Positions 1-64,000 of a stretch of DNA of 64,000 nt are shown here, piece after piece. This DNA comes from Phycisphaerales bacterium UBA1161 (GTDB taxonomy: Bacteria > Planctomycetota > Phycisphaerae > Tepidisphaerales > Tepidisphaeraceae), in assembly GCA_002311745.1 (NCBI GenBank), contig DBZL01000066.1:37696-101695 (forward strand). Direction: 5' to 3'. Under the pieces are notes generated by a model. The model searched no databases and was not told where the DNA came from. It was given only the letters and a program-made list of their open reading frames with translations. The translations under genes and the position numbers were made by a program. Numbering within the stretch: the stretch's first letter is position 1; the number at the start of each line of letters is the position of its first letter.

Positions 1-774
1 AATTCGTTTTGGGCGCCCCCCGCGGCCTCGCCCACGATCAACTTGGTCACCTATTGGAGCATAGGATACGAGTCACCCACCGCATCCACGCCCACTGCGA
101 TGGGAGAAACGGCTCCTGGCGCGATCACCATCGACGCGCTCACGGGCGTAGTAACTGCCAAACCCCCCACCAACATATATCAGTACCCCTATCCGCCTAC
201 TGATCCTGTCTCAACCCTGCTGAGACTGCCCAAGAACACCCTGCCGCAACAACTCGTCGACACGATTTCCGTGATGTACACCCTCGAGCAGGTCCCCGAC
301 AACAAAGCGATAATCGCCAACCTGCCCACTCAAAGAAAAATGATCCTGCCCTTGGCGATCACCAATAAAGGCAACGGCGCCACGTCGCAAACGTTGGTAA
401 CCCTTCTCCTGGACGGCTGGGGAAATCCGATCCTCTTTGTGCCCGCGATCGGACTCTACGGCGTGGAAACAAAATCCGCGGTCGACAACTTCGATCCAGC
501 AAGAACCTACACCCAAGGCGATCAAGTCATTTCCAAGTTCACGGACAGCAATAACGTCGTGCACTATTACCTGAACACCTGGGTATCGCCCATGGCAAGC
601 AACAAGGTGTCGCCGTCCAACCCTCCTCCGCCAAGCCCACCACCGCCGGGCATCCCCGCCGATGCATATTGGGGTGGGCTATGTGCTCCGGGCCTGCGGC
701 ACTACTGGGTCTCCGGCGGTCCCGATGGAAACGTCAGCACGCACGATGACAACCTTTACTCGTTCCAGGATTGA
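1..774 (+). CDS. Pseudopilin-like protein, C-terminal part (5' truncated by window edge)
   Basis: The frame is open from base 1, so the start lies outside the window; the first in-window start-like codon (TTG at 43) has no special support. No N-terminal prepilin motif is visible. The C-terminal third has an Asp-Gly-Trp-Gly-Asn-Pro motif, followed near the end by Gly-Gly-Pro-Asp-Gly-Asn and Asp-Asp-Asn. This is the pattern of the calcium-binding C-terminal loop of GspG-type major pseudopilins of type II secretion. A proline-rich linker (residues around 200-215) interrupts it. The TGA overlaps the ATG of the next gene (TGATG), so the two are probably translationally coupled. It heads a run of pseudopilin-like genes. 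Family level is fairly sure; the exact subunit is inference. Confidence 0.6.
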   Translation, partial: NSFWAPPAASPTINLVTYWSIGYESPTASTPTAMGETAPGAITIDALTGVVTAKPPTNIYQYPYPPTDPVSTLLRLPKNTLPQQLVDTISVMYTLEQVPDNKAIIANLPTQRKMILPLAITNKGNGATSQTLVTLLLDGWGNPILFVPAIGLYGVETKSAVDNFDPARTYTQGDQVISKFTDSNNVVHYYLNTWVSPMASNKVSPSNPPPPSPPPPGIPADAYWGGLCAPGLRHYWVSGGPDGNVSTHDDNLYSFQD

Positions 775-1973
775 TGAGGCGATTTAATTTCCAACTTCGT
801 GCACGTAGTTACCGCCGTGCCCATCCTTGCCTGACCGTGCAAGAGGGGGAGAGAGGGGGAGGGGGCGAGGGGGAGCGGAAAGGCTGCATTCCACTCGCAA
901 CTAGCAACAAGCAACTAGCAACTTCCCGCCCCGGCTTTACCTTGATCGAAATCATCACCGTCCTGACGATCATGATCATCGTGTTGGCCGTGGCCATTCC
1001 CGTATGGAACGTCGTCACCGGCGGCCACAGCCTGGCCGCCGCCCAGAACCAGATCGCCTCCACCCTGGCCACGGCCCGCGCCGACGCGATGTACAACCGC
1101 CAGACCATCGGCATCTTCTTCTTCGTCGACCCCGCCACCGGCCAAGTCGCCATGGCCGAAGTGCAAGCCGACCCCCAAGCCACGGGCGGCACCACCTACA
1201 CGCCAGCACGCGTTTCCCCGAACTGGGCACTCTACACCGCCTATCACGATCCCGGCGGCACCCCCCCTCCTGCCAATAACGGCCCGGTGAACGCATTGGA
1301 AATGGTGAGCGACTATGTGCCCGGCGGCTTTGCCTATCGACGCGATCTGGTGCTCCTGCCCCCTGGCGTCGGCGTGGCACTGTACAACAATTACTACAAC
1401 TATATTTACGATCCCACCCTACTACCGCTTCCCCAGACCTTCGACCGTTACGTCCGGCTTGGCGCGATCATGTTTGACGCCAACGGCATGCTGACCTCGA
1501 TTCCGTTTGCGGTGCAGCAAACGCGGACAACACCCTACGGAAATTTCCCCAGTCAACTCGGCAAGCGATTGGGGTTGCGCCCGCTTCCGATCACCCCCTC
1601 CGATCCAGCCGCCACTGGCGACCTGGCCAGCGTGGTCCCCGTCGCATCGGGGACTCCTCCGCTTCCGGCAGCGTATCCCACAACTCCCTTCAGGCCGCCT
1701 GCGAATGGCCTATATCCTTTAATCTCCCAGGTCGGTCTTCTGCTTTACGACCGTGACGCGTTTCTAAGCCAGAAGACAAGTGGCGGACGCAGCTTTTCGG
1801 ACTCGGATTTCCAATACGTTTTGCCGAGCCCGCCGAATCCTCCTTACGCCTTCAGCCCGCCGCTGACCGCGGCCGACTGCCAGGACAAAGAAGATGAAGA
1901 AACCTGGCTCGATCAGAACGGGATTGCAAGTATGGTCAGCCCGTTTAATGGCGCCTTGATCAAGGCGAAATAG
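774..1973 (+). CDS. Type II secretion/type IV pilus-like minor pseudopilin (GspH-like)
   Basis: A prepilin N-terminal motif is present: Arg-Pro-Gly followed by Phe-Thr-Leu-Ile-Glu and a hydrophobic helix rich in Ile/Val. Cleavage by prepilin peptidase after the Gly and insertion into a pseudopilus are known for the family. The remainder (about 340 residues) is a periplasmic domain typical in placement for GspH/FimT but longer than the usual 150-200 residues. I chose ATG 774, which overlaps the previous stop; an alternative is a GTG near 836. With either start the leader before the cleavage site is unusually long (about 30-52 residues) and encodes a purine-rich tract plus a CTAGCAA-type word repeat. 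Part of an operon with the flanking pseudopilin genes. Confidence 0.75.
   Translation: MRRFNFQLRARSYRRAHPCLTVQEGERGGGGEGERKGCIPLATSNKQLATSRPGFTLIEIITVLTIMIIVLAVAIPVWNVVTGGHSLAAAQNQIASTLATARADAMYNRQTIGIFFFVDPATGQVAMAEVQADPQATGGTTYTPARVSPNWALYTAYHDPGGTPPPANNGPVNALEMVSDYVPGGFAYRRDLVLLPPGVGVALYNNYYNYIYDPTLLPLPQTFDRYVRLGAIMFDANGMLTSIPFAVQQTRTTPYGNFPSQLGKRLGLRPLPITPSDPAATGDLASVVPVASGTPPLPAAYPTTPFRPPANGLYPLISQVGLLLYDRDAFLSQKTSGGRSFSDSDFQYVLPSPPNPPYAFSPPLTAADCQDKEDEETWLDQNGIASMVSPFNGALIKAK
843..924. repeat. Purine-rich tract plus 7-bp word repeat inside a prepilin leader
   Basis: A G-rich block (GAGGGGGA units) is followed by ACTAGCA/ACAAGCA units of period 7. It lies in frame within the coding sequence just upstream of the prepilin cleavage motif. 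The same two word families recur at 2004-2215, 3262-3450 and (CTAGCAA family only) 10153-10255. Confidence 0.8.
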
Positions 1974-1985
1974 GGTGAAAAAGTG

Positions 1986-3245
1986 ATGCAGAGAGGGAAA
2001 ATAGTTGCTGGTTGCTGGTTGCTGGTTGCTAGTAAAAGGCGATGCGGCCCGCGGCGCATGGGCGAGCACGTTTGCTTTTCCACTAGCAACTCGCAACTAG
2101 CAACTAACAACTTCCTTGGCCGTTGCAGTTTGCTGGTTGCTAGTACGAAGCAACCCGGCCGCTCCGCCGCTCCCCCTCTCCCCCTCCCCCACTCTCCCCC
2201 TCTCCCCTTTCCCCGTCATCGCGGGTTCAACTTCATCGAGGTGATGTTCGCGATCATATTGCTGGGGCTGGGGTTCATCATGATCGCGGGGATTTTTCCC
2301 GTGGCGCTTCAGGAGACCAACGCCACGAGCAACGAGACCACCGGCACCCTGGTCGCCCGCGACGCCCTCCGCAACATCCAAGCCATCGCCGACACGGACA
2401 ATCCCACGGCTACACTCTTTCCTCTGCCCGTGTCCCCGGTGCCCCCCACGGCCGTTATCCCCTTCACGGGCGCTCTTCTCAACGCCGTCGGCACCAACTG
2501 CTATTTCACATCCGACCGCCGCTTTGGCTGGGTCGGCTTTTATCGCCGAGTGAACCTGACCGACCCATACGCCCAGGTTTGGGTGATCGCTTTGCAGAAC
2601 CCGAATTTCGCGGATGCGAGTTATCCGGCATACGGCCAACCCATACCGATCCCATCGGCGCCACCCCCGATCCGGTCATTGCCAACCGCGTTCACGTACA
2701 CGATTGGGCCGCCGCCGACGTTTACCGAGCCGCCCCCCGTGAGCCCGTCGCCCATCGTGGCTGAACTGGCGTATTCCTCGATCACTGGAAACAGCTACGT
2801 CTTTCTTACGGTCCTGAGCCCGCCAGCTTTTGACAACCCCGTTCCCAGCGCCGTCAGCGGCGCTTACATACTGGTGACCCAGGACCCAGGCAACGCCACG
2901 GGCAATCCCACCGCCACCCCACCGGTTCCCCCGCGGCCGATTGACGCTTTAACCGGCAGACTGCTGCGCCTTGGCGATCCAGTTTCATCGTTCCCAGCCG
3001 ATGTAGCCTTTCCTCCTGCCAAACCGACCAACAAGAACCTTTGGCTTGGGTTCCAATTGCAGCCCGGTTCGGATTTGAAGGACCTTAGCGAGGAAACAGT
3101 TGCGGCATCAAACGCCGCAGGAACTCCCCAATTGCTGCCCGTGTACGTCATTGGCCGGGCGCCGGATGCCGCCGGTTTTTTCACCGGCCTCAACCAGGAC
3201 ATCGCGGCGATCTCCGCGTTTGTCCGTATCAATACGAGTAATTGA
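1986..3245 (+). CDS. Type II secretion/type IV pilus-like minor pseudopilin (GspI/PilV-like)
   Basis: The prepilin motif Arg-Gly followed by Phe-Asn-Phe-Ile-Glu-Val-Met leads a hydrophobic helix (AIILLGLGFIMIAG), matching class III signal peptides of GspI/PilV-type minor pseudopilins. The body of about 340 residues is Pro/Thr rich and longer than classical GspI. The reading frame is open from GTG 1983; ATG 1986 is taken as start. An internal ATG near 2058 would shorten the leader. The leader (about 80 residues from 1986) is encoded mostly by repeats: GTTGCTG units, their inverted copies, and a pyrimidine-rich CCCTCTCC tract. Separated by 12 bases from the previous gene and by one base from the next start, so clearly operonic. 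Confidence 0.72.
   Translation: MQRGKIVAGCWLLVASKRRCGPRRMGEHVCFSTSNSQLATNNFLGRCSLLVASTKQPGRSAAPPLPLPHSPPLPFPRHRGFNFIEVMFAIILLGLGFIMIAGIFPVALQETNATSNETTGTLVARDALRNIQAIADTDNPTATLFPLPVSPVPPTAVIPFTGALLNAVGTNCYFTSDRRFGWVGFYRRVNLTDPYAQVWVIALQNPNFADASYPAYGQPIPIPSAPPPIRSLPTAFTYTIGPPPTFTEPPPVSPSPIVAELAYSSITGNSYVFLTVLSPPAFDNPVPSAVSGAYILVTQDPGNATGNPTATPPVPPRPIDALTGRLLRLGDPVSSFPADVAFPPAKPTNKNLWLGFQLQPGSDLKDLSEETVAASNAAGTPQLLPVYVIGRAPDAAGFFTGLNQDIAAISAFVRINTSN
2004..2215. repeat. Composite inverted word-repeat element (GTTGCTG / CTAGCAA) plus CT-rich tract
   Basis: Direct GTTGCTG units (2004-2032) face inverted CTAGCAA-type units (about 2082-2110) across a GC-rich spacer, giving a potential long hairpin. 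A partial third arm and a CCCCCTCT tract follow to about 2215. The whole element is in frame with the pseudopilin leader. Confidence 0.82.
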
Positions 3246-3246
3246 G

Positions 3247-5538
3247 ATGAAAAGCCGAAGAGTTGCTAGTTGCTGGTTGCTGGTTGCTAGTAGACGCCGT
3301 GGGCGCCTCTTGCCAACAACTAGCAACTCGCAACCAGCAACTAGTAACTTCATTGGCCGTTGCTCGTTGCTGGTTGCTAGTAAAAGGCGATTCGGCGCGC
3401 CGTGCGCTGATTGTCTCCTTGTCTCCCCCTCTCCCCCTCTCCCCCTCTCTTCCGGCCGGCCAAGGCCGGCCTTCACCCTCATCGAGCTGATGATCTCGAT
3501 TGCCCTGGTGCTGCTGCTGATCGTCGGCATCAACTTCGTCTTTCAGATGACGACCGATGCGGTCGGGGCGGGGCAGACGGCCAACACCTTTGCCCGCGAC
3601 AGCCAGTCCGCCCAGACGATCCTCTTCGACGATTTCCGCAACATCGACAGGGACGCGCCCTGCTTCATCATCGCCAGCCAGCTCGTCACCCAATTCCTCA
3701 ACTCCGCCGATGCACAAACCGGCAGCGACCCTAGAGAAATCGTCGTCGACAGTACCGACTGGGATTGGATCGGCAACACAACAGCCGGGATGACCCCGCC
3801 CGCTCCGCCGACGGTTACGGTGACCCTGCTATCCCCCGCCATCCTGAACTACCGCAGCCACCGCGCTGACATGGTCAAATTCTTCGCCCACGGCTATTAC
3901 CAGCGCCACTCGGGCAACGACGGAGCATTCACCAGCCAAACGACCGCGACCGATGCGTTTATCACCCTCGGCCACGCCATGCTGCCAATCAATGACGGCA
4001 GCGTCTACGTCGGCCCGACGACGGACAGTCTGACCATCCCTGGCCATCTCGTGGAAAACTACAACGACCCGACCTTTGCGCCGTGGACGCCCTTTGTGCG
4101 CGTGACCGGCGCCGGCCCGCAACAGCGCCTGGGCGCTTACGCCGCCGACTGGGTCCTGGCGCGAAGCGTGATCCTGCTCAAAGACTTGAGCACCAACCTC
4201 ACTCCCGCCAATGCGATCATTGAGCGCAACTATCCCCGCTATCCGTACACGCTCAACGGCACAACCTTCGCGTTTCCGGCATCGGTCCCTTACGCAGCCA
4301 ACATGACCCCCCTGGGTTGTTATTCTCCCGACGATGCGAACGCGAGCGTTGTGGAGTCGTCGCGTTACGATTTGGCCAACGTCACCCCCGACCAAGTCCG
4401 CCGCGCCATCGCCGACGAGGTTTTGCAGTGGCGAGCTCCTACCGGCATCCCGCCGTATACGGGCCCGCACCTCTGGTGGAACCCACTAGTCTACAACCTT
4501 GCAGCTTATGAAAACGCGATTGGAGTAGGTCTTCCGGGGCCTGCGCCCTATATGGCCAATGCCTCCCCGCCGGTTTACTACTTTGCCAACACTGCCACTG
4601 GGGCGGCCGCGCCGCCAACTTATCAATTCGGTATTTGGACGGTTACAAGCGGAGTTGGCGCGCTTAACCCGGTGAACGATGATAGCGCTCCTCAAGGCGC
4701 ACCTCCAAACCACGCCGTGCCCCAGCCCGCTCCCGACTTGGCGCGCGTGGCATGCAATCCGCGAATTCAGACGCCGCTGGACAGCGCCTCGATCGCCCAA
4801 ATGGCCCCGTATTTCCTCCAGCATTGCAGCCAGTTTATCGTCGAATACGCCGGGGATTACTTGCAGCAAGATGGCGCTACCAGCGTGACGCCTGGCGTGC
4901 TAACCGGCCAGATCACAGGCCTCGGCCCCGATGGGCAGATCGACTACGTGATCGCCACGGATGCCGCAGGCAATCGACACAAAAGGATTCGCTGGTATGG
5001 CATGCCGCGCAGTAGCAACGGCGGAACGCCCAACACCTATCCGTGGGATACGAACGCTGTTGGCACCCGCTATGTGATTCGCGGCTACAGCCCCGGCCTC
5101 GACCGGGCCAATGCCACCTATCCAGATCTCGTTAACCCGGCCATCACTCACGGCATCATGGAAGAATTCGTCGATGTAATCCCGCTGCGCGATTACTACA
5201 GCATGTATCTCAATACCGTAAATGGCGCCACCAACGCGACGGCGCGATATTACGTTCCGCCCTGGGAGGTGGATGTGAATTTTGACAGCACGGCGGACTA
5301 TGCCACCAACCCGCAGCCCTCCAATCCCCCAGGCGGGTTCGGCTTCAACAACGCATTCCACGTGAACATCAACGACGATACGACGCACACCCCGCCCTCC
5401 CCGCAGAACAACGCCCGGTATGTGGCGGCCTGGTACAACGACATGCCGGCCATGATCCGTATCCTCATCAAGGTGGACGACCCGAATGATAAGCTCAAGG
5501 ACGGACCCTGGTATGAATACATCTTCCGGCTCAAATGA
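3247..5538 (+). CDS. Large pseudopilin-like protein (GspJ/PilW-like)
   Basis: The motif Arg-Pro-Ala followed by Phe-Thr-Leu-Ile-Glu-Leu-Met and a Leu/Ile-rich helix is a prepilin-type N-terminus; Ala replaces the usual Gly at -1. Order after GspH- and GspI-like genes and the bulky periplasmic domain suggest a GspJ/PilW role. At 763 residues it is three to four times the usual GspJ length. ATG 3247 sits directly after the previous TGA (3243-3245) and is preferred over the upstream in-frame ATG at 3100, which lies inside the previous gene. The first about 75 residues are translated from word repeats and CT-rich sequence. Subunit assignment is inference; the prepilin motif is seen directly. Confidence 0.72.
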   Translation: MKSRRVASCWLLVASRRRGRLLPTTSNSQPATSNFIGRCSLLVASKRRFGAPCADCLLVSPSPPLPLSSGRPRPAFTLIELMISIALVLLLIVGINFVFQMTTDAVGAGQTANTFARDSQSAQTILFDDFRNIDRDAPCFIIASQLVTQFLNSADAQTGSDPREIVVDSTDWDWIGNTTAGMTPPAPPTVTVTLLSPAILNYRSHRADMVKFFAHGYYQRHSGNDGAFTSQTTATDAFITLGHAMLPINDGSVYVGPTTDSLTIPGHLVENYNDPTFAPWTPFVRVTGAGPQQRLGAYAADWVLARSVILLKDLSTNLTPANAIIERNYPRYPYTLNGTTFAFPASVPYAANMTPLGCYSPDDANASVVESSRYDLANVTPDQVRRAIADEVLQWRAPTGIPPYTGPHLWWNPLVYNLAAYENAIGVGLPGPAPYMANASPPVYYFANTATGAAAPPTYQFGIWTVTSGVGALNPVNDDSAPQGAPPNHAVPQPAPDLARVACNPRIQTPLDSASIAQMAPYFLQHCSQFIVEYAGDYLQQDGATSVTPGVLTGQITGLGPDGQIDYVIATDAAGNRHKRIRWYGMPRSSNGGTPNTYPWDTNAVGTRYVIRGYSPGLDRANATYPDLVNPAITHGIMEEFVDVIPLRDYYSMYLNTVNGATNATARYYVPPWEVDVNFDSTADYATNPQPSNPPGGFGFNNAFHVNINDDTTHTPPSPQNNARYVAAWYNDMPAMIRILIKVDDPNDKLKDGPWYEYIFRLK
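3262..3450. repeat. Composite inverted word-repeat element plus CT-rich tract in a prepilin leader
   Basis: GTTGCTA/GTTGCTG units at 3262-3290 are followed by inverted CTAGCAA/CCAGCAA units near 3317-3347, another direct set at 3360-3380, and CTCCCCCT units to 3450. A GGCCGGCC palindromic stretch follows at 3453-3470, just before the cleavage motif. Confidence 0.82.
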
Positions 5539-5545
5539 GCCGGGA

Positions 5546-5686
5546 AATTCGAAATTCGAATGACGAAATTCGAATGATGGATTTCCGGGTCGCCCTTTTG
5601 GCATTCGTCATTGGAGTTTCGGAATTGATTTGTCATTCGTCATTCGAATTTCGGACTTGATTCGTCATTCGTCATTCGAATTTCGT
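5546..5686. repeat. ATTCGTC/GAATGAC word-repeat hairpin between pseudopilin genes
   Basis: Units of GAATGACGAA on the left arm (5546-5578) face multiple ATTCGTC units on the right arm (about 5600-5686), separated by a GC-rich spacer. It fills the 155-base gap between the GspJ-like and GspK-like genes. A second copy of the family is at 10257-10293. Confidence 0.8.
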
Positions 5687-5693
5687 TATTCTC

Positions 5694-8600
5694 ATGTGGT
5701 GCTTTATGCCAACCCAGTCACTTGCGAAACAAGGCGTGGCCTTCCTCCGACGCCCGCCACGCCGTCACGGCTCCGTGCTTCTGCTGGTGATCGTGCTATT
5801 GCTTCTGCTGACGATCCTGGGCACGGCCTACATCTCCACCAGCCGCAACGACCGCATCACCAGCGCCCAGAACTTGCTAAACACGCAGACGGATGTGACG
5901 GCCGACGGCCTGGCCAAGACGGTCGCCAGCCTGATCATGGACGACCTGAACGACCAAAATGGCCCCTTGCCCTTTGGCAACTTGCGCGGCGTGAACGCCA
6001 CCGCCGCCCTGGGGAATCGCTCCGTTTACCGAGGCATATGGATCCCTACGCAAACCTACAACTACGGCGATGTCGTTGACTTCGAGGGAAATCCGCCGGT
6101 CACCGGGACCCCGCCCATATTTTATTATTGCTCCTCGACCACGGGTACGACGGCCATTCCGCCGGCCAACGGCTGGACCCAGACGACGCATATCGACGTT
6201 ACCAGTTCTTTCGCCCAGCCCTGGCTGGCCGATCGGATTCCATCCATCCCCACCGTCACCCCCCCCACCGCCGCCGGCGTAGGGAATTGGCCTTACTGGC
6301 TGAATATTTCGCACTCTGTCAATGCCGGTGCAATTCAGCCGATTCTGCCTCTGCCAAACGTGTCATTTGAGTCCCCCGACGGCAGCACGATGCTCACGGC
6401 GTTCACGCCGCTATATCCGGCGTATGGGACGCTCAACAATGTTACGGTGCCGATCCTCACCAGCGTGGCTCCGACGTCTCTCGCGCCGCCGGTGCTGCCC
6501 GTAGCCAACACCGTCATCGCCGCGGATGCGGACGGGGACGGCATTGCCGATTCGCTCCTGTTCCGCATTCCCGGTGATTTCAACGATGGCCTGACCTGGT
6601 ACGCCGCCGTCCGTATCGTGGACAACAACGCCGCCATCAACGCCAACACCGCCTGGAGCCGCGATCAGGACTACGCCTATCCCGGCGGTGCCGCCCTGCC
6701 GAATTGGGGCTTTTTCCCCACCGGCGTGGGGCTGCTTGAAATGCTCAATAACGCTACGACGAATACAAAAGACGTCGTTGCTCCTGGCGGCGTACCGAAT
6801 ATCTGGAGCCCCTTCAACGCCTACCGTTTCAACGATGCCGGGCCGCTGGCTCACCAAGCACCCCTGGACGAAACCAGCATCATTCCAGGGAATCCGCCCG
6901 TCGATCGCAGCGCCCCCCCCGGAGGAGACTTCCAATACATCTCCGAGGGCGATGCGTTCTACCACCAGTTCATTACCCGCATGGGAAACCCCGGCTACAA
7001 TACATTCGCCGCCGCCCCCGGCCTGCGCTACCAAGCCCTGCCTCTGAGCGACACCGCCGCCCTGGCGTATCACTTCTGCTTGGTCAACGCCAACAGCGGC
7101 CAATCGCTTTTGGAGAGCTTGCTCCCCAACTCGCTTTACTACCAGCAGACCGCGCCCACGACTGTCATGTACCGCTTCACGCCGTACAACGGCACGACCG
7201 GCAACGATGTCGTCCAATGGTGGAACGACAATTTCTATTACGATGTGGCTGCTCCGACGTACATGCCCATTCGTCCCCTGCTGGTGACGCGCAACCCAGT
7301 CAGCAATTACATCAACCCTGTTTACGATCCGAGCAACGCTGGCGAACCGATCATCACCGCGGCGGCGGTGTCGCCTAACACCGCGGCGATGCTGCCTTAC
7401 GGAAACGCCGGGAACACAACGCACATCCGCGGCCAATGGGTTGCGGCCCAGGCCTACAATGTCAGCGACATTGTCGCGTACGCCCCCGCAAACGCCGCCA
7501 ACGGCGGCATCCCGACCCCAACCGCGCCCGACTACACCTTCATGTGTCTTGCTGCCCAGCCCATAGGCTCGGGGCCGCCGGCGACCGTTGCAGGCGGTGT
7601 AATGACCGCCAACGGCGGCTGGCAGCTTCAACCCTGGAGCAGCCATCCCACCAAGGCCAACGTCAACACCGCGACTTTCGCCGAGCTGTTCCGCGCTTTC
7701 TGGTGCGTCATGGCCGGCAATCCGGCCAATTCCACGCCGTTCGGGACAAATCCGCCGACGTTCGCCGCTTTGCAGGCAACAATTGACAGTCCTTACGCCA
7801 CATCCATTGCGGGTGCGACATACACCCCCTGGCACCAGTTCCGTACCGTTCTGCGCGACCCCACCGTGACGGTGGCCGGCCCCCCGCCGGTGACGCCTAA
7901 CACAGTCATGGACCCGACCAACGTGATGCTTTTGCGCGCGGCAATTGCCGCGGTCAACACCCTGGGCTTGCGCGACGAGTCGCAGAACGTCATCAGCCGA
8001 ACCGTTTCGTTGAACGCGTACCTCCCCCCGGCTGGTGGTGGCACGCCAGTGCAAACGCCAGTGGAAGCGCGCGTTTACAGTTCCGCGCCGCAACCGTACA
8101 TCAGTGAAGTTTATGTAAATACCAATAACGCGGCTTCCCCGGCCGATACCAATTATACCTCGGCAAATCCCAACGGTTATGTCGCGATTGAGCTTTACAA
8201 TCCTACGAACGCGCCAATGACGTTGACGAACTGGCAGCTCGCCCTTGTCCAGCGCACAGCGGCTGCATACCCCAATCTCCAATTCACGATGCCAGCCGTT
8301 GGAACAATAAACATCAACAGCACCATTGCAAATGCGCCTTCCATTCCAGCCGGCGGTTATGCGATTTTGGAAAATTACGATGCCGCAAATCCGGCCACCG
8401 GAAACGCAAGATACCGTCCTGCCAACTCTGGACTGCTCAACGGTGTCCTGCCCAATACTCCCGCCAATCCGGGCCCCGGTTATTCCGTTGTTGATGTTTA
8501 TGTCCCCAACCTTTACCAGGTGATTACCAATGGAGCAGCAACCGGAGGCGAACTGGTTCTCCTGCGCCCGCGGCGCGCGGACGGAACGTATACGGCTTCC

Positions 8601-10148
8601 ATTGACCCGCAAAACACCTTTAATGAAGGCAACCCGGGTGCGCCAAACCTCGCGGATTTGGTCCCGGTCGACTCTTACGATTTCACCGGGATCGTGCAGG
8701 AAGCAGCTGAGCCATTCCATGCCTACAGCTACGTTCGTGCAAAAGGAGCGGGAGAAGCGTTCAAGGCTGTCTATCCGAATCTTTATACGCTTTTCTCCCC
8801 TCCCGGAAATCCCGCGACGCGCCAGTCTGGTACGGACGTGGCACCGGTGACGGCGGCATTGCCGAACCCGGGGTTTGCCAGCAATCCAAATGCACCGCCA
8901 CCGTGGGTACCAACCGATAGCACGCCAAAGTTTGGCGCGCCGTCCATCGGGGGATACATAAATCTCTTCGCGCCGATCCAGGTTTACAACGTCGGGCTCG
9001 CCGGCACACATACTCCCAACGCGGTGGTGACCCCCGCGGGCAACACCGCCAACCCGCAGCATTTTCCGTTCGGCACGTTCGCCCGCAACGGCGACATGCT
9101 GGACATCCCGTTTATTGGCGCATATCGCATTCAAATTAACGGCGGCGCAGCGAATCAGGTGGGCACCGCCAATTTCCTCGAGCTCAACTCACTGCCGATG
9201 GATTGCTCATTCGCCGACGACGGCGATTCCAACGACGACACGGTCGAAAATATCGGCCGCTTCTGTCCCCTCTACGCACGGCCCAGCGCTGTGCTTCTGC
9301 CTCCGGCTCCGGCCTATCCGGACTATTACGGGTGGGCGCGAAACCTTTTCAACTATTTGACCGTGCAATCCAACAACGACGCTTACATGCCGAATTTCGA
9401 CCCAGGATTGAATGACGTGTCCAATACTCCGAAGTATTGGCCCACACCGGGGGCGTCGCCGCCATATAGCTATCCCACGCCCGTTTACGCGAAGGACGGC
9501 ACGGCACAGGACCAGACCACCCAGGACAACGTCGGCGTCGATGGACTCATCAACATCAACACCGCCTCCTGGAAAGTCCTCAGTATGTTGCCAATGGTCA
9601 CCTACCACGAAACTGGCGAGACCGTGGCCTCGCATCCGAACGCATCGGCCGCCAACGAGGCCCTGGCCAAGGCCATCGTACTATGGCGCGATGGAGACAC
9701 CACTGGCGCTCATCCCGCCCACGGCCCGTTCATGTCGATCTTTGATTTAAATCAGATCACGGATGGCGCTGGCCACGGCTTTCAGAATGCCTGGGGTTAT
9801 CTCGCGGGAATCCCAACGCCCAACGGCACCGGCGCCGCCGGAATCGTTACGACAAACAACGGTCTACTGACCCCGCCGGATAATCTTTCGGCACCGACGG
9901 GCCTGTCGACGGGCGTCACTGAAGATTACCAGGCCGATTTCGCCGTCCTCAACCGCATCAGCAATCTGATCACGACGCGATCGGACACCTTCACTGTTTA
10001 CATCGTGTTGGAAGGCTGGCAGAACGCGGGCACGGCCACTGCGCAGCTCAAGACCACGCGCCGATTCGCCTTCATCGCCGATCGCAGCGGTGTCAACGCG
10101 GATACCAATACGCGATTCATCAAAACCGTCGTTTTCCCAAATGATTAG
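5694..10148 (+). CDS. Giant GspK/PilX-like protein with embedded lamin-tail-like domain
   Basis: The N-terminus has a basic stretch then His-Gly-Ser-Val-Leu-Leu and a Leu/Ile helix, the PilX/GspK type without the Glu+5, as expected for the tip subunit. Two helix-hairpin-helix-like segments typical of GspK are visible: VNTATFAELF near residue 655 and GLININTASWKVL near residue 1283. Between them (about residues 800-950) is an Ile-Ser-Glu-Val-Tyr start followed by a YVAIELYNPTNAPMTLTNWQL segment, matching lamin-tail (LTD) domains. At 1484 residues it is over four times a classical GspK. Start ATG 5694 or ATG 5706; no clear ribosome binding site because the repeat abuts it. Likely the tip of the same pseudopilus as the four upstream genes. 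Confidence 0.72.
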   Translation: MWCFMPTQSLAKQGVAFLRRPPRRHGSVLLLVIVLLLLLTILGTAYISTSRNDRITSAQNLLNTQTDVTADGLAKTVASLIMDDLNDQNGPLPFGNLRGVNATAALGNRSVYRGIWIPTQTYNYGDVVDFEGNPPVTGTPPIFYYCSSTTGTTAIPPANGWTQTTHIDVTSSFAQPWLADRIPSIPTVTPPTAAGVGNWPYWLNISHSVNAGAIQPILPLPNVSFESPDGSTMLTAFTPLYPAYGTLNNVTVPILTSVAPTSLAPPVLPVANTVIAADADGDGIADSLLFRIPGDFNDGLTWYAAVRIVDNNAAINANTAWSRDQDYAYPGGAALPNWGFFPTGVGLLEMLNNATTNTKDVVAPGGVPNIWSPFNAYRFNDAGPLAHQAPLDETSIIPGNPPVDRSAPPGGDFQYISEGDAFYHQFITRMGNPGYNTFAAAPGLRYQALPLSDTAALAYHFCLVNANSGQSLLESLLPNSLYYQQTAPTTVMYRFTPYNGTTGNDVVQWWNDNFYYDVAAPTYMPIRPLLVTRNPVSNYINPVYDPSNAGEPIITAAAVSPNTAAMLPYGNAGNTTHIRGQWVAAQAYNVSDIVAYAPANAANGGIPTPTAPDYTFMCLAAQPIGSGPPATVAGGVMTANGGWQLQPWSSHPTKANVNTATFAELFRAFWCVMAGNPANSTPFGTNPPTFAALQATIDSPYATSIAGATYTPWHQFRTVLRDPTVTVAGPPPVTPNTVMDPTNVMLLRAAIAAVNTLGLRDESQNVISRTVSLNAYLPPAGGGTPVQTPVEARVYSSAPQPYISEVYVNTNNAASPADTNYTSANPNGYVAIELYNPTNAPMTLTNWQLALVQRTAAAYPNLQFTMPAVGTININSTIANAPSIPAGGYAILENYDAANPATGNARYRPANSGLLNGVLPNTPANPGPGYSVVDVYVPNLYQVITNGAATGGELVLLRPRRADGTYTASIDPQNTFNEGNPGAPNLADLVPVDSYDFTGIVQEAAEPFHAYSYVRAKGAGEAFKAVYPNLYTLFSPPGNPATRQSGTDVAPVTAALPNPGFASNPNAPPPWVPTDSTPKFGAPSIGGYINLFAPIQVYNVGLAGTHTPNAVVTPAGNTANPQHFPFGTFARNGDMLDIPFIGAYRIQINGGAANQVGTANFLELNSLPMDCSFADDGDSNDDTVENIGRFCPLYARPSAVLLPPAPAYPDYYGWARNLFNYLTVQSNNDAYMPNFDPGLNDVSNTPKYWPTPGASPPYSYPTPVYAKDGTAQDQTTQDNVGVDGLININTASWKVLSMLPMVTYHETGETVASHPNASAANEALAKAIVLWRDGDTTGAHPAHGPFMSIFDLNQITDGAGHGFQNAWGYLAGIPTPNGTGAAGIVTTNNGLLTPPDNLSAPTGLSTGVTEDYQADFAVLNRISNLITTRSDTFTVYIVLEGWQNAGTATAQLKTTRRFAFIADRSGVNADTNTRFIKTVVFPND

Positions 10149-10152
10149 GGAA

Positions 10153-10293
10153 GTTGCTAGTTGCTGGTTGCTGGTTGCCAGTCGCTGGTGAAAAGACGAA
10201 AGCGGCCTAATCGGCCGTCCTAGCAACTAGAAACCAGCAACCAGCAACTGCCTCGGATTCGTCATTCGTCATTCGGATTTCGTCATTTCGATT
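10153..10293. repeat. Inverted GTTGCTG word-repeat hairpin plus ATTCGTC repeat between convergent genes
   Basis: GTTGCTA/GTTGCTG units (10153-10188) pair with CTAGCAAC/CCAGCAAC units (about 10221-10249), with an AAAGCGGCC...GGCCG inner stem. An ATTCGTC repeat follows to about 10293 and contains the stop codon of the convergent peptidase gene. It may act as a bidirectional transcription barrier; there is no strong T-tract. Confidence 0.78.
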
Positions 10294-11818
10294 TCATTGC
10301 TGCGGCAATGAAATCAGCCACGTCTTCCTTCAGCTTCTTCAGCGATGGCGGATCGTGATAGATCATGTGGCCGCTGTCGTAATACGTCTGCGTGACGCGG
10401 TTGCGCAGGCGGCCGCTTAGGTCCAGGTGGTCAAACGTGTAATTCGTCGCTAAGAACGCCGTGGCCAGGTCTTCGTAGCCGCTGGCCACCAGAATTCTCA
10501 GGTGCGGGTTTTCCACCATCGCTCCTCGCAGGGAGCCGGTCACGTCCAGATAGCCCATCCCCTCGCCCTTGAAGTCCCACGGCTGCACGCGGCCGTTGAG
10601 AACCTCGTAATTCAAATCCGACTCGAATTTCAAATCGCGGCGGATGTAATCGTTGAACGTCCCGGCGTACACCGGCAGATATAGCGACAAGCTGGGATCG
10701 AAGCTGGCATCGTCAGATGCCGGGGCCATGTCCGGACCGGTGATGCGGCCGTCGAATCGGCCCAGGATCATCCGCTGATCGTTCAGCAGCCGCTTGCGGA
10801 ACAGGTCCGGGCTGATGCGCAGGTCCGCCTTGTCGATCAGGTCGGCCGGCAAGCCCGTGTAACGCGACAGGTGTTCCACCACCTCCGCCCTGGCCTGCGG
10901 AGTCAGGGCCGATCCCTCGGCCAGGGCCTTCAGATAATCGCCCATCGCGTATCGGCTCACTTCCTCCAGCAATTTCTGGGCGTCTTCCGCTTGCAGTTTA
11001 TGGTGATGCAGGGCGATGGCCGTATAGGACGGAAGGTAAAGGGCGTAGGGCAGATCGTTTCCGTCGCTGGGGGCGAGCGTTTGGAAATTCAGCACGGTGG
11101 AGATGAGGATGATGCCGTTGAGGTCGATGCCGTAGCGATCCAGCAGATGGCTGGCCAGGCCGGCCGCGCGGGTGGTGCCGTAGCTTTCGCCGGCCAGGAA
11201 TTTGGGGCTGGTCCAGCGCTGATAGCGCGTCAAATAGAGGCGGATGAAGCCGGCCACGGAGTCGATGTCGCCCTCGACGCCGAAAAAATCCTGCGGCTTT
11301 TTTCCCTCGGCCGCCCGGCTGTACCCCGTGCCCACCGGATCAATGAAGACCAAGTCGCTCTGATCCAGCCAGGTCTGCGGGTTGTCGATCAAGCGATGCG
11401 GCGGCGCACCCGGCAGTCCGTTGTCTTGCAGCTCGATGCGCTTGGGTCCGACGGCCCCCAGGTGCAGCCACACCGCCGCCGCGCCCGGTCCGCCGTTGAA
11501 GATGAAGGTGATCGGCCGCGTGGCCGGCTGATCCGCCGGCTGCTTCACGTACGCCACGAAAAAGAAATTCGCCTCCGTCTTGCCCGATTCGTCCGTCAGG
11601 GCCATCGTGCCGGCGGTGGCCTCGTAGTCGATGCTCTGACCGTCGACGAGAATCGAATGCCGCGTGACCGACAGCTTGTCCTGCGCGGCGGCCGCCGAAG
11701 GCTCGGTGGCCGGCTGCGTCGTCGCCGACCGTGCCGGCGCCGCCCACACCGCGAGCATCAGGCCGAGCATCACCGCCAGCAAATCCCGTCCGCCGCCTCT
11801 GGTTTTACTTTTCGTCAT
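10283..11818 (-). CDS. S10-type serine carboxypeptidase-like peptidase, secreted
   Basis: After a signal peptide (hydrophobic LLAVMLGLMLAVW, then Ala-rich cleavage region) the protein shows the S10 family hallmarks: FNGGPGAAAVW oxyanion region, Gly-Glu-Ser-Tyr-Gly nucleophile motif, and a C-terminal His in Ser-Gly-His-Met-Ile; an Asp precedes it in GYEDLAT. These are the Ser/Asp/His of the family. Start is ATG 11818 (511 residues); the longer upstream frame would run through the tRNA-Met gene and is not credible. The stop lies in the word repeat shared with the convergent pseudopilin gene. Substrate unknown; probably peptide degradation in the periplasm. Confidence 0.85.
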   Translation of the reverse strand: MTKSKTRGGGRDLLAVMLGLMLAVWAAPARSATTQPATEPSAAAAQDKLSVTRHSILVDGQSIDYEATAGTMALTDESGKTEANFFFVAYVKQPADQPATRPITFIFNGGPGAAAVWLHLGAVGPKRIELQDNGLPGAPPHRLIDNPQTWLDQSDLVFIDPVGTGYSRAAEGKKPQDFFGVEGDIDSVAGFIRLYLTRYQRWTSPKFLAGESYGTTRAAGLASHLLDRYGIDLNGIILISTVLNFQTLAPSDGNDLPYALYLPSYTAIALHHHKLQAEDAQKLLEEVSRYAMGDYLKALAEGSALTPQARAEVVEHLSRYTGLPADLIDKADLRISPDLFRKRLLNDQRMILGRFDGRITGPDMAPASDDASFDPSLSLYLPVYAGTFNDYIRRDLKFESDLNYEVLNGRVQPWDFKGEGMGYLDVTGSLRGAMVENPHLRILVASGYEDLATAFLATNYTFDHLDLSGRLRNRVTQTYYDSGHMIYHDPPSLKKLKEDVADFIAAAMKSK

Positions 11819-11844
11819 ACCGGGAAGATACTCTGGTTTTTGTC

Positions 11845-11917
11845 GGGAGCATAGCTCAGCGGTCAGAGCAGGGGTCTCATAAACCCTTGGTCCCAGGTTC
11901 GAATCCTGGTGCTCCCA
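11845..11917 (+). tRNA. tRNA-Met(CAU), elongator type or Ile2
   Basis: A cloverleaf can be drawn: acceptor GGGAGCA/TGCTCCC with discriminator A, D-stem GCTC/GAGC, anticodon stem GGGGT with ACCCT (one G-U), loop CTCATAA with anticodon CAT, and T-arm CCAGG TTCGAAT CCTGG. The G1-C72 pair argues against initiator tRNA. CAU could also be a lysidine-modified Ile tRNA. CCA is not encoded. Its 3' end is the attachment site of the element that follows. Confidence 0.92.
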
Positions 11918-11918
11918 T
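11906..11918 (+). repeat. att-like direct repeat, tRNA-side copy
   Basis: CTGGTGCTCCCAT, covering the 3' T-stem and acceptor of tRNA-Met plus one base. Identical copy at 16057-16069. Confidence 0.7.
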
Positions 11919-12077
11919 AGCCGCAACCTGCAAGGTTCGGCACTCATCGGAAAGGCTCGGAAATTCCGGGCCTTTTTCGTTTGCTGTCCCGATCAGTTGC
12001 GGCGCATTTCCGGCCGGTTCCGACCCTTGCTGTGCCGGATTCTGTGCCGCGCTGAATGAATCGTGATTCAACGTGGA

Positions 12078-12293
12078 TCATCGGGCCGCCCCCGCAGCGT
12101 GCCGCTTCGCCGCGACGAAAACGGACCCGTGGTGGGTCGAATACAGGACACGTGCCCCGATGCGGATGGCGGGTAGCTCGACAGCCAAGCGAAGTCTGAA
12201 CACCGTTCGCGGCGTCACTCCGAGCAACCGGGCAGCTTCACGCTCACTGACAAGCAAAGGCGGACCAATTTCGGAAGATTCACGCGTATTCAT
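12078..12293 (-). CDS. Excisionase-family helix-turn-helix DNA-binding protein
   Basis: A 71-residue protein with Leu-Val-Ser-Glu-Arg-Glu-Ala-Ala-Arg-Leu-Leu-Gly-Val-Thr-Pro-Arg-Thr-Val at residues 13-30, the MerR/Xis-like winged helix-turn-helix of excisionase and AlpA-type proteins; a short wing with IRIGARVLY follows. It binds DNA and, in related elements, assists recombination directionality or regulates element genes. It is the first gene inside the tRNA-Met element, transcribed toward the tRNA. No strong ribosome binding site. Family level is well supported; specific role is inference. Confidence 0.75.
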   Translation of the reverse strand: MNTRESSEIGPPLLVSEREAARLLGVTPRTVFRLRLAVELPAIRIGARVLYSTHHGSVFVAAKRHAAGAAR

Positions 12294-12413
12294 GGGGAGT
12301 GATTAAGCGCGCAAAATTTCCCCGCAAGACGGATGCAAATATTTTGCATTTCGCAACCGTCTGTGAATACGCCACTTACATCAAATAAATTTTTCGGTCG
12401 CAAAAACTCACAC

Positions 12414-12465
12414 AAAAGACTTGTCTTTTAATGTACGTACGGTATTATGACGATGGTATGTACGT
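12414..12465 (+). promoter_or_regulatory. Promoter with inverted repeats upstream of the toxin-antitoxin pair
   Basis: TTGTCT (12421-12426) and TATTAT (12443-12448) with a 16-base spacer form a plausible sigma-70 promoter. The -35 box is inside a perfect inverted repeat AAAAGAC-TT-GTCTTTT (12414-12429), and ATGTACGTAC (12431-12440) is echoed by GTATGTACGT about 15 bases later. Such dyads over a promoter are usual operators for autoregulated antitoxins. Confidence 0.5.
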
Positions 12466-12515
12466 GAAGACGCGGCTTTAACGCGGTAGTTCATCGCGAC
12501 ATCGAAGGGACGGCC

Positions 12516-12749
12516 ATGAAACTCAAACATTTGACTCGCCAGGGCAATTCATTTGCCATCATCATCGACCGGCCGATTCTCGACATGCTGGACATCAACG
12601 AGCAAACCCCGCTCAAGCTCACCTCCGAGGGGCGCAAGATCGTTTTGGAGCCGCTGAGCGAGAAAGAGCTTGAGCAACGTTTCAACGCGGCCTCGGATAA
12701 GGTTGAAAAGCGGTTTGGCCGTATGTTCAAGCGACTTGCGCAAAAGTAA
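12516..12749 (+). CDS. AbrB/MazE-type antitoxin
   Basis: A 77-residue protein whose first 50 residues fit the SpoVT-AbrB swapped-hairpin fold (LTRQGNSFAIIIDRPIL, then LKLTSEGRKIVLEPL), followed by a charged helical tail expected to wrap the toxin. It lies 12 bases upstream of a Doc-family toxin gene. Known function in the family: binds and neutralises the toxin and represses the operon, consistent with the inverted repeats in the promoter. Preceded by GAAGGGACGG about 10 bases before the ATG, a usable ribosome binding site. Confidence 0.85.
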   Translation: MKLKHLTRQGNSFAIIIDRPILDMLDINEQTPLKLTSEGRKIVLEPLSEKELEQRFNAASDKVEKRFGRMFKRLAQK

Positions 12750-12761
12750 AATTCGGGCGCG

Positions 12762-13160
12762 GTGGATGGTCTGATATTCCTCACGCTCGATCAAGTGTTG
12801 CGGTTGCACGCTCGCCAGATAGAACAGTTCGGCGGCTCGGATGGTATTCGAGCCATCGAACTAATCGAGTCGGCGATCGCGCAACCGCAACAGGGGTTGG
12901 GGGGCGAATACTTCCACAAAACCTTGGCGGAAATGGCCGCCGCGTACTTGTTTCACCTTGTGAAGAATCACGGCTTCGTCGATGCCAACAAACGCACCGG
13001 GGCCGCCGCCGCCCTGACGTTTCTGGAAATGAACGGCATCGACACGGATGGCATTGACGAAAATGAAATGGAAGCAACCACGCTGTCCGTGGAAGATGGA
13101 ACCACCGACAAGAATGCGGCAACCATATTTTTCACGGCTCGCATCAATGTCGTGAAGTAG
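12762..13160 (+). CDS. doc: Death-on-curing (Doc/Fic) family toxin
   Basis: The 132-residue protein has the Fic/Doc motif His-Gly-Phe-Val-Asp-Ala-Asn-Lys-Arg-Thr-Gly at about residues 66-76 and an N-terminal LTLDQVLRLHARQIEQFGGS typical of Doc. Doc toxins phosphorylate elongation factor Tu and stop translation. The motif His, Asn, Lys and Arg needed for catalysis are all present, so the toxin should be active. Start is GTG 12762 shortly after the antitoxin stop. Its last 17 bases overlap the 3' end of the convergent gene. Confidence 0.88.
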   Translation: MDGLIFLTLDQVLRLHARQIEQFGGSDGIRAIELIESAIAQPQQGLGGEYFHKTLAEMAAAYLFHLVKNHGFVDANKRTGAAAALTFLEMNGIDTDGIDENEMEATTLSVEDGTTDKNAATIFFTARINVVK

Positions 13161-13866
13161 GTTGTTTTGCTTGCCTGTCTCCCAGTTGCTTTGCCGCTTC
13201 CCGCGCGTTCGAATTGGCTCGTTTTTCCGTACGCGCGCGAATATCGTTATCGCGCTGGTGGCGGGAATGCACCTGTTCCCACTCTGTGCGGAACCGCTCG
13301 AAATAAATTCTCGATCCTCGCGTGTCATTCTCCCGCAAATCCGGTCTATCTTTCACGAAGCGCGTCACGGTGGATGGATCAATCTTCAGCCGGCGAGCCA
13401 CATCGCTGCGTAGAATTAACTGATTGCCCTTCGCTTGCTCTGCTAGCGGCGCCGGGCTGGGCGTGGTGGATGCCAGGCTATCGGCGTCAACGGTTTCCCG
13501 AATGCGCTGCAACAGCGTGTGGAAAGCTATATCGATTTCTCGTGCGTTCAAGTCGTGGTCAGGGCATGGGGTCAAGTTGCGGATGCCGCATTCATTCGCG
13601 GCCTTCCACCACCGGATATACTCATCGGTGCCTTCTTGCAGCGGGCGGGCAGCGGCCCCCCGTCTCCGATTGATGTCGTGCGCTGCCGCGTAAATCAATT
13701 TGTAGGGGCCGTCGTAGATGGAGAAGTACAGCCCGACGCGCGGATCGGGATGCTTCAGCCATTTTGCTTTCCACGCCTCGCGGCCCGCGTAAAACTTATC
13801 ATCATCATTGCTGACTTGTTTCAACTGGTCTCGCTCCCGCAATCCCTCGTCGATGATGCTCGGCAT
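13144..13866 (-). CDS. Unknown protein with a C-terminal helix-turn-helix
   Basis: A 240-residue protein I do not recognise. Residues about 148-180 (LILRSDVARRLKIDPSTVTR) look like a DNA-binding helix-turn-helix; the first 110 residues are rich in Trp, Asp and Tyr, and the tail is highly basic (many Arg/Lys/His). Convergent with and overlapping the doc gene by 17 bases. Being inside the tRNA-Met element it could be an element regulator. The opposite strand carries open frames that I regard as shadows. Confidence 0.55.
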   Translation of the reverse strand: MPSIIDEGLRERDQLKQVSNDDDKFYAGREAWKAKWLKHPDPRVGLYFSIYDGPYKLIYAAAHDINRRRGAAARPLQEGTDEYIRWWKAANECGIRNLTPCPDHDLNAREIDIAFHTLLQRIRETVDADSLASTTPSPAPLAEQAKGNQLILRSDVARRLKIDPSTVTRFVKDRPDLRENDTRGSRIYFERFRTEWEQVHSRHQRDNDIRARTEKRANSNAREAAKQLGDRQAKQPTSRH

Positions 13867-14073
13867 GGCTCACCTTTCCGGGCCAGGCCCGGACCGCTGG
13901 ACGCGAAGGTGAGAACGCGCCAGCGGTGCAGGGCCGTTAGCGGGGGATCAATCCCGCCGTCCCGATGCTTGGATTCTACTGGGGTCTGAATCACTCCGAA
14001 ATAGGACTCGATTCTCGTTGACCCTGTTCACTTCCGCGGAGAAAATTTACTCACCTATCTGGGGAGGCTGGAC

Positions 14074-14538
14074 ATGTATTTTACGGTGGAAGGCGCGGAC
14101 GAAAAAACCGGGCAAGAGAAATCGGTTCTTGTTGTTGCTTCCGATCAGAGGGATGCTCAGCTCCGCGCCCGCGCAATGGGCATCCTGGTCTCATCAATCC
14201 GCCAAGGGCAATCAATTGAATCGCTTGCCGCTGGGAGCGCTCAAATCATCCCGCGATATTTCGGCTTGCGAGTCGCTGCATTCGTTCTGCGGATCAACGC
14301 ACTACTTTGTTACGTCACTGCGGCGTTCGCCCTGCTTATAGCGCTCGTCCTGCTTATAGCGCTCGTCCTGGGTAAAAAAACGCCCGTTGAAACGGGTCCA
14401 TATACCGTTGACTGCCTTGCGGCAGCGCTGTGTCTGTTCGTTTCCGGGGCGATTCAGCACGGGTTGTCCGAGGCATGCGTGGCGCTAAGAGACATCGCCC
14501 AGAACAGTTTTAGGTCATTGCCAAAGGGTTCTAATTGA
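14074..14538 (+). CDS. Small membrane protein of unknown function
   Basis: 154 residues. The N-terminal 60 residues are soluble-looking (YFTVEGADEKTGQ... with a REDAQ-like helix), followed by two hydrophobic segments (about residues 70-105 and 117-137). The first contains an in-frame perfect 18-bp tandem duplication (two copies of CTTATAGCGCTCGTCCTG near 14334-14369). Start ATG 14074 is supported by GGGGAGG seven bases upstream. No family recognised. Confidence 0.6.
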   Translation: MYFTVEGADEKTGQEKSVLVVASDQRDAQLRARAMGILVSSIRQGQSIESLAAGSAQIIPRYFGLRVAAFVLRINALLCYVTAAFALLIALVLLIALVLGKKTPVETGPYTVDCLAAALCLFVSGAIQHGLSEACVALRDIAQNSFRSLPKGSN

Positions 14539-14569
14539 GACAAAGCAGGTCCGCCCTCGCGGGACGCCT

Positions 14570-14971
14570 CTAAACGCTGCCGAGTCTTGTCTTGCAGTCC
14601 GGGCAAACCCACGCAACGCCGAAGCCCCTAATCCAAAAAGCGATCCCCAGGGCGACAAAGATGATGCTGATGGCGAGATGGAATTCTCTCTCGGATTCCG
14701 ATGGAAGGAACATCCAAGGAAGAAATGCGGCTGTAAATAGAATTATTGGTACAAGCACGCACCCGTAGGCTTTCTTCACGGGCGGTTTTCCGCTGCCACA
14801 AACAGGGCAACGGCGCGGTTCAACTGGCGCCGCAGGGCTTACCACCTTTGCCAGCTTGTTGTAGCACCGTTCGCAAACGACTTGCTCTTTCCAAAGAAAA
14901 GGCGTCTCAAGTTTCCCAATTACGTCATCGCAATTGGCGCAGCGTTGTAGCGTGTTGACGGTCTGATCCAT
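14570..14971 (-). CDS. Zinc-ribbon membrane protein of unknown function
   Basis: 133 residues with four Cys-x-x-Cys pairs: CANC and CERC near the N-terminus, CPVC in the middle, CPDC near the C-terminus, the last two possibly forming one treble/ribbon across a membrane hairpin. Two hydrophobic segments (VLVPIILFTAAFLPWMFL and HLAISIIFVALGIAFWI) lie between them. Start ATG 14971, with GAAGGGG a few bases upstream; a longer frame to 15226 overlaps the next gene's signal sequence and is rejected. Function unknown. Confidence 0.6.
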   Translation of the reverse strand: MDQTVNTLQRCANCDDVIGKLETPFLWKEQVVCERCYNKLAKVVSPAAPVEPRRCPVCGSGKPPVKKAYGCVLVPIILFTAAFLPWMFLPSESEREFHLAISIIFVALGIAFWIRGFGVAWVCPDCKTRLGSV

Positions 14972-15121
14972 GGCCCCTTCTTTCGTCAAACACGAACAGA
15001 AATGACCCCGGAATTGTCTACCTCTGACGCGGCCCCCGTCAAGCGCCGGCCAGGCAGCGATTTTCTTGCATTCACCATGCCCACCGGGGTAGGCTATCTC
15101 TGCAAATCTGCGGGAGGAGTC

Positions 15122-15760
15122 ATGCGGAACCTCTTGATCGTTACGGTCGTTGCCGTGTCTTTTACGCTCTCCTGTTTCGCTGACGACGCCGATAAGGACA
15201 TCGCGCAGCGCGCGGCCGAAGCGCAAGCACGGCTCGAACAGAAACAGGCCGCCCGTCTAGCGGCGGCAACACGGCCCGGATCACTCACTGACGCCGCTAC
15301 TCAACCATCTAGCGACGCTTACGAAATCGCGCTCTTGAAGTCCATTGTTGCCGATCAGCGCAAGCAGATCGACCAGCTTCGGACTGAAATTGGCCAACTC
15401 CGCATGGAGAATGCCTCTCTGAAAAAACAGGTTGCCGCCAATCCCATCGTCACTCCGCCTGCCGGACAAAAACTCGCCAAAGGCATGACCAAGGATCAAT
15501 TGCTGGACATTCTCGGCAAGCCCACGATGGATCAAACGGATTCTGATGGATCGGAACACATGGAGTGGAATCGTCTGATGCAGGTGCAGGAAACGACCCC
15601 GGTATTTACCAATGCCACGGACTTGGACAACTATATACAAACGCACACCTCGACCGCACCGCCGGTGACGGAGAAAACCCGGTGGACGCTGGGCCGCTTC
15701 ATTACGGTCGAACTCCAAAATGGGAAGGTCGTGGATTTTGCCGATAGGCAACAGAACTGA
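15122..15760 (+). CDS. Secreted coiled-coil protein with SmpA/BamE-like domain
   Basis: 212 residues starting at ATG 15122, chosen over the upstream in-frame ATG at 15002 because GGGAGGAG sits directly before it and a signal peptide (NLLIVTVVAVSFTLSCFA) begins there. A predicted coiled coil follows (residues about 25-105, AQARLEQKQAARL and later QRKQIDQLRTEIGQLRMENASLKKQ). Then LAKGMTKDQLLDILGKPT, the form of the SmpA/OmlA/BamE-type fold, in which a short helix pair precedes Gly-Lys-Pro. Probably periplasmic. Role unknown. Near the distal end of the tRNA-Met element. Confidence 0.65.
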   Translation: MRNLLIVTVVAVSFTLSCFADDADKDIAQRAAEAQARLEQKQAARLAAATRPGSLTDAATQPSSDAYEIALLKSIVADQRKQIDQLRTEIGQLRMENASLKKQVAANPIVTPPAGQKLAKGMTKDQLLDILGKPTMDQTDSDGSEHMEWNRLMQVQETTPVFTNATDLDNYIQTHTSTAPPVTEKTRWTLGRFITVELQNGKVVDFADRQQN

Positions 15761-15868
15761 CGATGCACAAAAATTGACTTGGATGGGGTGGCCTGTCACC
15801 TCTCGCTCGCCTTGGAATGCAGCCCATTCGTAACGCGCATTTTCCGGGGCCAGTTGTGCCTGACGCCG

Positions 15869-16069
15869 TTACTTTGCCCGTTCCACGACGGCCAGGACCG
15901 CCCGGCGGTCGGCTTCCGTCAGCTTCGGCCATGCCACAATCACCTTTGCTAACCCGGCGTCCATCCCCCCCGAATCTGCGCCGCGTGCGCCTGATTCTGC
16001 GCCGCCCGGCCCGGCCATCCCCGGTTTTTCAGGGGTTTTTGCGAAGTGTTCGGGGACTGGTGCTCCCAT
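15869..16069 (-). CDS. Small ORF whose start codon lies in the distal att repeat
   Basis: 66 residues; the ATG (16067-16069) is supplied by the complement of the att-like repeat. The C-terminal 27 residues (LAKVIVAWPKLTEADRRAVL and onward) form a plausible amphipathic helix pair. From memory, tails of this form occur on small ORFs next to phage-type integrases in planctomycetes; I cannot verify that here. It may be the last remnant of the element's integration module. Confidence 0.35.
   Translation of the reverse strand: MGAPVPEHFAKTPEKPGMAGPGGAESGARGADSGGMDAGLAKVIVAWPKLTEADRRAVLAVVERAK
16057..16069 (+). repeat. att-like direct repeat, distal copy
   Basis: Exact copy of the tRNA-Met 3' end (11906-11918). 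Five bases of the T-loop (GTTCG) also match at the same spacing, 16048-16052. Confidence 0.7.
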
Positions 16070-16088
16070 TTCGGCCTTCGGCCGAAAT

Positions 16089-16221
16089 AGAGCAGTGGAG
16101 CAGTTCGCCGAAGGCGAACAGAGCAGTGGAGCAGTAGATCAGTGGAACAGTAGAGCAAAGAAAATACGGAAGAACCAGCGACTCCACTGCGGTCTACTGT
16201 TCTACTGTTCTACTGCTCTAT
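16089..16221. repeat. GCAGTGGA/GCAGTAGA 8-bp word-repeat hairpin
   Basis: Units of period 8 (GCAGTGGA, GCAGTAGA, ACAGTAGA) at 16089-16154 face TCTACTGT units at 16193-16219. The stop codon of the metX-metW fusion gene (16202-16204) lies in the right arm, so the last four residues of that protein come from the repeat. Confidence 0.8.
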
Positions 16222-18067
16222 TCCCCCGCTCCGGCGGCCGCTCCCCCCGCACCAGAACGAACACCGCTTCCGTGGCGTTGTTGTTGGGATCGTCCTCCAC
16301 AAAACAACGCTCTTCGCTGTTGAGGCAGATCTTGCGCACGATCCGAATGCCCAGCCGATGGCAAAGCTCCTCGACGTCGACGATCGAGGGAAAGCGCCGA
16401 TTGGGCGTGTCGTACCAGTCGTAGCCAAACGGGCCTTCCATTTTTGGCGCGCGGCCCTCGCGCTGAAACATGTCGCGTAAACGCCGGTAGGCGAAATTCG
16501 GAAAGCTCACGATGGCCTGGCGGCCAATGCGCACGATGTCCCTGAGAACCTGTTCCGTGTCCACGATGCACTGCAGCGCCTGCGAGAGCACGACGACGTC
16601 GAACTGACCGTCGCGGAAAGCGGCCAGGGATTTGCCCACGTCGGCGTGCACGATGTCCAGGCCGCGCTGCACGCCGGAGATGATGGCGCGGGGTTCCAGT
16701 TCCACGCCCACGCGGCGTCCGCCGCCGCCACGCGCCAGGCGCGACAGCAGCTCGCCGTTGCCGCAGCCCAGGTCCAGCACGCTGCTGCCGGGCGGGATCA
16801 GGTTGACAATGGCCGAATGGTCGGGCCGGTTGCCCTGGAAAATCGGCAGCGGCGCCATCGCGGGGCGTTCCGTGGCATCTTCCGGGCCTGGCGTGGCCGG
16901 ATCGGCGCCGGCCAGAAACGCCCGGATCAAATCGCCGTAGGTGTCGAGGCTGTCCTGAAGGAGAAAGGCATCGTGGCCGGACGGCGTTTGCACCTCGCAC
17001 GAGCTGACGGGTTTGTCCGTGGCAATCAGGGCGTCGATGATCTGCCGGCTCTGCTCCGTGGGGAAAAGCCAGTCGCTGGAGAAGCTCAATATGAGCCACC
17101 GGCAAGTCGCCGGCGCCAGCGCCTCGCGCAACGCCGCGTCAGAGTGGCCCAGATCGAACAGATCCATCATCAGCGAGAGACTCACATAACTGTTGGCGTC
17201 GAACCGCTCGACGAACTTGTCGCCCTGATGGGCCAGATACGCCCCGACGGAGAAGCGTTTTTCGAAAGCCGTGGGGACGTCGCGGGGCCGCAGGCGGCTG
17301 GGGTCGAACTTGGCCGACATCGCTTCCTGCGAAAGATACGTGATGTGCCCGAGCATACGGGCGATCGCCAAACCGACGGCCGGCCCCGGCGGTCGATCGT
17401 AATAATTGCCCCCGTGGTAATTGGGATCGCGCAGGATGGCGTTGCGCGCCACGATGTCGAAGGCCAGCGCCTGGCTGCTCAGCCGCGCCGCCGTGGCGAC
17501 CAGAACGCACGAGCCGACGCGCTGGGGATACCGCGTGGCCCACAGCATGGCCTGCTGCCCGCCCATGGAGCCGCCGACCACCGCGTGCAGCCGCTCGATT
17601 CCCAGGTGATCCAGCAGCAGCCGATGCGCCTCCACCGTGTCGCCGATGGTGAGCGTGGGAAAATCCGCGGCGTAGCGGCGCTGCGTGCGGGGATTGACGG
17701 AGTTGGGCCCCGTGCTGCCGCGGCATCCGCCCAACATGTTCGGGCAGATGACGAAGAAGCGATCGGTGTCGATGGCTTTGCCCGGCCCCACGGCGATGTC
17801 CCACCATCCGGGCGTGTCGCCCGCGTCGTGCCGCGCCACGTGCGAGTCGCCGCTGAGAGCGTGGCAGATCAGCACCGCGTTGCTCCGCTGGGCATCCAGC
17901 GTTCCGTAGGTCTCGTACACCACCGCGACTTCCGGAAGCTGCGCGCCCAACTCCAGCTTCAGCGGCTGGCGGAACGTCACCAACTTGGCGTGCGGCAGCG
18001 GAGCCGCGGAACGCACGCTGTCGCTGCTTTCAAAAATCGCCTTGTCGATGGCGCCGGCGTCGCTCAT
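16202..18067 (-). CDS. metX: Fused homoserine O-acetyltransferase (MetX) and MetW methyltransferase-like protein
   Basis: Residues 1 to about 395 are an alpha/beta-hydrolase acyltransferase: ICHALSGDSHV, CRGSTGPNS, nucleophile in Gly-Gly-Ser-Met-Gly-Gly, Asp in FSSDWLFP and His in SGHDAFLL. It activates homoserine for methionine synthesis. After a short Pro-rich linker, residues about 415-610 are MetW: VLDLGCGNGELLSRLARGG is an S-adenosylmethionine-binding motif, and NFAYRRLRDMFQREGR, EGPFGYDWYDTPNRR are MetW signatures. In many bacteria metX and metW are adjacent separate genes and MetW is needed for MetX activity. The ATG overlaps the metY stop (ATGA), indicating coupling. C-terminus runs into a repeat. 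Confidence 0.93.
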   Translation of the reverse strand: MSDAGAIDKAIFESSDSVRSAAPLPHAKLVTFRQPLKLELGAQLPEVAVVYETYGTLDAQRSNAVLICHALSGDSHVARHDAGDTPGWWDIAVGPGKAIDTDRFFVICPNMLGGCRGSTGPNSVNPRTQRRYAADFPTLTIGDTVEAHRLLLDHLGIERLHAVVGGSMGGQQAMLWATRYPQRVGSCVLVATAARLSSQALAFDIVARNAILRDPNYHGGNYYDRPPGPAVGLAIARMLGHITYLSQEAMSAKFDPSRLRPRDVPTAFEKRFSVGAYLAHQGDKFVERFDANSYVSLSLMMDLFDLGHSDAALREALAPATCRWLILSFSSDWLFPTEQSRQIIDALIATDKPVSSCEVQTPSGHDAFLLQDSLDTYGDLIRAFLAGADPATPGPEDATERPAMAPLPIFQGNRPDHSAIVNLIPPGSSVLDLGCGNGELLSRLARGGGGRRVGVELEPRAIISGVQRGLDIVHADVGKSLAAFRDGQFDVVVLSQALQCIVDTEQVLRDIVRIGRQAIVSFPNFAYRRLRDMFQREGRAPKMEGPFGYDWYDTPNRRFPSIVDVEELCHRLGIRIVRKICLNSEERCFVEDDPNNNATEAVFVLVRGERPPERGNRAVEQ

Positions 18068-19368
18068 GATTGTGAGGCCCTCAGGGCCTGATCCAAGTCC
18101 GCAATGATATCACGCACGTCCTCGATGCCGATGGAAAGCCGCACGTATTCCGGCGTGACCCCGGTTTGCACCTGCTCCTCGGGAGTCAACTGCGAATGCG
18201 TCGTCGTCGCCGGGTGAATGATCAGCGATTTGGCATCGCCGATGTTGGCCAAGTGACTGAACAGCTTTACGTTGCGGATGAGCTTCGCGCCGGCGTCTTT
18301 GCCGCCCTTGATGCCGAAGCCGACGATCGCCCCCTGCCCATCCGGCAGATACTTCTTGGCGTTGGCCGCATCGGGATGGGTGGGCAGGCCCGGATAGTTC
18401 ACCCATGCGACGGCCGGATGCTTCTGCAGGAACTGCGCCACGGCCAAAGCGTTTTCGGAATGCCGTTGCAGCCGCAGGTGCAGCGTCTCCAGACCCAATA
18501 GCGTCAGGAACGATGCGAACGGGCTTTGACACGCGCCGGTGTCGCGCAGCCAATGCGTGCGGATGTAAATGATGTACGCGATGTTCCCGATGGGGCGCAA
18601 GGCCTCTTCAAAAACCACGCCGTGATACGCCGGGTCCGGCGCGGTGAATTCCGGCCACTTTTTCGGGTCCTTGGCCCAGGGAAATTTGCCGCTGTCGACG
18701 ATCGCCCCGCCGATATGCACGCCGTGGCCGCCTATGAACTTCGTCGTGGAGTAGACCACGATGTCAAAGCCGTGCTCGATGGGGCGGAACAGCGCCGCGG
18801 TCAACGCGGTGTTGTCGACGATAGCCGGCAGGGCGTGACGATGAATAATGTCCGTCAGCTTCCGGTAGTCCGGCACGTCGTTCTTCGGGTTGCCGGGCGT
18901 CTCGAGGTATACGGCCCGCGTATTCTTGTCCACCAGTTTGCTGAGCGTCTCGGGTTTGCTCGGATCGAAGAATCGCACCTCGATGCCGAGCTTGGGGAAC
19001 GTCTGCGTGAACAGTGTCCACGTTCCGCCGTAGAGGCTGGTGGCCGATATGAAATTCTGCCCCGCGTGAACGATGGTCAGCAGCGCCGCGGTGATGGCGG
19101 CCTGGCCGCTGGCGAAGACCAATCCCGCCGCCCCGCCGTCCAGGGCCGCCAGACGTTTTTCCAGCACGTCGTTGGTCGGGTTCATCAACCGCGAGTAGAT
19201 GTTCCCGAATTCCCGCAGGCCAAATAGATCGGCCGCGTGCTCGGGGCTCTTGAAGACGTAACTGGTCGTCGCGTAGATGGGCACCGCCCGCGCTTGGGTG
19301 GTGGGGTCCACTTCCTGTCCCGCGTGCAGCGCCAGCGTACCGAAATGAGGCGATTGAGCCGTAGCCAT
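18064..19368 (-). CDS. metY: O-acetylhomoserine sulfhydrylase (MetY)
   Basis: 434 residues, the usual length for this PLP enzyme. It joins O-acetylhomoserine, made by the downstream MetX, with sulfide to give homocysteine. N-terminal FGTLALHAGQEVDPTTQARAV, the YSRLMNPT segment and the PLP-lysine in Ser-Thr-Thr-Lys-Phe-Ile-Gly-Gly-His are characteristic of MetY. AAGGA lies before ATG 19368. It sits 14 bases after cysK and overlaps the metX-metW start, so cysK-metY-metXW is one transcription unit. Confidence 0.95.
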   Translation of the reverse strand: MATAQSPHFGTLALHAGQEVDPTTQARAVPIYATTSYVFKSPEHAADLFGLREFGNIYSRLMNPTNDVLEKRLAALDGGAAGLVFASGQAAITAALLTIVHAGQNFISATSLYGGTWTLFTQTFPKLGIEVRFFDPSKPETLSKLVDKNTRAVYLETPGNPKNDVPDYRKLTDIIHRHALPAIVDNTALTAALFRPIEHGFDIVVYSTTKFIGGHGVHIGGAIVDSGKFPWAKDPKKWPEFTAPDPAYHGVVFEEALRPIGNIAYIIYIRTHWLRDTGACQSPFASFLTLLGLETLHLRLQRHSENALAVAQFLQKHPAVAWVNYPGLPTHPDAANAKKYLPDGQGAIVGFGIKGGKDAGAKLIRNVKLFSHLANIGDAKSLIIHPATTTHSQLTPEEQVQTGVTPEYVRLSIGIEDVRDIIADLDQALRASQS

Positions 19369-19382
19369 GAAATCATTCCTTT

Positions 19383-20351
19383 CTAAACGGAATACGAATT
19401 ATTCTTCGCAGCGGCGAGCGGTTGATCCGAAGCGAACAAGAGGGTCGACAGATACCTTTCGGAAAAATCGGGAATAAAGGTGACGACGGTCTTGCCGCGA
19501 TTTTCTTTTTTCGCCGCCAGGCGGAGGGCGGCGGCAACGTTGGCGCCGGCGCTGATTCCGCCGGGGATGCCTTCCTCCTTGGCCAGCCGCCGCGCGGTTT
19601 GCACGGCCTCGTCGTTGCCGACCAATTCCACGCCGCTCAGCAGCGATGTATCCAGATTCTTCGGGACGAATCCCGCCCCGATGCCCTGGATCTTATGCAG
19701 GCCCGGCTTCCCGCCGGAGATGACCGGCGAATCGACCGGCTCCACGGCGACGGCGCGGACCTCGGGATTCTTCGTCCGCAAAAACCGCGTCACGCCGGTG
19801 ATCGTTCCGCCGGTTCCCACGCCGGCCACGATCAGGTCCACCTTCCCGCCGCTGTCCTTCCAGATTTCCGGGCCGGTGGTCTGCTCGTGAATCAGGGGAT
19901 TGGCCGGATTGTCGAACTGCTGTGGCATCCAACTGTTCTCGTACGCCTCGACCAATTCGTTGGCCTTGTTGATCGCGCCGCGCATTCCCTCGGCCGCGGG
20001 CGTCAGAACCAGGTTGGCGCCCAGGAACTTCAGCAACGCGCGACGTTCAATGCTCATCGATTCGGGCATCGTCAGCGTCAGCCGGTACCCACGCGAAGCC
20101 GCCACGAACGCCAGCGCGATCCCCGTATTGCCGCTGGTCGGCTCGATAATGTGACTCTGGCGGCTCAGCACACCGCGACTTTCCGCGTCCTCGATCATCG
20201 ACCGCCCGATGCGGTCCTTGACGCTGGCCAGCGGATTGAAAAATTCCAACTTGACCAACACCGTGGCGGCCCCGTCGGGCACGATCTTGGACAGCTTGAC
20301 CAGTGGCGTGTTGTACGTGGTCTGAACAATCGAATCAAATACGCTTGCCAT
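19383..20351 (-). CDS. cysK: Cysteine synthase A (O-acetylserine sulfhydrylase)
   Basis: 322 residues, standard length. The PLP-binding Lys is in Asn-Pro-Leu-Ala-Ser-Val-Lys-Asp-Arg-Ile-Gly near residue 45; the substrate loop Thr-Ser-Gly-Asn-Thr-Gly and the phosphate-binding GTGGTITG are present. It makes cysteine from O-acetylserine and sulfide. With metY and metX downstream it gives a complete route from sulfide to cysteine and homocysteine. No serine acetyltransferase is in the window. Confidence 0.95.
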   Translation of the reverse strand: MASVFDSIVQTTYNTPLVKLSKIVPDGAATVLVKLEFFNPLASVKDRIGRSMIEDAESRGVLSRQSHIIEPTSGNTGIALAFVAASRGYRLTLTMPESMSIERRALLKFLGANLVLTPAAEGMRGAINKANELVEAYENSWMPQQFDNPANPLIHEQTTGPEIWKDSGGKVDLIVAGVGTGGTITGVTRFLRTKNPEVRAVAVEPVDSPVISGGKPGLHKIQGIGAGFVPKNLDTSLLSGVELVGNDEAVQTARRLAKEEGIPGGISAGANVAAALRLAAKKENRGKTVVTFIPDFSERYLSTLLFASDQPLAAAKNNSYSV

Positions 20352-20378
20352 GTGTCTATTCCCATCGTGTTAAAGGAT

Positions 20379-20415
20379 GCGGGAGCGGCCGTGATTCGGC
20401 GGCGACCGCCCCCGC
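20379..20415 (-). other. GC-rich hairpin between the DUF3034-type gene and cysK
   Basis: GCGGGAGCGG (20379-20388) and CCGCCCCCGC (20406-20415) pair with one mismatch. On the - strand it lies just upstream of cysK. No long T-tract follows, so a partial attenuator or RNA-stability element is possible, and it may mean the DUF3034 gene is only loosely coupled to cysK. Confidence 0.4.
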
Positions 20416-20429
20416 CTGACGGAGGCTCG

Positions 20430-21383
20430 TTACCACTCGTATTTGAGCTCCACCCAAAACGCCGCGTCCGCGCGCGAGTTGGCCAGCAGGCCGAAATAGC
20501 CCACGCCGCCCACCACGTCCAGGTGCGAATTCGCCAGCCAACTGACGTCAAACGCGTGCCAATTCTCTTCCTTGCCAACCAACCCCGGAATCGTGCCGTA
20601 GGGATCGTTCTTCTGGCGAAACTCGTACGCGATCAGCAGCCAGTTGGTCGGCAGGTAGGCGAGGTTGCCCTCGAATGTCGCGGCATAACTGTCGCCGAAA
20701 CCCAGCGTGCCGAGCTGCGCGGCTTCGCTGAGGCGCACGCCGCCGCTGACGATCAGCGGCCGACCCAGAACATCCGCAAGCGTCTTGGATGCGGTCAGCG
20801 TGAAATCCACGCCGTCCCTGCTGTGATACCCAATCGAAGTCAGCGCTCCGCCCAGATCGTTATTGACGGCCGCGATCTCGTTGTTGTATTTGTAATGCAC
20901 GCCCGCCGTCACCGCCGGCACCCACTTGGTATCGAAGCTGTTCTCCGGCAAAATTAGCCCGCGGGCGTTGACGTTGAAAAGCCACTCGTCATGGATGCCA
21001 ATGTTCACCCCCGTGGCGTTCAGAATATCATCTGGCAACCGCCCCAGGTTCAGCCGATCGGCGCCGAAGCCCAACTCCACGCGACCCAAAATATTTTCCG
21101 TGACGGTGAACGCCTCCAAGTCCTTCTGGCCGAGATTCACATACGAGGTCGCAATCGACGGTTGGCCGAATATGTGGTCTCCCAGCGGCGGATTGACCAG
21201 ATACGCCATCGGCGTGATCGCCCCGCCGCCGTAGCCTTCGATCGTGTGAAACGGCAGCGGCGGACCCTTCTGCGCTTCAGCGGATTTCTCCGTCGGCGCT
21301 GTCTGCGCCTCGTCGGCCAGGCTTTGGGAAACAGCAAACGCCAAGACGGCCGCGGCAATCGCGGCAACAACAGACTTTTTCAT
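20430..21383 (-). CDS. DUF3034-like outer-membrane protein
   Basis: 317 residues with a cleavable signal peptide (KKSVVAAIAAAVLAFAVSQSLA). The mature part has GYGGGAITPMAYLVNPP at the start, alternating hydrophobic strands, and a final aromatic Trp typical of outer-membrane beta-barrels (ends in KYEW). The order and wording of motifs (ITPMAYL, YHSRDGVDFTLTASKTL, GTLGFGD) agree with the DUF3034 family as I remember it. Its function is not known. It lies 78 bases upstream of cysK on the same strand, so it could belong to the sulfur operon, perhaps as an uptake porin, but the hairpin between them leaves this open. Confidence 0.6.
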   Translation of the reverse strand: MKKSVVAAIAAAVLAFAVSQSLADEAQTAPTEKSAEAQKGPPLPFHTIEGYGGGAITPMAYLVNPPLGDHIFGQPSIATSYVNLGQKDLEAFTVTENILGRVELGFGADRLNLGRLPDDILNATGVNIGIHDEWLFNVNARGLILPENSFDTKWVPAVTAGVHYKYNNEIAAVNNDLGGALTSIGYHSRDGVDFTLTASKTLADVLGRPLIVSGGVRLSEAAQLGTLGFGDSYAATFEGNLAYLPTNWLLIAYEFRQKNDPYGTIPGLVGKEENWHAFDVSWLANSHLDVVGGVGYFGLLANSRADAAFWVELKYEW

Positions 21384-21904
21384 GGTGCGAAGCTCCTCAA
21401 GCCAAGTCGCGCACAGACGCGCTGGCCAAGCGTGATTTCTGGATCAACAATGGAACGGCCGCCCGAGCGCACGCCCGCAGCGGTTGAGGTTTGCCGCTGG
21501 CCGAACGATCCCGCAGGACCTGCTCAGCCAGCGGATGCGAACATACACGCGCACGTCACCGCCGCCCGCGCCTCAAGACTGGCCAAGACGGTTCTCCTGG
21601 CCTCGACAACAGAGAATGGTTGGGTCCGTTTCACGAGCGTAACCGCGCGGGAGACTACCCCGACCATCAACACACGCAAGTCGTTTTTGACCAATGTCCA
21701 GTAAATTAGGCGCCGAATTATTTGCGTGTCGGGCCGCCCATGATTGTGTAATGCAGCTCACGCTCATGTCCGCCAAAAACGCAGGAAATGTAAACCTACA
21801 ATGTGGCGCAAGATGTTTTTTTACAACATTTTACATACACATATAAAGATTATTTCTGGCCACCCGTTTGCGAAGCCGCGGCCCAGAAATTTGTGCACGT
21901 GATA

Positions 21905-21978
21905 TTGACAGGTGACAAGCCGCCGATACACTGCTCAGCGATATTCCTAGTTTGTCGGTGGGATATCTAGGAAATATC
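21905..21978 (+). promoter_or_regulatory. Strong promoter followed by a near-perfect dyad
   Basis: TTGACA (21905-21910), 16 bases, TACACT (21927-21932). Just downstream GATATTCCTAG (21940-21950) faces CTAGGAAATATC (21967-21978), an 11-bp inverted repeat with one extra A. Oriented toward the XRE regulator gene 220 bases downstream; a probable operator for it. The rest of 21384-22195 shows a further TGTAAA/TTTACA dyad near 21789-21836 and otherwise nothing I can name. Confidence 0.5.
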
Positions 21979-22000
21979 TGCCGCCGAGCAGGAATTAGCC

Positions 22001-22114
22001 ATGCGAGACTCGACTTCCACATCTCGCCCTCCGCAACGTTGCAGCCGCCCCGCCGCTGCGCTCAGGCCGCCGCGCCCTCGCGCTAGGTGCGCCTGCTGTC
22101 GCCGCGAGTGTTGA
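22001..22114 (+). CDS. Possible 37-residue Arg/Pro/Cys-rich leader peptide
   Basis: A short frame with ATG 22001, AGGA eight bases upstream, downstream of the promoter at 21905. The peptide is rich in Arg, Pro and Ala and ends with several Cys. It could be a leader ORF of the XRE operon or chance; there is no family support. Confidence 0.22.
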   Translation: MRDSTSTSRPPQRCSRPAAALRPPRPRARCACCRREC

Positions 22115-22195
22115 ATCGCGCCGGCTGCCCCCGCCATCGCACCATGATCGATGTTTTGACCGGAAAAACGTTCGCACTTGGGCAAAGGACCGCCC

Positions 22196-22720
22196 ATGAC
22201 ATCAACACCAAACGTCACGTTCGAAAGTCCCAAGGCCACCCTGGCCACCAATCTCGTCATCGCCCGTCAGGCTGCCGGTATCACCCAGCGTCAACTCGCC
22301 GACGCCTCGCGTATTTCCCGCGCCACCATCGCTCAACTGGAAACCGGCTGCGGCGACCCGCGACTCACCACCATCGTCGAACTCGCCCGCGCCCTGCAGA
22401 TTCCCCCGATCCTGCTTCTCGTCGGCGCGCGCGAAGCCCGTCTGCTCGTGCATTTGACGCGACATACCCCTGACGAAGTCCCGCAAGTCTCGCAACCTCT
22501 CATACAGAACATGCGCGAGTTGGCCGAGTCCGGCTTCATCCGCGACCGCCTCCGTGCCGCTCGCCTGGGCGCTTCGGCCGTGGCCGCTCAGGGTCTCCGC
22601 CCCGCTTCCATTTCCGCAGCCATTTTCTCCTCCGTGGCGCCCGGCCCGGGCACCGTCGTGGGTGCGGCCCTCGGCCGCCTCATCGCCCACCAGCAAAAGG
22701 AAGTGTCCCATGTCTACTAG
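22196..22720 (+). CDS. XRE-family helix-turn-helix regulator
   Basis: Start ATG 22196 with AAAGGA upstream, giving 174 residues. Residues about 15-70 form a classical Cro/C1 HTH: LVIARQAAGITQRQLADASRISRATIAQLETG, then DPRLTTIVELARAL. The C-terminal half is Ala/Gly rich and may bind a ligand or oligomerise. The next gene starts within its last codons, so it forms a two-gene operon. The dyad at 21940 is a candidate binding site, suggesting autoregulation. Confidence 0.8.
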   Translation: MTSTPNVTFESPKATLATNLVIARQAAGITQRQLADASRISRATIAQLETGCGDPRLTTIVELARALQIPPILLLVGAREARLLVHLTRHTPDEVPQVSQPLIQNMRELAESGFIRDRLRAARLGASAVAAQGLRPASISAAIFSSVAPGPGTVVGAALGRLIAHQQKEVSHVY

Positions 22721-22994
22721 CGCTCGCACCAGCGTCGCCAACGAGCCGGCACAGGGCGGCGTCTTCCCCGCGATCTTCGACGCCTATCGCAACCAAGGCC
22801 ACGAGCAAGGCTACGCCCGCGGCGCCAGCGACACCCTCGCCGGCGTCTTGGAAGCCGTCGAAGCCTTCCTTCGCCAAACCCCGCCTCCCACCGGCGCCCC
22901 GCGCGAGCTGCTCTACGCCTTCGGCAAATTTGTCGAACGCTACGTCCCCCACCCCGATCACCACCAATACGTCTCCGACGGCCTGGGAATCTGA
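22710..22994 (+). CDS. Small protein of unknown function, partner of the XRE regulator
   Basis: 94 residues from ATG 22710, with AAAAGGAAG upstream, overlapping the XRE gene by 11 bases. Notable features are a GVFPAIFDAYRNQGHEQGYARGASDTLAGVLEAVEAFL helix region and a His-rich end (VPHPDHHQY). No family recognised. Tight overlap indicates translational coupling with the regulator. Confidence 0.55.
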   Translation: MSTSARTSVANEPAQGGVFPAIFDAYRNQGHEQGYARGASDTLAGVLEAVEAFLRQTPPPTGAPRELLYAFGKFVERYVPHPDHHQYVSDGLGI

Positions 22995-23026
22995 CGGAAT
23001 CTTTATGCGGATGGAAAAGGGGGCGC

Positions 23027-23067
23027 AAAAAAAAGTCCCGAGCCCTGTGGTAAATCAGGGCTCGGGG
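23027..23067 (-). terminator. Rho-independent terminator of the giant PEP-CTERM gene
   Basis: On the - strand an 11-bp perfect stem (CCCGAGCCCTG / CAGGGCTCGGG, loop of 8) is followed by a run of eight T. It ends the transcript of the gene at 23119-30999. Confidence 0.9.
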
Positions 23068-23118
23068 ACGGGGACAAGCCGCGTTGAAGGAGAGACGCGG
23101 CAGGGGAAGCCGTTGCGA

Positions 23119-26100
23119 TCAGTTCGTGTGCGCCGTCCTTCGGCGGCGGCGGCGAGTCAGCACGCCGACGCCAGCCAGGGCCATCATCGCCGCCGTGGAC
23201 GGCTCGGGCAGGCTGCTCAACGTGGCGATGTCCAGCACTTCCAGGCTGCCGTACTTGCTGAAGTCGAATGAAACCACCGGATCGGGATTGAGGACGTTGG
23301 GCGCATCCACTTCCAATCCGAAATCGCCCAGGGCCAGGGCGTCGGCGGTGTCGCCGCTGCCCATGAGGCCGTCGCCGCTGGAGTAGTTGCCGGATGCATC
23401 GAGCCACGTGTAGTGAAACGTGGTCAGGTCGGCTTCCAACGCGGCCAGGTTCGTCGCCAGATTGCCATCGGAGACGAATCCGAACAGCACCGGCAGCGTG
23501 CCTTGGCTGTTGTCGGCGGTAACGCTCACGTATCCCCTGTTAGCGCCGGCTCCGCCGTTGATGTTGCTCGTTCCGTCCAGTTGCGGACGGCCGGCCGCCG
23601 TCGCGTTGCTGCTGTCCGCATCCACTTCCACTAGCGCATCCACCGTGCCGTTGACGGTCACGTTGGCCGTCTGATTGTTGTTGTTGGCCCCGGAATAGTT
23701 GTTGTGCAGGTCACCATAGGTGAAGCTGAACTGCTGGCTGCTCGGCCCGCCGTAGGTCGGCGTGAAGGTGCCGGTCAGCCACGCGCTGGGCCCGCCCGAG
23801 GCGATTGTGATCGGCACGGTAAACCCGCTGGCGTAGCCGTTGGCTTCCCCTGACACGCTCGAAACCGCCGCGTCGTCGCGATTGGCAGAGCCACCCAGGT
23901 TGGACAGGGCATAGGTGAAGTTGACGCTCTGGCCCTGGGTGACGTGCGGCGTGGTCACGGGCAGATCCGGCACGACCGCGTGGTCGAGGATCGATCCGGT
24001 AATCGTCGCGGTCACATTCCCGGTGGTAATGCTCCCGGCCCCGGGAAGGCTCTGATCGTCGCCGGTATCGAAACTCACCTGCACGCCGCCCGCCCCGGCC
24101 GTAGCGCCGGTGTTGAAGGCGGCCGTGTAGTTGCTCGACGACCCGGCTCCGATTACGCCGATGGTTCCGCCGCTGAGATTTCCGCTGGTTCCGCCGACTT
24201 GCAGTCCGGCCCGATCGGCCCCGCTCCCGTCCGTCGCCGCCGCCGCCAGATTGACCGTTGCCGTCAAATTGGTGTTCACGAACGCGTTGAAATTGTCCCC
24301 CGCCGTCACGGATGCCGTGCCGGAAGCGTGGTCCTCCACGTTGCCCGTGACTTGGACTGCAAGATTCGCCGACGGCGTGTTATGACCCCAGACGTTTTGG
24401 TCATCGCCCGTGGTGAACGTCTGCGTCGCCGAGTAAGCCCCGATCGTGCTGGTGTCCGGCGTGAACGTGTAGCTGGACGAGCTGGTGCCGCCGGCCGCCA
24501 CCACGTAGGAGTACGCCGGACCGCCGCTCAGCGTGCCCGCCGAGCCGCTGCCCGCCACGGAGTTGACCTGCAATCCGGCACGCAGGCCCGAAGCGTTGCC
24601 GATGTTGAACACGTACGGCGTCACCGATGCCTGGGTGATCACCGTGCCGAAATCCGTTGACCCGCTAACCGGGTTGATCGACCCGGAAGCGTGGTCTTCC
24701 ACCGTCGCGCTGACCGAGCCGGTCTGCGGGCTGTTGGTGGCGCTGGAGTCGCTGACGCTGAAGCTTCCCAGCACCGTGCCCGTGGTGCTGCCCGCTGTGA
24801 AGTACAAACCGCCGGTATCGTCGCTGGCGTAGCCGGCTTTGGCGCTGCCCGAGGCCGAGCCGATCACGTTGCTGACGCCGCTGGCGCTGAAACTCAACGC
24901 CGCGCCGCCCGTGGGCGCTGTGTTCTGCACCGTGAACGTGAACGGCACCGTGCCGTTGACGATGACCGTCGGGCTGGAGGCCGTGATGGTGCCGATGGTC
25001 CCCCTGTGAATCACGTCCAGTTCCGTCGTTCCCGCCTGCAGCATGTAGTTGGCGTCCAGGCCGCTGACGGATGCGAAGGGGTTGGCTCCGGAGGTCAGCG
25101 AGGTATACGTCGCGATCGGATACAGCCCCTGATTGGCGCCGGTCATGTTCAGCAGCAGCTTGTTGCTGGCGCTGTTGGTGTTCAGATTGCCGGTGACATG
25201 AAGCGCATCGGCGTTGGCGCCGTTGATGTCGATGGCCAATTCGCTGAAGTTGCCGAGGGTGACTTTGCCCGTGCCGCTGGTGGTGACGGCCAAAGTTCCC
25301 AGTGGGTTGGCGATGTCGCCGGGCGAAAGGATCGCCATAGCGCTGGCCGAGGTGCCCGTCAGGGACAAGCTGGCGTTGTTGGCCAAGCCGATGGTGCCGA
25401 TGCCGCCCAGAGCGGCGTTGGCGCCGACGGAATAGTTGCCCTGCCCGCTGGTGATGCCGTCCAGGTACGTCGTGCCCGCATTGAGGCTCGTGGTGCCGCC
25501 GTAGCTGTTATTGCCCGAAAGCGTGACCGCCCCGGTGCCGGCCATCACGAAGCTGCCGCTGCCGCTGATCCCGCCGGAAATATTCGGCGTGGTCGTGGTC
25601 GGGCTCACCGTCAGAGTGTAGCTGTTGAGGTTCACGGAACCCGAGCCGGTCAGGGACCGCACGTACTGCTGGTTAGCCCCGAGAACCAGGGCGCCGCTGT
25701 TGTTCAAGTCCACACGGCCGCCGGTGGTCGTGCCCAGGTCGCTGATCTGGTTCAAATTCAATGTGAAGTTGGGCCCGATGGAGAAGTTGGTCCCGGCGGT
25801 GATGGTGTTGGCCGCGGTGCCCAGGACCATCGCGCCGTTGTCCTGCAAGGTGATGGTGCGTGCCGTGCCGCCGTCGTTCAACGCACCCAAGGTCAGCGTG
25901 CCCACGCCGCTGCCGTTGTCGGCCACGTCGAAGGTCGGGTTGCCGCTGAGCGTGGTAGTCCCGGTGCCCAGGAACGCCAGGCCGTAAGCGCTATTGGCGC
26001 TGACGTTCGACCCAGCCGAGACGCTCAGTTGGCTGCCGTTGATGGTCAAGTTGCCCAGTGTGTGGGTGATTCCGCTGCCGCCCGACAGGCGGTCAGAAAG

Positions 26101-29100
26101 GATGCTGGCCGGTCCGCTGATCGTGGTGTTGTACGCGGTGATGCTTGTGTTGGTGGCCAGGTCCAGCGTGCCGCTGCTGATGGCAAGAGCCTTGCCGGAG
26201 TCGCCCAGGGCGCTGGTGCTGCCCAGAACCATTGTGCCGCCCGCCAACGTCACGGTGGCGCCGGTATCGATGGACGGCGAGTTCATTATGAGCGTCCCGC
26301 TGTCCTGTTTGGTCCAGGAGTGGTGGCTGCTGAACGCACCCAGATACAGAGTGACGCCGGGTCCGGTATCGAACGTCGCGCCGCCAGCCGATGGCGCAAC
26401 TGTTCCCAGTGTGAGCTGCGCCGTGCCGGTCACGTTGGCGCCTTTGGTCACATTCACTTGATCGGCGGCGATGGTCGTAATGCTGCCCAGGGTATAGCTG
26501 ACGGAGCTCACCGAAGTGGGCGAGTCGCAAACGATGCCCACCGGCGTGCCGCCGATGCCGCTGATGCCGTAGGCGTTGACGCTGGTGCCCGTATCCAGAT
26601 CCAGAGTGCCGCCGTTGAGTGCCAGCGAAACACCCGTTGAACCCAAAGCGCTGGCGTTGCCCAGGACCATCGTGCCGCCACTTAGCGTCACCGTGCCGCT
26701 GGTTCGGCCGCTGACGCTGTTCAACGTCAGCGTACCCGTGTCCTGTTTGGTGAAGCTGAAGTTGCCGCTCAGCGCCCCCAGCGTCAGATTCGTGCCCGAA
26801 GCGGTGTCGAACACCGCATTATTGGCCGAGAGCGTGGTGTTTCCAAACGTCAGCCCGGCGATGCCGCTGGCGACGTTGGCGCCCTTGGTCAGGTCCAAAG
26901 TATTCGCGCCGATGGACAGTGTGCCCAAGGTATGGGTAATCGCCCCCCCGCTGCCGGCCAGGTCGGAGGCGATCGTCGCCGTCCCGCCGACGGTCGTGCT
27001 GTACGGGTTGACACTGCTGTCGGTGGCCAGATCGAGCGTGCCTCCGTTGAGATGCAGGGCAACCGCGCTGCTGCCCAGAGCGCTGGTATTGCCCAGAACC
27101 ATCGTGCCGCCGGTTAAGGTCGCCGTGCCGCTGGTGTTGGAAGAGGCTGTGGCGAGCGTCAACTGACCGCTGCCCTGTTCGTTCAAGTTGGAGGCTCCGC
27201 TCAAAGCCCCCAACGTCAGAAGGGTTCCACTGGCCTCGTTGAATATCGGTGCCGTACCGCTGCCTGGGAGAGTCGTGGTTCCGAACGTCAATCCTGCCGT
27301 GCTGCTGGAGACGTTGGCGCCTTTGGTCAGGTTCAGAGTATCCCCCGCCGCGATGGACAACGTGCCCAAGGTATGGGTAATCCCCGCGCCGCTGCTTGCC
27401 CGGTCGGATGCGATCGTCACCGTGCCGCCGATGGTCGTGTTGTACGCGTTGACGCTATTGTCGGTGGCCAGGTCGAGCGTGCCTCCGTTCAGTGTGACGG
27501 AGCCGCTGCCCAGGGCTCCCACTGCACCAACTTGCAGCGTGCCGGCGCTCAGCGTCGTGCCGCCGCCGTAGCTATTGCTGTTGTTGGACAAAACCAACGT
27601 GCCGGTGCCCGTGGCCTTGGTCAGCCCGCCCGTGCTGCCGATGATGCCTGACTCGGTCAGCGTGAAGCCACTGTTGACGTTGAACGTGTCCGTGCCCGTG
27701 TTGAGCGTAATGCCGCGGCTGGACAATATGTTGGCCGTTGTGTTCAGCGTGCCGCCGCCTATGGCCAAGGCGCCGGAGGCGTTGCCCAGGCCGCTGTCGG
27801 CCTGGATTTGCAGCGTGCCGCCGCCGTTGATGGTCGTCCCGCCAGTGTACGTGTTGATGCCCGAGAGGATTTCCGTCCCGGCGCCGCTCTTGATCAGGGA
27901 GAGCGTGCCGGCCGTGTTCTTGATCGCGCCGCTGAAGGTCCCGCCGTCGCCGTTGCTGCCGAGGGTCAAAACCGGCGTGCCGCCGGCCACCGTGTCCACC
28001 GTGCCGCTGCCGATCAGCCCGTTGATGGTGGCCGAGAACGTGTTGAGATCCAAAGTGCCGTTGACGGTGACATCCCCCTTGCCCGTACCGCTGGGAATCG
28101 CGTTGCCCGCGCCCAGTTGCAACGTCCCCGCGGAAACCGTCGTGGCCCCCGAATACGTGTTGGCGCCGGAAAGGATTTCGGTGCCGGCGCCGGACTTCAC
28201 CAGGGCGAGCGTTCCGGCCGTGTTCTTGATCACGCCGCTGAAGGTGCCGCCGTCGCCGTTGCTGCCGATGGTCAAGGTCGGCGTGCCGCCGGTCACCGTG
28301 TCCACCGTGCCACTGCCGATCAATCCGTTGATCGTCTCCGAGAAGGTGTGCAAATCCAACGTGCCGTTGACTGTGACATCTCCCTTGCCCGCGCCGCCGG
28401 GGATGGCGTTGGCCACGCCCAGCTGCACCGTCCCCGCCGAAATGCTCGTGGCCCCCGCATACGTGTTGGCGCTGGACAGCGTCAGTGTGCCCGTGCCGAT
28501 CTTGCTCAGCCCGCCAGCACCGCTCATCACGCCAGAATACGTCGAGTTGGCGCTGTTGTTGCCCACGTTGATGGTGACGGCGCTGCTGCCCGTGTCGCTC
28601 AGGGCGAAGTTGCTGGCGCCGGACAAGCCGCCCAAGGTGAACGGCGACAGGCCCGTGCCGAAGGTCAGCCCGTTGGTCGCGCCGACCGACACCGTGCTGT
28701 TCTGCACCGCGCTGGCGTTGCCAAGCTGTAGCACGCCGCTGCTGATCGTCGTCGTACCCAAGTACGTGTCGGCGCCGGACAGAAGCAGTGTGCCGGTGCC
28801 CGTCGACATCGTCAGCCCGCCCGTGCCGCCGATCAGTCCGGATTCGGTCAGCGTCGCGCCACTGCCCATGTTGAACGTGCCGCCGCTGCTGCCGAGCGTG
28901 ATGTTGCGATTGCTGGAGAAGCTGACCGTCGGGTTCAGCGTGCCCCCGTTCATGCTCAGTGCCGTCCCGGTCGCACCCAGGTTGTTATCCGCCGAAATCG
29001 ACAGCGTGCCGCCGTTGATCGCCGTGCCCCCGCTGTAGGTATTGGCGCCCTGAAGAATCAACGTACCGGGCCCGCCAAAGGTCAAGGCGCCGCTTTGCGT

Positions 29101-30999
29101 GGGAACGTCGGCGATGGTTCCAGCATAGGTCATCGAGTTGGCGCTCTTGACGTCGATGGTGCCGCCGGCGTTGCCCAACTCGATGCCGCGAGTGCTGCCG
29201 AATGTGAACGTGTTCACGTTGTCGAACATCGTGCCGCCGTTGAGCGTGATGTAGTTGGCCACAGTCGAGCCGGGCGCCGTACCAAACGCGTTGCCTCCCG
29301 TGCCGAAGTTCACCGTCGCCCCGTTGCCGATGTTCCATATCCCCGCGTAAGTGCTGCCCAGGTTCAGGTACAGGGTGCCTGATCCAACCACGTTGATCGT
29401 CGTAGTCGTGGCGCCTCCGACCAACGGGGTGCCCGAAGTCCCCAGTGTGAAGGCGTCGGATGTGCTGCTGCCGGTGCCAATGGACACGCTGCTGGCCGTG
29501 GCGCCCACCGTGGTGACGCCGCTGCTGGTCGCGCTGGCGCCGGTGCCGATCAGCGTGCCGCCGTTGTTGAGGGCGATGGCGTTGGCGGCCGTGACGTTGT
29601 TGATGCTGAGTGTTCCGCCGTTGTAGATGGTCGCCGTGCCCGTGCCCAGGGCCGCCGCCCCTGAGGCTTGCACGGTGCCCGAGTTGATCGTCGTGCCGCC
29701 GGTGTAGCTGTTGGACGCGTCGGACAACGTCAGCGTCCCGCTGCCGCCCATCACGATGCTGCCGCCCGTGCCGCTGATCAGGCCGGAAATGTTGGATGTG
29801 GTCGTGGAGGGATTGAGGGTCAGCGCGTTGCCGCCGAGGGTGACCGCGCCCGTACCGGTTAACGACCGTAGGTTGGCAGCCGCCTGCAGGGCCAGCGTGC
29901 CGCTGCTGGAAACATCCGTTATGTTGCTGCCCAAGGCGGTGGCATTGCCAAGGTTCAGCGTCGTGCCCGATCCTAGGGTGACCGCCGTGCCGCTGGTCAG
30001 CGTGGCAGCGCTGCCCAGCGTGATGGCGCCGGTGTCCTGGAAAGTGATCGTGTGCGCGATGGCGTCGTCGCTCAACGCGCCCAGGGTCAGCGTGCCGATA
30101 CCCGTGCCGTTGTCTTTCACGTCGAAAACGGTGCTGCCCGTTACCTTGGTCGCTCCGAAAGTCAGGTTGTAAGCGGTACCGCTGGCGATGCCCGAGCCGT
30201 TGGCGATGTTCAGCGTCTGGCTGCCGATGGACAGCGCTCCCAATATCGAGCTGGTCGTGTTCGTGCTCGTGCGATCCACGTCGATCGTGGCGGTGTTGCT
30301 CACCGTCACCGCATTGTTGTAAGTCTCCGCGCTTGCCGAGGTGTTCTGCAAATCCAGCGTGCCGCCGGCCAGGGTCAAAGTCCCCGTGCCCATGCCCGCG
30401 GCGTTCTGGACTTGCAACGTGCCGGAGTTGACCGTCACCCCGCCTTTAAACGTGTTGGTTCCGCCCAGCCGCAGCGTGCCCGGTCCGGTGAAATTCAACC
30501 CGAACGTGTTGCTCCCGTCGCTGATCACGCCCGTCGTCAAAACCAGCGTGCCGCTCGTGCCGACGCTGACGTTTTGGTTGCTTCCCAGCGTTATGCCCAG
30601 GTCAAACGTCTCCGTGGCCGTGGCGTTATCCACCAGCCCGGTGCTGCCGCTGAGGGCGATGGAACTGCCGGTGATCGTATATGCGCTGGCGCCGCTGTTG
30701 AAGGTGACCCCCACGAGGCTCAGGCCCGCGGTCTCGTCGTTGTTCAGGGTCGTCCTCGACGATGTGCCAAACGCCACGCTGTCGCCCGTCCCCGGCACCG
30801 TGCCACCCCAGTTGGAGCCGAGGTTCCAGTTGTTGCTGGTAGGGCTGCTGCTCCACGTGCGCTGCGTGGCCAGCGCTTGCTGCGCCACCAGCCCCACCGC
30901 CGCCGAAACGGCCAGGGCCAGCGCCCGCGTCCTGCGGCGACTAATTGTTCGTTTGTTGTGGATACAGTTATTTGTGGCGATACCCGTGTCGCTTGTCAT
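23119..30999 (-). CDS. Giant autotransporter-repeat surface protein with PEP-CTERM tail
   Basis: 2626 residues. A signal peptide (ALALAVSAAVGLVAQQALA) follows a basic N-terminus; start ATG 30999 has AAGGAG seven bases upstream. The body is many autotransporter-associated beta-strand repeats of the form GTLTLSGANTYSGGTTINGG and a second repeat of about 120 residues (GGTMVLGN.SALGS...GGTLDLAT) in four to five copies. One segment of about 100 residues is tandemly duplicated near 27880-28440. The C-terminal 600 residues hold Ig-like/choice-of-anchor-like repeats, then LPEPSTAAMMALAG, a hydrophobic helix and an Arg-rich end: the PEP-CTERM sorting signal processed by exosortase. There is no autotransporter barrel. 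Probably a surface or extracellular-matrix protein; no exosortase gene is in the window. Confidence 0.9.
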   Translation of the reverse strand: MTSDTGIATNNCIHNKRTISRRRTRALALAVSAAVGLVAQQALATQRTWSSSPTSNNWNLGSNWGGTVPGTGDSVAFGTSSRTTLNNDETAGLSLVGVTFNSGASAYTITGSSIALSGSTGLVDNATATETFDLGITLGSNQNVSVGTSGTLVLTTGVISDGSNTFGLNFTGPGTLRLGGTNTFKGGVTVNSGTLQVQNAAGMGTGTLTLAGGTLDLQNTSASAETYNNAVTVSNTATIDVDRTSTNTTSSILGALSIGSQTLNIANGSGIASGTAYNLTFGATKVTGSTVFDVKDNGTGIGTLTLGALSDDAIAHTITFQDTGAITLGSAATLTSGTAVTLGSGTTLNLGNATALGSNITDVSSSGTLALQAAANLRSLTGTGAVTLGGNALTLNPSTTTSNISGLISGTGGSIVMGGSGTLTLSDASNSYTGGTTINSGTVQASGAAALGTGTATIYNGGTLSINNVTAANAIALNNGGTLIGTGASATSSGVTTVGATASSVSIGTGSSTSDAFTLGTSGTPLVGGATTTTINVVGSGTLYLNLGSTYAGIWNIGNGATVNFGTGGNAFGTAPGSTVANYITLNGGTMFDNVNTFTFGSTRGIELGNAGGTIDVKSANSMTYAGTIADVPTQSGALTFGGPGTLILQGANTYSGGTAINGGTLSISADNNLGATGTALSMNGGTLNPTVSFSSNRNITLGSSGGTFNMGSGATLTESGLIGGTGGLTMSTGTGTLLLSGADTYLGTTTISSGVLQLGNASAVQNSTVSVGATNGLTFGTGLSPFTLGGLSGASNFALSDTGSSAVTINVGNNSANSTYSGVMSGAGGLSKIGTGTLTLSSANTYAGATSISAGTVQLGVANAIPGGAGKGDVTVNGTLDLHTFSETINGLIGSGTVDTVTGGTPTLTIGSNGDGGTFSGVIKNTAGTLALVKSGAGTEILSGANTYSGATTVSAGTLQLGAGNAIPSGTGKGDVTVNGTLDLNTFSATINGLIGSGTVDTVAGGTPVLTLGSNGDGGTFSGAIKNTAGTLSLIKSGAGTEILSGINTYTGGTTINGGGTLQIQADSGLGNASGALAIGGGTLNTTANILSSRGITLNTGTDTFNVNSGFTLTESGIIGSTGGLTKATGTGTLVLSNNSNSYGGGTTLSAGTLQVGAVGALGSGSVTLNGGTLDLATDNSVNAYNTTIGGTVTIASDRASSGAGITHTLGTLSIAAGDTLNLTKGANVSSSTAGLTFGTTTLPGSGTAPIFNEASGTLLTLGALSGASNLNEQGSGQLTLATASSNTSGTATLTGGTMVLGNTSALGSSAVALHLNGGTLDLATDSSVNPYSTTVGGTATIASDLAGSGGAITHTLGTLSIGANTLDLTKGANVASGIAGLTFGNTTLSANNAVFDTASGTNLTLGALSGNFSFTKQDTGTLTLNSVSGRTSGTVTLSGGTMVLGNASALGSTGVSLALNGGTLDLDTGTSVNAYGISGIGGTPVGIVCDSPTSVSSVSYTLGSITTIAADQVNVTKGANVTGTAQLTLGTVAPSAGGATFDTGPGVTLYLGAFSSHHSWTKQDSGTLIMNSPSIDTGATVTLAGGTMVLGSTSALGDSGKALAISSGTLDLATNTSITAYNTTISGPASILSDRLSGGSGITHTLGNLTINGSQLSVSAGSNVSANSAYGLAFLGTGTTTLSGNPTFDVADNGSGVGTLTLGALNDGGTARTITLQDNGAMVLGTAANTITAGTNFSIGPNFTLNLNQISDLGTTTGGRVDLNNSGALVLGANQQYVRSLTGSGSVNLNSYTLTVSPTTTTPNISGGISGSGSFVMAGTGAVTLSGNNSYGGTTSLNAGTTYLDGITSGQGNYSVGANAALGGIGTIGLANNASLSLTGTSASAMAILSPGDIANPLGTLAVTTSGTGKVTLGNFSELAIDINGANADALHVTGNLNTNSASNKLLLNMTGANQGLYPIATYTSLTSGANPFASVSGLDANYMLQAGTTELDVIHRGTIGTITASSPTVIVNGTVPFTFTVQNTAPTGGAALSFSASGVSNVIGSASGSAKAGYASDDTGGLYFTAGSTTGTVLGSFSVSDSSATNSPQTGSVSATVEDHASGSINPVSGSTDFGTVITQASVTPYVFNIGNASGLRAGLQVNSVAGSGSAGTLSGGPAYSYVVAAGGTSSSSYTFTPDTSTIGAYSATQTFTTGDDQNVWGHNTPSANLAVQVTGNVEDHASGTASVTAGDNFNAFVNTNLTATVNLAAAATDGSGADRAGLQVGGTSGNLSGGTIGVIGAGSSSNYTAAFNTGATAGAGGVQVSFDTGDDQSLPGAGSITTGNVTATITGSILDHAVVPDLPVTTPHVTQGQSVNFTYALSNLGGSANRDDAAVSSVSGEANGYASGFTVPITIASGGPSAWLTGTFTPTYGGPSSQQFSFTYGDLHNNYSGANNNNQTANVTVNGTVDALVEVDADSSNATAAGRPQLDGTSNINGGAGANRGYVSVTADNSQGTLPVLFGFVSDGNLATNLAALEADLTTFHYTWLDASGNYSSGDGLMGSGDTADALALGDFGLEVDAPNVLNPDPVVSFDFSKYGSLEVLDIATLSSLPEPSTAAMMALAGVGVLTRRRRRRTAHTN

Positions 31000-31092
31000 C
31001 TCTCCACTCCTTCAGCACGCACACGCACTGTCCCCGCTCAACAGCAACATCGCTGTTGGCAGCTTCATCGCGCTGCGCGTTACCATCCCAAG

Positions 31093-31216
31093 TTGTTCAA
31101 AACACGTTTAGAAACATGACCGACACTGACGCGCCGCACGCGGGCGAAAAATCGCCGGCTGTACGGCATTCCCGGGCATCGATGATGCTTCTGGCAGTAG
31201 GGCCGCCCTGACGGCC
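31093..31216 (-). promoter_or_regulatory. Conserved 5' leader of giant PEP-CTERM gene (copy A)
   Basis: By eye 85-90% identical over 124 bases to 35854-35978, with almost no gaps, and at the same distance (about 95 bases) from the start codon of its gene. It contains potential stems GGCCG/CGGCC and GGCG/CGCC whose loop varies between copies while the stem is kept. Could be a promoter-proximal regulatory RNA or a shared protein-binding region; no known riboswitch class recognised. The rest of 31217-31456 shows nothing I can name. Confidence 0.5.
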
Positions 31217-31456
31217 ACTGTTGCTTCTCAATTTGCCCCATCTCCGGGCAAAGACAATCCTGAAAACAAAATTTTCGGATTTTCCAGCGCGATTTGCTTG
31301 CCGACTTTTCCGCTTATTCCGCTTATGCCGGCGCCCGTCGCAATATGTCCCTGATTTGTCGTAATAGGGGAATGCAGAAAAACCAATCGGCGTTTCACCT
31401 CGTCCGGGAAAGCCTGGCCAAACCTTACGCCGGCGCCGAGTGAAAGATGGGATGGT

Positions 31457-34400
31457 TTATCTAAATATGCGGCGCCGACGCAGAAGCATGCCGCCAGCTC
31501 CAGCGCCCAAAAGCCCCAATATCGACGGCTCAGGCACCGCCACCGCGACGCCCACGATTTCCAGGCCGCTATATTTGCTGAAGTCGAAATCCAGGACAGG
31601 ATCCGTTGCCGAAACCCCGCTCAAATCGACTTCCATTTGATAGTCATTATAAACCGACAAGAGACCGCTGTTACCGCTGTTTTGCGTGCCGTCGCCCAGC
31701 GAATAGTTCCCGCTCGCATCGTACCAGGTGTAATGAAACGCGGTTAAATCGGATTCCAGCGACGCCAAATCGCTTCCCGAGTTAAAAGCGAACATGACCT
31801 GCCCGGTGCCCGATGGCACATTCAGATATCCCCTGCTGGCCCCTTGGCCGTCGCCCAAGCCGCTAAGCAGCGGACGCCCGGCGGCCACCGCGTTGCTGTT
31901 GTCCGCCGTCAGCTCGACCAGCGCATCCACCTGAGCATTGACCGTCAGCGTCGCGGTCTGGTTGCTGTTGTAGCCGGCGTATTGGTCCTGGTCGCCGTAA
32001 GTGAAGGTGAACTGCTGGCTGGCGGGCCCGCCGTATTGTGGCGTGAACGTGCCGGTGAAAAGTGCGCTGGACCCGCCAGAGGCGATGTTGACCGGGCCGG
32101 CGAATCCGCTGGCGTAGCCGTTGGCATCCGGCGACACGGTCGAAACCGTCGCTCCGTCGCGCAGCGCCGAACCGCCCAGCGGATTGCTCAGCGCGTAGCT
32201 GAAATTGACGCTCTGACCCTGAGTGACATGCGGCGTGCTGATCGTCTGATTTGCAATGACGGCATGGTCGAAGACCGTGCCAGAGACGTTGATTGTTTGG
32301 TTCGTAAGGTTCGTGTTACCAAGTCCGCTGGTGCCGGTGCCGTCGGATGTGAGGTTGATTTTGATTGTGCCGCTTTGCGTGCCGGCCGTGTTGGTGTTGA
32401 TGCCCACGCTCATTGTGGAACCGTCGGTTGCAAGCGGGCTGAGTAGGCTGATCGCCCCTCCATTGTTGGTTGCATTTCCGGTAATGGATCCGAACGACGC
32501 ATCCAATTTTTCGCTGTAACCGTCGTTGGCGGCCGTATTGGTAATGCTCAGAGCTTGCGATAGTGACGAGCCGACAAATTGGGGCGCAAGGCTGACCGAT
32601 GAAACGGAATTCGGCGCCGCCAAGCGGTATACACCGCCGCTGACCGTAATGGTCTGCGCCGAAATTGCCGTTTGGAGCAGACTGTTGGCTACGTCATCGC
32701 TATAGAACGTGATTGTGCTCGTCTGGCTGACTGGCCCTGCGGTCGCGGTGCTGTTTACTCCCAACGAAATGGCATTGGTCGTTTGGCCCGGAGCAAGTTG
32801 ATCGAAAGTCAGCACGGGTGAACCGTTGCGCAAAGTAAACCCGGCACCAAGGTTTTCGGAGAATCCGTCGGTAGGGGCGGTGTTTTGAATGTTGGGGGTG
32901 GCTGGTTTGAGAAATCCGTTGACATGCACGTTGCCCAGGTTGATCGTTGTCGGAAGCGTGTTAACTTGCGCCCAGCGGCACATGTCGACGAGGACACTGG
33001 TGAACTGCCCGGGACCGCTGGCCACAACGATCTTGGGATCAAATCCGAGATTCGGATCGTAGGCCACCAGTGTAAAGCCGCCAAGGGGTGTCCCCACGCA
33101 CTTGAAAATGCAATAAGCGCCAGCGCCTTCACTTCCCTGGCCGTTGAAGTTTGCGTTGTTAGATAGATTAAGAGAATCGCTGTATTGCAATGCTCCGTTA
33201 ACGACCGTCAGGGTTGAAATGCCTGGACTGCTGTTGGAAGTTCCCGGGGTTCCCAAAATAACGTTGTAGGTTCCCAAAGCATTCAGAGGTCCGGTAGTCA
33301 AAGTACCGATGCCGCCGCCACTGTCTCCGGGGCTCAGCGTTCCCCATACGTTGGTCGCCGAATCGCTGATGTTAACCGTTCCGTTGACCCTGCCGGTGCC
33401 CGAGAGAATCGGGGTTCCCGTAGTGGTAGCACCTCCAACGTTAACGGTGGATCCGGCGGCGGTTGATCCGTCGATCTGCAGGGTGCCGTTGTTGATTGTG
33501 GTGGTGCCTGTATAAGTGTTGGCCCCCGACAGGATTTCAGTACCCGTCCCGGTCTTGACAACCGAGACTTGTCGGACCGTATTCTGGATCACCCCGCTGA
33601 ATGTTCCGGAATCTCCGTTGCTGCCGATGGTGAGTTGTGAAAGACCGCCCGTTTGGGCATGCGAGTCCACGACGCCGCTGCCGTTCAGCGCATTGATAAC
33701 GGGCGAATACGAATTCAGTTCCAGTGTTCCATTAACCGTTACATCGCCATATCCGGAACCGCCGGGGAGTGCCGCGGAATTATTCAATTGGAGAGTGCCG
33801 TAATTGATGTACGTTCCGCCGGTGTAGGAATTACTGGCGTTGGAAATGATCACGATACCGCCGACGCCGGACGTCACCAGCGCGCCAGTGCCGGTGATTG
33901 GACCCGCTAACGTTAGCGTGGTGCCGTTTTCGAGTGCGAAATCAGGCCCGCCAGTCGAATTCAGTATCATATGGCGGCTGGTGTTGACGATCGGCGAGGC
34001 CAAAAAAAGCGTCCCACCGTTGAAGGTCACGGCACCGGAAGAGTCCCCCAAATTTGCGTCGGAGGAGACCTCGAGGTCACCACTATTCAACACGGTTCCG
34101 CCAGTATAGGTATTAGTGCCGGAAAGCGTGATGTAGCCCATGCCAACTTTAGTGAGGGCTCCCGAACCCGTGATTATTCCACTGCAGAAGCTTTGCCATC
34201 CGTTGCTGTCGAATGTTCCGCCGCCGGCGTTCAGCGTTATGCCCCGATTGGAGTTCATGGTGATGTTTGTGGCCGTTTGCAGCGTGCCCCCGTTGAAAGT
34301 CAAACTGTCGGCAATAGGCGAAGTCGGCACCGCGCCTAGCGCATAATCGCTGTTGATATTCAGTACGCCCCCGTTCAAGAAGGTCTTGCCGGAATACGAG

Positions 34401-35758
34401 TTGAGTGCCGTCAGGATGACTTTGCCCGGTCCGCTCTTGGTCAAACTCGTCGCCACGCCGTTGTCCTGGATGGCTGAGTCGATCTCAAGGTTGGCCTTGG
34501 TGCTGTTCTGGATCAGGACCAAGTCGCCGCCGGTTGGGCCGCGGAGGACTCCACCGCCGATAACTGCCGTGCTGGCCACCGCCGGCGTGACCAGGATGCC
34601 GCCCGATGTGATCGTCAGAAATGTCAAGCCGGTCAGCGAGACTTGGCCGGGGTTGGTTGCGCTGAATCGCAGGCTGTTCACCGAAGTGGTGCTGTTTAGC
34701 ATAGTGGTGATGCTGCTGTTGACGTCCCCGTTTTGCGAACCCGACCCGATGCTGCTGCTGGTATTGCCGGTGTACGAACTGTTGGCCAGACCGGAGATGC
34801 TCTGATTCGTGCCGTTGCTGGCCACCGCCCAGGTGTTCCCACCGAACGTCGCCCAGCCCCCAAGAATGCCGTTGGTGCTGCCGCTGCTACTGAAATATCC
34901 GTTGGTCCCGCCGCCAGTGGCGCCGCTTTCCTCGAAATCCAACGTCGAACCCACGTTCCTTGTGATGGCACCCAGCGTCTCGGTCAGTGATCCGCCGGAT
35001 ACCGCCATGCTAAGGGTGGATTGACCCGCATTCAGCGTCAATCCATGAAACGTCTGGGCATTGAAGGTGTTCGATTTGCCGTTGATACCCAGGTTACCGC
35101 CACCCATGACCAGGGCCGAATTGCTGCTGACGATGTTGCTCGTTGGCGCCCCGATCGCCGCGAAGTTCAGTAACAGCGCTCCATCGTTGACCGTCGTGGT
35201 GCCCGAGTACGTGTTTGCCCCATTCAGGACAACCGAGCCCGCGCCGTTGAGCGCCAAACCCAATCCGTTGCCGCTGATCACCCCGCCAAACTGCAGAATA
35301 CCCCCGCTGACCACGTTCACATTGCTTGAGGACTGCAGCGCCAGATTGAGGTTGATGGTCTCCGGGTTGACGCCGCTGTTGTCGATAATGTTACCGCTGA
35401 GGTCGATGGCGTCACCGCCAATGACGAACGCGCCGGCGCCGCTGTTGAAGGTGATGCTCGTGGCAGTGAGGTTGGTTAGGTTGTTTGTGTTGGTGGTCGT
35501 GCTCGTTCCATCGAAGACGAAGTTGCCAGTACTGCCGTTGCCCGGGAAGTAACCCCCGCCGCCCCAGTTTCCAGCGCTCGACCAGTTCGCGCCAGAGCCG
35601 CCGATCCAAGTGTACGTGTTGACCGCGGCCAGCGCTTTCTGCGCCGCCAGCCCCACCGCCGCCGAAACGGCCAAGGCCAAAGCCCGCGCCGCTCGGCCTC
35701 GAAGAATCTGCTTTTTGTGATGACAAGAAACGCGCGCGCACCCGCCACCCTTGGTCAT
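31457..35758 (-). CDS. Second giant autotransporter-repeat protein with PEP-CTERM tail (paralogue)
   Basis: 1433 residues from ATG 35758, chosen because GAGGAG lies upstream and the longer frame adds an implausible Cys/Arg-rich stretch. Signal peptide ALALAVSAAVGLAAQKALA is nearly the same as in the 23119-30999 gene. Beta-strand repeats (LSGTNTYTGGTVLNSGDLEV and similar) occupy residues about 40-800, followed by two abnormal-anchor/choice-of-anchor-like repeats, then a C-terminal domain similar to the paralogue (DALVELTADNSNAVAAGRP) and a VPEPSILGLLGAGAGG...RRRR PEP-CTERM tail. Exosortase processing and surface display are inferred from the family. Both genes share their 5' leader and domain plan, so they arose by duplication. 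Confidence 0.9.
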   Translation of the reverse strand: MTKGGGCARVSCHHKKQILRGRAARALALAVSAAVGLAAQKALAAVNTYTWIGGSGANWSSAGNWGGGGYFPGNGSTGNFVFDGTSTTTNTNNLTNLTATSITFNSGAGAFVIGGDAIDLSGNIIDNSGVNPETINLNLALQSSSNVNVVSGGILQFGGVISGNGLGLALNGAGSVVLNGANTYSGTTTVNDGALLLNFAAIGAPTSNIVSSNSALVMGGGNLGINGKSNTFNAQTFHGLTLNAGQSTLSMAVSGGSLTETLGAITRNVGSTLDFEESGATGGGTNGYFSSSGSTNGILGGWATFGGNTWAVASNGTNQSISGLANSSYTGNTSSSIGSGSQNGDVNSSITTMLNSTTSVNSLRFSATNPGQVSLTGLTFLTITSGGILVTPAVASTAVIGGGVLRGPTGGDLVLIQNSTKANLEIDSAIQDNGVATSLTKSGPGKVILTALNSYSGKTFLNGGVLNINSDYALGAVPTSPIADSLTFNGGTLQTATNITMNSNRGITLNAGGGTFDSNGWQSFCSGIITGSGALTKVGMGYITLSGTNTYTGGTVLNSGDLEVSSDANLGDSSGAVTFNGGTLFLASPIVNTSRHMILNSTGGPDFALENGTTLTLAGPITGTGALVTSGVGGIVIISNASNSYTGGTYINYGTLQLNNSAALPGGSGYGDVTVNGTLELNSYSPVINALNGSGVVDSHAQTGGLSQLTIGSNGDSGTFSGVIQNTVRQVSVVKTGTGTEILSGANTYTGTTTINNGTLQIDGSTAAGSTVNVGGATTTGTPILSGTGRVNGTVNISDSATNVWGTLSPGDSGGGIGTLTTGPLNALGTYNVILGTPGTSNSSPGISTLTVVNGALQYSDSLNLSNNANFNGQGSEGAGAYCIFKCVGTPLGGFTLVAYDPNLGFDPKIVVASGPGQFTSVLVDMCRWAQVNTLPTTINLGNVHVNGFLKPATPNIQNTAPTDGFSENLGAGFTLRNGSPVLTFDQLAPGQTTNAISLGVNSTATAGPVSQTSTITFYSDDVANSLLQTAISAQTITVSGGVYRLAAPNSVSSVSLAPQFVGSSLSQALSITNTAANDGYSEKLDASFGSITGNATNNGGAISLLSPLATDGSTMSVGINTNTAGTQSGTIKINLTSDGTGTSGLGNTNLTNQTINVSGTVFDHAVIANQTISTPHVTQGQSVNFSYALSNPLGGSALRDGATVSTVSPDANGYASGFAGPVNIASGGSSALFTGTFTPQYGGPASQQFTFTYGDQDQYAGYNSNQTATLTVNAQVDALVELTADNSNAVAAGRPLLSGLGDGQGASRGYLNVPSGTGQVMFAFNSGSDLASLESDLTAFHYTWYDASGNYSLGDGTQNSGNSGLLSVYNDYQMEVDLSGVSATDPVLDFDFSKYSGLEIVGVAVAVPEPSILGLLGAGAGGMLLRRRRIFR

Positions 35759-35853
35759 GTGACAGCTCCTCGAACGCGCAGACGCAGCGCCTCCGCCGCA
35801 CAGCGACACGCCGCCGATGGCAGCTCCGCCGCGCCGCCCGCTACCAACCCGTT

Positions 35854-35978
35854 TTGTTCAAAGCACGTTCAGAAACACGACCGATGCCAACGCCCCGCAC
35901 GCGGGCGCAGAGTCGCCGGCTGTGCGAGCTTTCCCGAGCATCGATGATGCTTCTGGCAGTTAGGCCGCCCTGACGGCC
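35854..35978 (-). promoter_or_regulatory. Conserved 5' leader of giant PEP-CTERM gene (copy B)
   Basis: Counterpart of 31093-31216. The GGCCG/CGGCC stem is exact in both, the block GCATCGATGATGCTTCTGGC is identical, and the GGCG hairpin keeps its stem with a different loop. Sequence upstream of 35979 is unrelated between the copies, so the conserved unit has a sharp outer edge. Confidence 0.5.
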
Positions 35979-36221
35979 TTCGTAGTCTGAGTATGCCCAT
36001 GCCCGCAAAAAGGACCAAATGATAAAGATGTACAAATTTCCCCGTCAGAATCTTAATTTTCCCCACACTTTTGTTTGTGATGTCTGTAACGGTATAAACC
36101 TCATAAACCATATTTCGCTGTCTGCCGACCGATAACAGGCCCAAATTTCCGCGGAAAGACTTCAGAAAACCCGCCAGATTTGCATCTTCCCGCTCCGGCT
36201 GGTAAACGGCACTCCGCAACC

Positions 36222-37064
36222 ATGATCCGCCGCCACGAGGGCCTCGACTTCCTTCTCATCGCTCAACACGACCATGCCCTGCTCGCCGGACATCTCACTT
36301 TGCACATCGGCAATGAACTCTTCGCCCCGCCATCCCCTCTGTCGCCCGTCGTCCATGCCGTCGCCCAGCACGATTGCGGCTGGCAAAGCCAGGACGACCG
36401 CCCCACGCTTAATCCGCAGGGTTCGCCCAGTCACGTGTTCGAAATCAGTCACGAAATCGCCCTGGCCGCTTGGTCGCGGTCCGTCGAGGAGGCCTGCGCC
36501 GCCGATCCCTACGCCGCCCTCTTGGTCAGCCTGCACACCATGAACCTGGCCGCCCTGGCCGCCGAACATCTCGCCAAGCCGGTCACGCCACAATCGCGCC
36601 AGGAGCTGTTCAAAATCCATCAGTTCCACCAACGCCAGGTCGAAATCCAGCAGTCCCTGCGTCAGCGATTGGCGATGCGAACCGACCTGGCCCTGCGCCT
36701 GGGGCTCGCCCGGCCGGGCGCCGCGCCGGAGGAAGACCTGCTGCTGGCCAATTTCCACTTGCTTGAGTTGCTCGACCAGCTCAGTCTGGTGCTTTGCTTT
36801 GACCGCCTGGTATTCCGGGAGGTCCAGAACGTTTTTCCTCGCCCGGGCGAATCGCCCGTCACCGTGCGCTTCGAGCGCGACGACGATGATGGGGCCGTGC
36901 ATCTGGATCCCTGGCCGTTCGATGAGCCGCGCATCGACCTGCAAGTCCCGGCCAAGCGCCTGCCCGCCGTCACCTATGAAAATGAAGATCATCTCCGCAC
37001 CGCCTACGCGGCCGCCCCCAGCGAAATCCTGGAGCTTTCGGTGCGGAGGATGGAAAGCGAATAG
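36222..37064 (+). CDS. DUF3891 family protein
   Basis: 280 residues from ATG 36222. It begins MIRRHEGLDFLLIAQHDHALLAGHL and continues with AVAQHDCGWQSQD, the paired Gln/His-Asp motifs of DUF3891, a family whose conserved His and Asp residues suggest a metal site. Function is not known. The upstream in-frame start at 36180 adds only a weak extension. The - strand frame of 469 residues over the same bases is a shadow. Followed 33 bases later by a small lipoprotein-like gene. Confidence 0.78.
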   Translation: MIRRHEGLDFLLIAQHDHALLAGHLTLHIGNELFAPPSPLSPVVHAVAQHDCGWQSQDDRPTLNPQGSPSHVFEISHEIALAAWSRSVEEACAADPYAALLVSLHTMNLAALAAEHLAKPVTPQSRQELFKIHQFHQRQVEIQQSLRQRLAMRTDLALRLGLARPGAAPEEDLLLANFHLLELLDQLSLVLCFDRLVFREVQNVFPRPGESPVTVRFERDDDDGAVHLDPWPFDEPRIDLQVPAKRLPAVTYENEDHLRTAYAAAPSEILELSVRRMESE

Positions 37065-37097
37065 CCGGCCCGCCCCGCCTCGGTTACGATTGTGCTT

Positions 37098-37532
37098 ATG
37101 ATGCGAAACCTCCCCCTTATCGCCATTTTTCTGCTCGCTGGCGGCTGCTTGGGCTGCACGGCCACGCATAGTTTTGACATCCGCGTGACCAACCGCTCGG
37201 CCACGCCGGTGACGGTCTGGCTGACCAAGACTTCCGGCCCCTACGAGGACGGCTGGCAGCCGCCGGAGGCCCTGGCCCTGCAAACCACCTCCGACACGCA
37301 CATCGGCGGCGTGATCGTCCCGCCGGGCGAATCCCGCGGCACGAAGATGTCCGCCCAGTTCGAATCCGGCCAGCACCCCGTCCTGCGCGTCTACCGCTCG
37401 GTGCATTTCGACTCGATCCTGGCCATCAGCCGCGGGAGTCCCGATCGTTTCGATTACCTTCTGACCCCCGGCCGCAACGACCTGGACGTCGTGGCCGACG
37501 CCGGCCAGTTGGCGGTGCAACCGCGTCAATGA
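37098..37532 (+). CDS. Small lipoprotein-like secreted protein
   Basis: 144 residues. The N-terminus (LPLIAIFLLAGGCLGC) is a signal peptide with Cys residues that resemble but do not perfectly match a lipobox. The mature part has FDIRVTNRSATPVTVWLTK and a regular beta-strand pattern, as in small beta-sandwich domains. ATG 37098 or 37101 are both possible. No family recognised. Confidence 0.6.
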   Translation: MMRNLPLIAIFLLAGGCLGCTATHSFDIRVTNRSATPVTVWLTKTSGPYEDGWQPPEALALQTTSDTHIGGVIVPPGESRGTKMSAQFESGQHPVLRVYRSVHFDSILAISRGSPDRFDYLLTPGRNDLDVVADAGQLAVQPRQ

Positions 37533-37569
37533 TCTTTTAACCGCGTTGCGTGCGACGCGCTTCGCTTCC

Positions 37570-38073
37570 ATGTACCAGGAACATCGCGATCAATCGCAGA
37601 CGATTAAGGCCCGCTGCGCGGTGGTGACGCTTAGCGACACGCGGACCGTCCAGACGGATGCCAGCGGCAAGAAAATCAGCGACCTGCTCACCGCCGCCGG
37701 GCACGCCGTGGCCGATTACCAGATCATCCCGGACGACCCCAAGCGGCTGCGAAATTTGCTGGCCGATCTATTGGCTCGTGCGGATGTGGATGCGATTCTG
37801 ACTAACGGCGGGAGCGGGATCGCCCGTAAAGATCGGACGATTGAGGTCGTGCAGGAGTTTTTCGACATTGCATTGCCCGGCTTCGGCGAGCTATTCCGGA
37901 TGTTAAGCTGGAGCGAGATCGGCAGCGGCGCGATGCTGAGCCGTGCGGTGGGCGGCGTGGCTCGGGGCAAATTGCTTTTCGCCCTCCCCGGCAGCCCGGC
38001 TGCCGTCGAGCTGGCCCTAACTCGCCTGATCCTCCCCGAACTTGGCCATTTGCTTCACGAACTTCGTAAATAG
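37570..38073 (+). CDS. moaB: Molybdenum cofactor biosynthesis protein MoaB/MogA type
   Basis: 167 residues. Contains CAVVTLSDTRTVQTDASGKKI near the start, TNGGSGIARKDRTIEVV (the molybdopterin-binding TGG-like loop with Ser and Asp), and LPGSPAAVELAL near the end, all MoaB/MogA hallmarks. The family adenylylates molybdopterin or is its close relative. Start ATG 37570; an upstream in-frame GTG-like start at 37546 is less likely. The 3' end of the gene, including the stop, is imperfectly duplicated about 65 bases downstream. Confidence 0.9.
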   Translation: MYQEHRDQSQTIKARCAVVTLSDTRTVQTDASGKKISDLLTAAGHAVADYQIIPDDPKRLRNLLADLLARADVDAILTNGGSGIARKDRTIEVVQEFFDIALPGFGELFRMLSWSEIGSGAMLSRAVGGVARGKLLFALPGSPAAVELALTRLILPELGHLLHELRK

Positions 38074-38077
38074 CCTC

Positions 38078-38173
38078 TACTTTCCACTTTCTACTTTCCA
38101 CTATCTCGTTTCCCCACCTTCTCCACGAGCTGCGTAAGTAACCTCCACTTTCTACTTTCTACTGTCTCCTTTC
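38078..38173. repeat. TACTTTC/CACTTTC 7-bp word repeat with copied moaB 3' end
   Basis: Two runs of TACTTTC-type units (38078-38105 and 38146-38170) flank a degenerate copy of the last codons of moaB (encoding Leu-His-Glu-Leu-Arg-Lys-stop, 38119-38141). An inverted copy of the word family lies at 38656-38680. Confidence 0.75.
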
Positions 38174-38474
38174 TCGCCCCCGCGGGGGCGCGCGATGCAA
38201 GTCCTGATTGGGGAAAGGCCTGCGCAATGCGGTCGAAATCCACATGCGCGCAGGCCGTTGCTCGCATCCATTGCCCGAGAAAGGCGTTGCGCTGGAAACA
38301 TTCACCATTTTTCCAAAAAAGTTTTCCCCGGGCGCTCGGACCGAACTGGAAGTGAGTTTGGCGAAGCCGTTTTGGGCGCAATATCGCCAATCTGAGTTGT
38401 AACTCCTGTAGCGAGCGGCCCCGAAAATGGGCCGAAAACGCATAAGCTGTTGTATTCATTTATGTTACGTTCCG

Positions 38475-38499
38475 AAAAGGGGTCCTGACCCCCTTTTTT
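38475..38499. terminator. GGGGTC/GACCCC hairpin with A- and T-tracts
   Basis: AAAAGGGGTC, two-base loop, GACCCCC, then six T: looks like a bidirectional rho-independent terminator. It lies between moaB and the Liv/prenyl-peptide operon at the left edge of the AT-richer block. The rest of 38174-38768 has no gene I can support. Confidence 0.6.
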
Positions 38500-38655
38500 A
38501 TTGACATAAATGTATTTATAGCAATGGATTGCGCGCTAGCGCGAGCGCGACAAAGCAGCCGATGATCGCGTAAGCAATTGGATGGATTTGGGTTACGAGA
38601 ACAATTTGGAAAACCTTCACCCGCGTACGGTCCTTGGAGGACCTACGAGAAAGTT

Positions 38656-38680
38656 GAGAGTGGAAAGTAGAAAGGAGAGG
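38656..38680. repeat. GAAAGTAG word repeat (inverted copy of the 38078 family)
   Basis: GTGGAAAGTAGAAAGGAGA is the reverse-complement style of the TACTTTC units downstream of moaB; the two sites could pair over 500 bases. Confidence 0.55.
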
Positions 38681-38768
38681 TGTGAGGCGATCACAGGCCC
38701 CGCTTGAACGACCACCGCCAGAACATCAGAAGCTGTGGCCGCAGGGGATGTCTGTCCAGAGCGACAAA

Positions 38769-38797
38769 CTGGCCTCGGCCAAGGGAATACTTATAAT
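38769..38797 (+). promoter_or_regulatory. Candidate promoter of the Liv/prenyl-peptide operon
   Basis: A perfect TATAAT (38792-38797) with a weak -35 (CTGGCC, 38769-38774) at 17 bases. It lies 36 bases before the first gene of the operon, whose GTG start is preceded by GGGAGGAA. Confidence 0.4.
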
Positions 38798-38832
38798 CCT
38801 GCCCTCGGCTGCATGATCGGGAGGAATTTCAA

Positions 38833-39957
38833 GTGTCCAAGAAGGCTTGGTTAGGGGTCGCGGTTGCAGTCGCCATAGCGGCTCTCGCTGTTTTCGCCTT
38901 GAGAACAAGACTTTCGAAGCAAGGTGGAATCACAATTGGCGCCACGTTGCCACTCAGCGGTGATGCAGCGGTTTTTGGCAAAAACACCCAAGAAGGCATC
39001 GACCTTGCAGTTAAGGAGATAAATGATGCAGGAGGCGTGCTGGGCCGTAAAATCACAATCCAATACGAGGACACCCAGGCCCTGGCAAAGGAGGGTGTTA
39101 CTGCGTACCAGAAGCTCGTGAGCGTTAACAAGGTGCCAGCTATTATCGATGACAGCGTAAGTAGCGTCACCCTCGCGATGGCACCTCTTGCGGACAGGGA
39201 TCACGTTGTCATCTTGGCTACGGGTGCCACTGCACCCCAAATATCCGGCGTGAGTAAGTACGTGTTTCGCATTTGGAATTCGGACGCGTATGAGGGACAA
39301 GTCATCGCTGAGTGCGCGTTCGCGGAAATGAGTCTGAAGAACGTCGCGATACTTTACTGCAACAACGAATACGGCCAGGGTCTCAAAGGGGTATTCCGCG
39401 CACAGTTCCTTGGCCGTGGAGGCAGAATCGCCACAGAAGAGGCTTTTGAACAAGGCGCAACCGACTTTCGAACCCAACTCACCAAAATCGGAGCGACCAA
39501 TCCTGATGGCATCTACCTTGTAGGTTACCCAAAAGAGATAGGTGCGGCGCTGCGTCAATCGAAAGAACTCGGCATCTCGGCAAAGCTGCTCGGGACTGTG
39601 GCGTTGCACGACCAACAACTGATTGATATCGCGGGACACGCAGCCGACGGCGTGGTTTTCCCATTCCCGAAGGATCCAACAGGGAATCAAGTGGACAATT
39701 TCAAGACGGCGTTCGCAGCCAAGTATTCGAAGGCCCCGCCGGTGCTGGCCGACGTTGGATATGACGCCGTCAGAATGATTGCCCGTGCTATTGAAGTGTC
39801 GAAGGATGCTGCGGGGGACCAACTTCGCCAAGGTCTGTCGACACTCAAGGACTATTCTGGCGCTTCCGGCATGATGACCTTTGACGAAAGAGGAGACGTG
39901 CACAAGCCTATGGGAATTAAGGTAATCCAAGACGGAAAATTCGTTTGGCGTAGTTAG
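38833..39957 (+). CDS. Branched-chain amino-acid-type ABC substrate-binding protein (LivJ-like)
   Basis: 374 residues. An N-terminal hydrophobic segment (LGVAVAVAIAALAVFAL) without a lipobox Cys suggests a membrane anchor or cleavable signal. Then ITIGATLPLSGDAAVFGKNTQEGIDLAVKEIN, IQYEDTQ, DDSVSSVTLAMAPLAD and YCNNEYGQGL are the Peripla_BP_6/LivJ pattern. GTG 38833 is supported by GGGAGGAA. Binds the substrate in the periplasm and delivers it to the LivH/LivM channel encoded downstream. In this operon the usual amino-acid ligand cannot be taken for granted, because a prenyl synthase-like gene and a peptide gene lie between it and the permeases. Confidence 0.9.
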   Translation: MSKKAWLGVAVAVAIAALAVFALRTRLSKQGGITIGATLPLSGDAAVFGKNTQEGIDLAVKEINDAGGVLGRKITIQYEDTQALAKEGVTAYQKLVSVNKVPAIIDDSVSSVTLAMAPLADRDHVVILATGATAPQISGVSKYVFRIWNSDAYEGQVIAECAFAEMSLKNVAILYCNNEYGQGLKGVFRAQFLGRGGRIATEEAFEQGATDFRTQLTKIGATNPDGIYLVGYPKEIGAALRQSKELGISAKLLGTVALHDQQLIDIAGHAADGVVFPFPKDPTGNQVDNFKTAFAAKYSKAPPVLADVGYDAVRMIARAIEVSKDAAGDQLRQGLSTLKDYSGASGMMTFDERGDVHKPMGIKVIQDGKFVWRS

Positions 39958-39983
39958 AATGCGTCGAACGGAGCGCATCTCCC

Positions 39984-40916
39984 ATGAGCCCAGATCAACC
40001 CAACGGTCGGCATAACCGGGCTACCCTGATCATCGTAGAAATCGTAAGCTCGCTCATTGGAAGCGTGGTTTCACTTCTTTTTGGATTTGAAGCCAAGGAC
40101 GTTACGAAATTGCCGAGTTGGTGGATGCCCGCGGTTTTCGGTGTAGTGGGCGCGTTTTTGGCGTGGTCAATTTTCAACCTGTTTCGGCTCCGCTACCTTC
40201 GGGCCGAGCAAGCTGAACGGCATAGGCTGCAACAGCAGAAATTCGAGGCAGATCTCAGGTATATCAAAACTGCCGTCACTCCAATGACACCTCGTTTCGC
40301 GAACGAGGATCCCATCGTCTTCGATTTACTACGTGCATACGCCGACCGGGCCCTCCTCCACATTACCCGCCGAGCAGAGATTCTTCCACTTGAGGAGTAC
40401 TTGATGCTCTTGGACATGTCATTAGATCGCGTTGAAACCTGCATGTTTGCCACGAGTTTAGTTGCTCCATCTACGTTTCTAGCAAATAAAAACGTTATGC
40501 TCTACCTAAAGAAACAGGCAGACCGGAAGCAGTATATTGGTGACCGGTTGACGATGGAGAGAGTCTTTATTTGCAAGGGTTCAACGCTGGACTCTGAGAC
40601 GGAAAAAGACGCGGTTGCAAAACTGCTGCCGCGGCACAAAGATCACGGTATCAAGATGGGGCTCTGCAGGAGCGAGGACTTAGACCTAGCGCCATCGCTA
40701 GAGAATAGGTATTGCAGGGATTTTGTTTACTTTGAATCCCACGGCGCACAATGGTTAGTCGACGCTGGCGAGATTACAGAAACAGCTCAAGGGGGCAACG
40801 CTTACAACAAGAATCTCGTCCGCGTGCAAGTGGTTATCGACAAAGGCATGCTCAACGGCAACTGGACGGAGACAATGAAAGGAATTCGCGGGCGAACGAC
40901 GTGGGTGGGCGAATGA
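39984..40916 (+). CDS. Unknown membrane-anchored protein in the Liv/prenyl-peptide operon
   Basis: 310 residues. Two N-terminal membrane segments (about residues 14-35 and 47-68) are followed by a short charged helix and a soluble domain of about 230 residues, likely cytoplasmic. I do not recognise its family. The C-terminal part (RVFICKG, then a helix, GIKMGLCRSEDL, RDFVYFESHGAQWLV) has the beat of a PLD-like or effector/sensor alpha-beta domain, a weak impression only. It lies 26 bases after the binding-protein gene and 19 before the synthase-like gene. By position it could sense, process or help export the peptide product; that is a guess. Confidence 0.65.
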   Translation: MSPDQPNGRHNRATLIIVEIVSSLIGSVVSLLFGFEAKDVTKLPSWWMPAVFGVVGAFLAWSIFNLFRLRYLRAEQAERHRLQQQKFEADLRYIKTAVTPMTPRFANEDPIVFDLLRAYADRALLHITRRAEILPLEEYLMLLDMSLDRVETCMFATSLVAPSTFLANKNVMLYLKKQADRKQYIGDRLTMERVFICKGSTLDSETEKDAVAKLLPRHKDHGIKMGLCRSEDLDLAPSLENRYCRDFVYFESHGAQWLVDAGEITETAQGGNAYNKNLVRVQVVIDKGMLNGNWTETMKGIRGRTTWVGE

Positions 40917-40935
40917 CATGGTTCGAGGATGTTAA

Positions 40936-41991
40936 ATGACGAAGAGTTCGGGAGTTATTTGCGCGCAAGAAACACCAGTCTTGGCCTTGGAGATTTACAA
41001 GCTCCTGCAGGACACGACTTCAGCCGTTGAAGCGACGATGGATTGCATTGTTGCGGAGAGCTCGGAGGAAGCGCCTGAGTTGTACGCGGAGGCACGGGCG
41101 AGCATCAACGACGCAGGTCATAGGATACTCTCGACCTTACTGAGAATGTCATACGAGATTTCTGGCTGCTCGTATGAACAAGTGCTCCCGTTGTGTGCGG
41201 GCATTGAATTCTTGCAGGTGTCCGCATTGTTGGTGGATGACATATTCGACGATGCGATTACGCGTAACGGACGCGCTTCCATTAGGTCACGGTGCGGTGA
41301 CAAGGAAGCTACGGCTATCGGGATGGTCCTAGGCGCTTTGGGGATGAGGACAATTGCAGAATTTCTCACGCGCGGTGCCCCGCCCAAAGAGGCTGTTGCA
41401 ATATTGCAACTGTTCGCGCAAGTTCAGCAAGAAATTTATACCGGCCAGTTTTTGGATTTGCGTTACGCTGGAAGACCTGATTTGTCGGAGGATCAATACT
41501 TCAACATAATCACTAGGACTACCGCGTGTTTCATAAGAGCTCCGCTCGTAGCTGGAGCATTGCTTTGGGGAGCGCCAACAGAGCTAACAGCGTCGCTGGA
41601 TTCAATTGGGTTGAAATTAGGCGTAGCCTACCAGGTCAGGGATGACGTGATCGACTTCCTTGGAGATTCCGATTGCACAGGCAAGCCGCAATTCGGTGAT
41701 CTTCGACAACGACGAATGAGATTACCGCTCGTGCACGCCCTGCGCCAATTGGACGGACATGACCGGCAGTGGCTCCTGTGCCTGCTTAAGGGTCAGGAAC
41801 CAATTTCCGACGGCGAGATTGAGCGTGCGTGCGCGTTGTTAACAAAAGCAGGCTCTTTGGAATATGCCATCGGAAAGACAAAAGAGTTTTGCCGGGCCGC
41901 CCGAAATTCACTTGCGAGCATCCGTCCCAGGTGGAGAATGTTTGCAGAGCAAATCGACGCGATCGCCGACCTGATTTCAAGTTTTGATTAA
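40936..41991 (+). CDS. Divergent polyprenyl diphosphate synthase-like protein (ComQ-like by context)
   Basis: 351 residues from ATG 40936, with GAGGA six bases upstream. The two Asp-rich motifs are kept: Asp-Asp-Ile-Phe-Asp (residues 101-105) and Asp-Asp-Val-Ile-Asp (236-240), the latter preceded by YQVR; GKP and DL follow (249-256). Other conserved points are altered: the GGKRxRP motif reads AGHRILS, the RRG after the first motif reads RNG, and the Gly-Lys in DLxxGKxTLP reads RR. So it is an isoprenyl synthase fold enzyme, not a typical housekeeping chain elongator. The next gene, 22 bases downstream, encodes a short peptide with a Trp next to its C-terminus; this is the ComQ-ComX arrangement, where ComQ prenylates a Trp. 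Prenylation activity is inference. Confidence 0.82.
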   Translation: MTKSSGVICAQETPVLALEIYKLLQDTTSAVEATMDCIVAESSEEAPELYAEARASINDAGHRILSTLLRMSYEISGCSYEQVLPLCAGIEFLQVSALLVDDIFDDAITRNGRASIRSRCGDKEATAIGMVLGALGMRTIAEFLTRGAPPKEAVAILQLFAQVQQEIYTGQFLDLRYAGRPDLSEDQYFNIITRTTACFIRAPLVAGALLWGAPTELTASLDSIGLKLGVAYQVRDDVIDFLGDSDCTGKPQFGDLRQRRMRLPLVHALRQLDGHDRQWLLCLLKGQEPISDGEIERACALLTKAGSLEYAIGKTKEFCRAARNSLASIRPRWRMFAEQIDAIADLISSFD

Positions 41992-42013
41992 TTGTTTGTT
42001 AATGTGAGGATAT

Positions 42014-42205
42014 ATGGGTCAGTTCGTAACACGGTTTCGCAAAAGTCCGAAACCTTCATCTGACAGACCAGTATCGCTGCCGAATACCCGCCCGGGAGCT
42101 TCGACGAACGATTGTACACGCGATCGATTGGCGAAGAGCGATGAAACAACCAACGTCGATCTCCGTGGCTGTTTCGAAGTCACGCTGTGCCCAATTTGGA
42201 ACTGA
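42014..42205 (+). CDS. 63-residue ComX-like precursor peptide (candidate prenylated peptide)
   Basis: Starts at ATG 42014 with GTGAGGA three bases upstream, the same GTGAGGA-N3-ATG arrangement as the downstream livG gene. It sits 22 bases after the synthase gene and 6 before livH, filling what would otherwise be the only large gap in a compact operon, so I regard it as a real gene. The peptide is basic and low in secondary structure; it ends Leu-Cys-Pro-Ile-Trp-Asn, with Trp62 next to last and Cys at 34, 53 and 59. ComX precursors are 50-75 residues with a Trp 2-5 residues from the end that is isoprenylated. The N-terminal FVxxFxxSP (residues 4-12) also resembles the opening of ComX. Trp62 is the candidate modified residue; Cys59 is the alternative. 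Confidence 0.65.
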   Translation: MGQFVTRFRKSPKPSSDRPVSLPNTRPGASTNDCTRDRLAKSDETTNVDLRGCFEVTLCPIWN

Positions 42206-42211
42206 GTTGAG

Positions 42212-43090
42212 ATGTTCTGGCAACTATCCTTGAATGCGATTGCCGGGGCGTCCGCGGTAATCCCATTGACCATAGGCTGCGCGATTGTCTACTGGATTAA
42301 TGGTTTCTTTGACTTTGCCTTGGGGGCCAGCTTTATCGGTTCAGTGTATTGTTCGTGGGTTTTGAAAAACGGGTGTGGGTTGTCACTCGGCGCGGCGATT
42401 CCGCTTGGCGTCGGCGTAGGTGCATTGTTTGCACTTTTAACGGAAGCTTGGGCGTATCGTCCCCTTCGGAACAAGCGCTCAAGCACGCTGTTCGCAATGC
42501 TTGCCTCACTGGGGATTTATATTGTGGTTCAGAACTTCATCTCGTTGCTTTTCGGCGATAGCACAAAGTCATTGCGGTTAGGACCGGTCCAAGCGGGAAT
42601 TCGAATTCTCGGAGGAAGAATAACGAAAGCGCAGGTTTTGTGCGTCGTTGGGAGTCTATGCGTGATCGGCGGTTTGATCTTACTCCAAGCCCTAACGCGA
42701 GCAGGAAAGGTCCTTCGCGCGATCGCAAATGATGCGACGCTTGCGATTATCGTGGGCATTACGGCCGATAAATGGAAATTAATTGCCCACGCTTTAGCAG
42801 GTGGACTTGCGGGCCTGTCGGGAATTTTCATGGCCATGAATGTTGATGTTTCGCCGACGTTGGGGATGGGTGCTTTTCTGGCGGCGACAGTTGCAGTCGT
42901 AATCGGCGGCTTTGGCAGCATACCGGGAGTTGCCCTTGGTGCCGCGCTGATTGCATTCGCTAACCAGTTCGGCGTTTGGAAACTCAGCACACAGTGGCAG
43001 GGGTGCGCGACATTCATAATTTTGCTTGCGTTTATGATTTTGCGACCACAGGGTTTTTCGGGTAGGCCAATTGGAAAAGTCGCCGTGTAA
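42212..43090 (+). CDS. Branched-chain amino-acid-type ABC permease (LivH-like)
   Basis: 292 residues with eight or so hydrophobic segments. Motifs FALGASFIGSVYCSWVL near the start and GLSGIFMAMNVDVSPTLGMGAFLAATVAVVIGGFGSIPGVALG near the end fit LivH/BPD_transp_2. Pairs with the LivM-like protein to make the membrane channel. It starts six bases after the peptide gene, with no strong ribosome binding site, suggesting coupling to peptide translation. Confidence 0.92.
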   Translation: MFWQLSLNAIAGASAVIPLTIGCAIVYWINGFFDFALGASFIGSVYCSWVLKNGCGLSLGAAIPLGVGVGALFALLTEAWAYRPLRNKRSSTLFAMLASLGIYIVVQNFISLLFGDSTKSLRLGPVQAGIRILGGRITKAQVLCVVGSLCVIGGLILLQALTRAGKVLRAIANDATLAIIVGITADKWKLIAHALAGGLAGLSGIFMAMNVDVSPTLGMGAFLAATVAVVIGGFGSIPGVALGAALIAFANQFGVWKLSTQWQGCATFIILLAFMILRPQGFSGRPIGKVAV

Positions 43091-43092
43091 AA

Positions 43093-43965
43093 ATGGATTA
43101 CCTCCTACACATTGTAATCATTGCGGCGATTTACACGACGCTTGCCGTGTCATTGGATTTGTTGGCCGGGCAGACAGGGTTGCTTTCTCTTGCTCATGCA
43201 GCTTTCTACGGCATCGGAGCGTATTCGTCCGCTCTGCTCGCCACCGCCCTGCACCTGCCGATCCTAGTCAGCGTCTTGGCTGGCATGTTATGCGCGGCAG
43301 TAGTCTCCCTCTTGGTTTCAGTGCCGTCCCTCCGCCTGCACGACGACTACTTTGTCATTGCCACGTTCGGATTTCAGATGATCTTGTTCAGCATCTTTAA
43401 TAATTGGGTGGACTTAACCCATGGACCGCTGGGCATTGCCGGCATCCCTCAGCCGACGATCTTCGGATGGCAGATTAATAGTAATTGGAAGTTTGCGTGT
43501 CTAGGGTTGCTTTTCGCGTGTTTCGCGTATTTTGTGGTTGGCCGGTTGTCCCACTCTCCCTTTGGTCGTGTGCTACGCGCGATTCGCCAGGACGAGGTGT
43601 TCGCGAGGTCGATCGGTAAGAACACGCTAAAATTCAAGGTAGCCGCCTTTGCAGTGAGCGCAGCACTTGCGGCCTCGGCTGGTAGTCTGTACGCGCATTA
43701 CATTAGCTACGTCGACCCGAGCAGTTTCACGGTCATGGAGTCTATCCTGGTGATTTCAATGGTGATCATCGGTGGGCCCGCAAGCACGTGGGGGCCGCTT
43801 ATCGGGGCGGCGGTGCTCGTGACTTTGCCTGAAGCGCTACGTTTCACCGGCTTGCCGAGCGCCGTGGCGGCGAATCTGCGACAGGTGTTCTACGGCGCCT
43901 TGCTGGTAATCATGATGATGTTCCGGCCTCAGGGGTTGGTGGGACGTTACGGCTTTGGACGGTGA
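43093..43965 (+). CDS. Branched-chain amino-acid-type ABC permease (LivM-like)
   Basis: 290 residues. LDLLAGQTGLLSLAHAAFYGIGAYSSALLA at the start and VISMVIIGGPASTWGPLIGAAVLVTLPEAL near the end are LivM signatures. ATG 43093 comes two bases after the livH stop (TAAAAATG), so translation is coupled. Forms the heterodimeric permease with the LivH-like protein. Slightly shorter than E. coli LivM, lacking its N-terminal extension. Confidence 0.92.
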   Translation: MDYLLHIVIIAAIYTTLAVSLDLLAGQTGLLSLAHAAFYGIGAYSSALLATALHLPILVSVLAGMLCAAVVSLLVSVPSLRLHDDYFVIATFGFQMILFSIFNNWVDLTHGPLGIAGIPQPTIFGWQINSNWKFACLGLLFACFAYFVVGRLSHSPFGRVLRAIRQDEVFARSIGKNTLKFKVAAFAVSAALAASAGSLYAHYISYVDPSSFTVMESILVISMVIIGGPASTWGPLIGAAVLVTLPEALRFTGLPSAVAANLRQVFYGALLVIMMMFRPQGLVGRYGFGR

Positions 43966-43971
43966 GGAATA

Positions 43972-44721
43972 ATGAACGCCTTACGCTGCCAAATAGTCAA
44001 CAAGTCGTTTGGTGGCGTTCAAGCCCTACTTGATGTTAGCCTTCGGTTCCCGCCTTCAGGAATTACAGCCATCATCGGCCCCAACGGTGCCGGCAAGACG
44101 ACGCTCGTGAATGTGCTGACGGGCTTTGTGCGGCCTGACGCAGGTCACTGTTACATCGGCGCTCAGGAAATTACGCGCTGGCCTCCGCATCGAATTGCGC
44201 GAACGGGTGTGGGTCGAACATTCCAAGACCTGCGGCTCATTACACAAGTGTCGGTATTGGACAACGTCCTTGTCGCGTGTCCCGCTCAGCGCGGAGAACG
44301 ATTGTTGCCAGCACTGCTGCGTTTCGGCGTCGCCAAAGAGGAAACCCGGAACTGCGCCGCGGCCATGGACTTGCTTCGGTTTGTCGAATTGGAATCAAGA
44401 GCCCATGATCTAGCTGGCGAGCTTTCTTATGGTCAGCAGAAGTTGTTGGCACTTGCCTGTTGCCTTGCCACGCAAGCCTCCATCCTGTTTCTTGATGAAC
44501 CCGTTGCGGGTGTTGCACCTCAAATGGTCGCAGAGATTCTCGACCGCCTTCGAGCGGTATCCTGCCAGCATAAGGGAATCGTTTTCATTGAGCACGATAT
44601 CAGCGTAGTTCGAGAGATCGCCGATCAAGTAATCGTCATGGACGACGGCAAAGTTGTGGCTCAGGGATCACCTGCAGAAGTGCTGGAGAGGCCGGAGATT
44701 ATGGAGGCGTACCTTGGCTGA
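43972..44721 (+). CDS. Branched-chain amino-acid-type ABC ATPase (LivG-like)
   Basis: 249 residues. Walker A GPNGAGKTT, signature LSYGQQKLLAL, Walker B ILFLDEP with VAGVAP after it, and the switch His in IEHD are all intact. GTGAGGA precedes the ATG. It drives the transporter together with the LivF-like ATPase, whose gene overlaps its 3' end. Confidence 0.92.
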   Translation: MNALRCQIVNKSFGGVQALLDVSLRFPPSGITAIIGPNGAGKTTLVNVLTGFVRPDAGHCYIGAQEITRWPPHRIARTGVGRTFQDLRLITQVSVLDNVLVACPAQRGERLLPALLRFGVAKEETRNCAAAMDLLRFVELESRAHDLAGELSYGQQKLLALACCLATQASILFLDEPVAGVAPQMVAEILDRLRAVSCQHKGIVFIEHDISVVREIADQVIVMDDGKVVAQGSPAEVLERPEIMEAYLG

Positions 44722-45439
44722 TGCGACACGGCCTCTCCTGCAGGTGGACGCCGTCGTTACAGGGTACGGAAAGAAACTAATCCTGAATGGGATCACTCTT
44801 TCCGTAGGCCAAGGTGAGATTGTTGCGCTGATCGGCCATAACGGCGCTGGCAAGTCTACGCTTTTGAGAACTATCTTCGGTTTGCAACCGCTCTGGGAAG
44901 GGAAACTATTTTTCGACGGGCAATCGCTGAAGTCAGCCAAACCGCGCGACCTGTTGCACATGGGAATCGCCTATGTCCCGCAAGGCAACCGAGTCTTCAC
45001 GGACCTTACGGTCCGCGAGAACTTGGCAATAGGTGGGATAACCCTCGAGAACAAAAAACTATTGCATGAGGGAATCACTCGGGCGTTAATTTTATTCCCA
45101 GTCTTGCGGGAGCGGTTGAAGCAACGCGCCGCAACGCTATCAGGGGGTCAGAAGCAGATGCTTGCTCTAGCAAATGCGATTGTGCTTTCTCCGCGTTTCT
45201 TGCTGCTTGATGAACCTTCCTTAGGCCTGGCGCCACCCTTGGTGACTGCCGCTCTCTCCCGCATTCAGCAACTGAATCGAGACGGCGGACTCACTGTCCT
45301 CATCGTTGAGCAAAAGGTTCGCGAAGTTCTGAATATCTGCCAGCGTGTCTGTTGCTTAAAACTTGGGAAAGTCACATACGATGGATCTCCTGAGCCGTTA
45401 AAGAGCGATCCTGACAAGCTGCGTCAGGTGTTCCTCTGA
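44714..45439 (+). CDS. Branched-chain amino-acid-type ABC ATPase (LivF-like)
   Basis: 241 residues, TTG start at 44714 chosen because GGAGG (44703-44707) lies six bases upstream and the family N-terminus LLQVDAVVTGYGKKLILNGITLSV follows. It overlaps livG by eight bases. Walker A GHNGAGKST, signature LSGGQKQMLALANAI, Walker B FLLLDEPSLGL and VEQ are intact. Last gene of the operon. The 374 bases that follow (45440-45813) hold a short GTCC-GTC-GGAC hairpin near 45490 and no further gene that I can support. Confidence 0.92.
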   Translation: MADATRPLLQVDAVVTGYGKKLILNGITLSVGQGEIVALIGHNGAGKSTLLRTIFGLQPLWEGKLFFDGQSLKSAKPRDLLHMGIAYVPQGNRVFTDLTVRENLAIGGITLENKKLLHEGITRALILFPVLRERLKQRAATLSGGQKQMLALANAIVLSPRFLLLDEPSLGLAPPLVTAALSRIQQLNRDGGLTVLIVEQKVREVLNICQRVCCLKLGKVTYDGSPEPLKSDPDKLRQVFL

Positions 45440-45813
45440 TGAATGTCGGCAGGCAACCCGGTTGACGCCTTAGTGTCGAGAATCGAGATCGTCCGTCGGA
45501 CAGAAATGATCTTAAAGACTGGTCAGGCAATAAATTAGGCTAAAATACGAGGAACCGCGATTGACCCCGGGGGCTGTGGCCGATACATTAAGTGCTATGT
45601 CAGGTCTTTTGACAGCTCTGCCCCTTACGGTCGTCGTACGATAGGCCGGCGGTCTGGTGCATCCGCTCACACGAGTGTGCACCGGCCGCGAGCGGCCCAC
45701 CTCCGAAAATCGTCCTTATTGCCCTTTGTCCAAAGCGTTAACAGGAAATTGGTTGTAAGCACTGCGGCCCACGCTTAACATCGCCGCACTTTACCGAAAA
45801 TAGAGGCACCATC

Positions 45814-47583
45814 ATGGCTATGCTCAAAACCGAATCTCGACCCAGCTCCGCAGCGATCGAAGCCAAGCCCAAGTACCAGGGGAAGACCGGAGCGAAGATC
45901 TTCCACGAAATGCTGGTTCAGCAGCACAAAGTGGAAGTGATGTTCGGGTATCCGGGCGGAGCGATTTTGCCGGTGTTCGATGAGCTTTACAGGACGCCGG
46001 CCAAGTTCATCCTCAATCGGCACGAGCAAGGGGCGGGGCATTGCGCCGATGGGTACGCGCGGGTGACGGGCAAGCCGGGCGTGTGCGTGGTGACCAGTGG
46101 GCCGGGGGCGACTAATACCATCACGCCGTTGGCTACGGCGCTGTTGGATTCCATTCCGATCCTGGTGTTCAGCGGGCAGGTGGCGACCAAGGTCATCGGG
46201 AACGACGCGTTCCAGGAGGCGGATGTCACGGGGATTTCGCGGCCGTGCACCAAGTGGAATTACCTGATTAAGGACGTGCACGATCTGCCGCGAGTCATTA
46301 ATGAGGCGTTTTTGGTGGCGACGAGCGGGAGGCCGGGGCCGGTGCTGGTCGATCTGCCCAAGGACGTGACCTCGGGCGTGTGTACGCGCGAGGTGGATGA
46401 TACGCCGAGGCCGCACGTCATGAAGCGCAAGACCATCTACCAGGTGGCGCATGCCAAGCAGGTGCAGGAAGCGGCGGAGATGATCAACCGCAGCGAGCGG
46501 CCGATCCTCTACGTGGGCGGCGGCGCGATCATCAGCGGGGCTTCGGCGGTCCTGCGCAAGCTGGCGGAAAAGGGAAACATCCCGTGCACGACTACGCTAT
46601 TGGGCCTGGGGGCGTTTGACGAATTGGACCACGGAAGCCTGTTCATGCTGGGCATGCACGGCTCGGCCGCGGCCAACTTCGCCGTGCAGGATTGCGATTG
46701 CTTGATCAGCATCGGGGCGCGATTCGACGACCGCGTCACGGGCAACCTGGCGACGTTCGCGCCCAAGGCGAAGATCATCCACATCGACATCGATCCGAGC
46801 AGCATCAGCAAGAACGTGGACGTGGATGTGCCGGTGGTCGGCGACGCCAAGGCGTCGCTGGAGGCGATGCTGCCGCTGATCGAGCACCGCGATCGCAACC
46901 AGTGGTGGGCGAAGGTCGATGCCTGGCGGAAGAAGTTTCCGTTCAAGTACCTGGACGATTCCAAGCTCGCCAAGCCGCAGTACGTGATCGAGGAGATCAA
47001 CCGGCAGACGGGCGGGGACGCGGTCATCGCCACGGGCGTGGGACAGCACCAGATGTGGGCGGCACAGTTTTACCGGTGGCGATATCCAAGGCAGATGATT
47101 ACCAGCGGCGGGCTGGGCACCATGGGCTACGGATTGCCCGGCTCGATGGGGGCACAACTGGGCAGCCCGGGGAAACTGGTCATCGATATCGACGGCGACG
47201 CCAGCTTTTTGATGACCATGAGCGAGCTGGTCACCATCGCCCAGTACAACATCCCGGTCAAAGTGGCCATCCTCAACAACGATTTCCAGGGGATGGTCAA
47301 GCAGTGGCAGGATTTGTTCTACGATCACCGCTATAGCCAGACGAAGATGATGAACCCCAACTTCGCGGCCGTGGCCGAGGCGTGCGGTATCCGCGGCATC
47401 CGCTGCGAGAACAAGAGCGATGTGCCCAAGATCGTCAAGGAGATGATCAGCCACAAAGGCCCGGTGGTGGTGGATTTTTGCGTCGAGCCCAACGAGCACG
47501 TCTACCCCATGGTGCCCAGCGGCAAGGGGCTGCACGAAATGGAAATGGGCAAGGGCCTGCACGAAATGGGCACGCTGTCGTAA
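45814..47583 (+). CDS. ilvB: Acetolactate synthase large subunit
   Basis: 589 residues. Thiamine-diphosphate enzyme features: Glu in [15 protein letters not shown], the GDG...N motif (Gly-Asp-Ala-Ser-Phe after DID, ending LNNDFQGMV), and FAD-binding stretches. It makes acetolactate in valine/leucine/isoleucine synthesis. GAGG lies before ATG 45814. The C-terminus carries a duplicated [16 protein letters not shown] unit (residues about 569-585) beyond the normal family end. No small subunit gene (ilvH) is next to it. Composition is high-GC again, in contrast to the operon upstream. Confidence 0.95.
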
Positions 47584-47607
47584 GGCGTGGGGCGTGGTGA
47601 TGGATCA

Positions 47608-48225
47608 GTGAAGGAAGCGTTGACGACCGATCTGAACCAATCGCAGCAGAGCGCGGCTCCGCCGCCGCCGGTCAGCGGCGTGATCCAGGTCCACGTGCGC
47701 GAGATCGATCAGCTGTTCAACTCGATCGATCCGTCGCCGTTCCGTGAAAAGGACCTGGACGACGATGCGCATGAATTCATCCTGAGCTGGGCCAAGGAAT
47801 TGCCGGCCAATCAAGCGCTGACGCTGCTGGTGCATTTGGATCGGCCGGCGGTTCCGCCGGATGCCGATGACGCGTTGCGGCAGGCGGTGCAGGACTTCTT
47901 CAAGCATCGCGCGGAATTGGCGGCGCAGCGGCTGCGGCAGTTGCTGCGCACGGGGAGAACCAGCCTGCTCATCGGGCTGATGTTCCTGGCGGCGTGCGTG
48001 TTGGGCGGCGACTGGATCGCCGGACGCTTTCACGATAGCGGATCGGTGCAAATCCTCCGCGAGAGCTTGCTCATCGGCGGCTGGGTGGCGATGTGGCGGC
48101 CGCTGGAGATTTTCCTGTACGACTGGTGGCCGATCCGCAACGAGGGGCGGATTTACCGGCGCCTCAGCCAAATGAACGTGCAAATCCGCTGCGCGGGAAA
48201 AGCGGAGGGTTTGCCGGCGGCGTAG
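47608..48225 (+). CDS. Membrane protein of unknown function
   Basis: 205 residues from GTG 47608; an alternative GTG is 47587. The N-terminal 100 residues are acidic and soluble-looking (IQVHVREIDQLFNSIDPSPFREKDLDDDAHEFILSWA), followed by two hydrophobic segments (LLIGLMFLAACVLGG and LLIGGWVAMWRPLEIFLYDWW). The pattern RPLEIFLYDWWPI with IYRRLS recurs in unnamed bacterial membrane proteins as far as I remember. Starts soon after ilvB on the same strand. Function unknown. Confidence 0.7.
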   Translation: MKEALTTDLNQSQQSAAPPPPVSGVIQVHVREIDQLFNSIDPSPFREKDLDDDAHEFILSWAKELPANQALTLLVHLDRPAVPPDADDALRQAVQDFFKHRAELAAQRLRQLLRTGRTSLLIGLMFLAACVLGGDWIAGRFHDSGSVQILRESLLIGGWVAMWRPLEIFLYDWWPIRNEGRIYRRLSQMNVQIRCAGKAEGLPAA

Positions 48226-48321
48226 GGGCTGGGCGGCGTTGTCGTCGCGCGAAAAGACCGGGCGGGGGACCGCCCGGCTCTCTGGGGAAGCGGGGCCGAA
48301 CCGCCAATGGGGGTGCGGAAC

Positions 48322-49278
48322 CTACGAAATCCCTATGAGAATCCCGGCCACAAACACCAGCGCGCCGCCGACGACCACCTGAAACGCCGCGGATAAAAAT
48401 GGCGTGTCCATGTAGCGATAGCGAATCCAGGAGATGGTGATCAGCTCGGCCACGACGACGACGGCGGCGACGGCGGTGGCCACGTAAAACTGCCGGATGA
48501 GAAACGGCAGGGTGTGACCGATGCCGCCGAGGGCGGTCATGAGGCCGCAGATGATGCCGCGAATGATCGGCCGGCCGCGGCCGGTCAGGCTGCCGTCGTC
48601 GCTGAGGGCCTCGGCGAAGCCCATGCTGATGCCCGCCCCCACGGACGCGGCCAGTCCGACGGTGAACGCGAACCAACTCTCCTTGGTGGCAAACGCCGCG
48701 GCAAACACCGGCGCCAGCGTCGAGACCGAACCGTCCATCAATCCGGCCAGTCCCGGCTGGACCACCTGCAAAAGGAACAGGCGGCGGTTGGTCTCGTCTT
48801 CGTTGGCCCGCACATCCGGGGTCAGCGTCTTCTGCTCCAGTTCCTCGGCGAGCCGCTCGTGCGAGCGTTCCTCCTCGGCCAGATCGTTCAACAGACCGCG
48901 GACGCTGACGTCGGTGGATCGTTTGGCGGCGGCGGCGTAGAAGCGCTGAACCTCGGCCTCCATGGACGCGGCCTGCTTGCGCACGGCGTCCAGACCCAGG
49001 GGCCGCATCATCCACAACGGCCGGCGACGCACGAAACCCTTGATGTCCTCGCGGCGGATCAGGGGAATGTGCTCGCCGAATTTCTGGCGGTACAGCTCCG
49101 TCAGGCGCTGGCGGTGGCCGACCTCCTGCTCGCGCATGCGCTCAAACACCTCGGCCGACGCCGGATACTGCTCCTTCAGGCCGTCGGCGTAGTCGCCGTA
49201 AACGCGCGAGTCCTGCTCCTCCATCCCGATGGCAAGCGCCAGCACTTCACGCTCGCTGAGACTGTCGAAATTTCGCAT
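48322..49278 (-). CDS. Iron exporter with ferritin-like and VIT domains (MbfA type)
   Basis: 318 residues. The N-terminal half is a ferritin-like four-helix domain with Glu/His ligands (EEQDSRVY, REQEVGHRQRL, EAEVQRFY, EEERSHERL). The C-terminal half has a VIT1/CCC1-type membrane domain (GLMDGSVSTLAPVFAAAFA, GISMGFAEALSDDG) with about five helices. The same fusion is known as MbfA, which senses or stores iron through the ferritin domain and exports it. Start ATG 49278 has GAGGTG upstream. Separate from the arabinoside operon by 52 bases on the same strand. Confidence 0.88.
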   Translation of the reverse strand: MRNFDSLSEREVLALAIGMEEQDSRVYGDYADGLKEQYPASAEVFERMREQEVGHRQRLTELYRQKFGEHIPLIRREDIKGFVRRRPLWMMRPLGLDAVRKQAASMEAEVQRFYAAAAKRSTDVSVRGLLNDLAEEERSHERLAEELEQKTLTPDVRANEDETNRRLFLLQVVQPGLAGLMDGSVSTLAPVFAAAFATKESWFAFTVGLAASVGAGISMGFAEALSDDGSLTGRGRPIIRGIICGLMTALGGIGHTLPFLIRQFYVATAVAAVVVVAELITISWIRYRYMDTPFLSAAFQVVVGGALVFVAGILIGIS

Positions 49279-49330
49279 GAATCACCTCGAATGGGAGACA
49301 AACGCGCGTCGCAAGCGACGCGGCTAAACG

Positions 49331-51754
49331 CTATTTGACGGTGAACCTCATGACGCTGACGGAATACGGCGGAAAATCGTGCACGAAATCGGGGGCCGCA
49401 TCCGTAATGTCCTGACGACGCGGCACGATCTTTTCAGGCGTCTGGATCGTGTTCATGTCCGACGGCTGGCCGGTCAATACTTCCACGGCGGCGCTCTTGG
49501 CCACGTCGGCGGCGCCGCCAAGGAGGATCTGCGCCGGCTGCACTGTGGCGGCGGTGTTGACCACTTTCAAAATGACCTGGCCGTTTTTTTCCTCGCGGCT
49601 GGCGGCGGCAAATAAGGTCGGCAGCGGCGGCTGGGGCGCGTCAACCGCCTCGATGATCAACTTGTCGCCCAGATAGCATTTGATGTTTCGGCCAGCCAGT
49701 TCGATGCGCACGTCGTACCACTTGCCGGTCTCGATGGTGGTGGGCACAGATGGGCTGATGGACGTGGTCATGCCGTCGGCGATCTGCTCGATCGCCGCCG
49801 CGGTATTGTGCCATCCGCCGATGTTCCAGCGCAGATAATCCTCCCCGCCGCGGTAGTGGAAGACGGCGACGAAGCCGTTGTCGCCGGAGAGTTTGCGGGC
49901 CTTGAAGCTGTAGGTGTAATCGGTCCAGCCGTCGTCGCCGGCCAGGGCGCGGTATTCGCCGTGATCGTCCGATTGACGCAGGGCGCCGTCCTTAATGCTC
50001 CAGGTTCCCTTACCGGTTTTGAAGTCGATGGGTCCGACGGTATCGGCCCTGGTCACGCGGAAATCCTTAAACTCGGCGGCGCTGGTCCAGGTTCCGACGC
50101 CGATTTTTCCAGAGGGAGGCGGGAGAGCGACGGCCGCCTGGGGCGGCGTCTCGATCCGCACGGGAAGCACCTGGTCGCCGCGATTTTCGGCGAACATTTT
50201 TTGCACGTAATACGACGGCGAGCCGAAACTGCTCTGGGCGTCGAAGCCGATCAGATTGGTCGGCCACTGGGAAGCGCCGAGATTCACGTTCACCAGAAGC
50301 GGCGCGTAGCAGGACATCATCACCACATCCGAATTGCGATCCAGACCCGTAAGCCAGGCGGCATCCGCCAGGGCGGAATTCAACGTCGGCGTGGGCGAGC
50401 CTTGCTTGGTCGCCCATTCGCCCACAAGCACCTTGGGTTCGCCGCGATCGCGCCCGTCGTAGTGATCCACGTCCCGCTCCATGTGGCGGGCGGAGCGGTA
50501 AAAATGGTCATCCACCAAATCCGGACGGCGCGTCTTGAGCGGGGCGCTGGCGATCAGTTGCAGCCGCGGATACTTGGCCTTGATCGCATCGTAGAACTGG
50601 GTGAATCGCTGGTCGTAGTTGCCGGTGCGGTCGAAATAATCCTCGTTGCCGATCTCGACGTAGTTCAATTCAAACGGCTGGGGATGGCCGTCCAGAGCGC
50701 GCTGGCGGCCCCAGGGCGTGGACGAGTCGCCCGTGACGTATTCGATTTCATCCAGCGCCTCCTGCACGAACGGCTGGAGCTTTTCGCCGGTGACGCCCTG
50801 GCCCTTGAGCGAATATCCGGCGAACACGGCCAGCAGGGGCTGCATGCGCAGGTCTTGGCACCACTGCAAGAATTCGAGCAACCCAAGCCCATCGGAAGAG
50901 CGATATCGCCACGGGCCGGGATGTCCCGGGCGATCTTCCAGGCCGTGCACCGTTTTTTCCCAGGCGAAACGGTCGGCGATGGAGTCGCCCTCCAAGTAAT
51001 TGCCGCCGGGGAATCGCAGAAAGGCCGGATGCAGATCGGCCAATTTCTGCATCAGGCCGATGCGATTGCCGTTGGGACGGTCGTTGAACGTGGGCGGAAA
51101 CAGGGAGACGAGATTGAACCACACGGAACCCGCGGCACCGGTGGAAATGACAAAGCGGTTGTCCGTCGACGGCGGCGCTGAGCCGGTGTCGAGCCGGACG
51201 CTGTAGTGTTGCCATTGCTGGCCGACGGCCGGGATGGTTGCCGACGCCCAGATTTTGGAGCCATCGCTGCTCTCGATGCCCACCGTCAGCGGTCCGGAGA
51301 AGGCGGCGCTGGCCCGGGCGTAGAACGATGCCGTATAGCGCGTGCTGGGCGCGACCGGGATGCCCCAATAACCGTTATTGGCCACGCCGACGCGCCCCCC
51401 TGCCGCGACGGCAGTAACATCGAGACGCAGGCTCGTGGTCAGCGCCGTCGTGTTGACCGGATTGGAATCATCCAGCGATATGCTGCCGCCAGAACCCGCA
51501 CCGGCAGCCAGCGACCAATGCACCGGTTTAGCAGGATCATCTTTGAATATGCGGTTTTGGATCAGCTCGGCGTACAGGCCGCCGTCGTAGGAATGATTGA
51601 TCTCCTCGGTCATCAGGCCGTAGAGGATCGGGCTGATGGCAACGCCCGGCTTGTCAACGCCGACGGAGATTTTCGCGGCCGTCTGCCCCGCCACGGGCCG
51701 CGAAAGCGCCATGGCGATCAGAACAAAAACGGCGGCGAGAATCGTGCGTCGCAT
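49331..51754 (-). CDS. Secreted GH51-type alpha-L-arabinofuranosidase with sugar-binding insert
   Basis: 807 residues with a signal peptide (TILAAVFVLIAMALSRPVAG). The TIM-barrel shows RFPGGNYLEG, the acid/base Glu in Ile-Gly-Asn-Glu-Asp-Tyr, and the nucleophile Glu in Val-Gly-Glu-Trp-Ala, as in GH51. A beta-sandwich of about 150 residues (IDFKTGKGTWSIKDGAL and onward) is inserted, like 3-keto-disaccharide-hydrolase/LamG-type modules, before the C-terminal beta domain. It removes arabinofuranose from plant polysaccharides. It is the last gene of an operon with a sugar ABC transporter, which suggests that arabinose is the transported sugar. Confidence 0.9.
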   Translation of the reverse strand: MRRTILAAVFVLIAMALSRPVAGQTAAKISVGVDKPGVAISPILYGLMTEEINHSYDGGLYAELIQNRIFKDDPAKPVHWSLAAGAGSGGSISLDDSNPVNTTALTTSLRLDVTAVAAGGRVGVANNGYWGIPVAPSTRYTASFYARASAAFSGPLTVGIESSDGSKIWASATIPAVGQQWQHYSVRLDTGSAPPSTDNRFVISTGAAGSVWFNLVSLFPPTFNDRPNGNRIGLMQKLADLHPAFLRFPGGNYLEGDSIADRFAWEKTVHGLEDRPGHPGPWRYRSSDGLGLLEFLQWCQDLRMQPLLAVFAGYSLKGQGVTGEKLQPFVQEALDEIEYVTGDSSTPWGRQRALDGHPQPFELNYVEIGNEDYFDRTGNYDQRFTQFYDAIKAKYPRLQLIASAPLKTRRPDLVDDHFYRSARHMERDVDHYDGRDRGEPKVLVGEWATKQGSPTPTLNSALADAAWLTGLDRNSDVVMMSCYAPLLVNVNLGASQWPTNLIGFDAQSSFGSPSYYVQKMFAENRGDQVLPVRIETPPQAAVALPPPSGKIGVGTWTSAAEFKDFRVTRADTVGPIDFKTGKGTWSIKDGALRQSDDHGEYRALAGDDGWTDYTYSFKARKLSGDNGFVAVFHYRGGEDYLRWNIGGWHNTAAAIEQIADGMTTSISPSVPTTIETGKWYDVRIELAGRNIKCYLGDKLIIEAVDAPQPPLPTLFAAASREEKNGQVILKVVNTAATVQPAQILLGGAADVAKSAAVEVLTGQPSDMNTIQTPEKIVPRRQDITDAAPDFVHDFPPYSVSVMRFTVK

Positions 51755-51798
51755 GGAGGCCGACAGTGTAATCGAAAACCGCGATGGTTTTCATGCCG

Positions 51799-52752
51799 TC
51801 AGGCCGGCTTACGGGTTCGCTTGGCGCGGGAGGCGAGGAGTTGATCGACGCAAATGCCGGCGAGGATGACGGCGCCCATGACGGCCAGGTTCAGGGAACT
51901 GGGAATGCCTAGGAGATTCACCAGGTTCTGTAGCACCTGGAGCAGGGCGCTGCCAAGGAGGATGCCGAGGATGGAGCCTTCGCCGCCGCGGAGACTGCAT
52001 CCGCCCAGGACGGCGGCGGCGATGCCGTAGAGCTCGTAGGAGAGGCCGTGGCCGCTGGGGGAGACGGAGTTGGTGTAGAACGCCAGTTGAATGCCGGAGA
52101 TGGCGGCCAGGAGCATGGAGACGGCGTAGGCCGAGCCGATGACCAGGCGCGTGTTGATGCCGGAGAATCGGGCGGCTTCCTCGTTTCTTCCCACGGCGTA
52201 GAGGTAGCGGCCGTAGACCGAGCGGTGCAGCACCACGGCCATCACGGCCGCGACGACGAGCAGCACAACAAACGGCATGGGCACGGGGCCCAGTTTGCCC
52301 GCGGCCAGCGGACGCAGCAGCCCAAAACTGCTCGTGCCAAAGCCGCGCGTTTCATCGTTGGAAATGAACCGCGCCAGCCCCCGGTAAAACAGCAGGCCGC
52401 ACAACGTCACGATGAAAGGCTGAAGGCGCACCACGGTGATCAGAAAGCCGTGTCCGACGCCCAATAGCACGACGCCGACGACCACGGCCGCCGTGGCCGC
52501 GGGCCAGGGCCAGTGGGCTCGGGTCAGCAGGATCGCCAGCACGATCCCCTGGAGGGCAAAGACGGAGCCGACGGACAAATCAATGCCGCCGGTGATGATC
52601 ACCAGACCCATGCCGATGCTGAAGATGCCGAACATGCCGACCAAGCGCGAAGTGTTCTGCAGATTCGCCGTGGAGAGAAACTGCGGATTCAAGATGGCCA
52701 CGGCGACGCACAGAACCAGGAGCAGGATGCCGATGCCCAATTCCTTTTTCAT
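51799..52752 (-). CDS. Sugar ABC transporter permease (RbsC/AraH family)
   Basis: 317 residues with about nine hydrophobic segments. IGMGLVIITGGIDLSVGSVFALQG, GLLFYRGLARF and GGCSLRGGEGSILGILLGSALLQVLQN are signatures of BPD_transp_2 permeases of the ribose/arabinose/galactose class. Its start overlaps the ATPase stop (ATGA). Functions as a homodimeric channel. Confidence 0.93.
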   Translation of the reverse strand: MKKELGIGILLLVLCVAVAILNPQFLSTANLQNTSRLVGMFGIFSIGMGLVIITGGIDLSVGSVFALQGIVLAILLTRAHWPWPAATAAVVVGVVLLGVGHGFLITVVRLQPFIVTLCGLLFYRGLARFISNDETRGFGTSSFGLLRPLAAGKLGPVPMPFVVLLVVAAVMAVVLHRSVYGRYLYAVGRNEEAARFSGINTRLVIGSAYAVSMLLAAISGIQLAFYTNSVSPSGHGLSYELYGIAAAVLGGCSLRGGEGSILGILLGSALLQVLQNLVNLLGIPSSLNLAVMGAVILAGICVDQLLASRAKRTRKPA

Positions 52753-54296
52753 GAACGGTCCCCCCCGCCGGAAGCGGCGGTAGCCGAGGCGGTTCCAAAG
52801 GCCAGGTCCATGACGGCCCGCTCGGAAAATTCGCTGCGCGGCAGAATCCCCACGATTTTTCCTTCGCGCATGACGGCCACGCGGTCGCTGACGCCCAGGA
52901 CTTCCTCCAGATCGCTGGAGATGACGATGACGGCCACATCCTGGTCGGCCAGGGCGCGTAGCAGGCGGTAGATTTCGGCTTTGGCGCCGACGTCGATGCC
53001 GCGCGTCGGCTCATCGACGATCAGCACCTTGGGTTTCATGCCCAGCCATTTGGCCAGGACGACTTTCTGCTGGTTGCCGCCGCTGAGATTCATGGCGGGG
53101 GTTTCACACGATGGCGTTTTGATTTGCAGCATGCGGACCTGCTGGTCGGCGTGGCGCGTCTCGCGGTCCGGGCGAATGAGCAACATCGAGGCGAATCGCC
53201 GCAGGGCCGGCAGGGAAATGTTTTGGCGCACGGTCATGTCCACGATGAGTCCGGTGCGGCGGCGGTCTTCGGGCACCAGGTAAACGCCGGCGTCGATGGC
53301 GTCGCGGGCGCTGCCGATGCGCAGAGGTCGGCCGTCCAGGGCGATCTGGCCGGCGGGCATGGGATCGACGCCGAAAATCGCCCGCGCCAGTTCCGAGCGG
53401 CCACAGCCGACCAGCCCCGCTAAACCGAGGATTTCGCCGCCGGCGGCGTCGAAACTGACGGCCTGATCCGGCCAGGCCGTGGTGCGAAGGCCGCGAACCT
53501 GCAACCGGATGCGCCGCGCGGTGCTCGACGCCGGCACGTAAAAGCTGCGCAGGTCCCGGCCGATCATCAGGCGGACCATGTTGGCGTGATCGATCCGGTC
53601 GTGTGGCAGCTCGCCAGCGTTCTTGCCATCCCGCAGGGCCACGACGCGGTTGGCAATCTCGCAGATTTCGCCCAGCCGATGGGAAATGAAGAGCACGCTG
53701 ACGCCCTGGCGGCTCAGGTCCTTCAGTGTCAAGAGCAGCCGGTACGTCTCGGCGCGGGTGAGGGAGCTGGTCGGCTCATCCAGCACCAGGATGCGCGCGT
53801 TTTGCGAGAGGGCCTTGGCGATCTCCACCATCTGCTGCTGGGCGAGCGATAGCTGGGCCAGCGGCGTGCGCGGCGAAATGTTCAGACCCAGACGATCCAG
53901 ATGCGGCCGGCTTTGGCGGACCATGGCGGCGGAATCGATCCAGCGCAGCGGCCCGGCCCACGCGAAGCGCGCCGGCTCGCGGCCTAAAAACAGATTCCCC
54001 GCCACGTCCAGATTGTCCAGGAGGTTCAGCTCCTGATGCACGACTCCGAAGCCCAAGGCCGCGGCATCGGCGGCGCTGCGCACGGACAGGTCGCGGCCGT
54101 CCAGCACGATCCGGCCGGCATCCGGCTGCAGCACGCCGGCCAGGATTTTCACCAGCGTGGATTTCCCCGCGCCATTCTCGCCGATCAGGGCCAGGATTTC
54201 GCCGCTTCCTAAAGACAGATTCACGTTGTCCAGGGCCACCACGCCGGGAAAGCGTTTGCAGACGCCGAGAAGATTCAGGATGGGAGTCGTTTCCAT
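52749..54296 (-). CDS. Sugar ABC transporter ATP-binding protein (RbsA/AraG family)
   Basis: 515 residues with two ABC domains in one chain. Domain 1: Walker A GENGAGKST, signature LSLAQQQMVEIAKAL, Walker B ILVLDEPTSSL. Domain 2 has the degenerate GLVGCGRSE at the Walker A position and LSGGNQQKVVLAKWL signature, VLIVDEPTRGIDVG. Only domain 1 is expected to hydrolyse ATP well. Lies 30 bases after the binding-protein gene. Confidence 0.94.
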   Translation of the reverse strand: METTPILNLLGVCKRFPGVVALDNVNLSLGSGEILALIGENGAGKSTLVKILAGVLQPDAGRIVLDGRDLSVRSAADAAALGFGVVHQELNLLDNLDVAGNLFLGREPARFAWAGPLRWIDSAAMVRQSRPHLDRLGLNISPRTPLAQLSLAQQQMVEIAKALSQNARILVLDEPTSSLTRAETYRLLLTLKDLSRQGVSVLFISHRLGEICEIANRVVALRDGKNAGELPHDRIDHANMVRLMIGRDLRSFYVPASSTARRIRLQVRGLRTTAWPDQAVSFDAAGGEILGLAGLVGCGRSELARAIFGVDPMPAGQIALDGRPLRIGSARDAIDAGVYLVPEDRRRTGLIVDMTVRQNISLPALRRFASMLLIRPDRETRHADQQVRMLQIKTPSCETPAMNLSGGNQQKVVLAKWLGMKPKVLIVDEPTRGIDVGAKAEIYRLLRALADQDVAVIVISSDLEEVLGVSDRVAVMREGKIVGILPRSEFSERAVMDLAFGTASATAASGGGDRS

Positions 54297-54326
54297 GGGC
54301 CTTGCGGCGCTGGCAGCCCTGGCGGA

Positions 54327-55298
54327 TCACCTGCCGCGCAGCTTCATCAGCCTGGCGTGAAAATCGTCGACGTTGGAAGCGTCGATGGCCAGGGTGGGAA
54401 TGAAAATCTGCTTGCCCGGGGGAATGACGGACCTGTCGCCGCGAAGCACCTTGGCCATGAGCGTGATCGCCTGGTGGCCGAACTCGTACGGCTGCTGCAC
54501 GACCGTGGAGAATATGGCGCCGCTCTTGACGCCCGCGAGGGTCTCATCTTCCTCATCAAAACAGACGACTTTGATCTTGCCGACTTTGCCCGACTCCGTC
54601 AGGGCGTTGAGGATCGCCGGGCCGTTGTAGCTCCACAGGCCCACCAGGCACGACACCTCCGGATAGCGCACCAGCGTGTCCTGCGCGTTGGCCTTGGCGC
54701 GGACGCGGTCGGATTCATCCGTGCGAACGTCGACGATGGAGACGTTGGAGCCGTCCAGCGCCTGCTTGAGTCCCGCGTAGCGGTCCTTGGCGTTCTGGGC
54801 ATCGAGGGTGCCGACGAAGACCATGATCTTGCCGCCGCCGGGCAGGGCCTTCTTGATCAGCTCGCCGGCCTGCTTGCCGGCATCCACGTTGTTGGTGCCG
54901 ACGTAACAGGCGCGATCGCTGCCGGGAGCATCGGAATCGTGGCAAAACAGCAGGGTCTGCTTGGCCACGTCGTTGAGCTTGGGCGTTTCGTTGGCCGGAT
55001 CGACGGGGCTGATGGCGATGCCGTCGACGCCTTTGGCCAGCAGATCGTCGATGATGCGGATTTGGCTGGCGGCCGTGCCGTCGCCGGGAATCTGAAATTC
55101 CACGGTGACGTTGGGCAGCTCCTGCTGCGCCTTGTCGCACCCGGCGCGGGCGATGGTCCAGAAATCGGAGGCGTTGTTGGTGACGAACGCCAGGTGCAAG
55201 GTCTTGGCGGCGCCGGCGGAGCCGCTTGGGCGCTTGCCGCAGCCGGCGATCCACAAACACACCGCGACGCACACGCCCAGCGTGATGGTTTTGGTCAT
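54327..55298 (-). CDS. Sugar ABC transporter substrate-binding lipoprotein (RbsB family)
   Basis: 323 residues. Lipobox: LWIAGC at residues about 14-19, so lipid-anchored. Peripla_BP_4 features follow: LAFVTNNASDFWTIARAGCDKA, DGIAISPVDPA, and VVCFDEEDETLAGVKSGA. Start ATG 55298 has GAGGAC upstream; the upstream in-frame ATG at 55373 is rejected. First gene of the operon binding protein-ATPase-permease-arabinofuranosidase. Confidence 0.93.
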   Translation of the reverse strand: MTKTITLGVCVAVCLWIAGCGKRPSGSAGAAKTLHLAFVTNNASDFWTIARAGCDKAQQELPNVTVEFQIPGDGTAASQIRIIDDLLAKGVDGIAISPVDPANETPKLNDVAKQTLLFCHDSDAPGSDRACYVGTNNVDAGKQAGELIKKALPGGGKIMVFVGTLDAQNAKDRYAGLKQALDGSNVSIVDVRTDESDRVRAKANAQDTLVRYPEVSCLVGLWSYNGPAILNALTESGKVGKIKVVCFDEEDETLAGVKSGAIFSTVVQQPYEFGHQAITLMAKVLRGDRSVIPPGKQIFIPTLAIDASNVDDFHARLMKLRGR

Positions 55299-55572
55299 AG
55301 GTTGTCCTCGTGCAGAGGCGAATCCACCCCGATCAGAACGCAGGAGAAGGCGGGTGAAGGGGGTCGAATCCATCGAGAATTCACAGGAATTGAGGGAATT
55401 CTAGAGAGGATCAAGGGATTCCGCCAGCGGGTGGCGACAAGGGAGCACTGGAGCACTCGCCGCATCGCCGCCGCTGGTCGCCGGTGGCATTGGGGCGAGT
55501 TTGTGCATTTTCTGTTACCAACGCGGCGCTGCCGGTGTTGTGGCGGAGTCGGTCGCATATCATCCGGCCATC

Positions 55573-57501
55573 ATGGATACCCATCCCAAACTGCCGCCGG
55601 TCCTGGATGCCGTGGTCGAATTAGGCGTGGTCAGAATGCGCACGAGCGTTGGCGCGAGGCCCCAGGAAAGATACCGCCCGCGAATGTGTTTGTGGGTGGA
55701 CCAGGGCACGGGCATGATCCTACATTTCGAGCTTAGTGAGCCGATGCCCAGTTACCTGCCACTGGTGGTCGATTCGCTGGCTGCGGTGGCGGAGCGAATG
55801 GGCGGTGTGCCACGGCAGATTCAACTGCGAGATACAAAATTGGCCGGCGAACTCAAGCAGGCGCTGGAACCTTCCGGCATCGAGGTCGTGGTGCGGGAAT
55901 CGTTGCCGATGCTGGACGAGGCCCTCACCAGCCTGATGGAGTTCAAGCGGATCAGCGGCAAGCCCGAGCCGGGCTTGCTGAACGTGCCAGATATGACGCT
56001 CGATCACGTCATGGCCTTCGCGGACGCGGCGAAGGCGTTTTATGAAGCCCGCCCGTGGCGACATCTGATCGATGACGACTTGATCGCCATCGAATCACCG
56101 TCAGGTCCGCCGGGCACGCAGTTCACGCAGGTGCTGGGCGCCGGCGGAAGCACGTACGGACTTGGCTTTGTGGCCTCACGTCAGGTGCATGAGGAGATGC
56201 GCAGCGGCCAGGGCCTGCCGCGCGGCGGTGTTTGGAGTTTGCTCTTTGGGGACATCGACGAAATTTCCTACGAAGATGGGGAAGCCTGGGAACGGCATGG
56301 CCTGGCCGTTGCCGGACCATTTGCTTATCCGAGCTTCGGCCGTTTCACCCAATCGGAGGGTTATAGCCACCCCCTGCCGGCTCAACTGGTATGGGCCGAA
56401 GGGTTGTTGCGAGCGCTGGCCACCACCACCGAGGATGAATTGGACCGCGGCCAGTGGGAAAAGCATGTCGAAACGCTCGGAGGTGCAACGACCTACAGGT
56501 TTTCGATGCCTTTGCTGCTGGAACAGGTGGCGGGCAAGAGCGTCGTTGATCCGGCGAGGTCCGTTCACGCCGGCAGAATCGCGGCGGAATCGATGCTCCG
56601 CGCGATCGGCCAGCAGTTGGCCGGTCGCGGCCCGATGAGTGAAGCCGAATTGAACCAATTCCTGGCATCGATCCAAGGCAAACCGCAGACGTTCACGCCG
56701 ACAACAGACGCCGAGCGGGCGCAGGCCTTGTTTTTTCAGGCCTGCGAATCGCGCGGCCGGCGGCAAGTGCAGTTAGCGCGGCAGGCATTGGCCATCGACC
56801 CGGACTGCTGTGACGCCCTGATTCTTCTGGCCGAGCGAGCGGGTGATCCTGAATCGGCATTGCCGTTATGTCGGCGCGCCGTGGAAGGCGGCCAGAGGCA
56901 ATTGGAGGCAAGCCGATTCAAGAACGACATCGGACACTTTTGGGAAATCGTCGAGACGCGTCCCTACATGCTGGCCAGGCAGCAACTCGCCCTCACGCTC
57001 ATGGAACTTGATGCGTTTGACGAAGCCGCCAGCCACTTGAGCGAAATGCTTCGACTGAACCCCGGCGACAACCAGGGAAACCGCTATCATTTGGCGCAGT
57101 GTCTGCTGTACGCCAACAAGCTGGACGAGCTGGATGAGCTGCTCAATGGCCCGCAATACCGTGACGATTCTGACGCCGAGTGGGCATTCACGCGTGCGTT
57201 GCTTGCATACCGTCGCCAGGGAGACACGCCCGAGGCAAGGAAGCGGCTCGATGAGGCGCAGAGGCGCAACCGGTTTGTCGTACCGCTGATGACCGGCCGG
57301 ACGCCGATGCCGCTGGAGCCGCCGTCTTCATTTAGTCCAGGAAGCGAAGACGAAGCCATCGCCTGTGTGAAACAGATCGCCGATGGATGGCACGAGATGC
57401 CTGGCGCCATCGACTGGCTCGAGGCCACGACGGCCAAGGTCCAAAACCGGATTCGGCAGTGGAGCCGCGAACGAGAAAAGAAGCGAAAAAAACGCCGGTG
57501 A
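55573..57501 (+). CDS. DUF6930/DUF7309-like protein with TPR-type C-terminus
   Basis: 642 residues from ATG 55573. The N-terminal 130 residues (VVELGVVRMRTSVG, PRMCLWVDQGTGMILHFEL, ALEPSGIEVVV) resemble DUF6930, and residues about 150-330 (AKAFYEARPWRHLIDDDLIAI, YGLGFVASRQVHEEM) resemble DUF7309, families of unknown function that often occur together, as I recall. Residues 400-560 are helical repeats of TPR type (ARQALAIDPDCCDALILLAERAG, LTLMELDAFDEAASHLSEMLRLNPGD). The C-terminal end is very basic. Divergent from the sugar operon. Domain names are from memory. Confidence 0.6.
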   Translation: MDTHPKLPPVLDAVVELGVVRMRTSVGARPQERYRPRMCLWVDQGTGMILHFELSEPMPSYLPLVVDSLAAVAERMGGVPRQIQLRDTKLAGELKQALEPSGIEVVVRESLPMLDEALTSLMEFKRISGKPEPGLLNVPDMTLDHVMAFADAAKAFYEARPWRHLIDDDLIAIESPSGPPGTQFTQVLGAGGSTYGLGFVASRQVHEEMRSGQGLPRGGVWSLLFGDIDEISYEDGEAWERHGLAVAGPFAYPSFGRFTQSEGYSHPLPAQLVWAEGLLRALATTTEDELDRGQWEKHVETLGGATTYRFSMPLLLEQVAGKSVVDPARSVHAGRIAAESMLRAIGQQLAGRGPMSEAELNQFLASIQGKPQTFTPTTDAERAQALFFQACESRGRRQVQLARQALAIDPDCCDALILLAERAGDPESALPLCRRAVEGGQRQLEASRFKNDIGHFWEIVETRPYMLARQQLALTLMELDAFDEAASHLSEMLRLNPGDNQGNRYHLAQCLLYANKLDELDELLNGPQYRDDSDAEWAFTRALLAYRRQGDTPEARKRLDEAQRRNRFVVPLMTGRTPMPLEPPSSFSPGSEDEAIACVKQIADGWHEMPGAIDWLEATTAKVQNRIRQWSREREKKRKKRR

Positions 57502-57923
57502 GCCGCATGCTTCTGGCGCCGCTGACCGTGCAAGGGCTTTGGCCGAGGCGTCACTCCAAACGGTAAACCAATAGTCTACTGGTTTTCTGGTTGTCTTGGG
57601 CGCACACGAGCACAACCTCGCCGCGGTGGCGCTTGCCGCCATCTGCCCCGATCTCTTCATGCCTAAGGACCGGCTCCACCGGGCGATTTGGCTTTCCTCC
57701 CTCCTTACGGCGAGGCCGCATTCTCGGCCTGGGGTTGAAGGTTTTGTCGGGCCTGATGGCCTGATGCTGACCCAGCATCCATGCCTTCGGCGTATTTGCT
57801 TGCCAAACTGCTTGTCCTGCTCTGGCGATGGCGGGATACTGTTGTGTAACCACCGCATAGGAATCATCCGCCGCTTGGCGGACTTGGCTTTGCGGGCATT
57901 TCCTCGGTCGACAGGCGGATGCC
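57502..57923. other. Gene-free interval
   Basis: No open frame here has convincing coding character; overlapping frames on both strands are of similar length. No repeat, tRNA or terminator was seen. Confidence 0.4.
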
Positions 57924-59918
57924 ATGGGTTTGGGACTCGTCCTAGGTTGGAAAAAACGGGGGAACGGCTTGCTCAGACAACTGGCCGCGTATTCAGGGTG
58001 CCTCTCGTTGCGCCGCGCGGCGACTTGGTGTCTCGCGATCGCTGTGATTGCCTTGGTGGCAGGCTGCAAGCCAAAGTTGGACAGCACTGATCCCGACGAG
58101 CGTGTCCGCGCCGTGGAGAATTTGACCGACCAAGCGGTTCTGGCCAAGGTGGCCGTCGAAGATCAGGATTACTGTGTCCGCCGCGCCGCCTTTGACAAGC
58201 TCACCGATCAGGCGGCTCTGGCCAAGGTGGCGGTCGAGGACAAAGACCGGCAGGTCCGCCACGCCGCCGTCGAGAAGCTCAGCGATCAGGCGGTTCTGGC
58301 CAAGGTGGCCGTCGAGGGCCATACCGTGGACGCCCGACTCGCCGCCTTCGTCAAGCTCACCGATCAGGCAGCTCTGGCCAAGGTGGCCGTCGAGGGTAAG
58401 GATAGCGCTGTCCGCGACGCAGCCGTCGATAAAATCACCGATCAGGCGGCTTTGGCCAAGATGGCCCTCGAGGATCAGGATAGCTATGTTCGCCGCGCCT
58501 CCGTCGAGAAGCTCACTGATCAGTCGGTTCTGGCCAAGGTGGCCGTCGATGACAAAGATGCCAACCTCCGGCGCGCCGCCGTCGAGAAGCTCACCGATCA
58601 GCCGGTTCTAGCCAAGGTGACCGTCGATGACAAAGATGCCAACGTCCGGTGCGCCGCCGTCGAGAAGCTCACCGATCAGTCGGTTCTAGCCAAGGTGGCC
58701 GTCGATGACAAAGATGCCAACGTCCGGCACGCCGCCGTCGAGAAGCTCACCGATCAGTCGGTTCTAACCAAGGTGGCCGTCGATGACACGGATAGCAAAC
58801 TCCGGCGCGCCGCCGTCGGGAAGCTCGACGATCAGTCGGTTCTGGCTAAAATGGCCCTCGATGACAAGGATAGCAACGTCCGGCGCGCCGCTGTCGAGAG
58901 GCTCACCGATCACTCGGTCCTGGCCAAGGTGGCCGTCGAGGACAAAGACTGGCAGGTCCGCTACGCCGCCGTCGAGAAGCTCACTGATCAGTTGGTTCTG
59001 GCCAAGGTGGCAGTCGATGACAAAGATACCAACGTCCGGCGCGCCGCCGTCGAGAGGCTCACCGATCAGGCGGTTCTGGAAAAGGTCGCGGTCGAGGAGA
59101 AGGAAAGCGGTGTCCGCCGCGCCGCCGTCGACAAAATCACCGATCAGGCGGTTCTGGCAAAGGTGTCCATCAACGACAAGGATAGCGATGTCCGCCGCGC
59201 CGCCTTTCGTAAGCTTAGCGATTCCGAAACCCTTGCCGAACTCTTTGCCACCGCCGCAGATCCGACCACGCGTCTGTATGCGTCCATTCTTTTGAAGATC
59301 CAGAGCGGTTGCCAGCCGATCCCGCAGAAGCATAGGGATCGGCTCTGTGGTGGGGTCCTGGCGGGAATTCTCGACTCGCTAATGGACCCTCTTGTGACCA
59401 CGGAGCTTGGCAATGTGAAGGATATAAACATCACCTGGGAAGCTCTCTCGCAAGGTTACAGTCAAAATGGAGACCCGTATCTTGCAGGACCGCATATAGA
59501 CGGAGAACGATTCACGGTATCTGTCAAGCTGAGCAAGATGGACCGCGTCGTTTCCCACTGCTGGGCTACCGACTTCCCGTCGGTGCTGCGAGAACACCAG
59601 GTTTGGCCGGTTTGGCAGGAAGCGAGGATAGAGGAGTTGGATTTTCCCCGAGATATTTGCGGTCTTCTTTCTGCGCCCACGCTCGCCAAACTCGCCATCC
59701 AGAGTGACCGGCCCCTTCTCCGCCGTGCTGCAGTCGAGGAGCTGACCGATCAGGCGGTTCTGGCCAAGGTGGCCGTCGAGGACAAGGACTCGGATGTCCG
59801 CCGCGTCGCCGTTGGGAAGCTCATTGATCAAACGCTCCTGGCCAAGATTGCCGCCCAGGATGAGGACTCCAGCGTGAGGCAAAGTGCAACTGCAAGGTTG
59901 GCTGGACCGCAGCGCTAG
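57924..59918 (+). CDS. HEAT-like repeat lipoprotein built of 26-residue units
   Basis: 664 residues. A hydrophobic segment ending VIALVAGC (about residues 38-48) is a lipoprotein signal; the preceding 25 residues are long for a signal and the real start may be a later TTG near 58008. Fourteen units of 26 residues (LTDQAVLAKVAVEDKDSDVRRAAVEK type) run from residue 67 to 430; two more lie at the C-terminus, after a non-repeat domain of about 180 residues containing GNVKDINITWEALSQGY. The unit has two short helices, as in HEAT/armadillo-like solenoids that bind proteins. Envelope-located scaffold by inference. Confidence 0.8.
   Translation: MGLGLVLGWKKRGNGLLRQLAAYSGCLSLRRAATWCLAIAVIALVAGCKPKLDSTDPDERVRAVENLTDQAVLAKVAVEDQDYCVRRAAFDKLTDQAALAKVAVEDKDRQVRHAAVEKLSDQAVLAKVAVEGHTVDARLAAFVKLTDQAALAKVAVEGKDSAVRDAAVDKITDQAALAKMALEDQDSYVRRASVEKLTDQSVLAKVAVDDKDANLRRAAVEKLTDQPVLAKVTVDDKDANVRCAAVEKLTDQSVLAKVAVDDKDANVRHAAVEKLTDQSVLTKVAVDDTDSKLRRAAVGKLDDQSVLAKMALDDKDSNVRRAAVERLTDHSVLAKVAVEDKDWQVRYAAVEKLTDQLVLAKVAVDDKDTNVRRAAVERLTDQAVLEKVAVEEKESGVRRAAVDKITDQAVLAKVSINDKDSDVRRAAFRKLSDSETLAELFATAADPTTRLYASILLKIQSGCQPIPQKHRDRLCGGVLAGILDSLMDPLVTTELGNVKDINITWEALSQGYSQNGDPYLAGPHIDGERFTVSVKLSKMDRVVSHCWATDFPSVLREHQVWPVWQEARIEELDFPRDICGLLSAPTLAKLAIQSDRPLLRRAAVEELTDQAVLAKVAVEDKDSDVRRVAVGKLIDQTLLAKIAAQDEDSSVRQSATARLAGPQR
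58122..59213 (+). repeat. Coding 78-bp tandem repeat array (14 units)
   Basis: Fourteen consecutive 78-bp units within the HEAT-like lipoprotein gene. Units 6 to 9 (58512-58823) are almost identical at DNA level; outer units have diverged, as expected for recent expansion in the centre. Confidence 0.85.
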
Positions 59919-60062
59919 ATCGCAGCCGTGCCCGGCTTGCAAACCCCTGTGACGGCAAAGAACGCAAAGGGAGCGGCGTCGCGACGAGAATTCGATGCGG
60001 CTATATGTTCGGAGACACAGGGGTGACCGTGCTCTATGGTTTCTCAGGCGTCTTCGGCCGCG

Positions 60063-60080
60063 CCGTTCAACATTGAACGG
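60063..60080. other. Perfect palindrome downstream of the HEAT-like gene
   Basis: CCGTTCAA, two bases, TTGAACGG. No T-tract, so a protein-binding site is as likely as a terminator. The remaining part of 59919-60118 shows nothing else. Confidence 0.35.
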
Positions 60081-60118
60081 GTACGCAATGCCAAGCGTTT
60101 GGTGGGATTCACGTCAAG

Positions 60119-60190
60119 AGCGGGCGAAGGGGGTCGAACCCTCGACATTCACGTTGGCAACGTGACGCTCTACCACTGAGCTACGCCCGC
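60119..60190 (-). tRNA. tRNA-Gly(GCC)
   Basis: On the - strand: acceptor GCGGGCG/CGCCCGC with discriminator T, D-arm GCTC AGTGGTA GAGC, anticodon stem TCACG/CGTGA with loop TTGCCAA (anticodon GCC), and T-arm GAGGG TTCGA CCCC-type. CCA is not encoded. No sign of an integrated element beside it. Confidence 0.95.
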
Positions 60191-60256
60191 GATGGAGCCA
60201 AAGTCTATAAACGCCCTCTTCGCATTGCAAGCGGCGGATCAGAGCGTCGGGATCTA

Positions 60257-60453
60257 AAATGCAACCGCAGAGACACAACCCATTGCCGCTGAACCGCCTT
60301 AACCTTCTCACGCATGTTTTCGCGAGCTTCGCGCCTTCGCGGTAAACCGAAATTTAGTTAAACCGCGAAGGCGCGAAGGACGCGAAGAAGAGAGAAATTT
60401 TTCCCCAGCGGCTGTCTCTGCGTCTCTGCGTCTCTGCGGTTGCATCTGATTTT
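60257..60453. repeat. Nested inverted word-repeat element (GCAACCGCAGAGAC / GCGAAGGCGCGAAG)
   Basis: Outer arms ATGCAACCGCAGAGAC and GTCTCTGCGGTTGCAT (with GTCTCTGC repeated three times on the right) enclose inner arms CGCGCCTTCGCGGT and ACCGCGAAGGCGCG around an AT-rich centre near 60350. A long perfect-looking hairpin between tRNA-Gly and the amidohydrolase gene. Confidence 0.82.
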
Positions 60454-60473
60454 AAGACAATTGGAAGTCTCTA

Positions 60474-61667
60474 TCAGACCACGAAATTGATGGCTAAAGC
60501 GACGAACATGCGCATGCCCACGGGCACGGCAGCGTCCAGAAAATCGTAGCGGTCGCTGTGCAGGGACGGATAGGCGCCGCCGCCGAGGCCGGGCGGCTCG
60601 ACGCCGATCAGAAAAAAACAGCCGGGAATCTGCTCCAGATAGTACGCGAAATCCTCGCCGCCCATGCACGGCCGTGCGACGGGGATGAAACGGTCGGAGC
60701 CCAGCGTCTGGCGGGCGACGAAGGCAACGTAATCGGACATGGCGGGATCGTTGATCGTCGCCGGATAGCCTTCGAACCAGTCGAGCTTGGCCGAACAGCC
60801 GCCGGCGGCGGCGATGGACTGGCAGCGCTGCCCGATGGCCGAACGGGCCAGCTTGCGCGTCGGCTCGCCCAGGGTGCGCACGGTGCCTTCGATGACGGCT
60901 TGGTCGGGGATGATGTTGGTGGCCGTGCCGCCGCTGATTATGCCAACCGTCACCAGGGCCGGCTCGGTCGGATCGATCTGCCGGGCCACGATCTGCTGGA
61001 GATTCACCACCGCCTCGGCGGCGGCGACGATCGGGTCGGCGCCCAGATGCGGAAACGCCCCGTGACAGCCCTTGCCGATGAAGGTGACGCGGAAATTGTC
61101 CGTGGCGGCCAAGAGCGCGCCGGGCTTGGTGGCCACACATCCCACGGGGAGGCCGGGCCAGCCGTGCAGGCCGAAAATCGCCCGGACCTTGGGTCCGACG
61201 CGGCCGTCGAGCACGCCGGCGTTGACCAGGCGCTGGGCGCCCCCACCGCCTTCCTCGGCCGGCTGCCAGATCAGCTTCACGCAGACCGGCAACTCGTTTT
61301 GGATCGATTGCAGGACCGCGGCCGCGCCCAGCAGCGCCGCCATGTGCCCGTCGTGACCGCAGGCGTGCATTTTCCCCGCGTGCGTGCTGGCGTAGGGCAA
61401 GCCGGTCTGTTCCGTAATCGGCAGCGCGTCGATGTCGGCGCGCAGGGCGATGCACGGCTTGGAAGTGTCGCCGATCAGCACAATCGTCGCGGTGGGCACA
61501 TCGGCCAAGCCGTCGACGTGCGCGATACGCAAACGGTCCAGTTCGGCGCGAATGGCGGCGGCGGTCTGGAACTCCTCGTAGCCCAGTTCGGGAATGCGAT
61601 GCAATTGATGGCGCAGCTGGACCGCTTGGGCGGCGCGGGCGTCGATGGCGGCGTCGATCGTGCTCAC
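60474..61667 (-). CDS. M20 family amidohydrolase (aminoacylase/carboxypeptidase type)
   Basis: 397 residues from GTG 61667, which leaves 10 bases to the upstream gene; the longer frame overlaps that gene and is rejected. Metal-site motifs: ALRADIDALPI, the Cys-Gly-His-Asp-Gly-His-Met metal site, PAEEGGGG with the catalytic Glu, and a C-terminal MGGEDFAYYLEQIPG. The dimerisation insert with ISGGTATNIIPD is present. Such enzymes remove acyl groups from amino acids or degrade small peptides and indole-type conjugates; the exact substrate cannot be read from the sequence. Confidence 0.93.
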   Translation of the reverse strand: MSTIDAAIDARAAQAVQLRHQLHRIPELGYEEFQTAAAIRAELDRLRIAHVDGLADVPTATIVLIGDTSKPCIALRADIDALPITEQTGLPYASTHAGKMHACGHDGHMAALLGAAAVLQSIQNELPVCVKLIWQPAEEGGGGAQRLVNAGVLDGRVGPKVRAIFGLHGWPGLPVGCVATKPGALLAATDNFRVTFIGKGCHGAFPHLGADPIVAAAEAVVNLQQIVARQIDPTEPALVTVGIISGGTATNIIPDQAVIEGTVRTLGEPTRKLARSAIGQRCQSIAAAGGCSAKLDWFEGYPATINDPAMSDYVAFVARQTLGSDRFIPVARPCMGGEDFAYYLEQIPGCFFLIGVEPPGLGGGAYPSLHSDRYDFLDAAVPVGMRMFVALAINFVV

Positions 61668-61677
61668 GGGAATAAGC

Positions 61678-62601
61678 CTACATCCGGGCGGCGGCAACAG
61701 GCAACGTCGCGGCGTGAACTTCTTCGACCGTGATGTCGGACAGCGGCTGGCGATGCAGGACCGTGACGCGCGGGCCCAGGGGCCGCCAGACGGCGGGGTC
61801 GCTGGGGCCAAACAGCGCCACCGTGGGCAAGCCGATGATGGCCGCAAGGTGCGTCGGCCCACTGTCGTTGCCGACAAAGGCCGCCGCCTGGCAAAGCTCG
61901 CCCAGCAGATCGACGTAGGTCGCGGGGCGCGCCACCGGAGCGGCGGATTCGATCCGCGCGATCGCCTGGGCCGGCCAGCGATCCAGCTCCACTTCGCCGA
62001 GGAGGAATTGGCACGATCCGCCCCCAGCGCGGATTTTTTCGGCCAGCTTCAGGTAGGCCTCCAGCGGCCAGCATTTATCGCGCGAGCCGCTGCCGGGATG
62101 GATCAGCACGCGCTTGTCCGCAAACGCCAACGTGCCGACGCCCCTGGCGGAGATGGAAGAAAGCACCTGGCGCACGGCGGCCTGCACGGTTGGGCGGTCC
62201 GTGAGAGCATCCAACAAAACCTCGGATGCGTGGCTGCCAGACAGATGGAGCCGCAAGTCGATCGGCACGATATCCGCCTGCGGGGCGATCGAGCACACCG
62301 CGCTGGTCCACGGGTCGGACGGCCCGGCGACGTATGTGAAAATGTCATGTGTGTCGCGCAGTTTTTCGCGGCAGCGCTCCGGCAGTTGCTCGGCATCGCC
62401 GAAGAGATGATGCCAACCCAATTCGACGTCGGTCGCTTCCAGGCGCAGCACTCGCTCGACCAACTCGCCCTTGTGCTTTTGGGTGACGTAGAGGATGCGG
62501 CTTTGGGGATACAGCCTCCCCAGGGCCAAGCCCAGAGGCCAACTGAGCACGAAATCGCCCAGGGCCCCGGCATGAAAGATCAACACGTTGCGGCGGAACA
62601 T
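61678..62601 (-). CDS. Glycosyltransferase family 9 (heptosyltransferase-like)
   Basis: 307 residues. N-terminal VLIFHAGALGDFVLSWPLGLALGRLYP and C-terminal FVGNDSGPTHLAAIIGLPTVALFGPSDP, with HPGSGSRDKCWP in between, are the GT9 pattern of ADP-heptose:LPS heptosyltransferases. Likely adds a sugar to lipopolysaccharide core or another glycan. Spaced 44 bases downstream of mnmA, across a word repeat. Confidence 0.88.
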   Translation of the reverse strand: MFRRNVLIFHAGALGDFVLSWPLGLALGRLYPQSRILYVTQKHKGELVERVLRLEATDVELGWHHLFGDAEQLPERCREKLRDTHDIFTYVAGPSDPWTSAVCSIAPQADIVPIDLRLHLSGSHASEVLLDALTDRPTVQAAVRQVLSSISARGVGTLAFADKRVLIHPGSGSRDKCWPLEAYLKLAEKIRAGGGSCQFLLGEVELDRWPAQAIARIESAAPVARPATYVDLLGELCQAAAFVGNDSGPTHLAAIIGLPTVALFGPSDPAVWRPLGPRVTVLHRQPLSDITVEEVHAATLPVAAARM

Positions 62602-62608
62602 CGCTCAA

Positions 62609-62648
62609 TTCTGAAATCTCAAATTTGAAATTTCAAATTTCAGATTCA
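62609..62648. repeat. AAATTTGA/AAATTTCA word repeat between mnmA and the GT9 gene
   Basis: Seven-base AATTTGA/AATTTCA units with internal palindromes. The mnmA stop codon (62646-62648) touches its right edge. Confidence 0.65.
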
Positions 62649-63758
62649 ATCCATCGCCTGCTCGATCCACCCGCCGCCGAGCAGAACGTCGCCGTCGTAA
62701 ACAACAACGGCCTGACCGGGGGTGATGGCCGATTGCGGCTGATCGAAACGGACGGTCATGCGGCCATCCGCCGTCGCGGCCACCTCGGCCGGCTGCGGAT
62801 CGTGGTTGTAGCGAATCTTGGCGGAGCATCGCAAGGGCGGACCGTCCACGATCACGCGATCACTGAGCCAATTGGCCTGCGCGGCCACCAATCCCCGCCG
62901 CAGCAGGGCCTGCTTTGGTCCCACCGTGACGCGATTGGAAGCGGGGTCGATGGCGGTGACGTACACCGGCCGGCCCAGGGCCAGGCGCACGCCCTTGCGC
63001 TGGCCGATGGTGAAATGCTGATGGCCCTCGTGGCGGCCGACGACGGCGCCATCCGCCAAAACCAATTCGCCGCTGCGCACCGCTTGCCCGCTTCGCCGCT
63101 TGAGCAGGCCGGCGTAATCCTGGTCGGGAACGAAACAGATTTCCTGCGAGTCGGGCTTGTTGTACACGGGCAGATTCAATTCCTCGGCGATGGCGCGGAC
63201 CTGCGGCTTTTCATATTCGCCGATGGGCAGGAGCATCCGGTCGAGCATCTTTGGCGACATGCCGAACAAAACGTAGCTTTGGTCCTTGCGCGGATCGCGG
63301 GAGCGCAGGAGCGACTTTCGGCCGGTGGCCGGATCGACGCCGACGCGGGCGTAATGTCCGGAGGCCACGAAATCCGCCCCCACGGCTTCGGCATAGCGGG
63401 CCAGGCGGCCGAACTTGAGCCAGTCGTTGCAGCGCACACAGGGGTTGGGCGTTCGGCCGCGGTTGTATTCGTCGACGAAATAGTCGATCACGCGCGAGAA
63501 TTCGTCCTGGAAATTGAGCACGTAAAACGGGATGCCCAGCACGCCGGCCACGCGGCGCGCATCGGCGGCGTCCAGGACCGAGCAGCATCCCTGGCGGTGC
63601 CCCGAGGCATCTTCGGCCACTTCCACGCCGTTGGGCGAGCCCAGGCGCAGAAATGCGCCGAGACAATCGTATCCCTGGCGCACGAGCAGGGCCGCGGCGA
63701 CGGAGCTGTCCACTCCGCCGCTCATCGCCACCACCACCTTGGGTCGCGCCGTCACCAT
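62646..63758 (-). CDS. mnmA: tRNA-specific 2-thiouridylase
   Basis: 370 residues from ATG 63758; the upstream in-frame start at 63806 is less likely. PP-loop ATP-binding motif Met-Ser-Gly-Gly-Val-Asp-Ser-Ser at the start, catalytic Cys in Asn-Pro-Cys-Val-Arg-Cys-Asn and second Cys in Gln-Glu-Ile-Cys-Phe-Val. It thiolates the wobble uridine of Lys, Glu and Gln tRNAs. All key residues are present. Confidence 0.96.
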   Translation of the reverse strand: MVTARPKVVVAMSGGVDSSVAAALLVRQGYDCLGAFLRLGSPNGVEVAEDASGHRQGCCSVLDAADARRVAGVLGIPFYVLNFQDEFSRVIDYFVDEYNRGRTPNPCVRCNDWLKFGRLARYAEAVGADFVASGHYARVGVDPATGRKSLLRSRDPRKDQSYVLFGMSPKMLDRMLLPIGEYEKPQVRAIAEELNLPVYNKPDSQEICFVPDQDYAGLLKRRSGQAVRSGELVLADGAVVGRHEGHQHFTIGQRKGVRLALGRPVYVTAIDPASNRVTVGPKQALLRRGLVAAQANWLSDRVIVDGPPLRCSAKIRYNHDPQPAEVAATADGRMTVRFDQPQSAITPGQAVVVYDGDVLLGGGWIEQAMD

Positions 63759-63867
63759 GGCCGGATTATATCTCCGCTGGGCGGAGACAGGGCGGCAAAC
63801 AATCACCTATGACAATCCGGTGGCAGTGACCGATAATGTCGATTAAACGACCGTCGAGGTGGATCGG

Positions 63868-64000
63868 ATGACTTCCGAGCCGGAGCAAAGATATGTTCCG
63901 CAGCATCCGCTGCGGTGGCTGCCGGAAATCAAGACGCTGGTGAGCAGGCGATTGCAGCCTTTCTCCTCCCCCGGTAATCCCAACTTTTTTCATCTTCGGC
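63868..64000 (+). CDS. Unidentified protein, N-terminal part (3' truncated by window edge)
   Basis: A frame from ATG 63868 stays open to the last base (44 codons). GAGGTGG lies six bases upstream. The visible part contains PQHPLRWLPEIK and a basic Ser/Phe/Pro stretch. No family can be named from so little. Confidence 0.45.
   Translation, partial: MTSEPEQRYVPQHPLRWLPEIKTLVSRRLQPFSSPGNPNFFHLR

Follow-up and report, generated by a model that had tools for sequence, protein, structure and literature searches.

An eight-gene planctomycete cassette sets a polyprenyl-synthase-like enzyme and a conserved microprotein gene within a Liv-type importer operon

What would a divergent polyprenyl synthase-like gene and a reading frame of 63 codons be doing inside a Liv-type ABC transporter operon? 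The question is raised by a contig of Phycisphaerales bacterium UBA1161 (DBZL01000066.1), from which a stretch of 64,000 nucleotides, termed the window herein, was analyzed. Eight genes are packed tightly at positions 38833-45439, all on the + strand, and the ORFs were located as the original prediction described them, with gaps of at most 26 bases (26, 19, 22, 6, 2, and 6 bases from 5' to 3', then an overlap in the last ATPase pair). That prediction took the locus for a candidate ComQ/ComX-like prenylated-peptide system with neither kinase nor response regulator, and a Pfam scan likewise found none of either among the eight genes. Our results support this interpretation in part: the gene linkage, the reality of the small gene, and the transferase-like character of the enzyme stood, while the ComX-type tryptophan peptide did not. 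No description of such a gene set was found in the literature (open-licence papers). Rfam gave no match near the cassette and two tRNAs elsewhere in the window, and promoter and terminator scans were no richer than shuffles (4 versus 4.3 and 9 versus 8.6). An anti-phage system was rejected, with padloc reporting 0 families for 6 proteins.

Two distant planctomycete genomes, G168 and G708, repeat the order of binding protein, 2-TM protein (named for its two transmembrane segments), synthase, small ORF, and LivH. G168 has all eight cassette genes, with LivM, LivG, and LivF after LivH as in the window; the G708 cassette ends at the contig end inside LivH, and its binding-protein frame is interrupted by an internal TAG. 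Identity to the G168 copies was 62% for the binding protein (the most conserved full-length part), 56% for LivM, 53% for LivF, 46% for LivG, 41% for LivH, and 32% for the 2-TM protein. The synthases of the window, G168, and G708 fall one in each of the three main branches of a 23-member clade, which argues that the arrangement is old within that clade. Because of the shared order, the synthase clade, and a low-G+C block in all three contigs, the linkage, earlier drawn from synteny, is real and more than chance, and the cassette was probably inherited as a block.

The third gene (40936..41991, +) encodes a specialized trans-isoprenyl-diphosphate-synthase (IDS)-like enzyme of 351 aa (polyprenyl_synt, PF00348, E 1e-46). 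The predicted divergence of this enzyme was borne out, with isopentenyl diphosphate (IPP)-site residues replaced across the clade, whose 23 members group together with a support of 0.994 and were compared with 94 other matches. Canonical polyprenyl diphosphate synthases bind IPP with a Lys and an Arg that the clade lacks: the GGK lysine is K in 0/22 members (1 gap) versus 89/94 others, and the second Arg of RRG is Asn in 23/23 versus Arg in 91/94. The His of LIHDD occurs in 0/23 versus 90/94, and the Asp of AILxGD is also replaced. At the KT lysine, a residue that helps bind the allylic donor in farnesyl diphosphate synthase, all 23 have Thr or Ser (Lys in 91/94 others), and donor binding may therefore be altered too. 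The Asp residues of FARM and SARM, as well as the GK after the DDxxD motifs, were kept in 23/23. The AlphaFold model (pLDDT 91.2) matched ordinary synthases best, at a TM of about 0.8. The enzyme thus shares fold, FARM, and SARM with the canonical synthases but looks like a transferase no longer using IPP. An ordinary synthase lodged by chance in a Liv operon, beside a meaningless small ORF, would account for the PF00348 match, the fold, and the best structural matches; it is nonetheless highly unlikely, given an IPP site altered in the whole clade, an arrangement kept across the clade, a conserved ORF N-terminus, and two other synthases in the source genome, both with ordinary residues at the diagnostic positions.

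A class I cyclase would be as consistent as a transferase with lost IPP-binding residues beside an intact FARM. The enzyme could then be an IDS-derived terpene cyclase, its terpenoid being released and an oxidized form re-imported, or the imported ligand being unrelated; the nearest NCBIfam model, the family 2 encapsulin cargo polyprenyl transferase (NF041169, 159 bits versus a cut-off of 450; available text of PMC8346489), could be read the same way. We regard this as unlikely, though a minority view to be taken seriously: all 23 members retain the two DDxxD motifs together with the GK that comes after, the model matches ordinary synthases best, and no terpene-modifying gene (P450, oxidase) lies among the eight. 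Encapsulin cargo itself was rejected on that score and on there being no shell gene among the eight. A transferase with an acceptor other than IPP remains our preferred reading, and the clade has the IDS fold and FARM (DDxxD in 23/23) of the trans-IDS-like tryptophan prenyltransferases ComQ, PalQ, ChrPC, and Ord1. Ord1, a free-tryptophan farnesyltransferase (PDB 9v4h), is likewise IDS-derived and acts on a small amino acid (available text of PMC13290415); its fold match to the enzyme had a TM of 0.72 by query length, at rank 50, with 20% identity over the structural match.

Directly 3' of the enzyme gene in 3/3 loci lies the gene for a microprotein, in the window one of 63 aa (42014..42205, +) that begins MGQFVTRFRKS and ends CPIWN. 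All three microproteins start with MGQF and share [FY]RK at residues 8-10, and their summed N-terminal similarity was reached by 0/200,000 shuffles in this sample of three sequences, clade members P0002-P0021 sitting on metagenome contigs. Judged by this conservation of sequence, the small reading frame of 63 codons in the original prediction is a genuine gene. Pfam scans at E 1 placed none of the three microproteins in a family; a microprotein database search gave 7 candidates, the one match being the G708 copy itself, and PHROGs gave one chance-level match, to the G708 peptide (E 0.062).

A PF00348-type enzyme gene directly before one encoding a roughly 60-residue peptide is the order of comQX in the ComQXPA system of Bacillus, and the window peptide has a Trp at 62 of 63. 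Both favor the idea that the enzyme prenylates a Trp in the C-terminal region of the peptide, as for ComX or PalX, and that the Liv importer recovers this signal after its release; so does the fact that characterized trans-IDS-like prenyltransferases all target tryptophan (available text of PMC13290415). An alignment of the small ORFs for a conserved C-terminal Trp had been named beforehand as the check, and it showed no conserved Trp or Cys, with the N-terminus conserved instead. The G168 and G708 microproteins are without any Trp, so that two of the three offer no tryptophan as a peptide acceptor, and the similarity sum observed for the C-terminal 12 residues was reached by 18,695/20,000 shuffles. 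ComX carries its Trp 5-10 residues before the C-terminus (available text of PMC4008528), a position where the microproteins have none. The Gln before SARM, kept in 23/23 members, also occurs in 92/94 controls, and the clade has SARM, which ComQ lacks according to the available part of PMC10853753. Where ComP and ComA would be expected, Liv permease and ATPase genes follow; the eight include no kinase, export, or protease gene, and a census found no comQXPA loci outside Firmicutes (available text of PMC4008528), whereas this cassette, with its Liv importer and 2-TM protein, is found in planctomycetes. Barring pseudogenes or misassembly, the Trp-less peptides refute such prenylation as a general mechanism, leaving it scarcely credible here, and on the three sequences compared the microprotein is not a Bacillus-type prenyl-tryptophan signal. 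A scan with PF05952, the family of the ComX pheromone, found none in the source genome, but 0/14 controls, including B. subtilis, passed its cut-off, making it a poor detector. PalQ/PalX of Paenibacillus alvei is similar in having an IDS-like enzyme with SARM and an adjacent small precursor; PalX, however, carries an NHLP leader and requires a C-terminal Trp, neither of which was seen in the microprotein, and PalP is a histidine kinase, in the place of which the cassette has an importer (available part of PMC10853753).

The peptide might instead be prenylated elsewhere, with the conserved N-terminus serving as a recognition leader, a mid-peptide Cys or the N-terminal segment being modified, and a lipidated peptide as the product. 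The conserved N-terminus and variable tail do resemble ribosomal peptides with leader and core, and the peptide gene directly after the enzyme gene in 3/3 loci encodes a Cys in the middle each time (at 34, 39, and 35). However, these Cys residues come from three sequences only and are unaligned, and none of the known trans-IDS-like enzymes modifies Cys as far as the available text of PMC13290415 goes. The peptide tails, moreover, overlap or abut the livH start and are therefore partly shaped by its ribosome-binding site and start, and we consider this reading quite unlikely.

The HAAT importer set is complete in the one operon: a Liv/HAAT-type substrate-binding protein (38833..39957, +; 374 aa, GTG start, N-terminal hydrophobic segment; Peripla_BP_6, E 4.7e-59); two BPD_transp_2 permeases, of LivH type (42212..43090, +; 292 aa, E 2e-26) and LivM type (43093..43965, +; 290 aa, E 6.4e-48); and two ABC_tran ATPases, of LivG type (43972..44721, +; 249 aa, E 1.3e-29) and LivF/UrtE type (44714..45439, +; about 241 aa, E 6.2e-33). 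The probable TTG start of the last, at 44714, overlaps the LivG-type gene, and an earlier in-frame TTG lies at 44654. LivJKHMGF and the urea transporter UrtABCDE have the same parts, but in the cassette the enzyme, 2-TM, and microprotein genes are inserted between the binding-protein and permease genes. No importer subunit reached NCBIfam Liv or Urt cut-offs, the best models being PRK11300 (LivG) for the LivG-type ATPase (203 bits, cut-off 362) and UrtE for the LivF/UrtE-type ATPase (206.8 bits, cut-off 285.8).

The binding protein, whose GTVA motif is common to G168 and G708, aligns a Val with the Asp, Asp, and Glu of 3td9, 4gnr, and 4n0q, which are amino-acid binders, and with the Asp of the source genome's other Liv-type binding protein. 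It differs in this from LivJ-type binders, lacking their acidic ammonium-binding residue (Glu226 of E. coli LivJ). At the same position 3hut, for which we know of no ligand, has Ser, and 4mlc aligns unclearly. From this one position and the ligand contacts of LivJ, the importer may take in a carboxylate-bearing ligand, not an ordinary free amino acid.

The second gene (39984..40916, +) encodes the 2-TM protein, of 310 aa, with an N-terminal helical hairpin and a domain of phospholipase-D fold matched by Foldseek and VIA-align. Its two membrane-spanning segments were assigned by visual inspection and from the helices of a structural model, whose mean confidence is low (65.8) but better over residues 151-230. 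The H.K....D (HxK(x4)D) pattern was absent in 5/5 relatives, and a catalytic phospholipase D was rejected on this ground despite the fold match. Pfam assigned no family over cut-off; SLATT_1 scored 18.3 bits for the window protein and 16.8 for relative P0117, both under the cut-off of 41, and was unlisted for P0118, P0122, and P0123 (NCBIfam).

How might these parts act together? Tentatively, and somewhat short of even confidence, we favor a conserved eight-gene cassette that couples a Liv/HAAT-type importer to a specialized prenyl enzyme with a non-IPP acceptor, the 2-TM protein and microprotein being accessory. Direct results (gene order, the conserved microprotein N-terminus, the enzyme clade, its altered IPP site, and the base-composition contrast) frame this reading, and onto them it adds a ligand class, prenyl transfer to a non-IPP acceptor, and roles for the two accessory proteins. 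In the cytoplasm the enzyme would ionize an allylic diphosphate from the cell's two ordinary synthases and pass its prenyl moiety to a non-IPP acceptor, for which the imported ligand is the simplest candidate. The HKD-less 2-TM protein could be an anchor or sensor at the membrane, and the MGQF microprotein could bind enzyme or transporter via its conserved N-terminus. The bolder form of this proposal carries a rather low, if appreciable, probability: a transferable cassette that imports and prenylates a specific small molecule, with IPP use lost by a polyprenyl-synthase-derived enzyme and a dedicated microprotein docking through an MGQF-type N-terminus, for example as an adaptor that tethers the enzyme to the importer and makes uptake and prenylation a single step. 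For such a class of system we found no counterpart on record. Should the favored reading be right, prenyl conjugates would be formed here by a pathway centered on an importer, its prenyltransferases being a synthase-derived branch of their own and its microproteins a family that neither gene finders nor family libraries name. Enzymes that have given up IPP use can be masked by annotation as ordinary polyprenyl synthases, from which a few diagnostic positions separate this clade; the cassette is small enough for transfer to a laboratory host and assay.

The cassette has probably passed between lineages. Searching relatives for the 2-TM protein gave 1/150 positive genomes, the source genome itself. 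Viral contigs yielded none for the 2-TM protein and, with the enzyme-clade alignment, 5 stretches and 0 relatives, while 170 plasmid records matched, all at <60% identity (24-31% for the first ten listed). Genome contigs queried with the window enzyme gave 35 stretches, among them a single weak relative at 25% identity; because matching relied on exact stretches from one enzyme sequence, this negative carries little weight. In many genomes no more than 5 first-look candidates were scored against the clade alignment, so that misses are possible, and the search samples overlap, their tallies not being additive. Neither an integrase nor a flanking repeat came to light, nor any direct repeat bridging the two cassette borders; the transfer reading therefore draws on patchy distribution and G+C content. 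The latter was 0.532 for the window cassette versus a mean of 0.620 over 619 contig segments of equal size (minimum 0.577), 0.546 versus 0.599 for G168 (contig minimum 0.560), and 0.557 versus 0.610 for the partial cassette of G708 (contig minimum 0.587).

All eight plus-strand ORFs of the original prediction were found at window positions 38833-45439, separated by 2 to 26 bases except for the last gene pair, which overlaps. Six of the proteins fall into Pfam families: one periplasmic binding protein, the polyprenyl synthetase (40936-41991), a pair of BPD_transp_2 permeases and a pair of ABC ATPases. The 2-TM protein had no family above its cut-off and the 63-aa ORF (42014-42205) had none. No cassette protein exceeded a curated NCBIfam cut-off among the matches listed, and no description of this gene set was found in the open-licence literature.

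A protein search with the enzyme, scoring the 7,998 candidates with most words in common, returned 115 matches; numbers 1 to 21 had 36-59% identity over the alignment (E down to 5.7e-62), and number 22 dropped to E 2.5e-29. An alignment of the 21 nearest proteins was used to query planctomycete genomes (threshold E 1e-60), in samples that overlap one another and with only five candidates scored in many genomes. Matches occurred in 2 of 392 genomes of a phylum sample (UBA1161 and G168), 2 of 397 from its own class (UBA1161 and G708), 1 of 114 from the order of G708, 1 of 396 from the class of G708, 0 of 9 from the class of G300 and 0 of 397 from that of G320. Genome G168, from a different class represented by one genome in the collection, carries all eight genes in the window's order on a 55-kb contig. 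Genome G708, of the same class but another family, has the binding protein, 2-TM protein, enzyme, small ORF and LivH start, where its contig ends; the binding-protein frame (2511-3722 of its stretch L027) contains one internal TAG, either a sequencing error or a real stop. For two metagenomic proteins, P0002 (enzyme, 59%) and P0117 (2-TM protein, 48%), the longest contig is in both cases 58,637 bases and the sources are identical, so they probably lie together. The original prediction was right about the small gene and about the enzyme being unusual, and it is nearly certain that the cassette is a real, conserved unit.

Between the window and G168, identity was 62% for the binding protein, the most conserved of the full-length parts, 56% for LivM, 53% for LivF, 46% for LivG, 41% for both enzyme and LivH, 32% for the 2-TM protein and 67% over the first 15 residues of the small ORF. 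In a tree of 23 clade members, 94 other matches and the own genome's two ordinary synthases, all 23 grouped together (support 0.994, long stem), and the three main branches hold the window, G168 and G708 enzymes, one each. The enzymes form one clade, and linkage of the cassette genes is old within it.

The microproteins (63, 65 and 65 residues in window, G168 and G708, the order used below) share an MGQF start and F/Y-R-K at 8-10, and purine-rich stretches precede their starts (gtgagg, aaggagg, ggagga). Because several codons differ synonymously (Gly GGT/GGG/GGG, Arg CGC/AGG/CGT, Lys AAA/AAG/AAG), the conservation is of protein and not merely of DNA. Ungapped BLOSUM62 scores for the first 12 residues of the three pairs (42, 32, 33) were reached by 0, 2 and 2 of 200,000 shuffles, and their sum by 0 of 200,000, whereas the last 12 residues showed no similarity beyond chance (observed sum reached by 18,695 of 20,000 shuffles). 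Judged from these comparisons, the small ORF is a real gene whose conservation sits in the N-terminus. Its tail overlaps the livH start in G168 and G708, and Cys occurs at 34, 53 and 59; 39 and 62; and 35.

The analogy to ComX, a peptide with a C-terminal Trp, does not hold: Trp is at position 62 of 63 in the window and absent from G168 and G708, with C-termini no better than shuffles, which rules out a C-terminal Trp pheromone as a conserved feature. In ComX, by contrast, Trp lies 5-10 residues from the C-terminus, and a census found no comQXPA-like loci outside Firmicutes (PMC4008528). ComQ is described as lacking a SARM (PMC10853753), which all 23 clade enzymes possess. PalQ requires a C-terminal Trp and retains activity with two SARM Asp changed (PMC10853753, PMC13290415), and according to PMC13290415 the characterised trans-IDS-like prenyltransferases all target Trp.

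Aligning the 23 clade enzymes with the 94 other matches as controls revealed that FARM D101, D102 and D105, SARM D236, D237 and D240, Gln233 and Lys250 are kept in 23/23. The GGKRxRP Lys is K in 0/22 (one gap) versus 89/94 controls, and the arginine of that motif is retained in 16/22, being Leu in the window enzyme. The second Arg of RRG is Asn in 23/23 (Arg in 91/94 controls); the ELIH His is Gln in 21, Lys in 1 and His in 1 (controls His 87, Gln 7); and the LIHDD His occurs in 0/23 versus 90 of 94. The AILxGD Asp is T, I, M or F in at least 20/23 (Asp in 90/94), the KT Lys is Thr in 22 and Ser in 1 (Lys in 91/94), and Thr262 is Arg in 23/23 (Thr in 90/94). In farnesyl diphosphate synthase, the GGK Lys, the second RRG Arg and the ELIH position contribute to IPP binding, and the KT Lys to donor binding. 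The own genome's two other synthases have ordinary residues at the changed positions. This pattern makes elongation with IPP in the ordinary way unlikely, and would fit transferase and cyclase alike. The predicted model (pLDDT 91.2) best matches ordinary synthases; Ord1, which farnesylates free Trp, ranks 50th (TM 0.72).

In the binding protein, the Val of a GTVA motif, also present in G168 and G708, faces an acidic residue of 3td9, 4gnr and 4n0q in alignments; 3hut has Ser there, the 4mlc alignment is ambiguous, and the own genome's other Liv-type binding protein has Asp. Since Val replaces the acid that holds the amino acid's ammonium group in LivJ, the ligand is unlikely to be a branched-chain amino acid in free form. 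On the favoured reading, tentative and at somewhat less than even chance, the importer would bring in a non-standard ligand, and the enzyme, having given up IPP, would carry out prenyl transfer coupled to import, with the microprotein as partner.

Cassette G+C is 0.532 in the window (619 other same-size windows of the contig: mean 0.620, minimum 0.577), 0.546 in G168 (345 windows: 0.599, 0.560) and 0.557 for the 3.7-kb part in G708 (126 windows: 0.610, 0.587); since windows share bases with one another, the contrast is given without a probability. Low G+C and patchy distribution suggest transfer as a block; this is an inference, as the window cassette showed neither an integrase nor a repeat at its borders. 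Directly downstream, a thiamine-diphosphate, acetolactate-synthase-like enzyme (45814-47583) looks like host sequence outside the cassette, since its G+C (0.617) equals that of the flanks. Just upstream, intergenic positions 38046-38176 and 38646-38691 carry the 7-base repeat GTGGAAAGTAGAAAG in inverted arrangement (4 matches, 0.05 expected).

Elsewhere in the window, clusters of a different type of 7-base repeat, GTTGCTG/GTTGCTA, occur on both strands (894-922, 2004-2143, 3262-3380, 10153-10248), partly within long ORFs and translated ..CWLLVAS.. / ..SNSQLATN..; GTTGCTGGTTGCTAG with up to 2 mismatches had 23 matches versus 0.10 expected. Two very long minus-strand ORFs (23119-30999, 2626 aa; 31457-35809, 1450 aa) have alike N-termini containing (R)ARALALAVSAAVGL. 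A single minus-strand protein (48325-49278) has a rubrerythrin domain and, after it, a weak VIT1-like match below the family cut-off.
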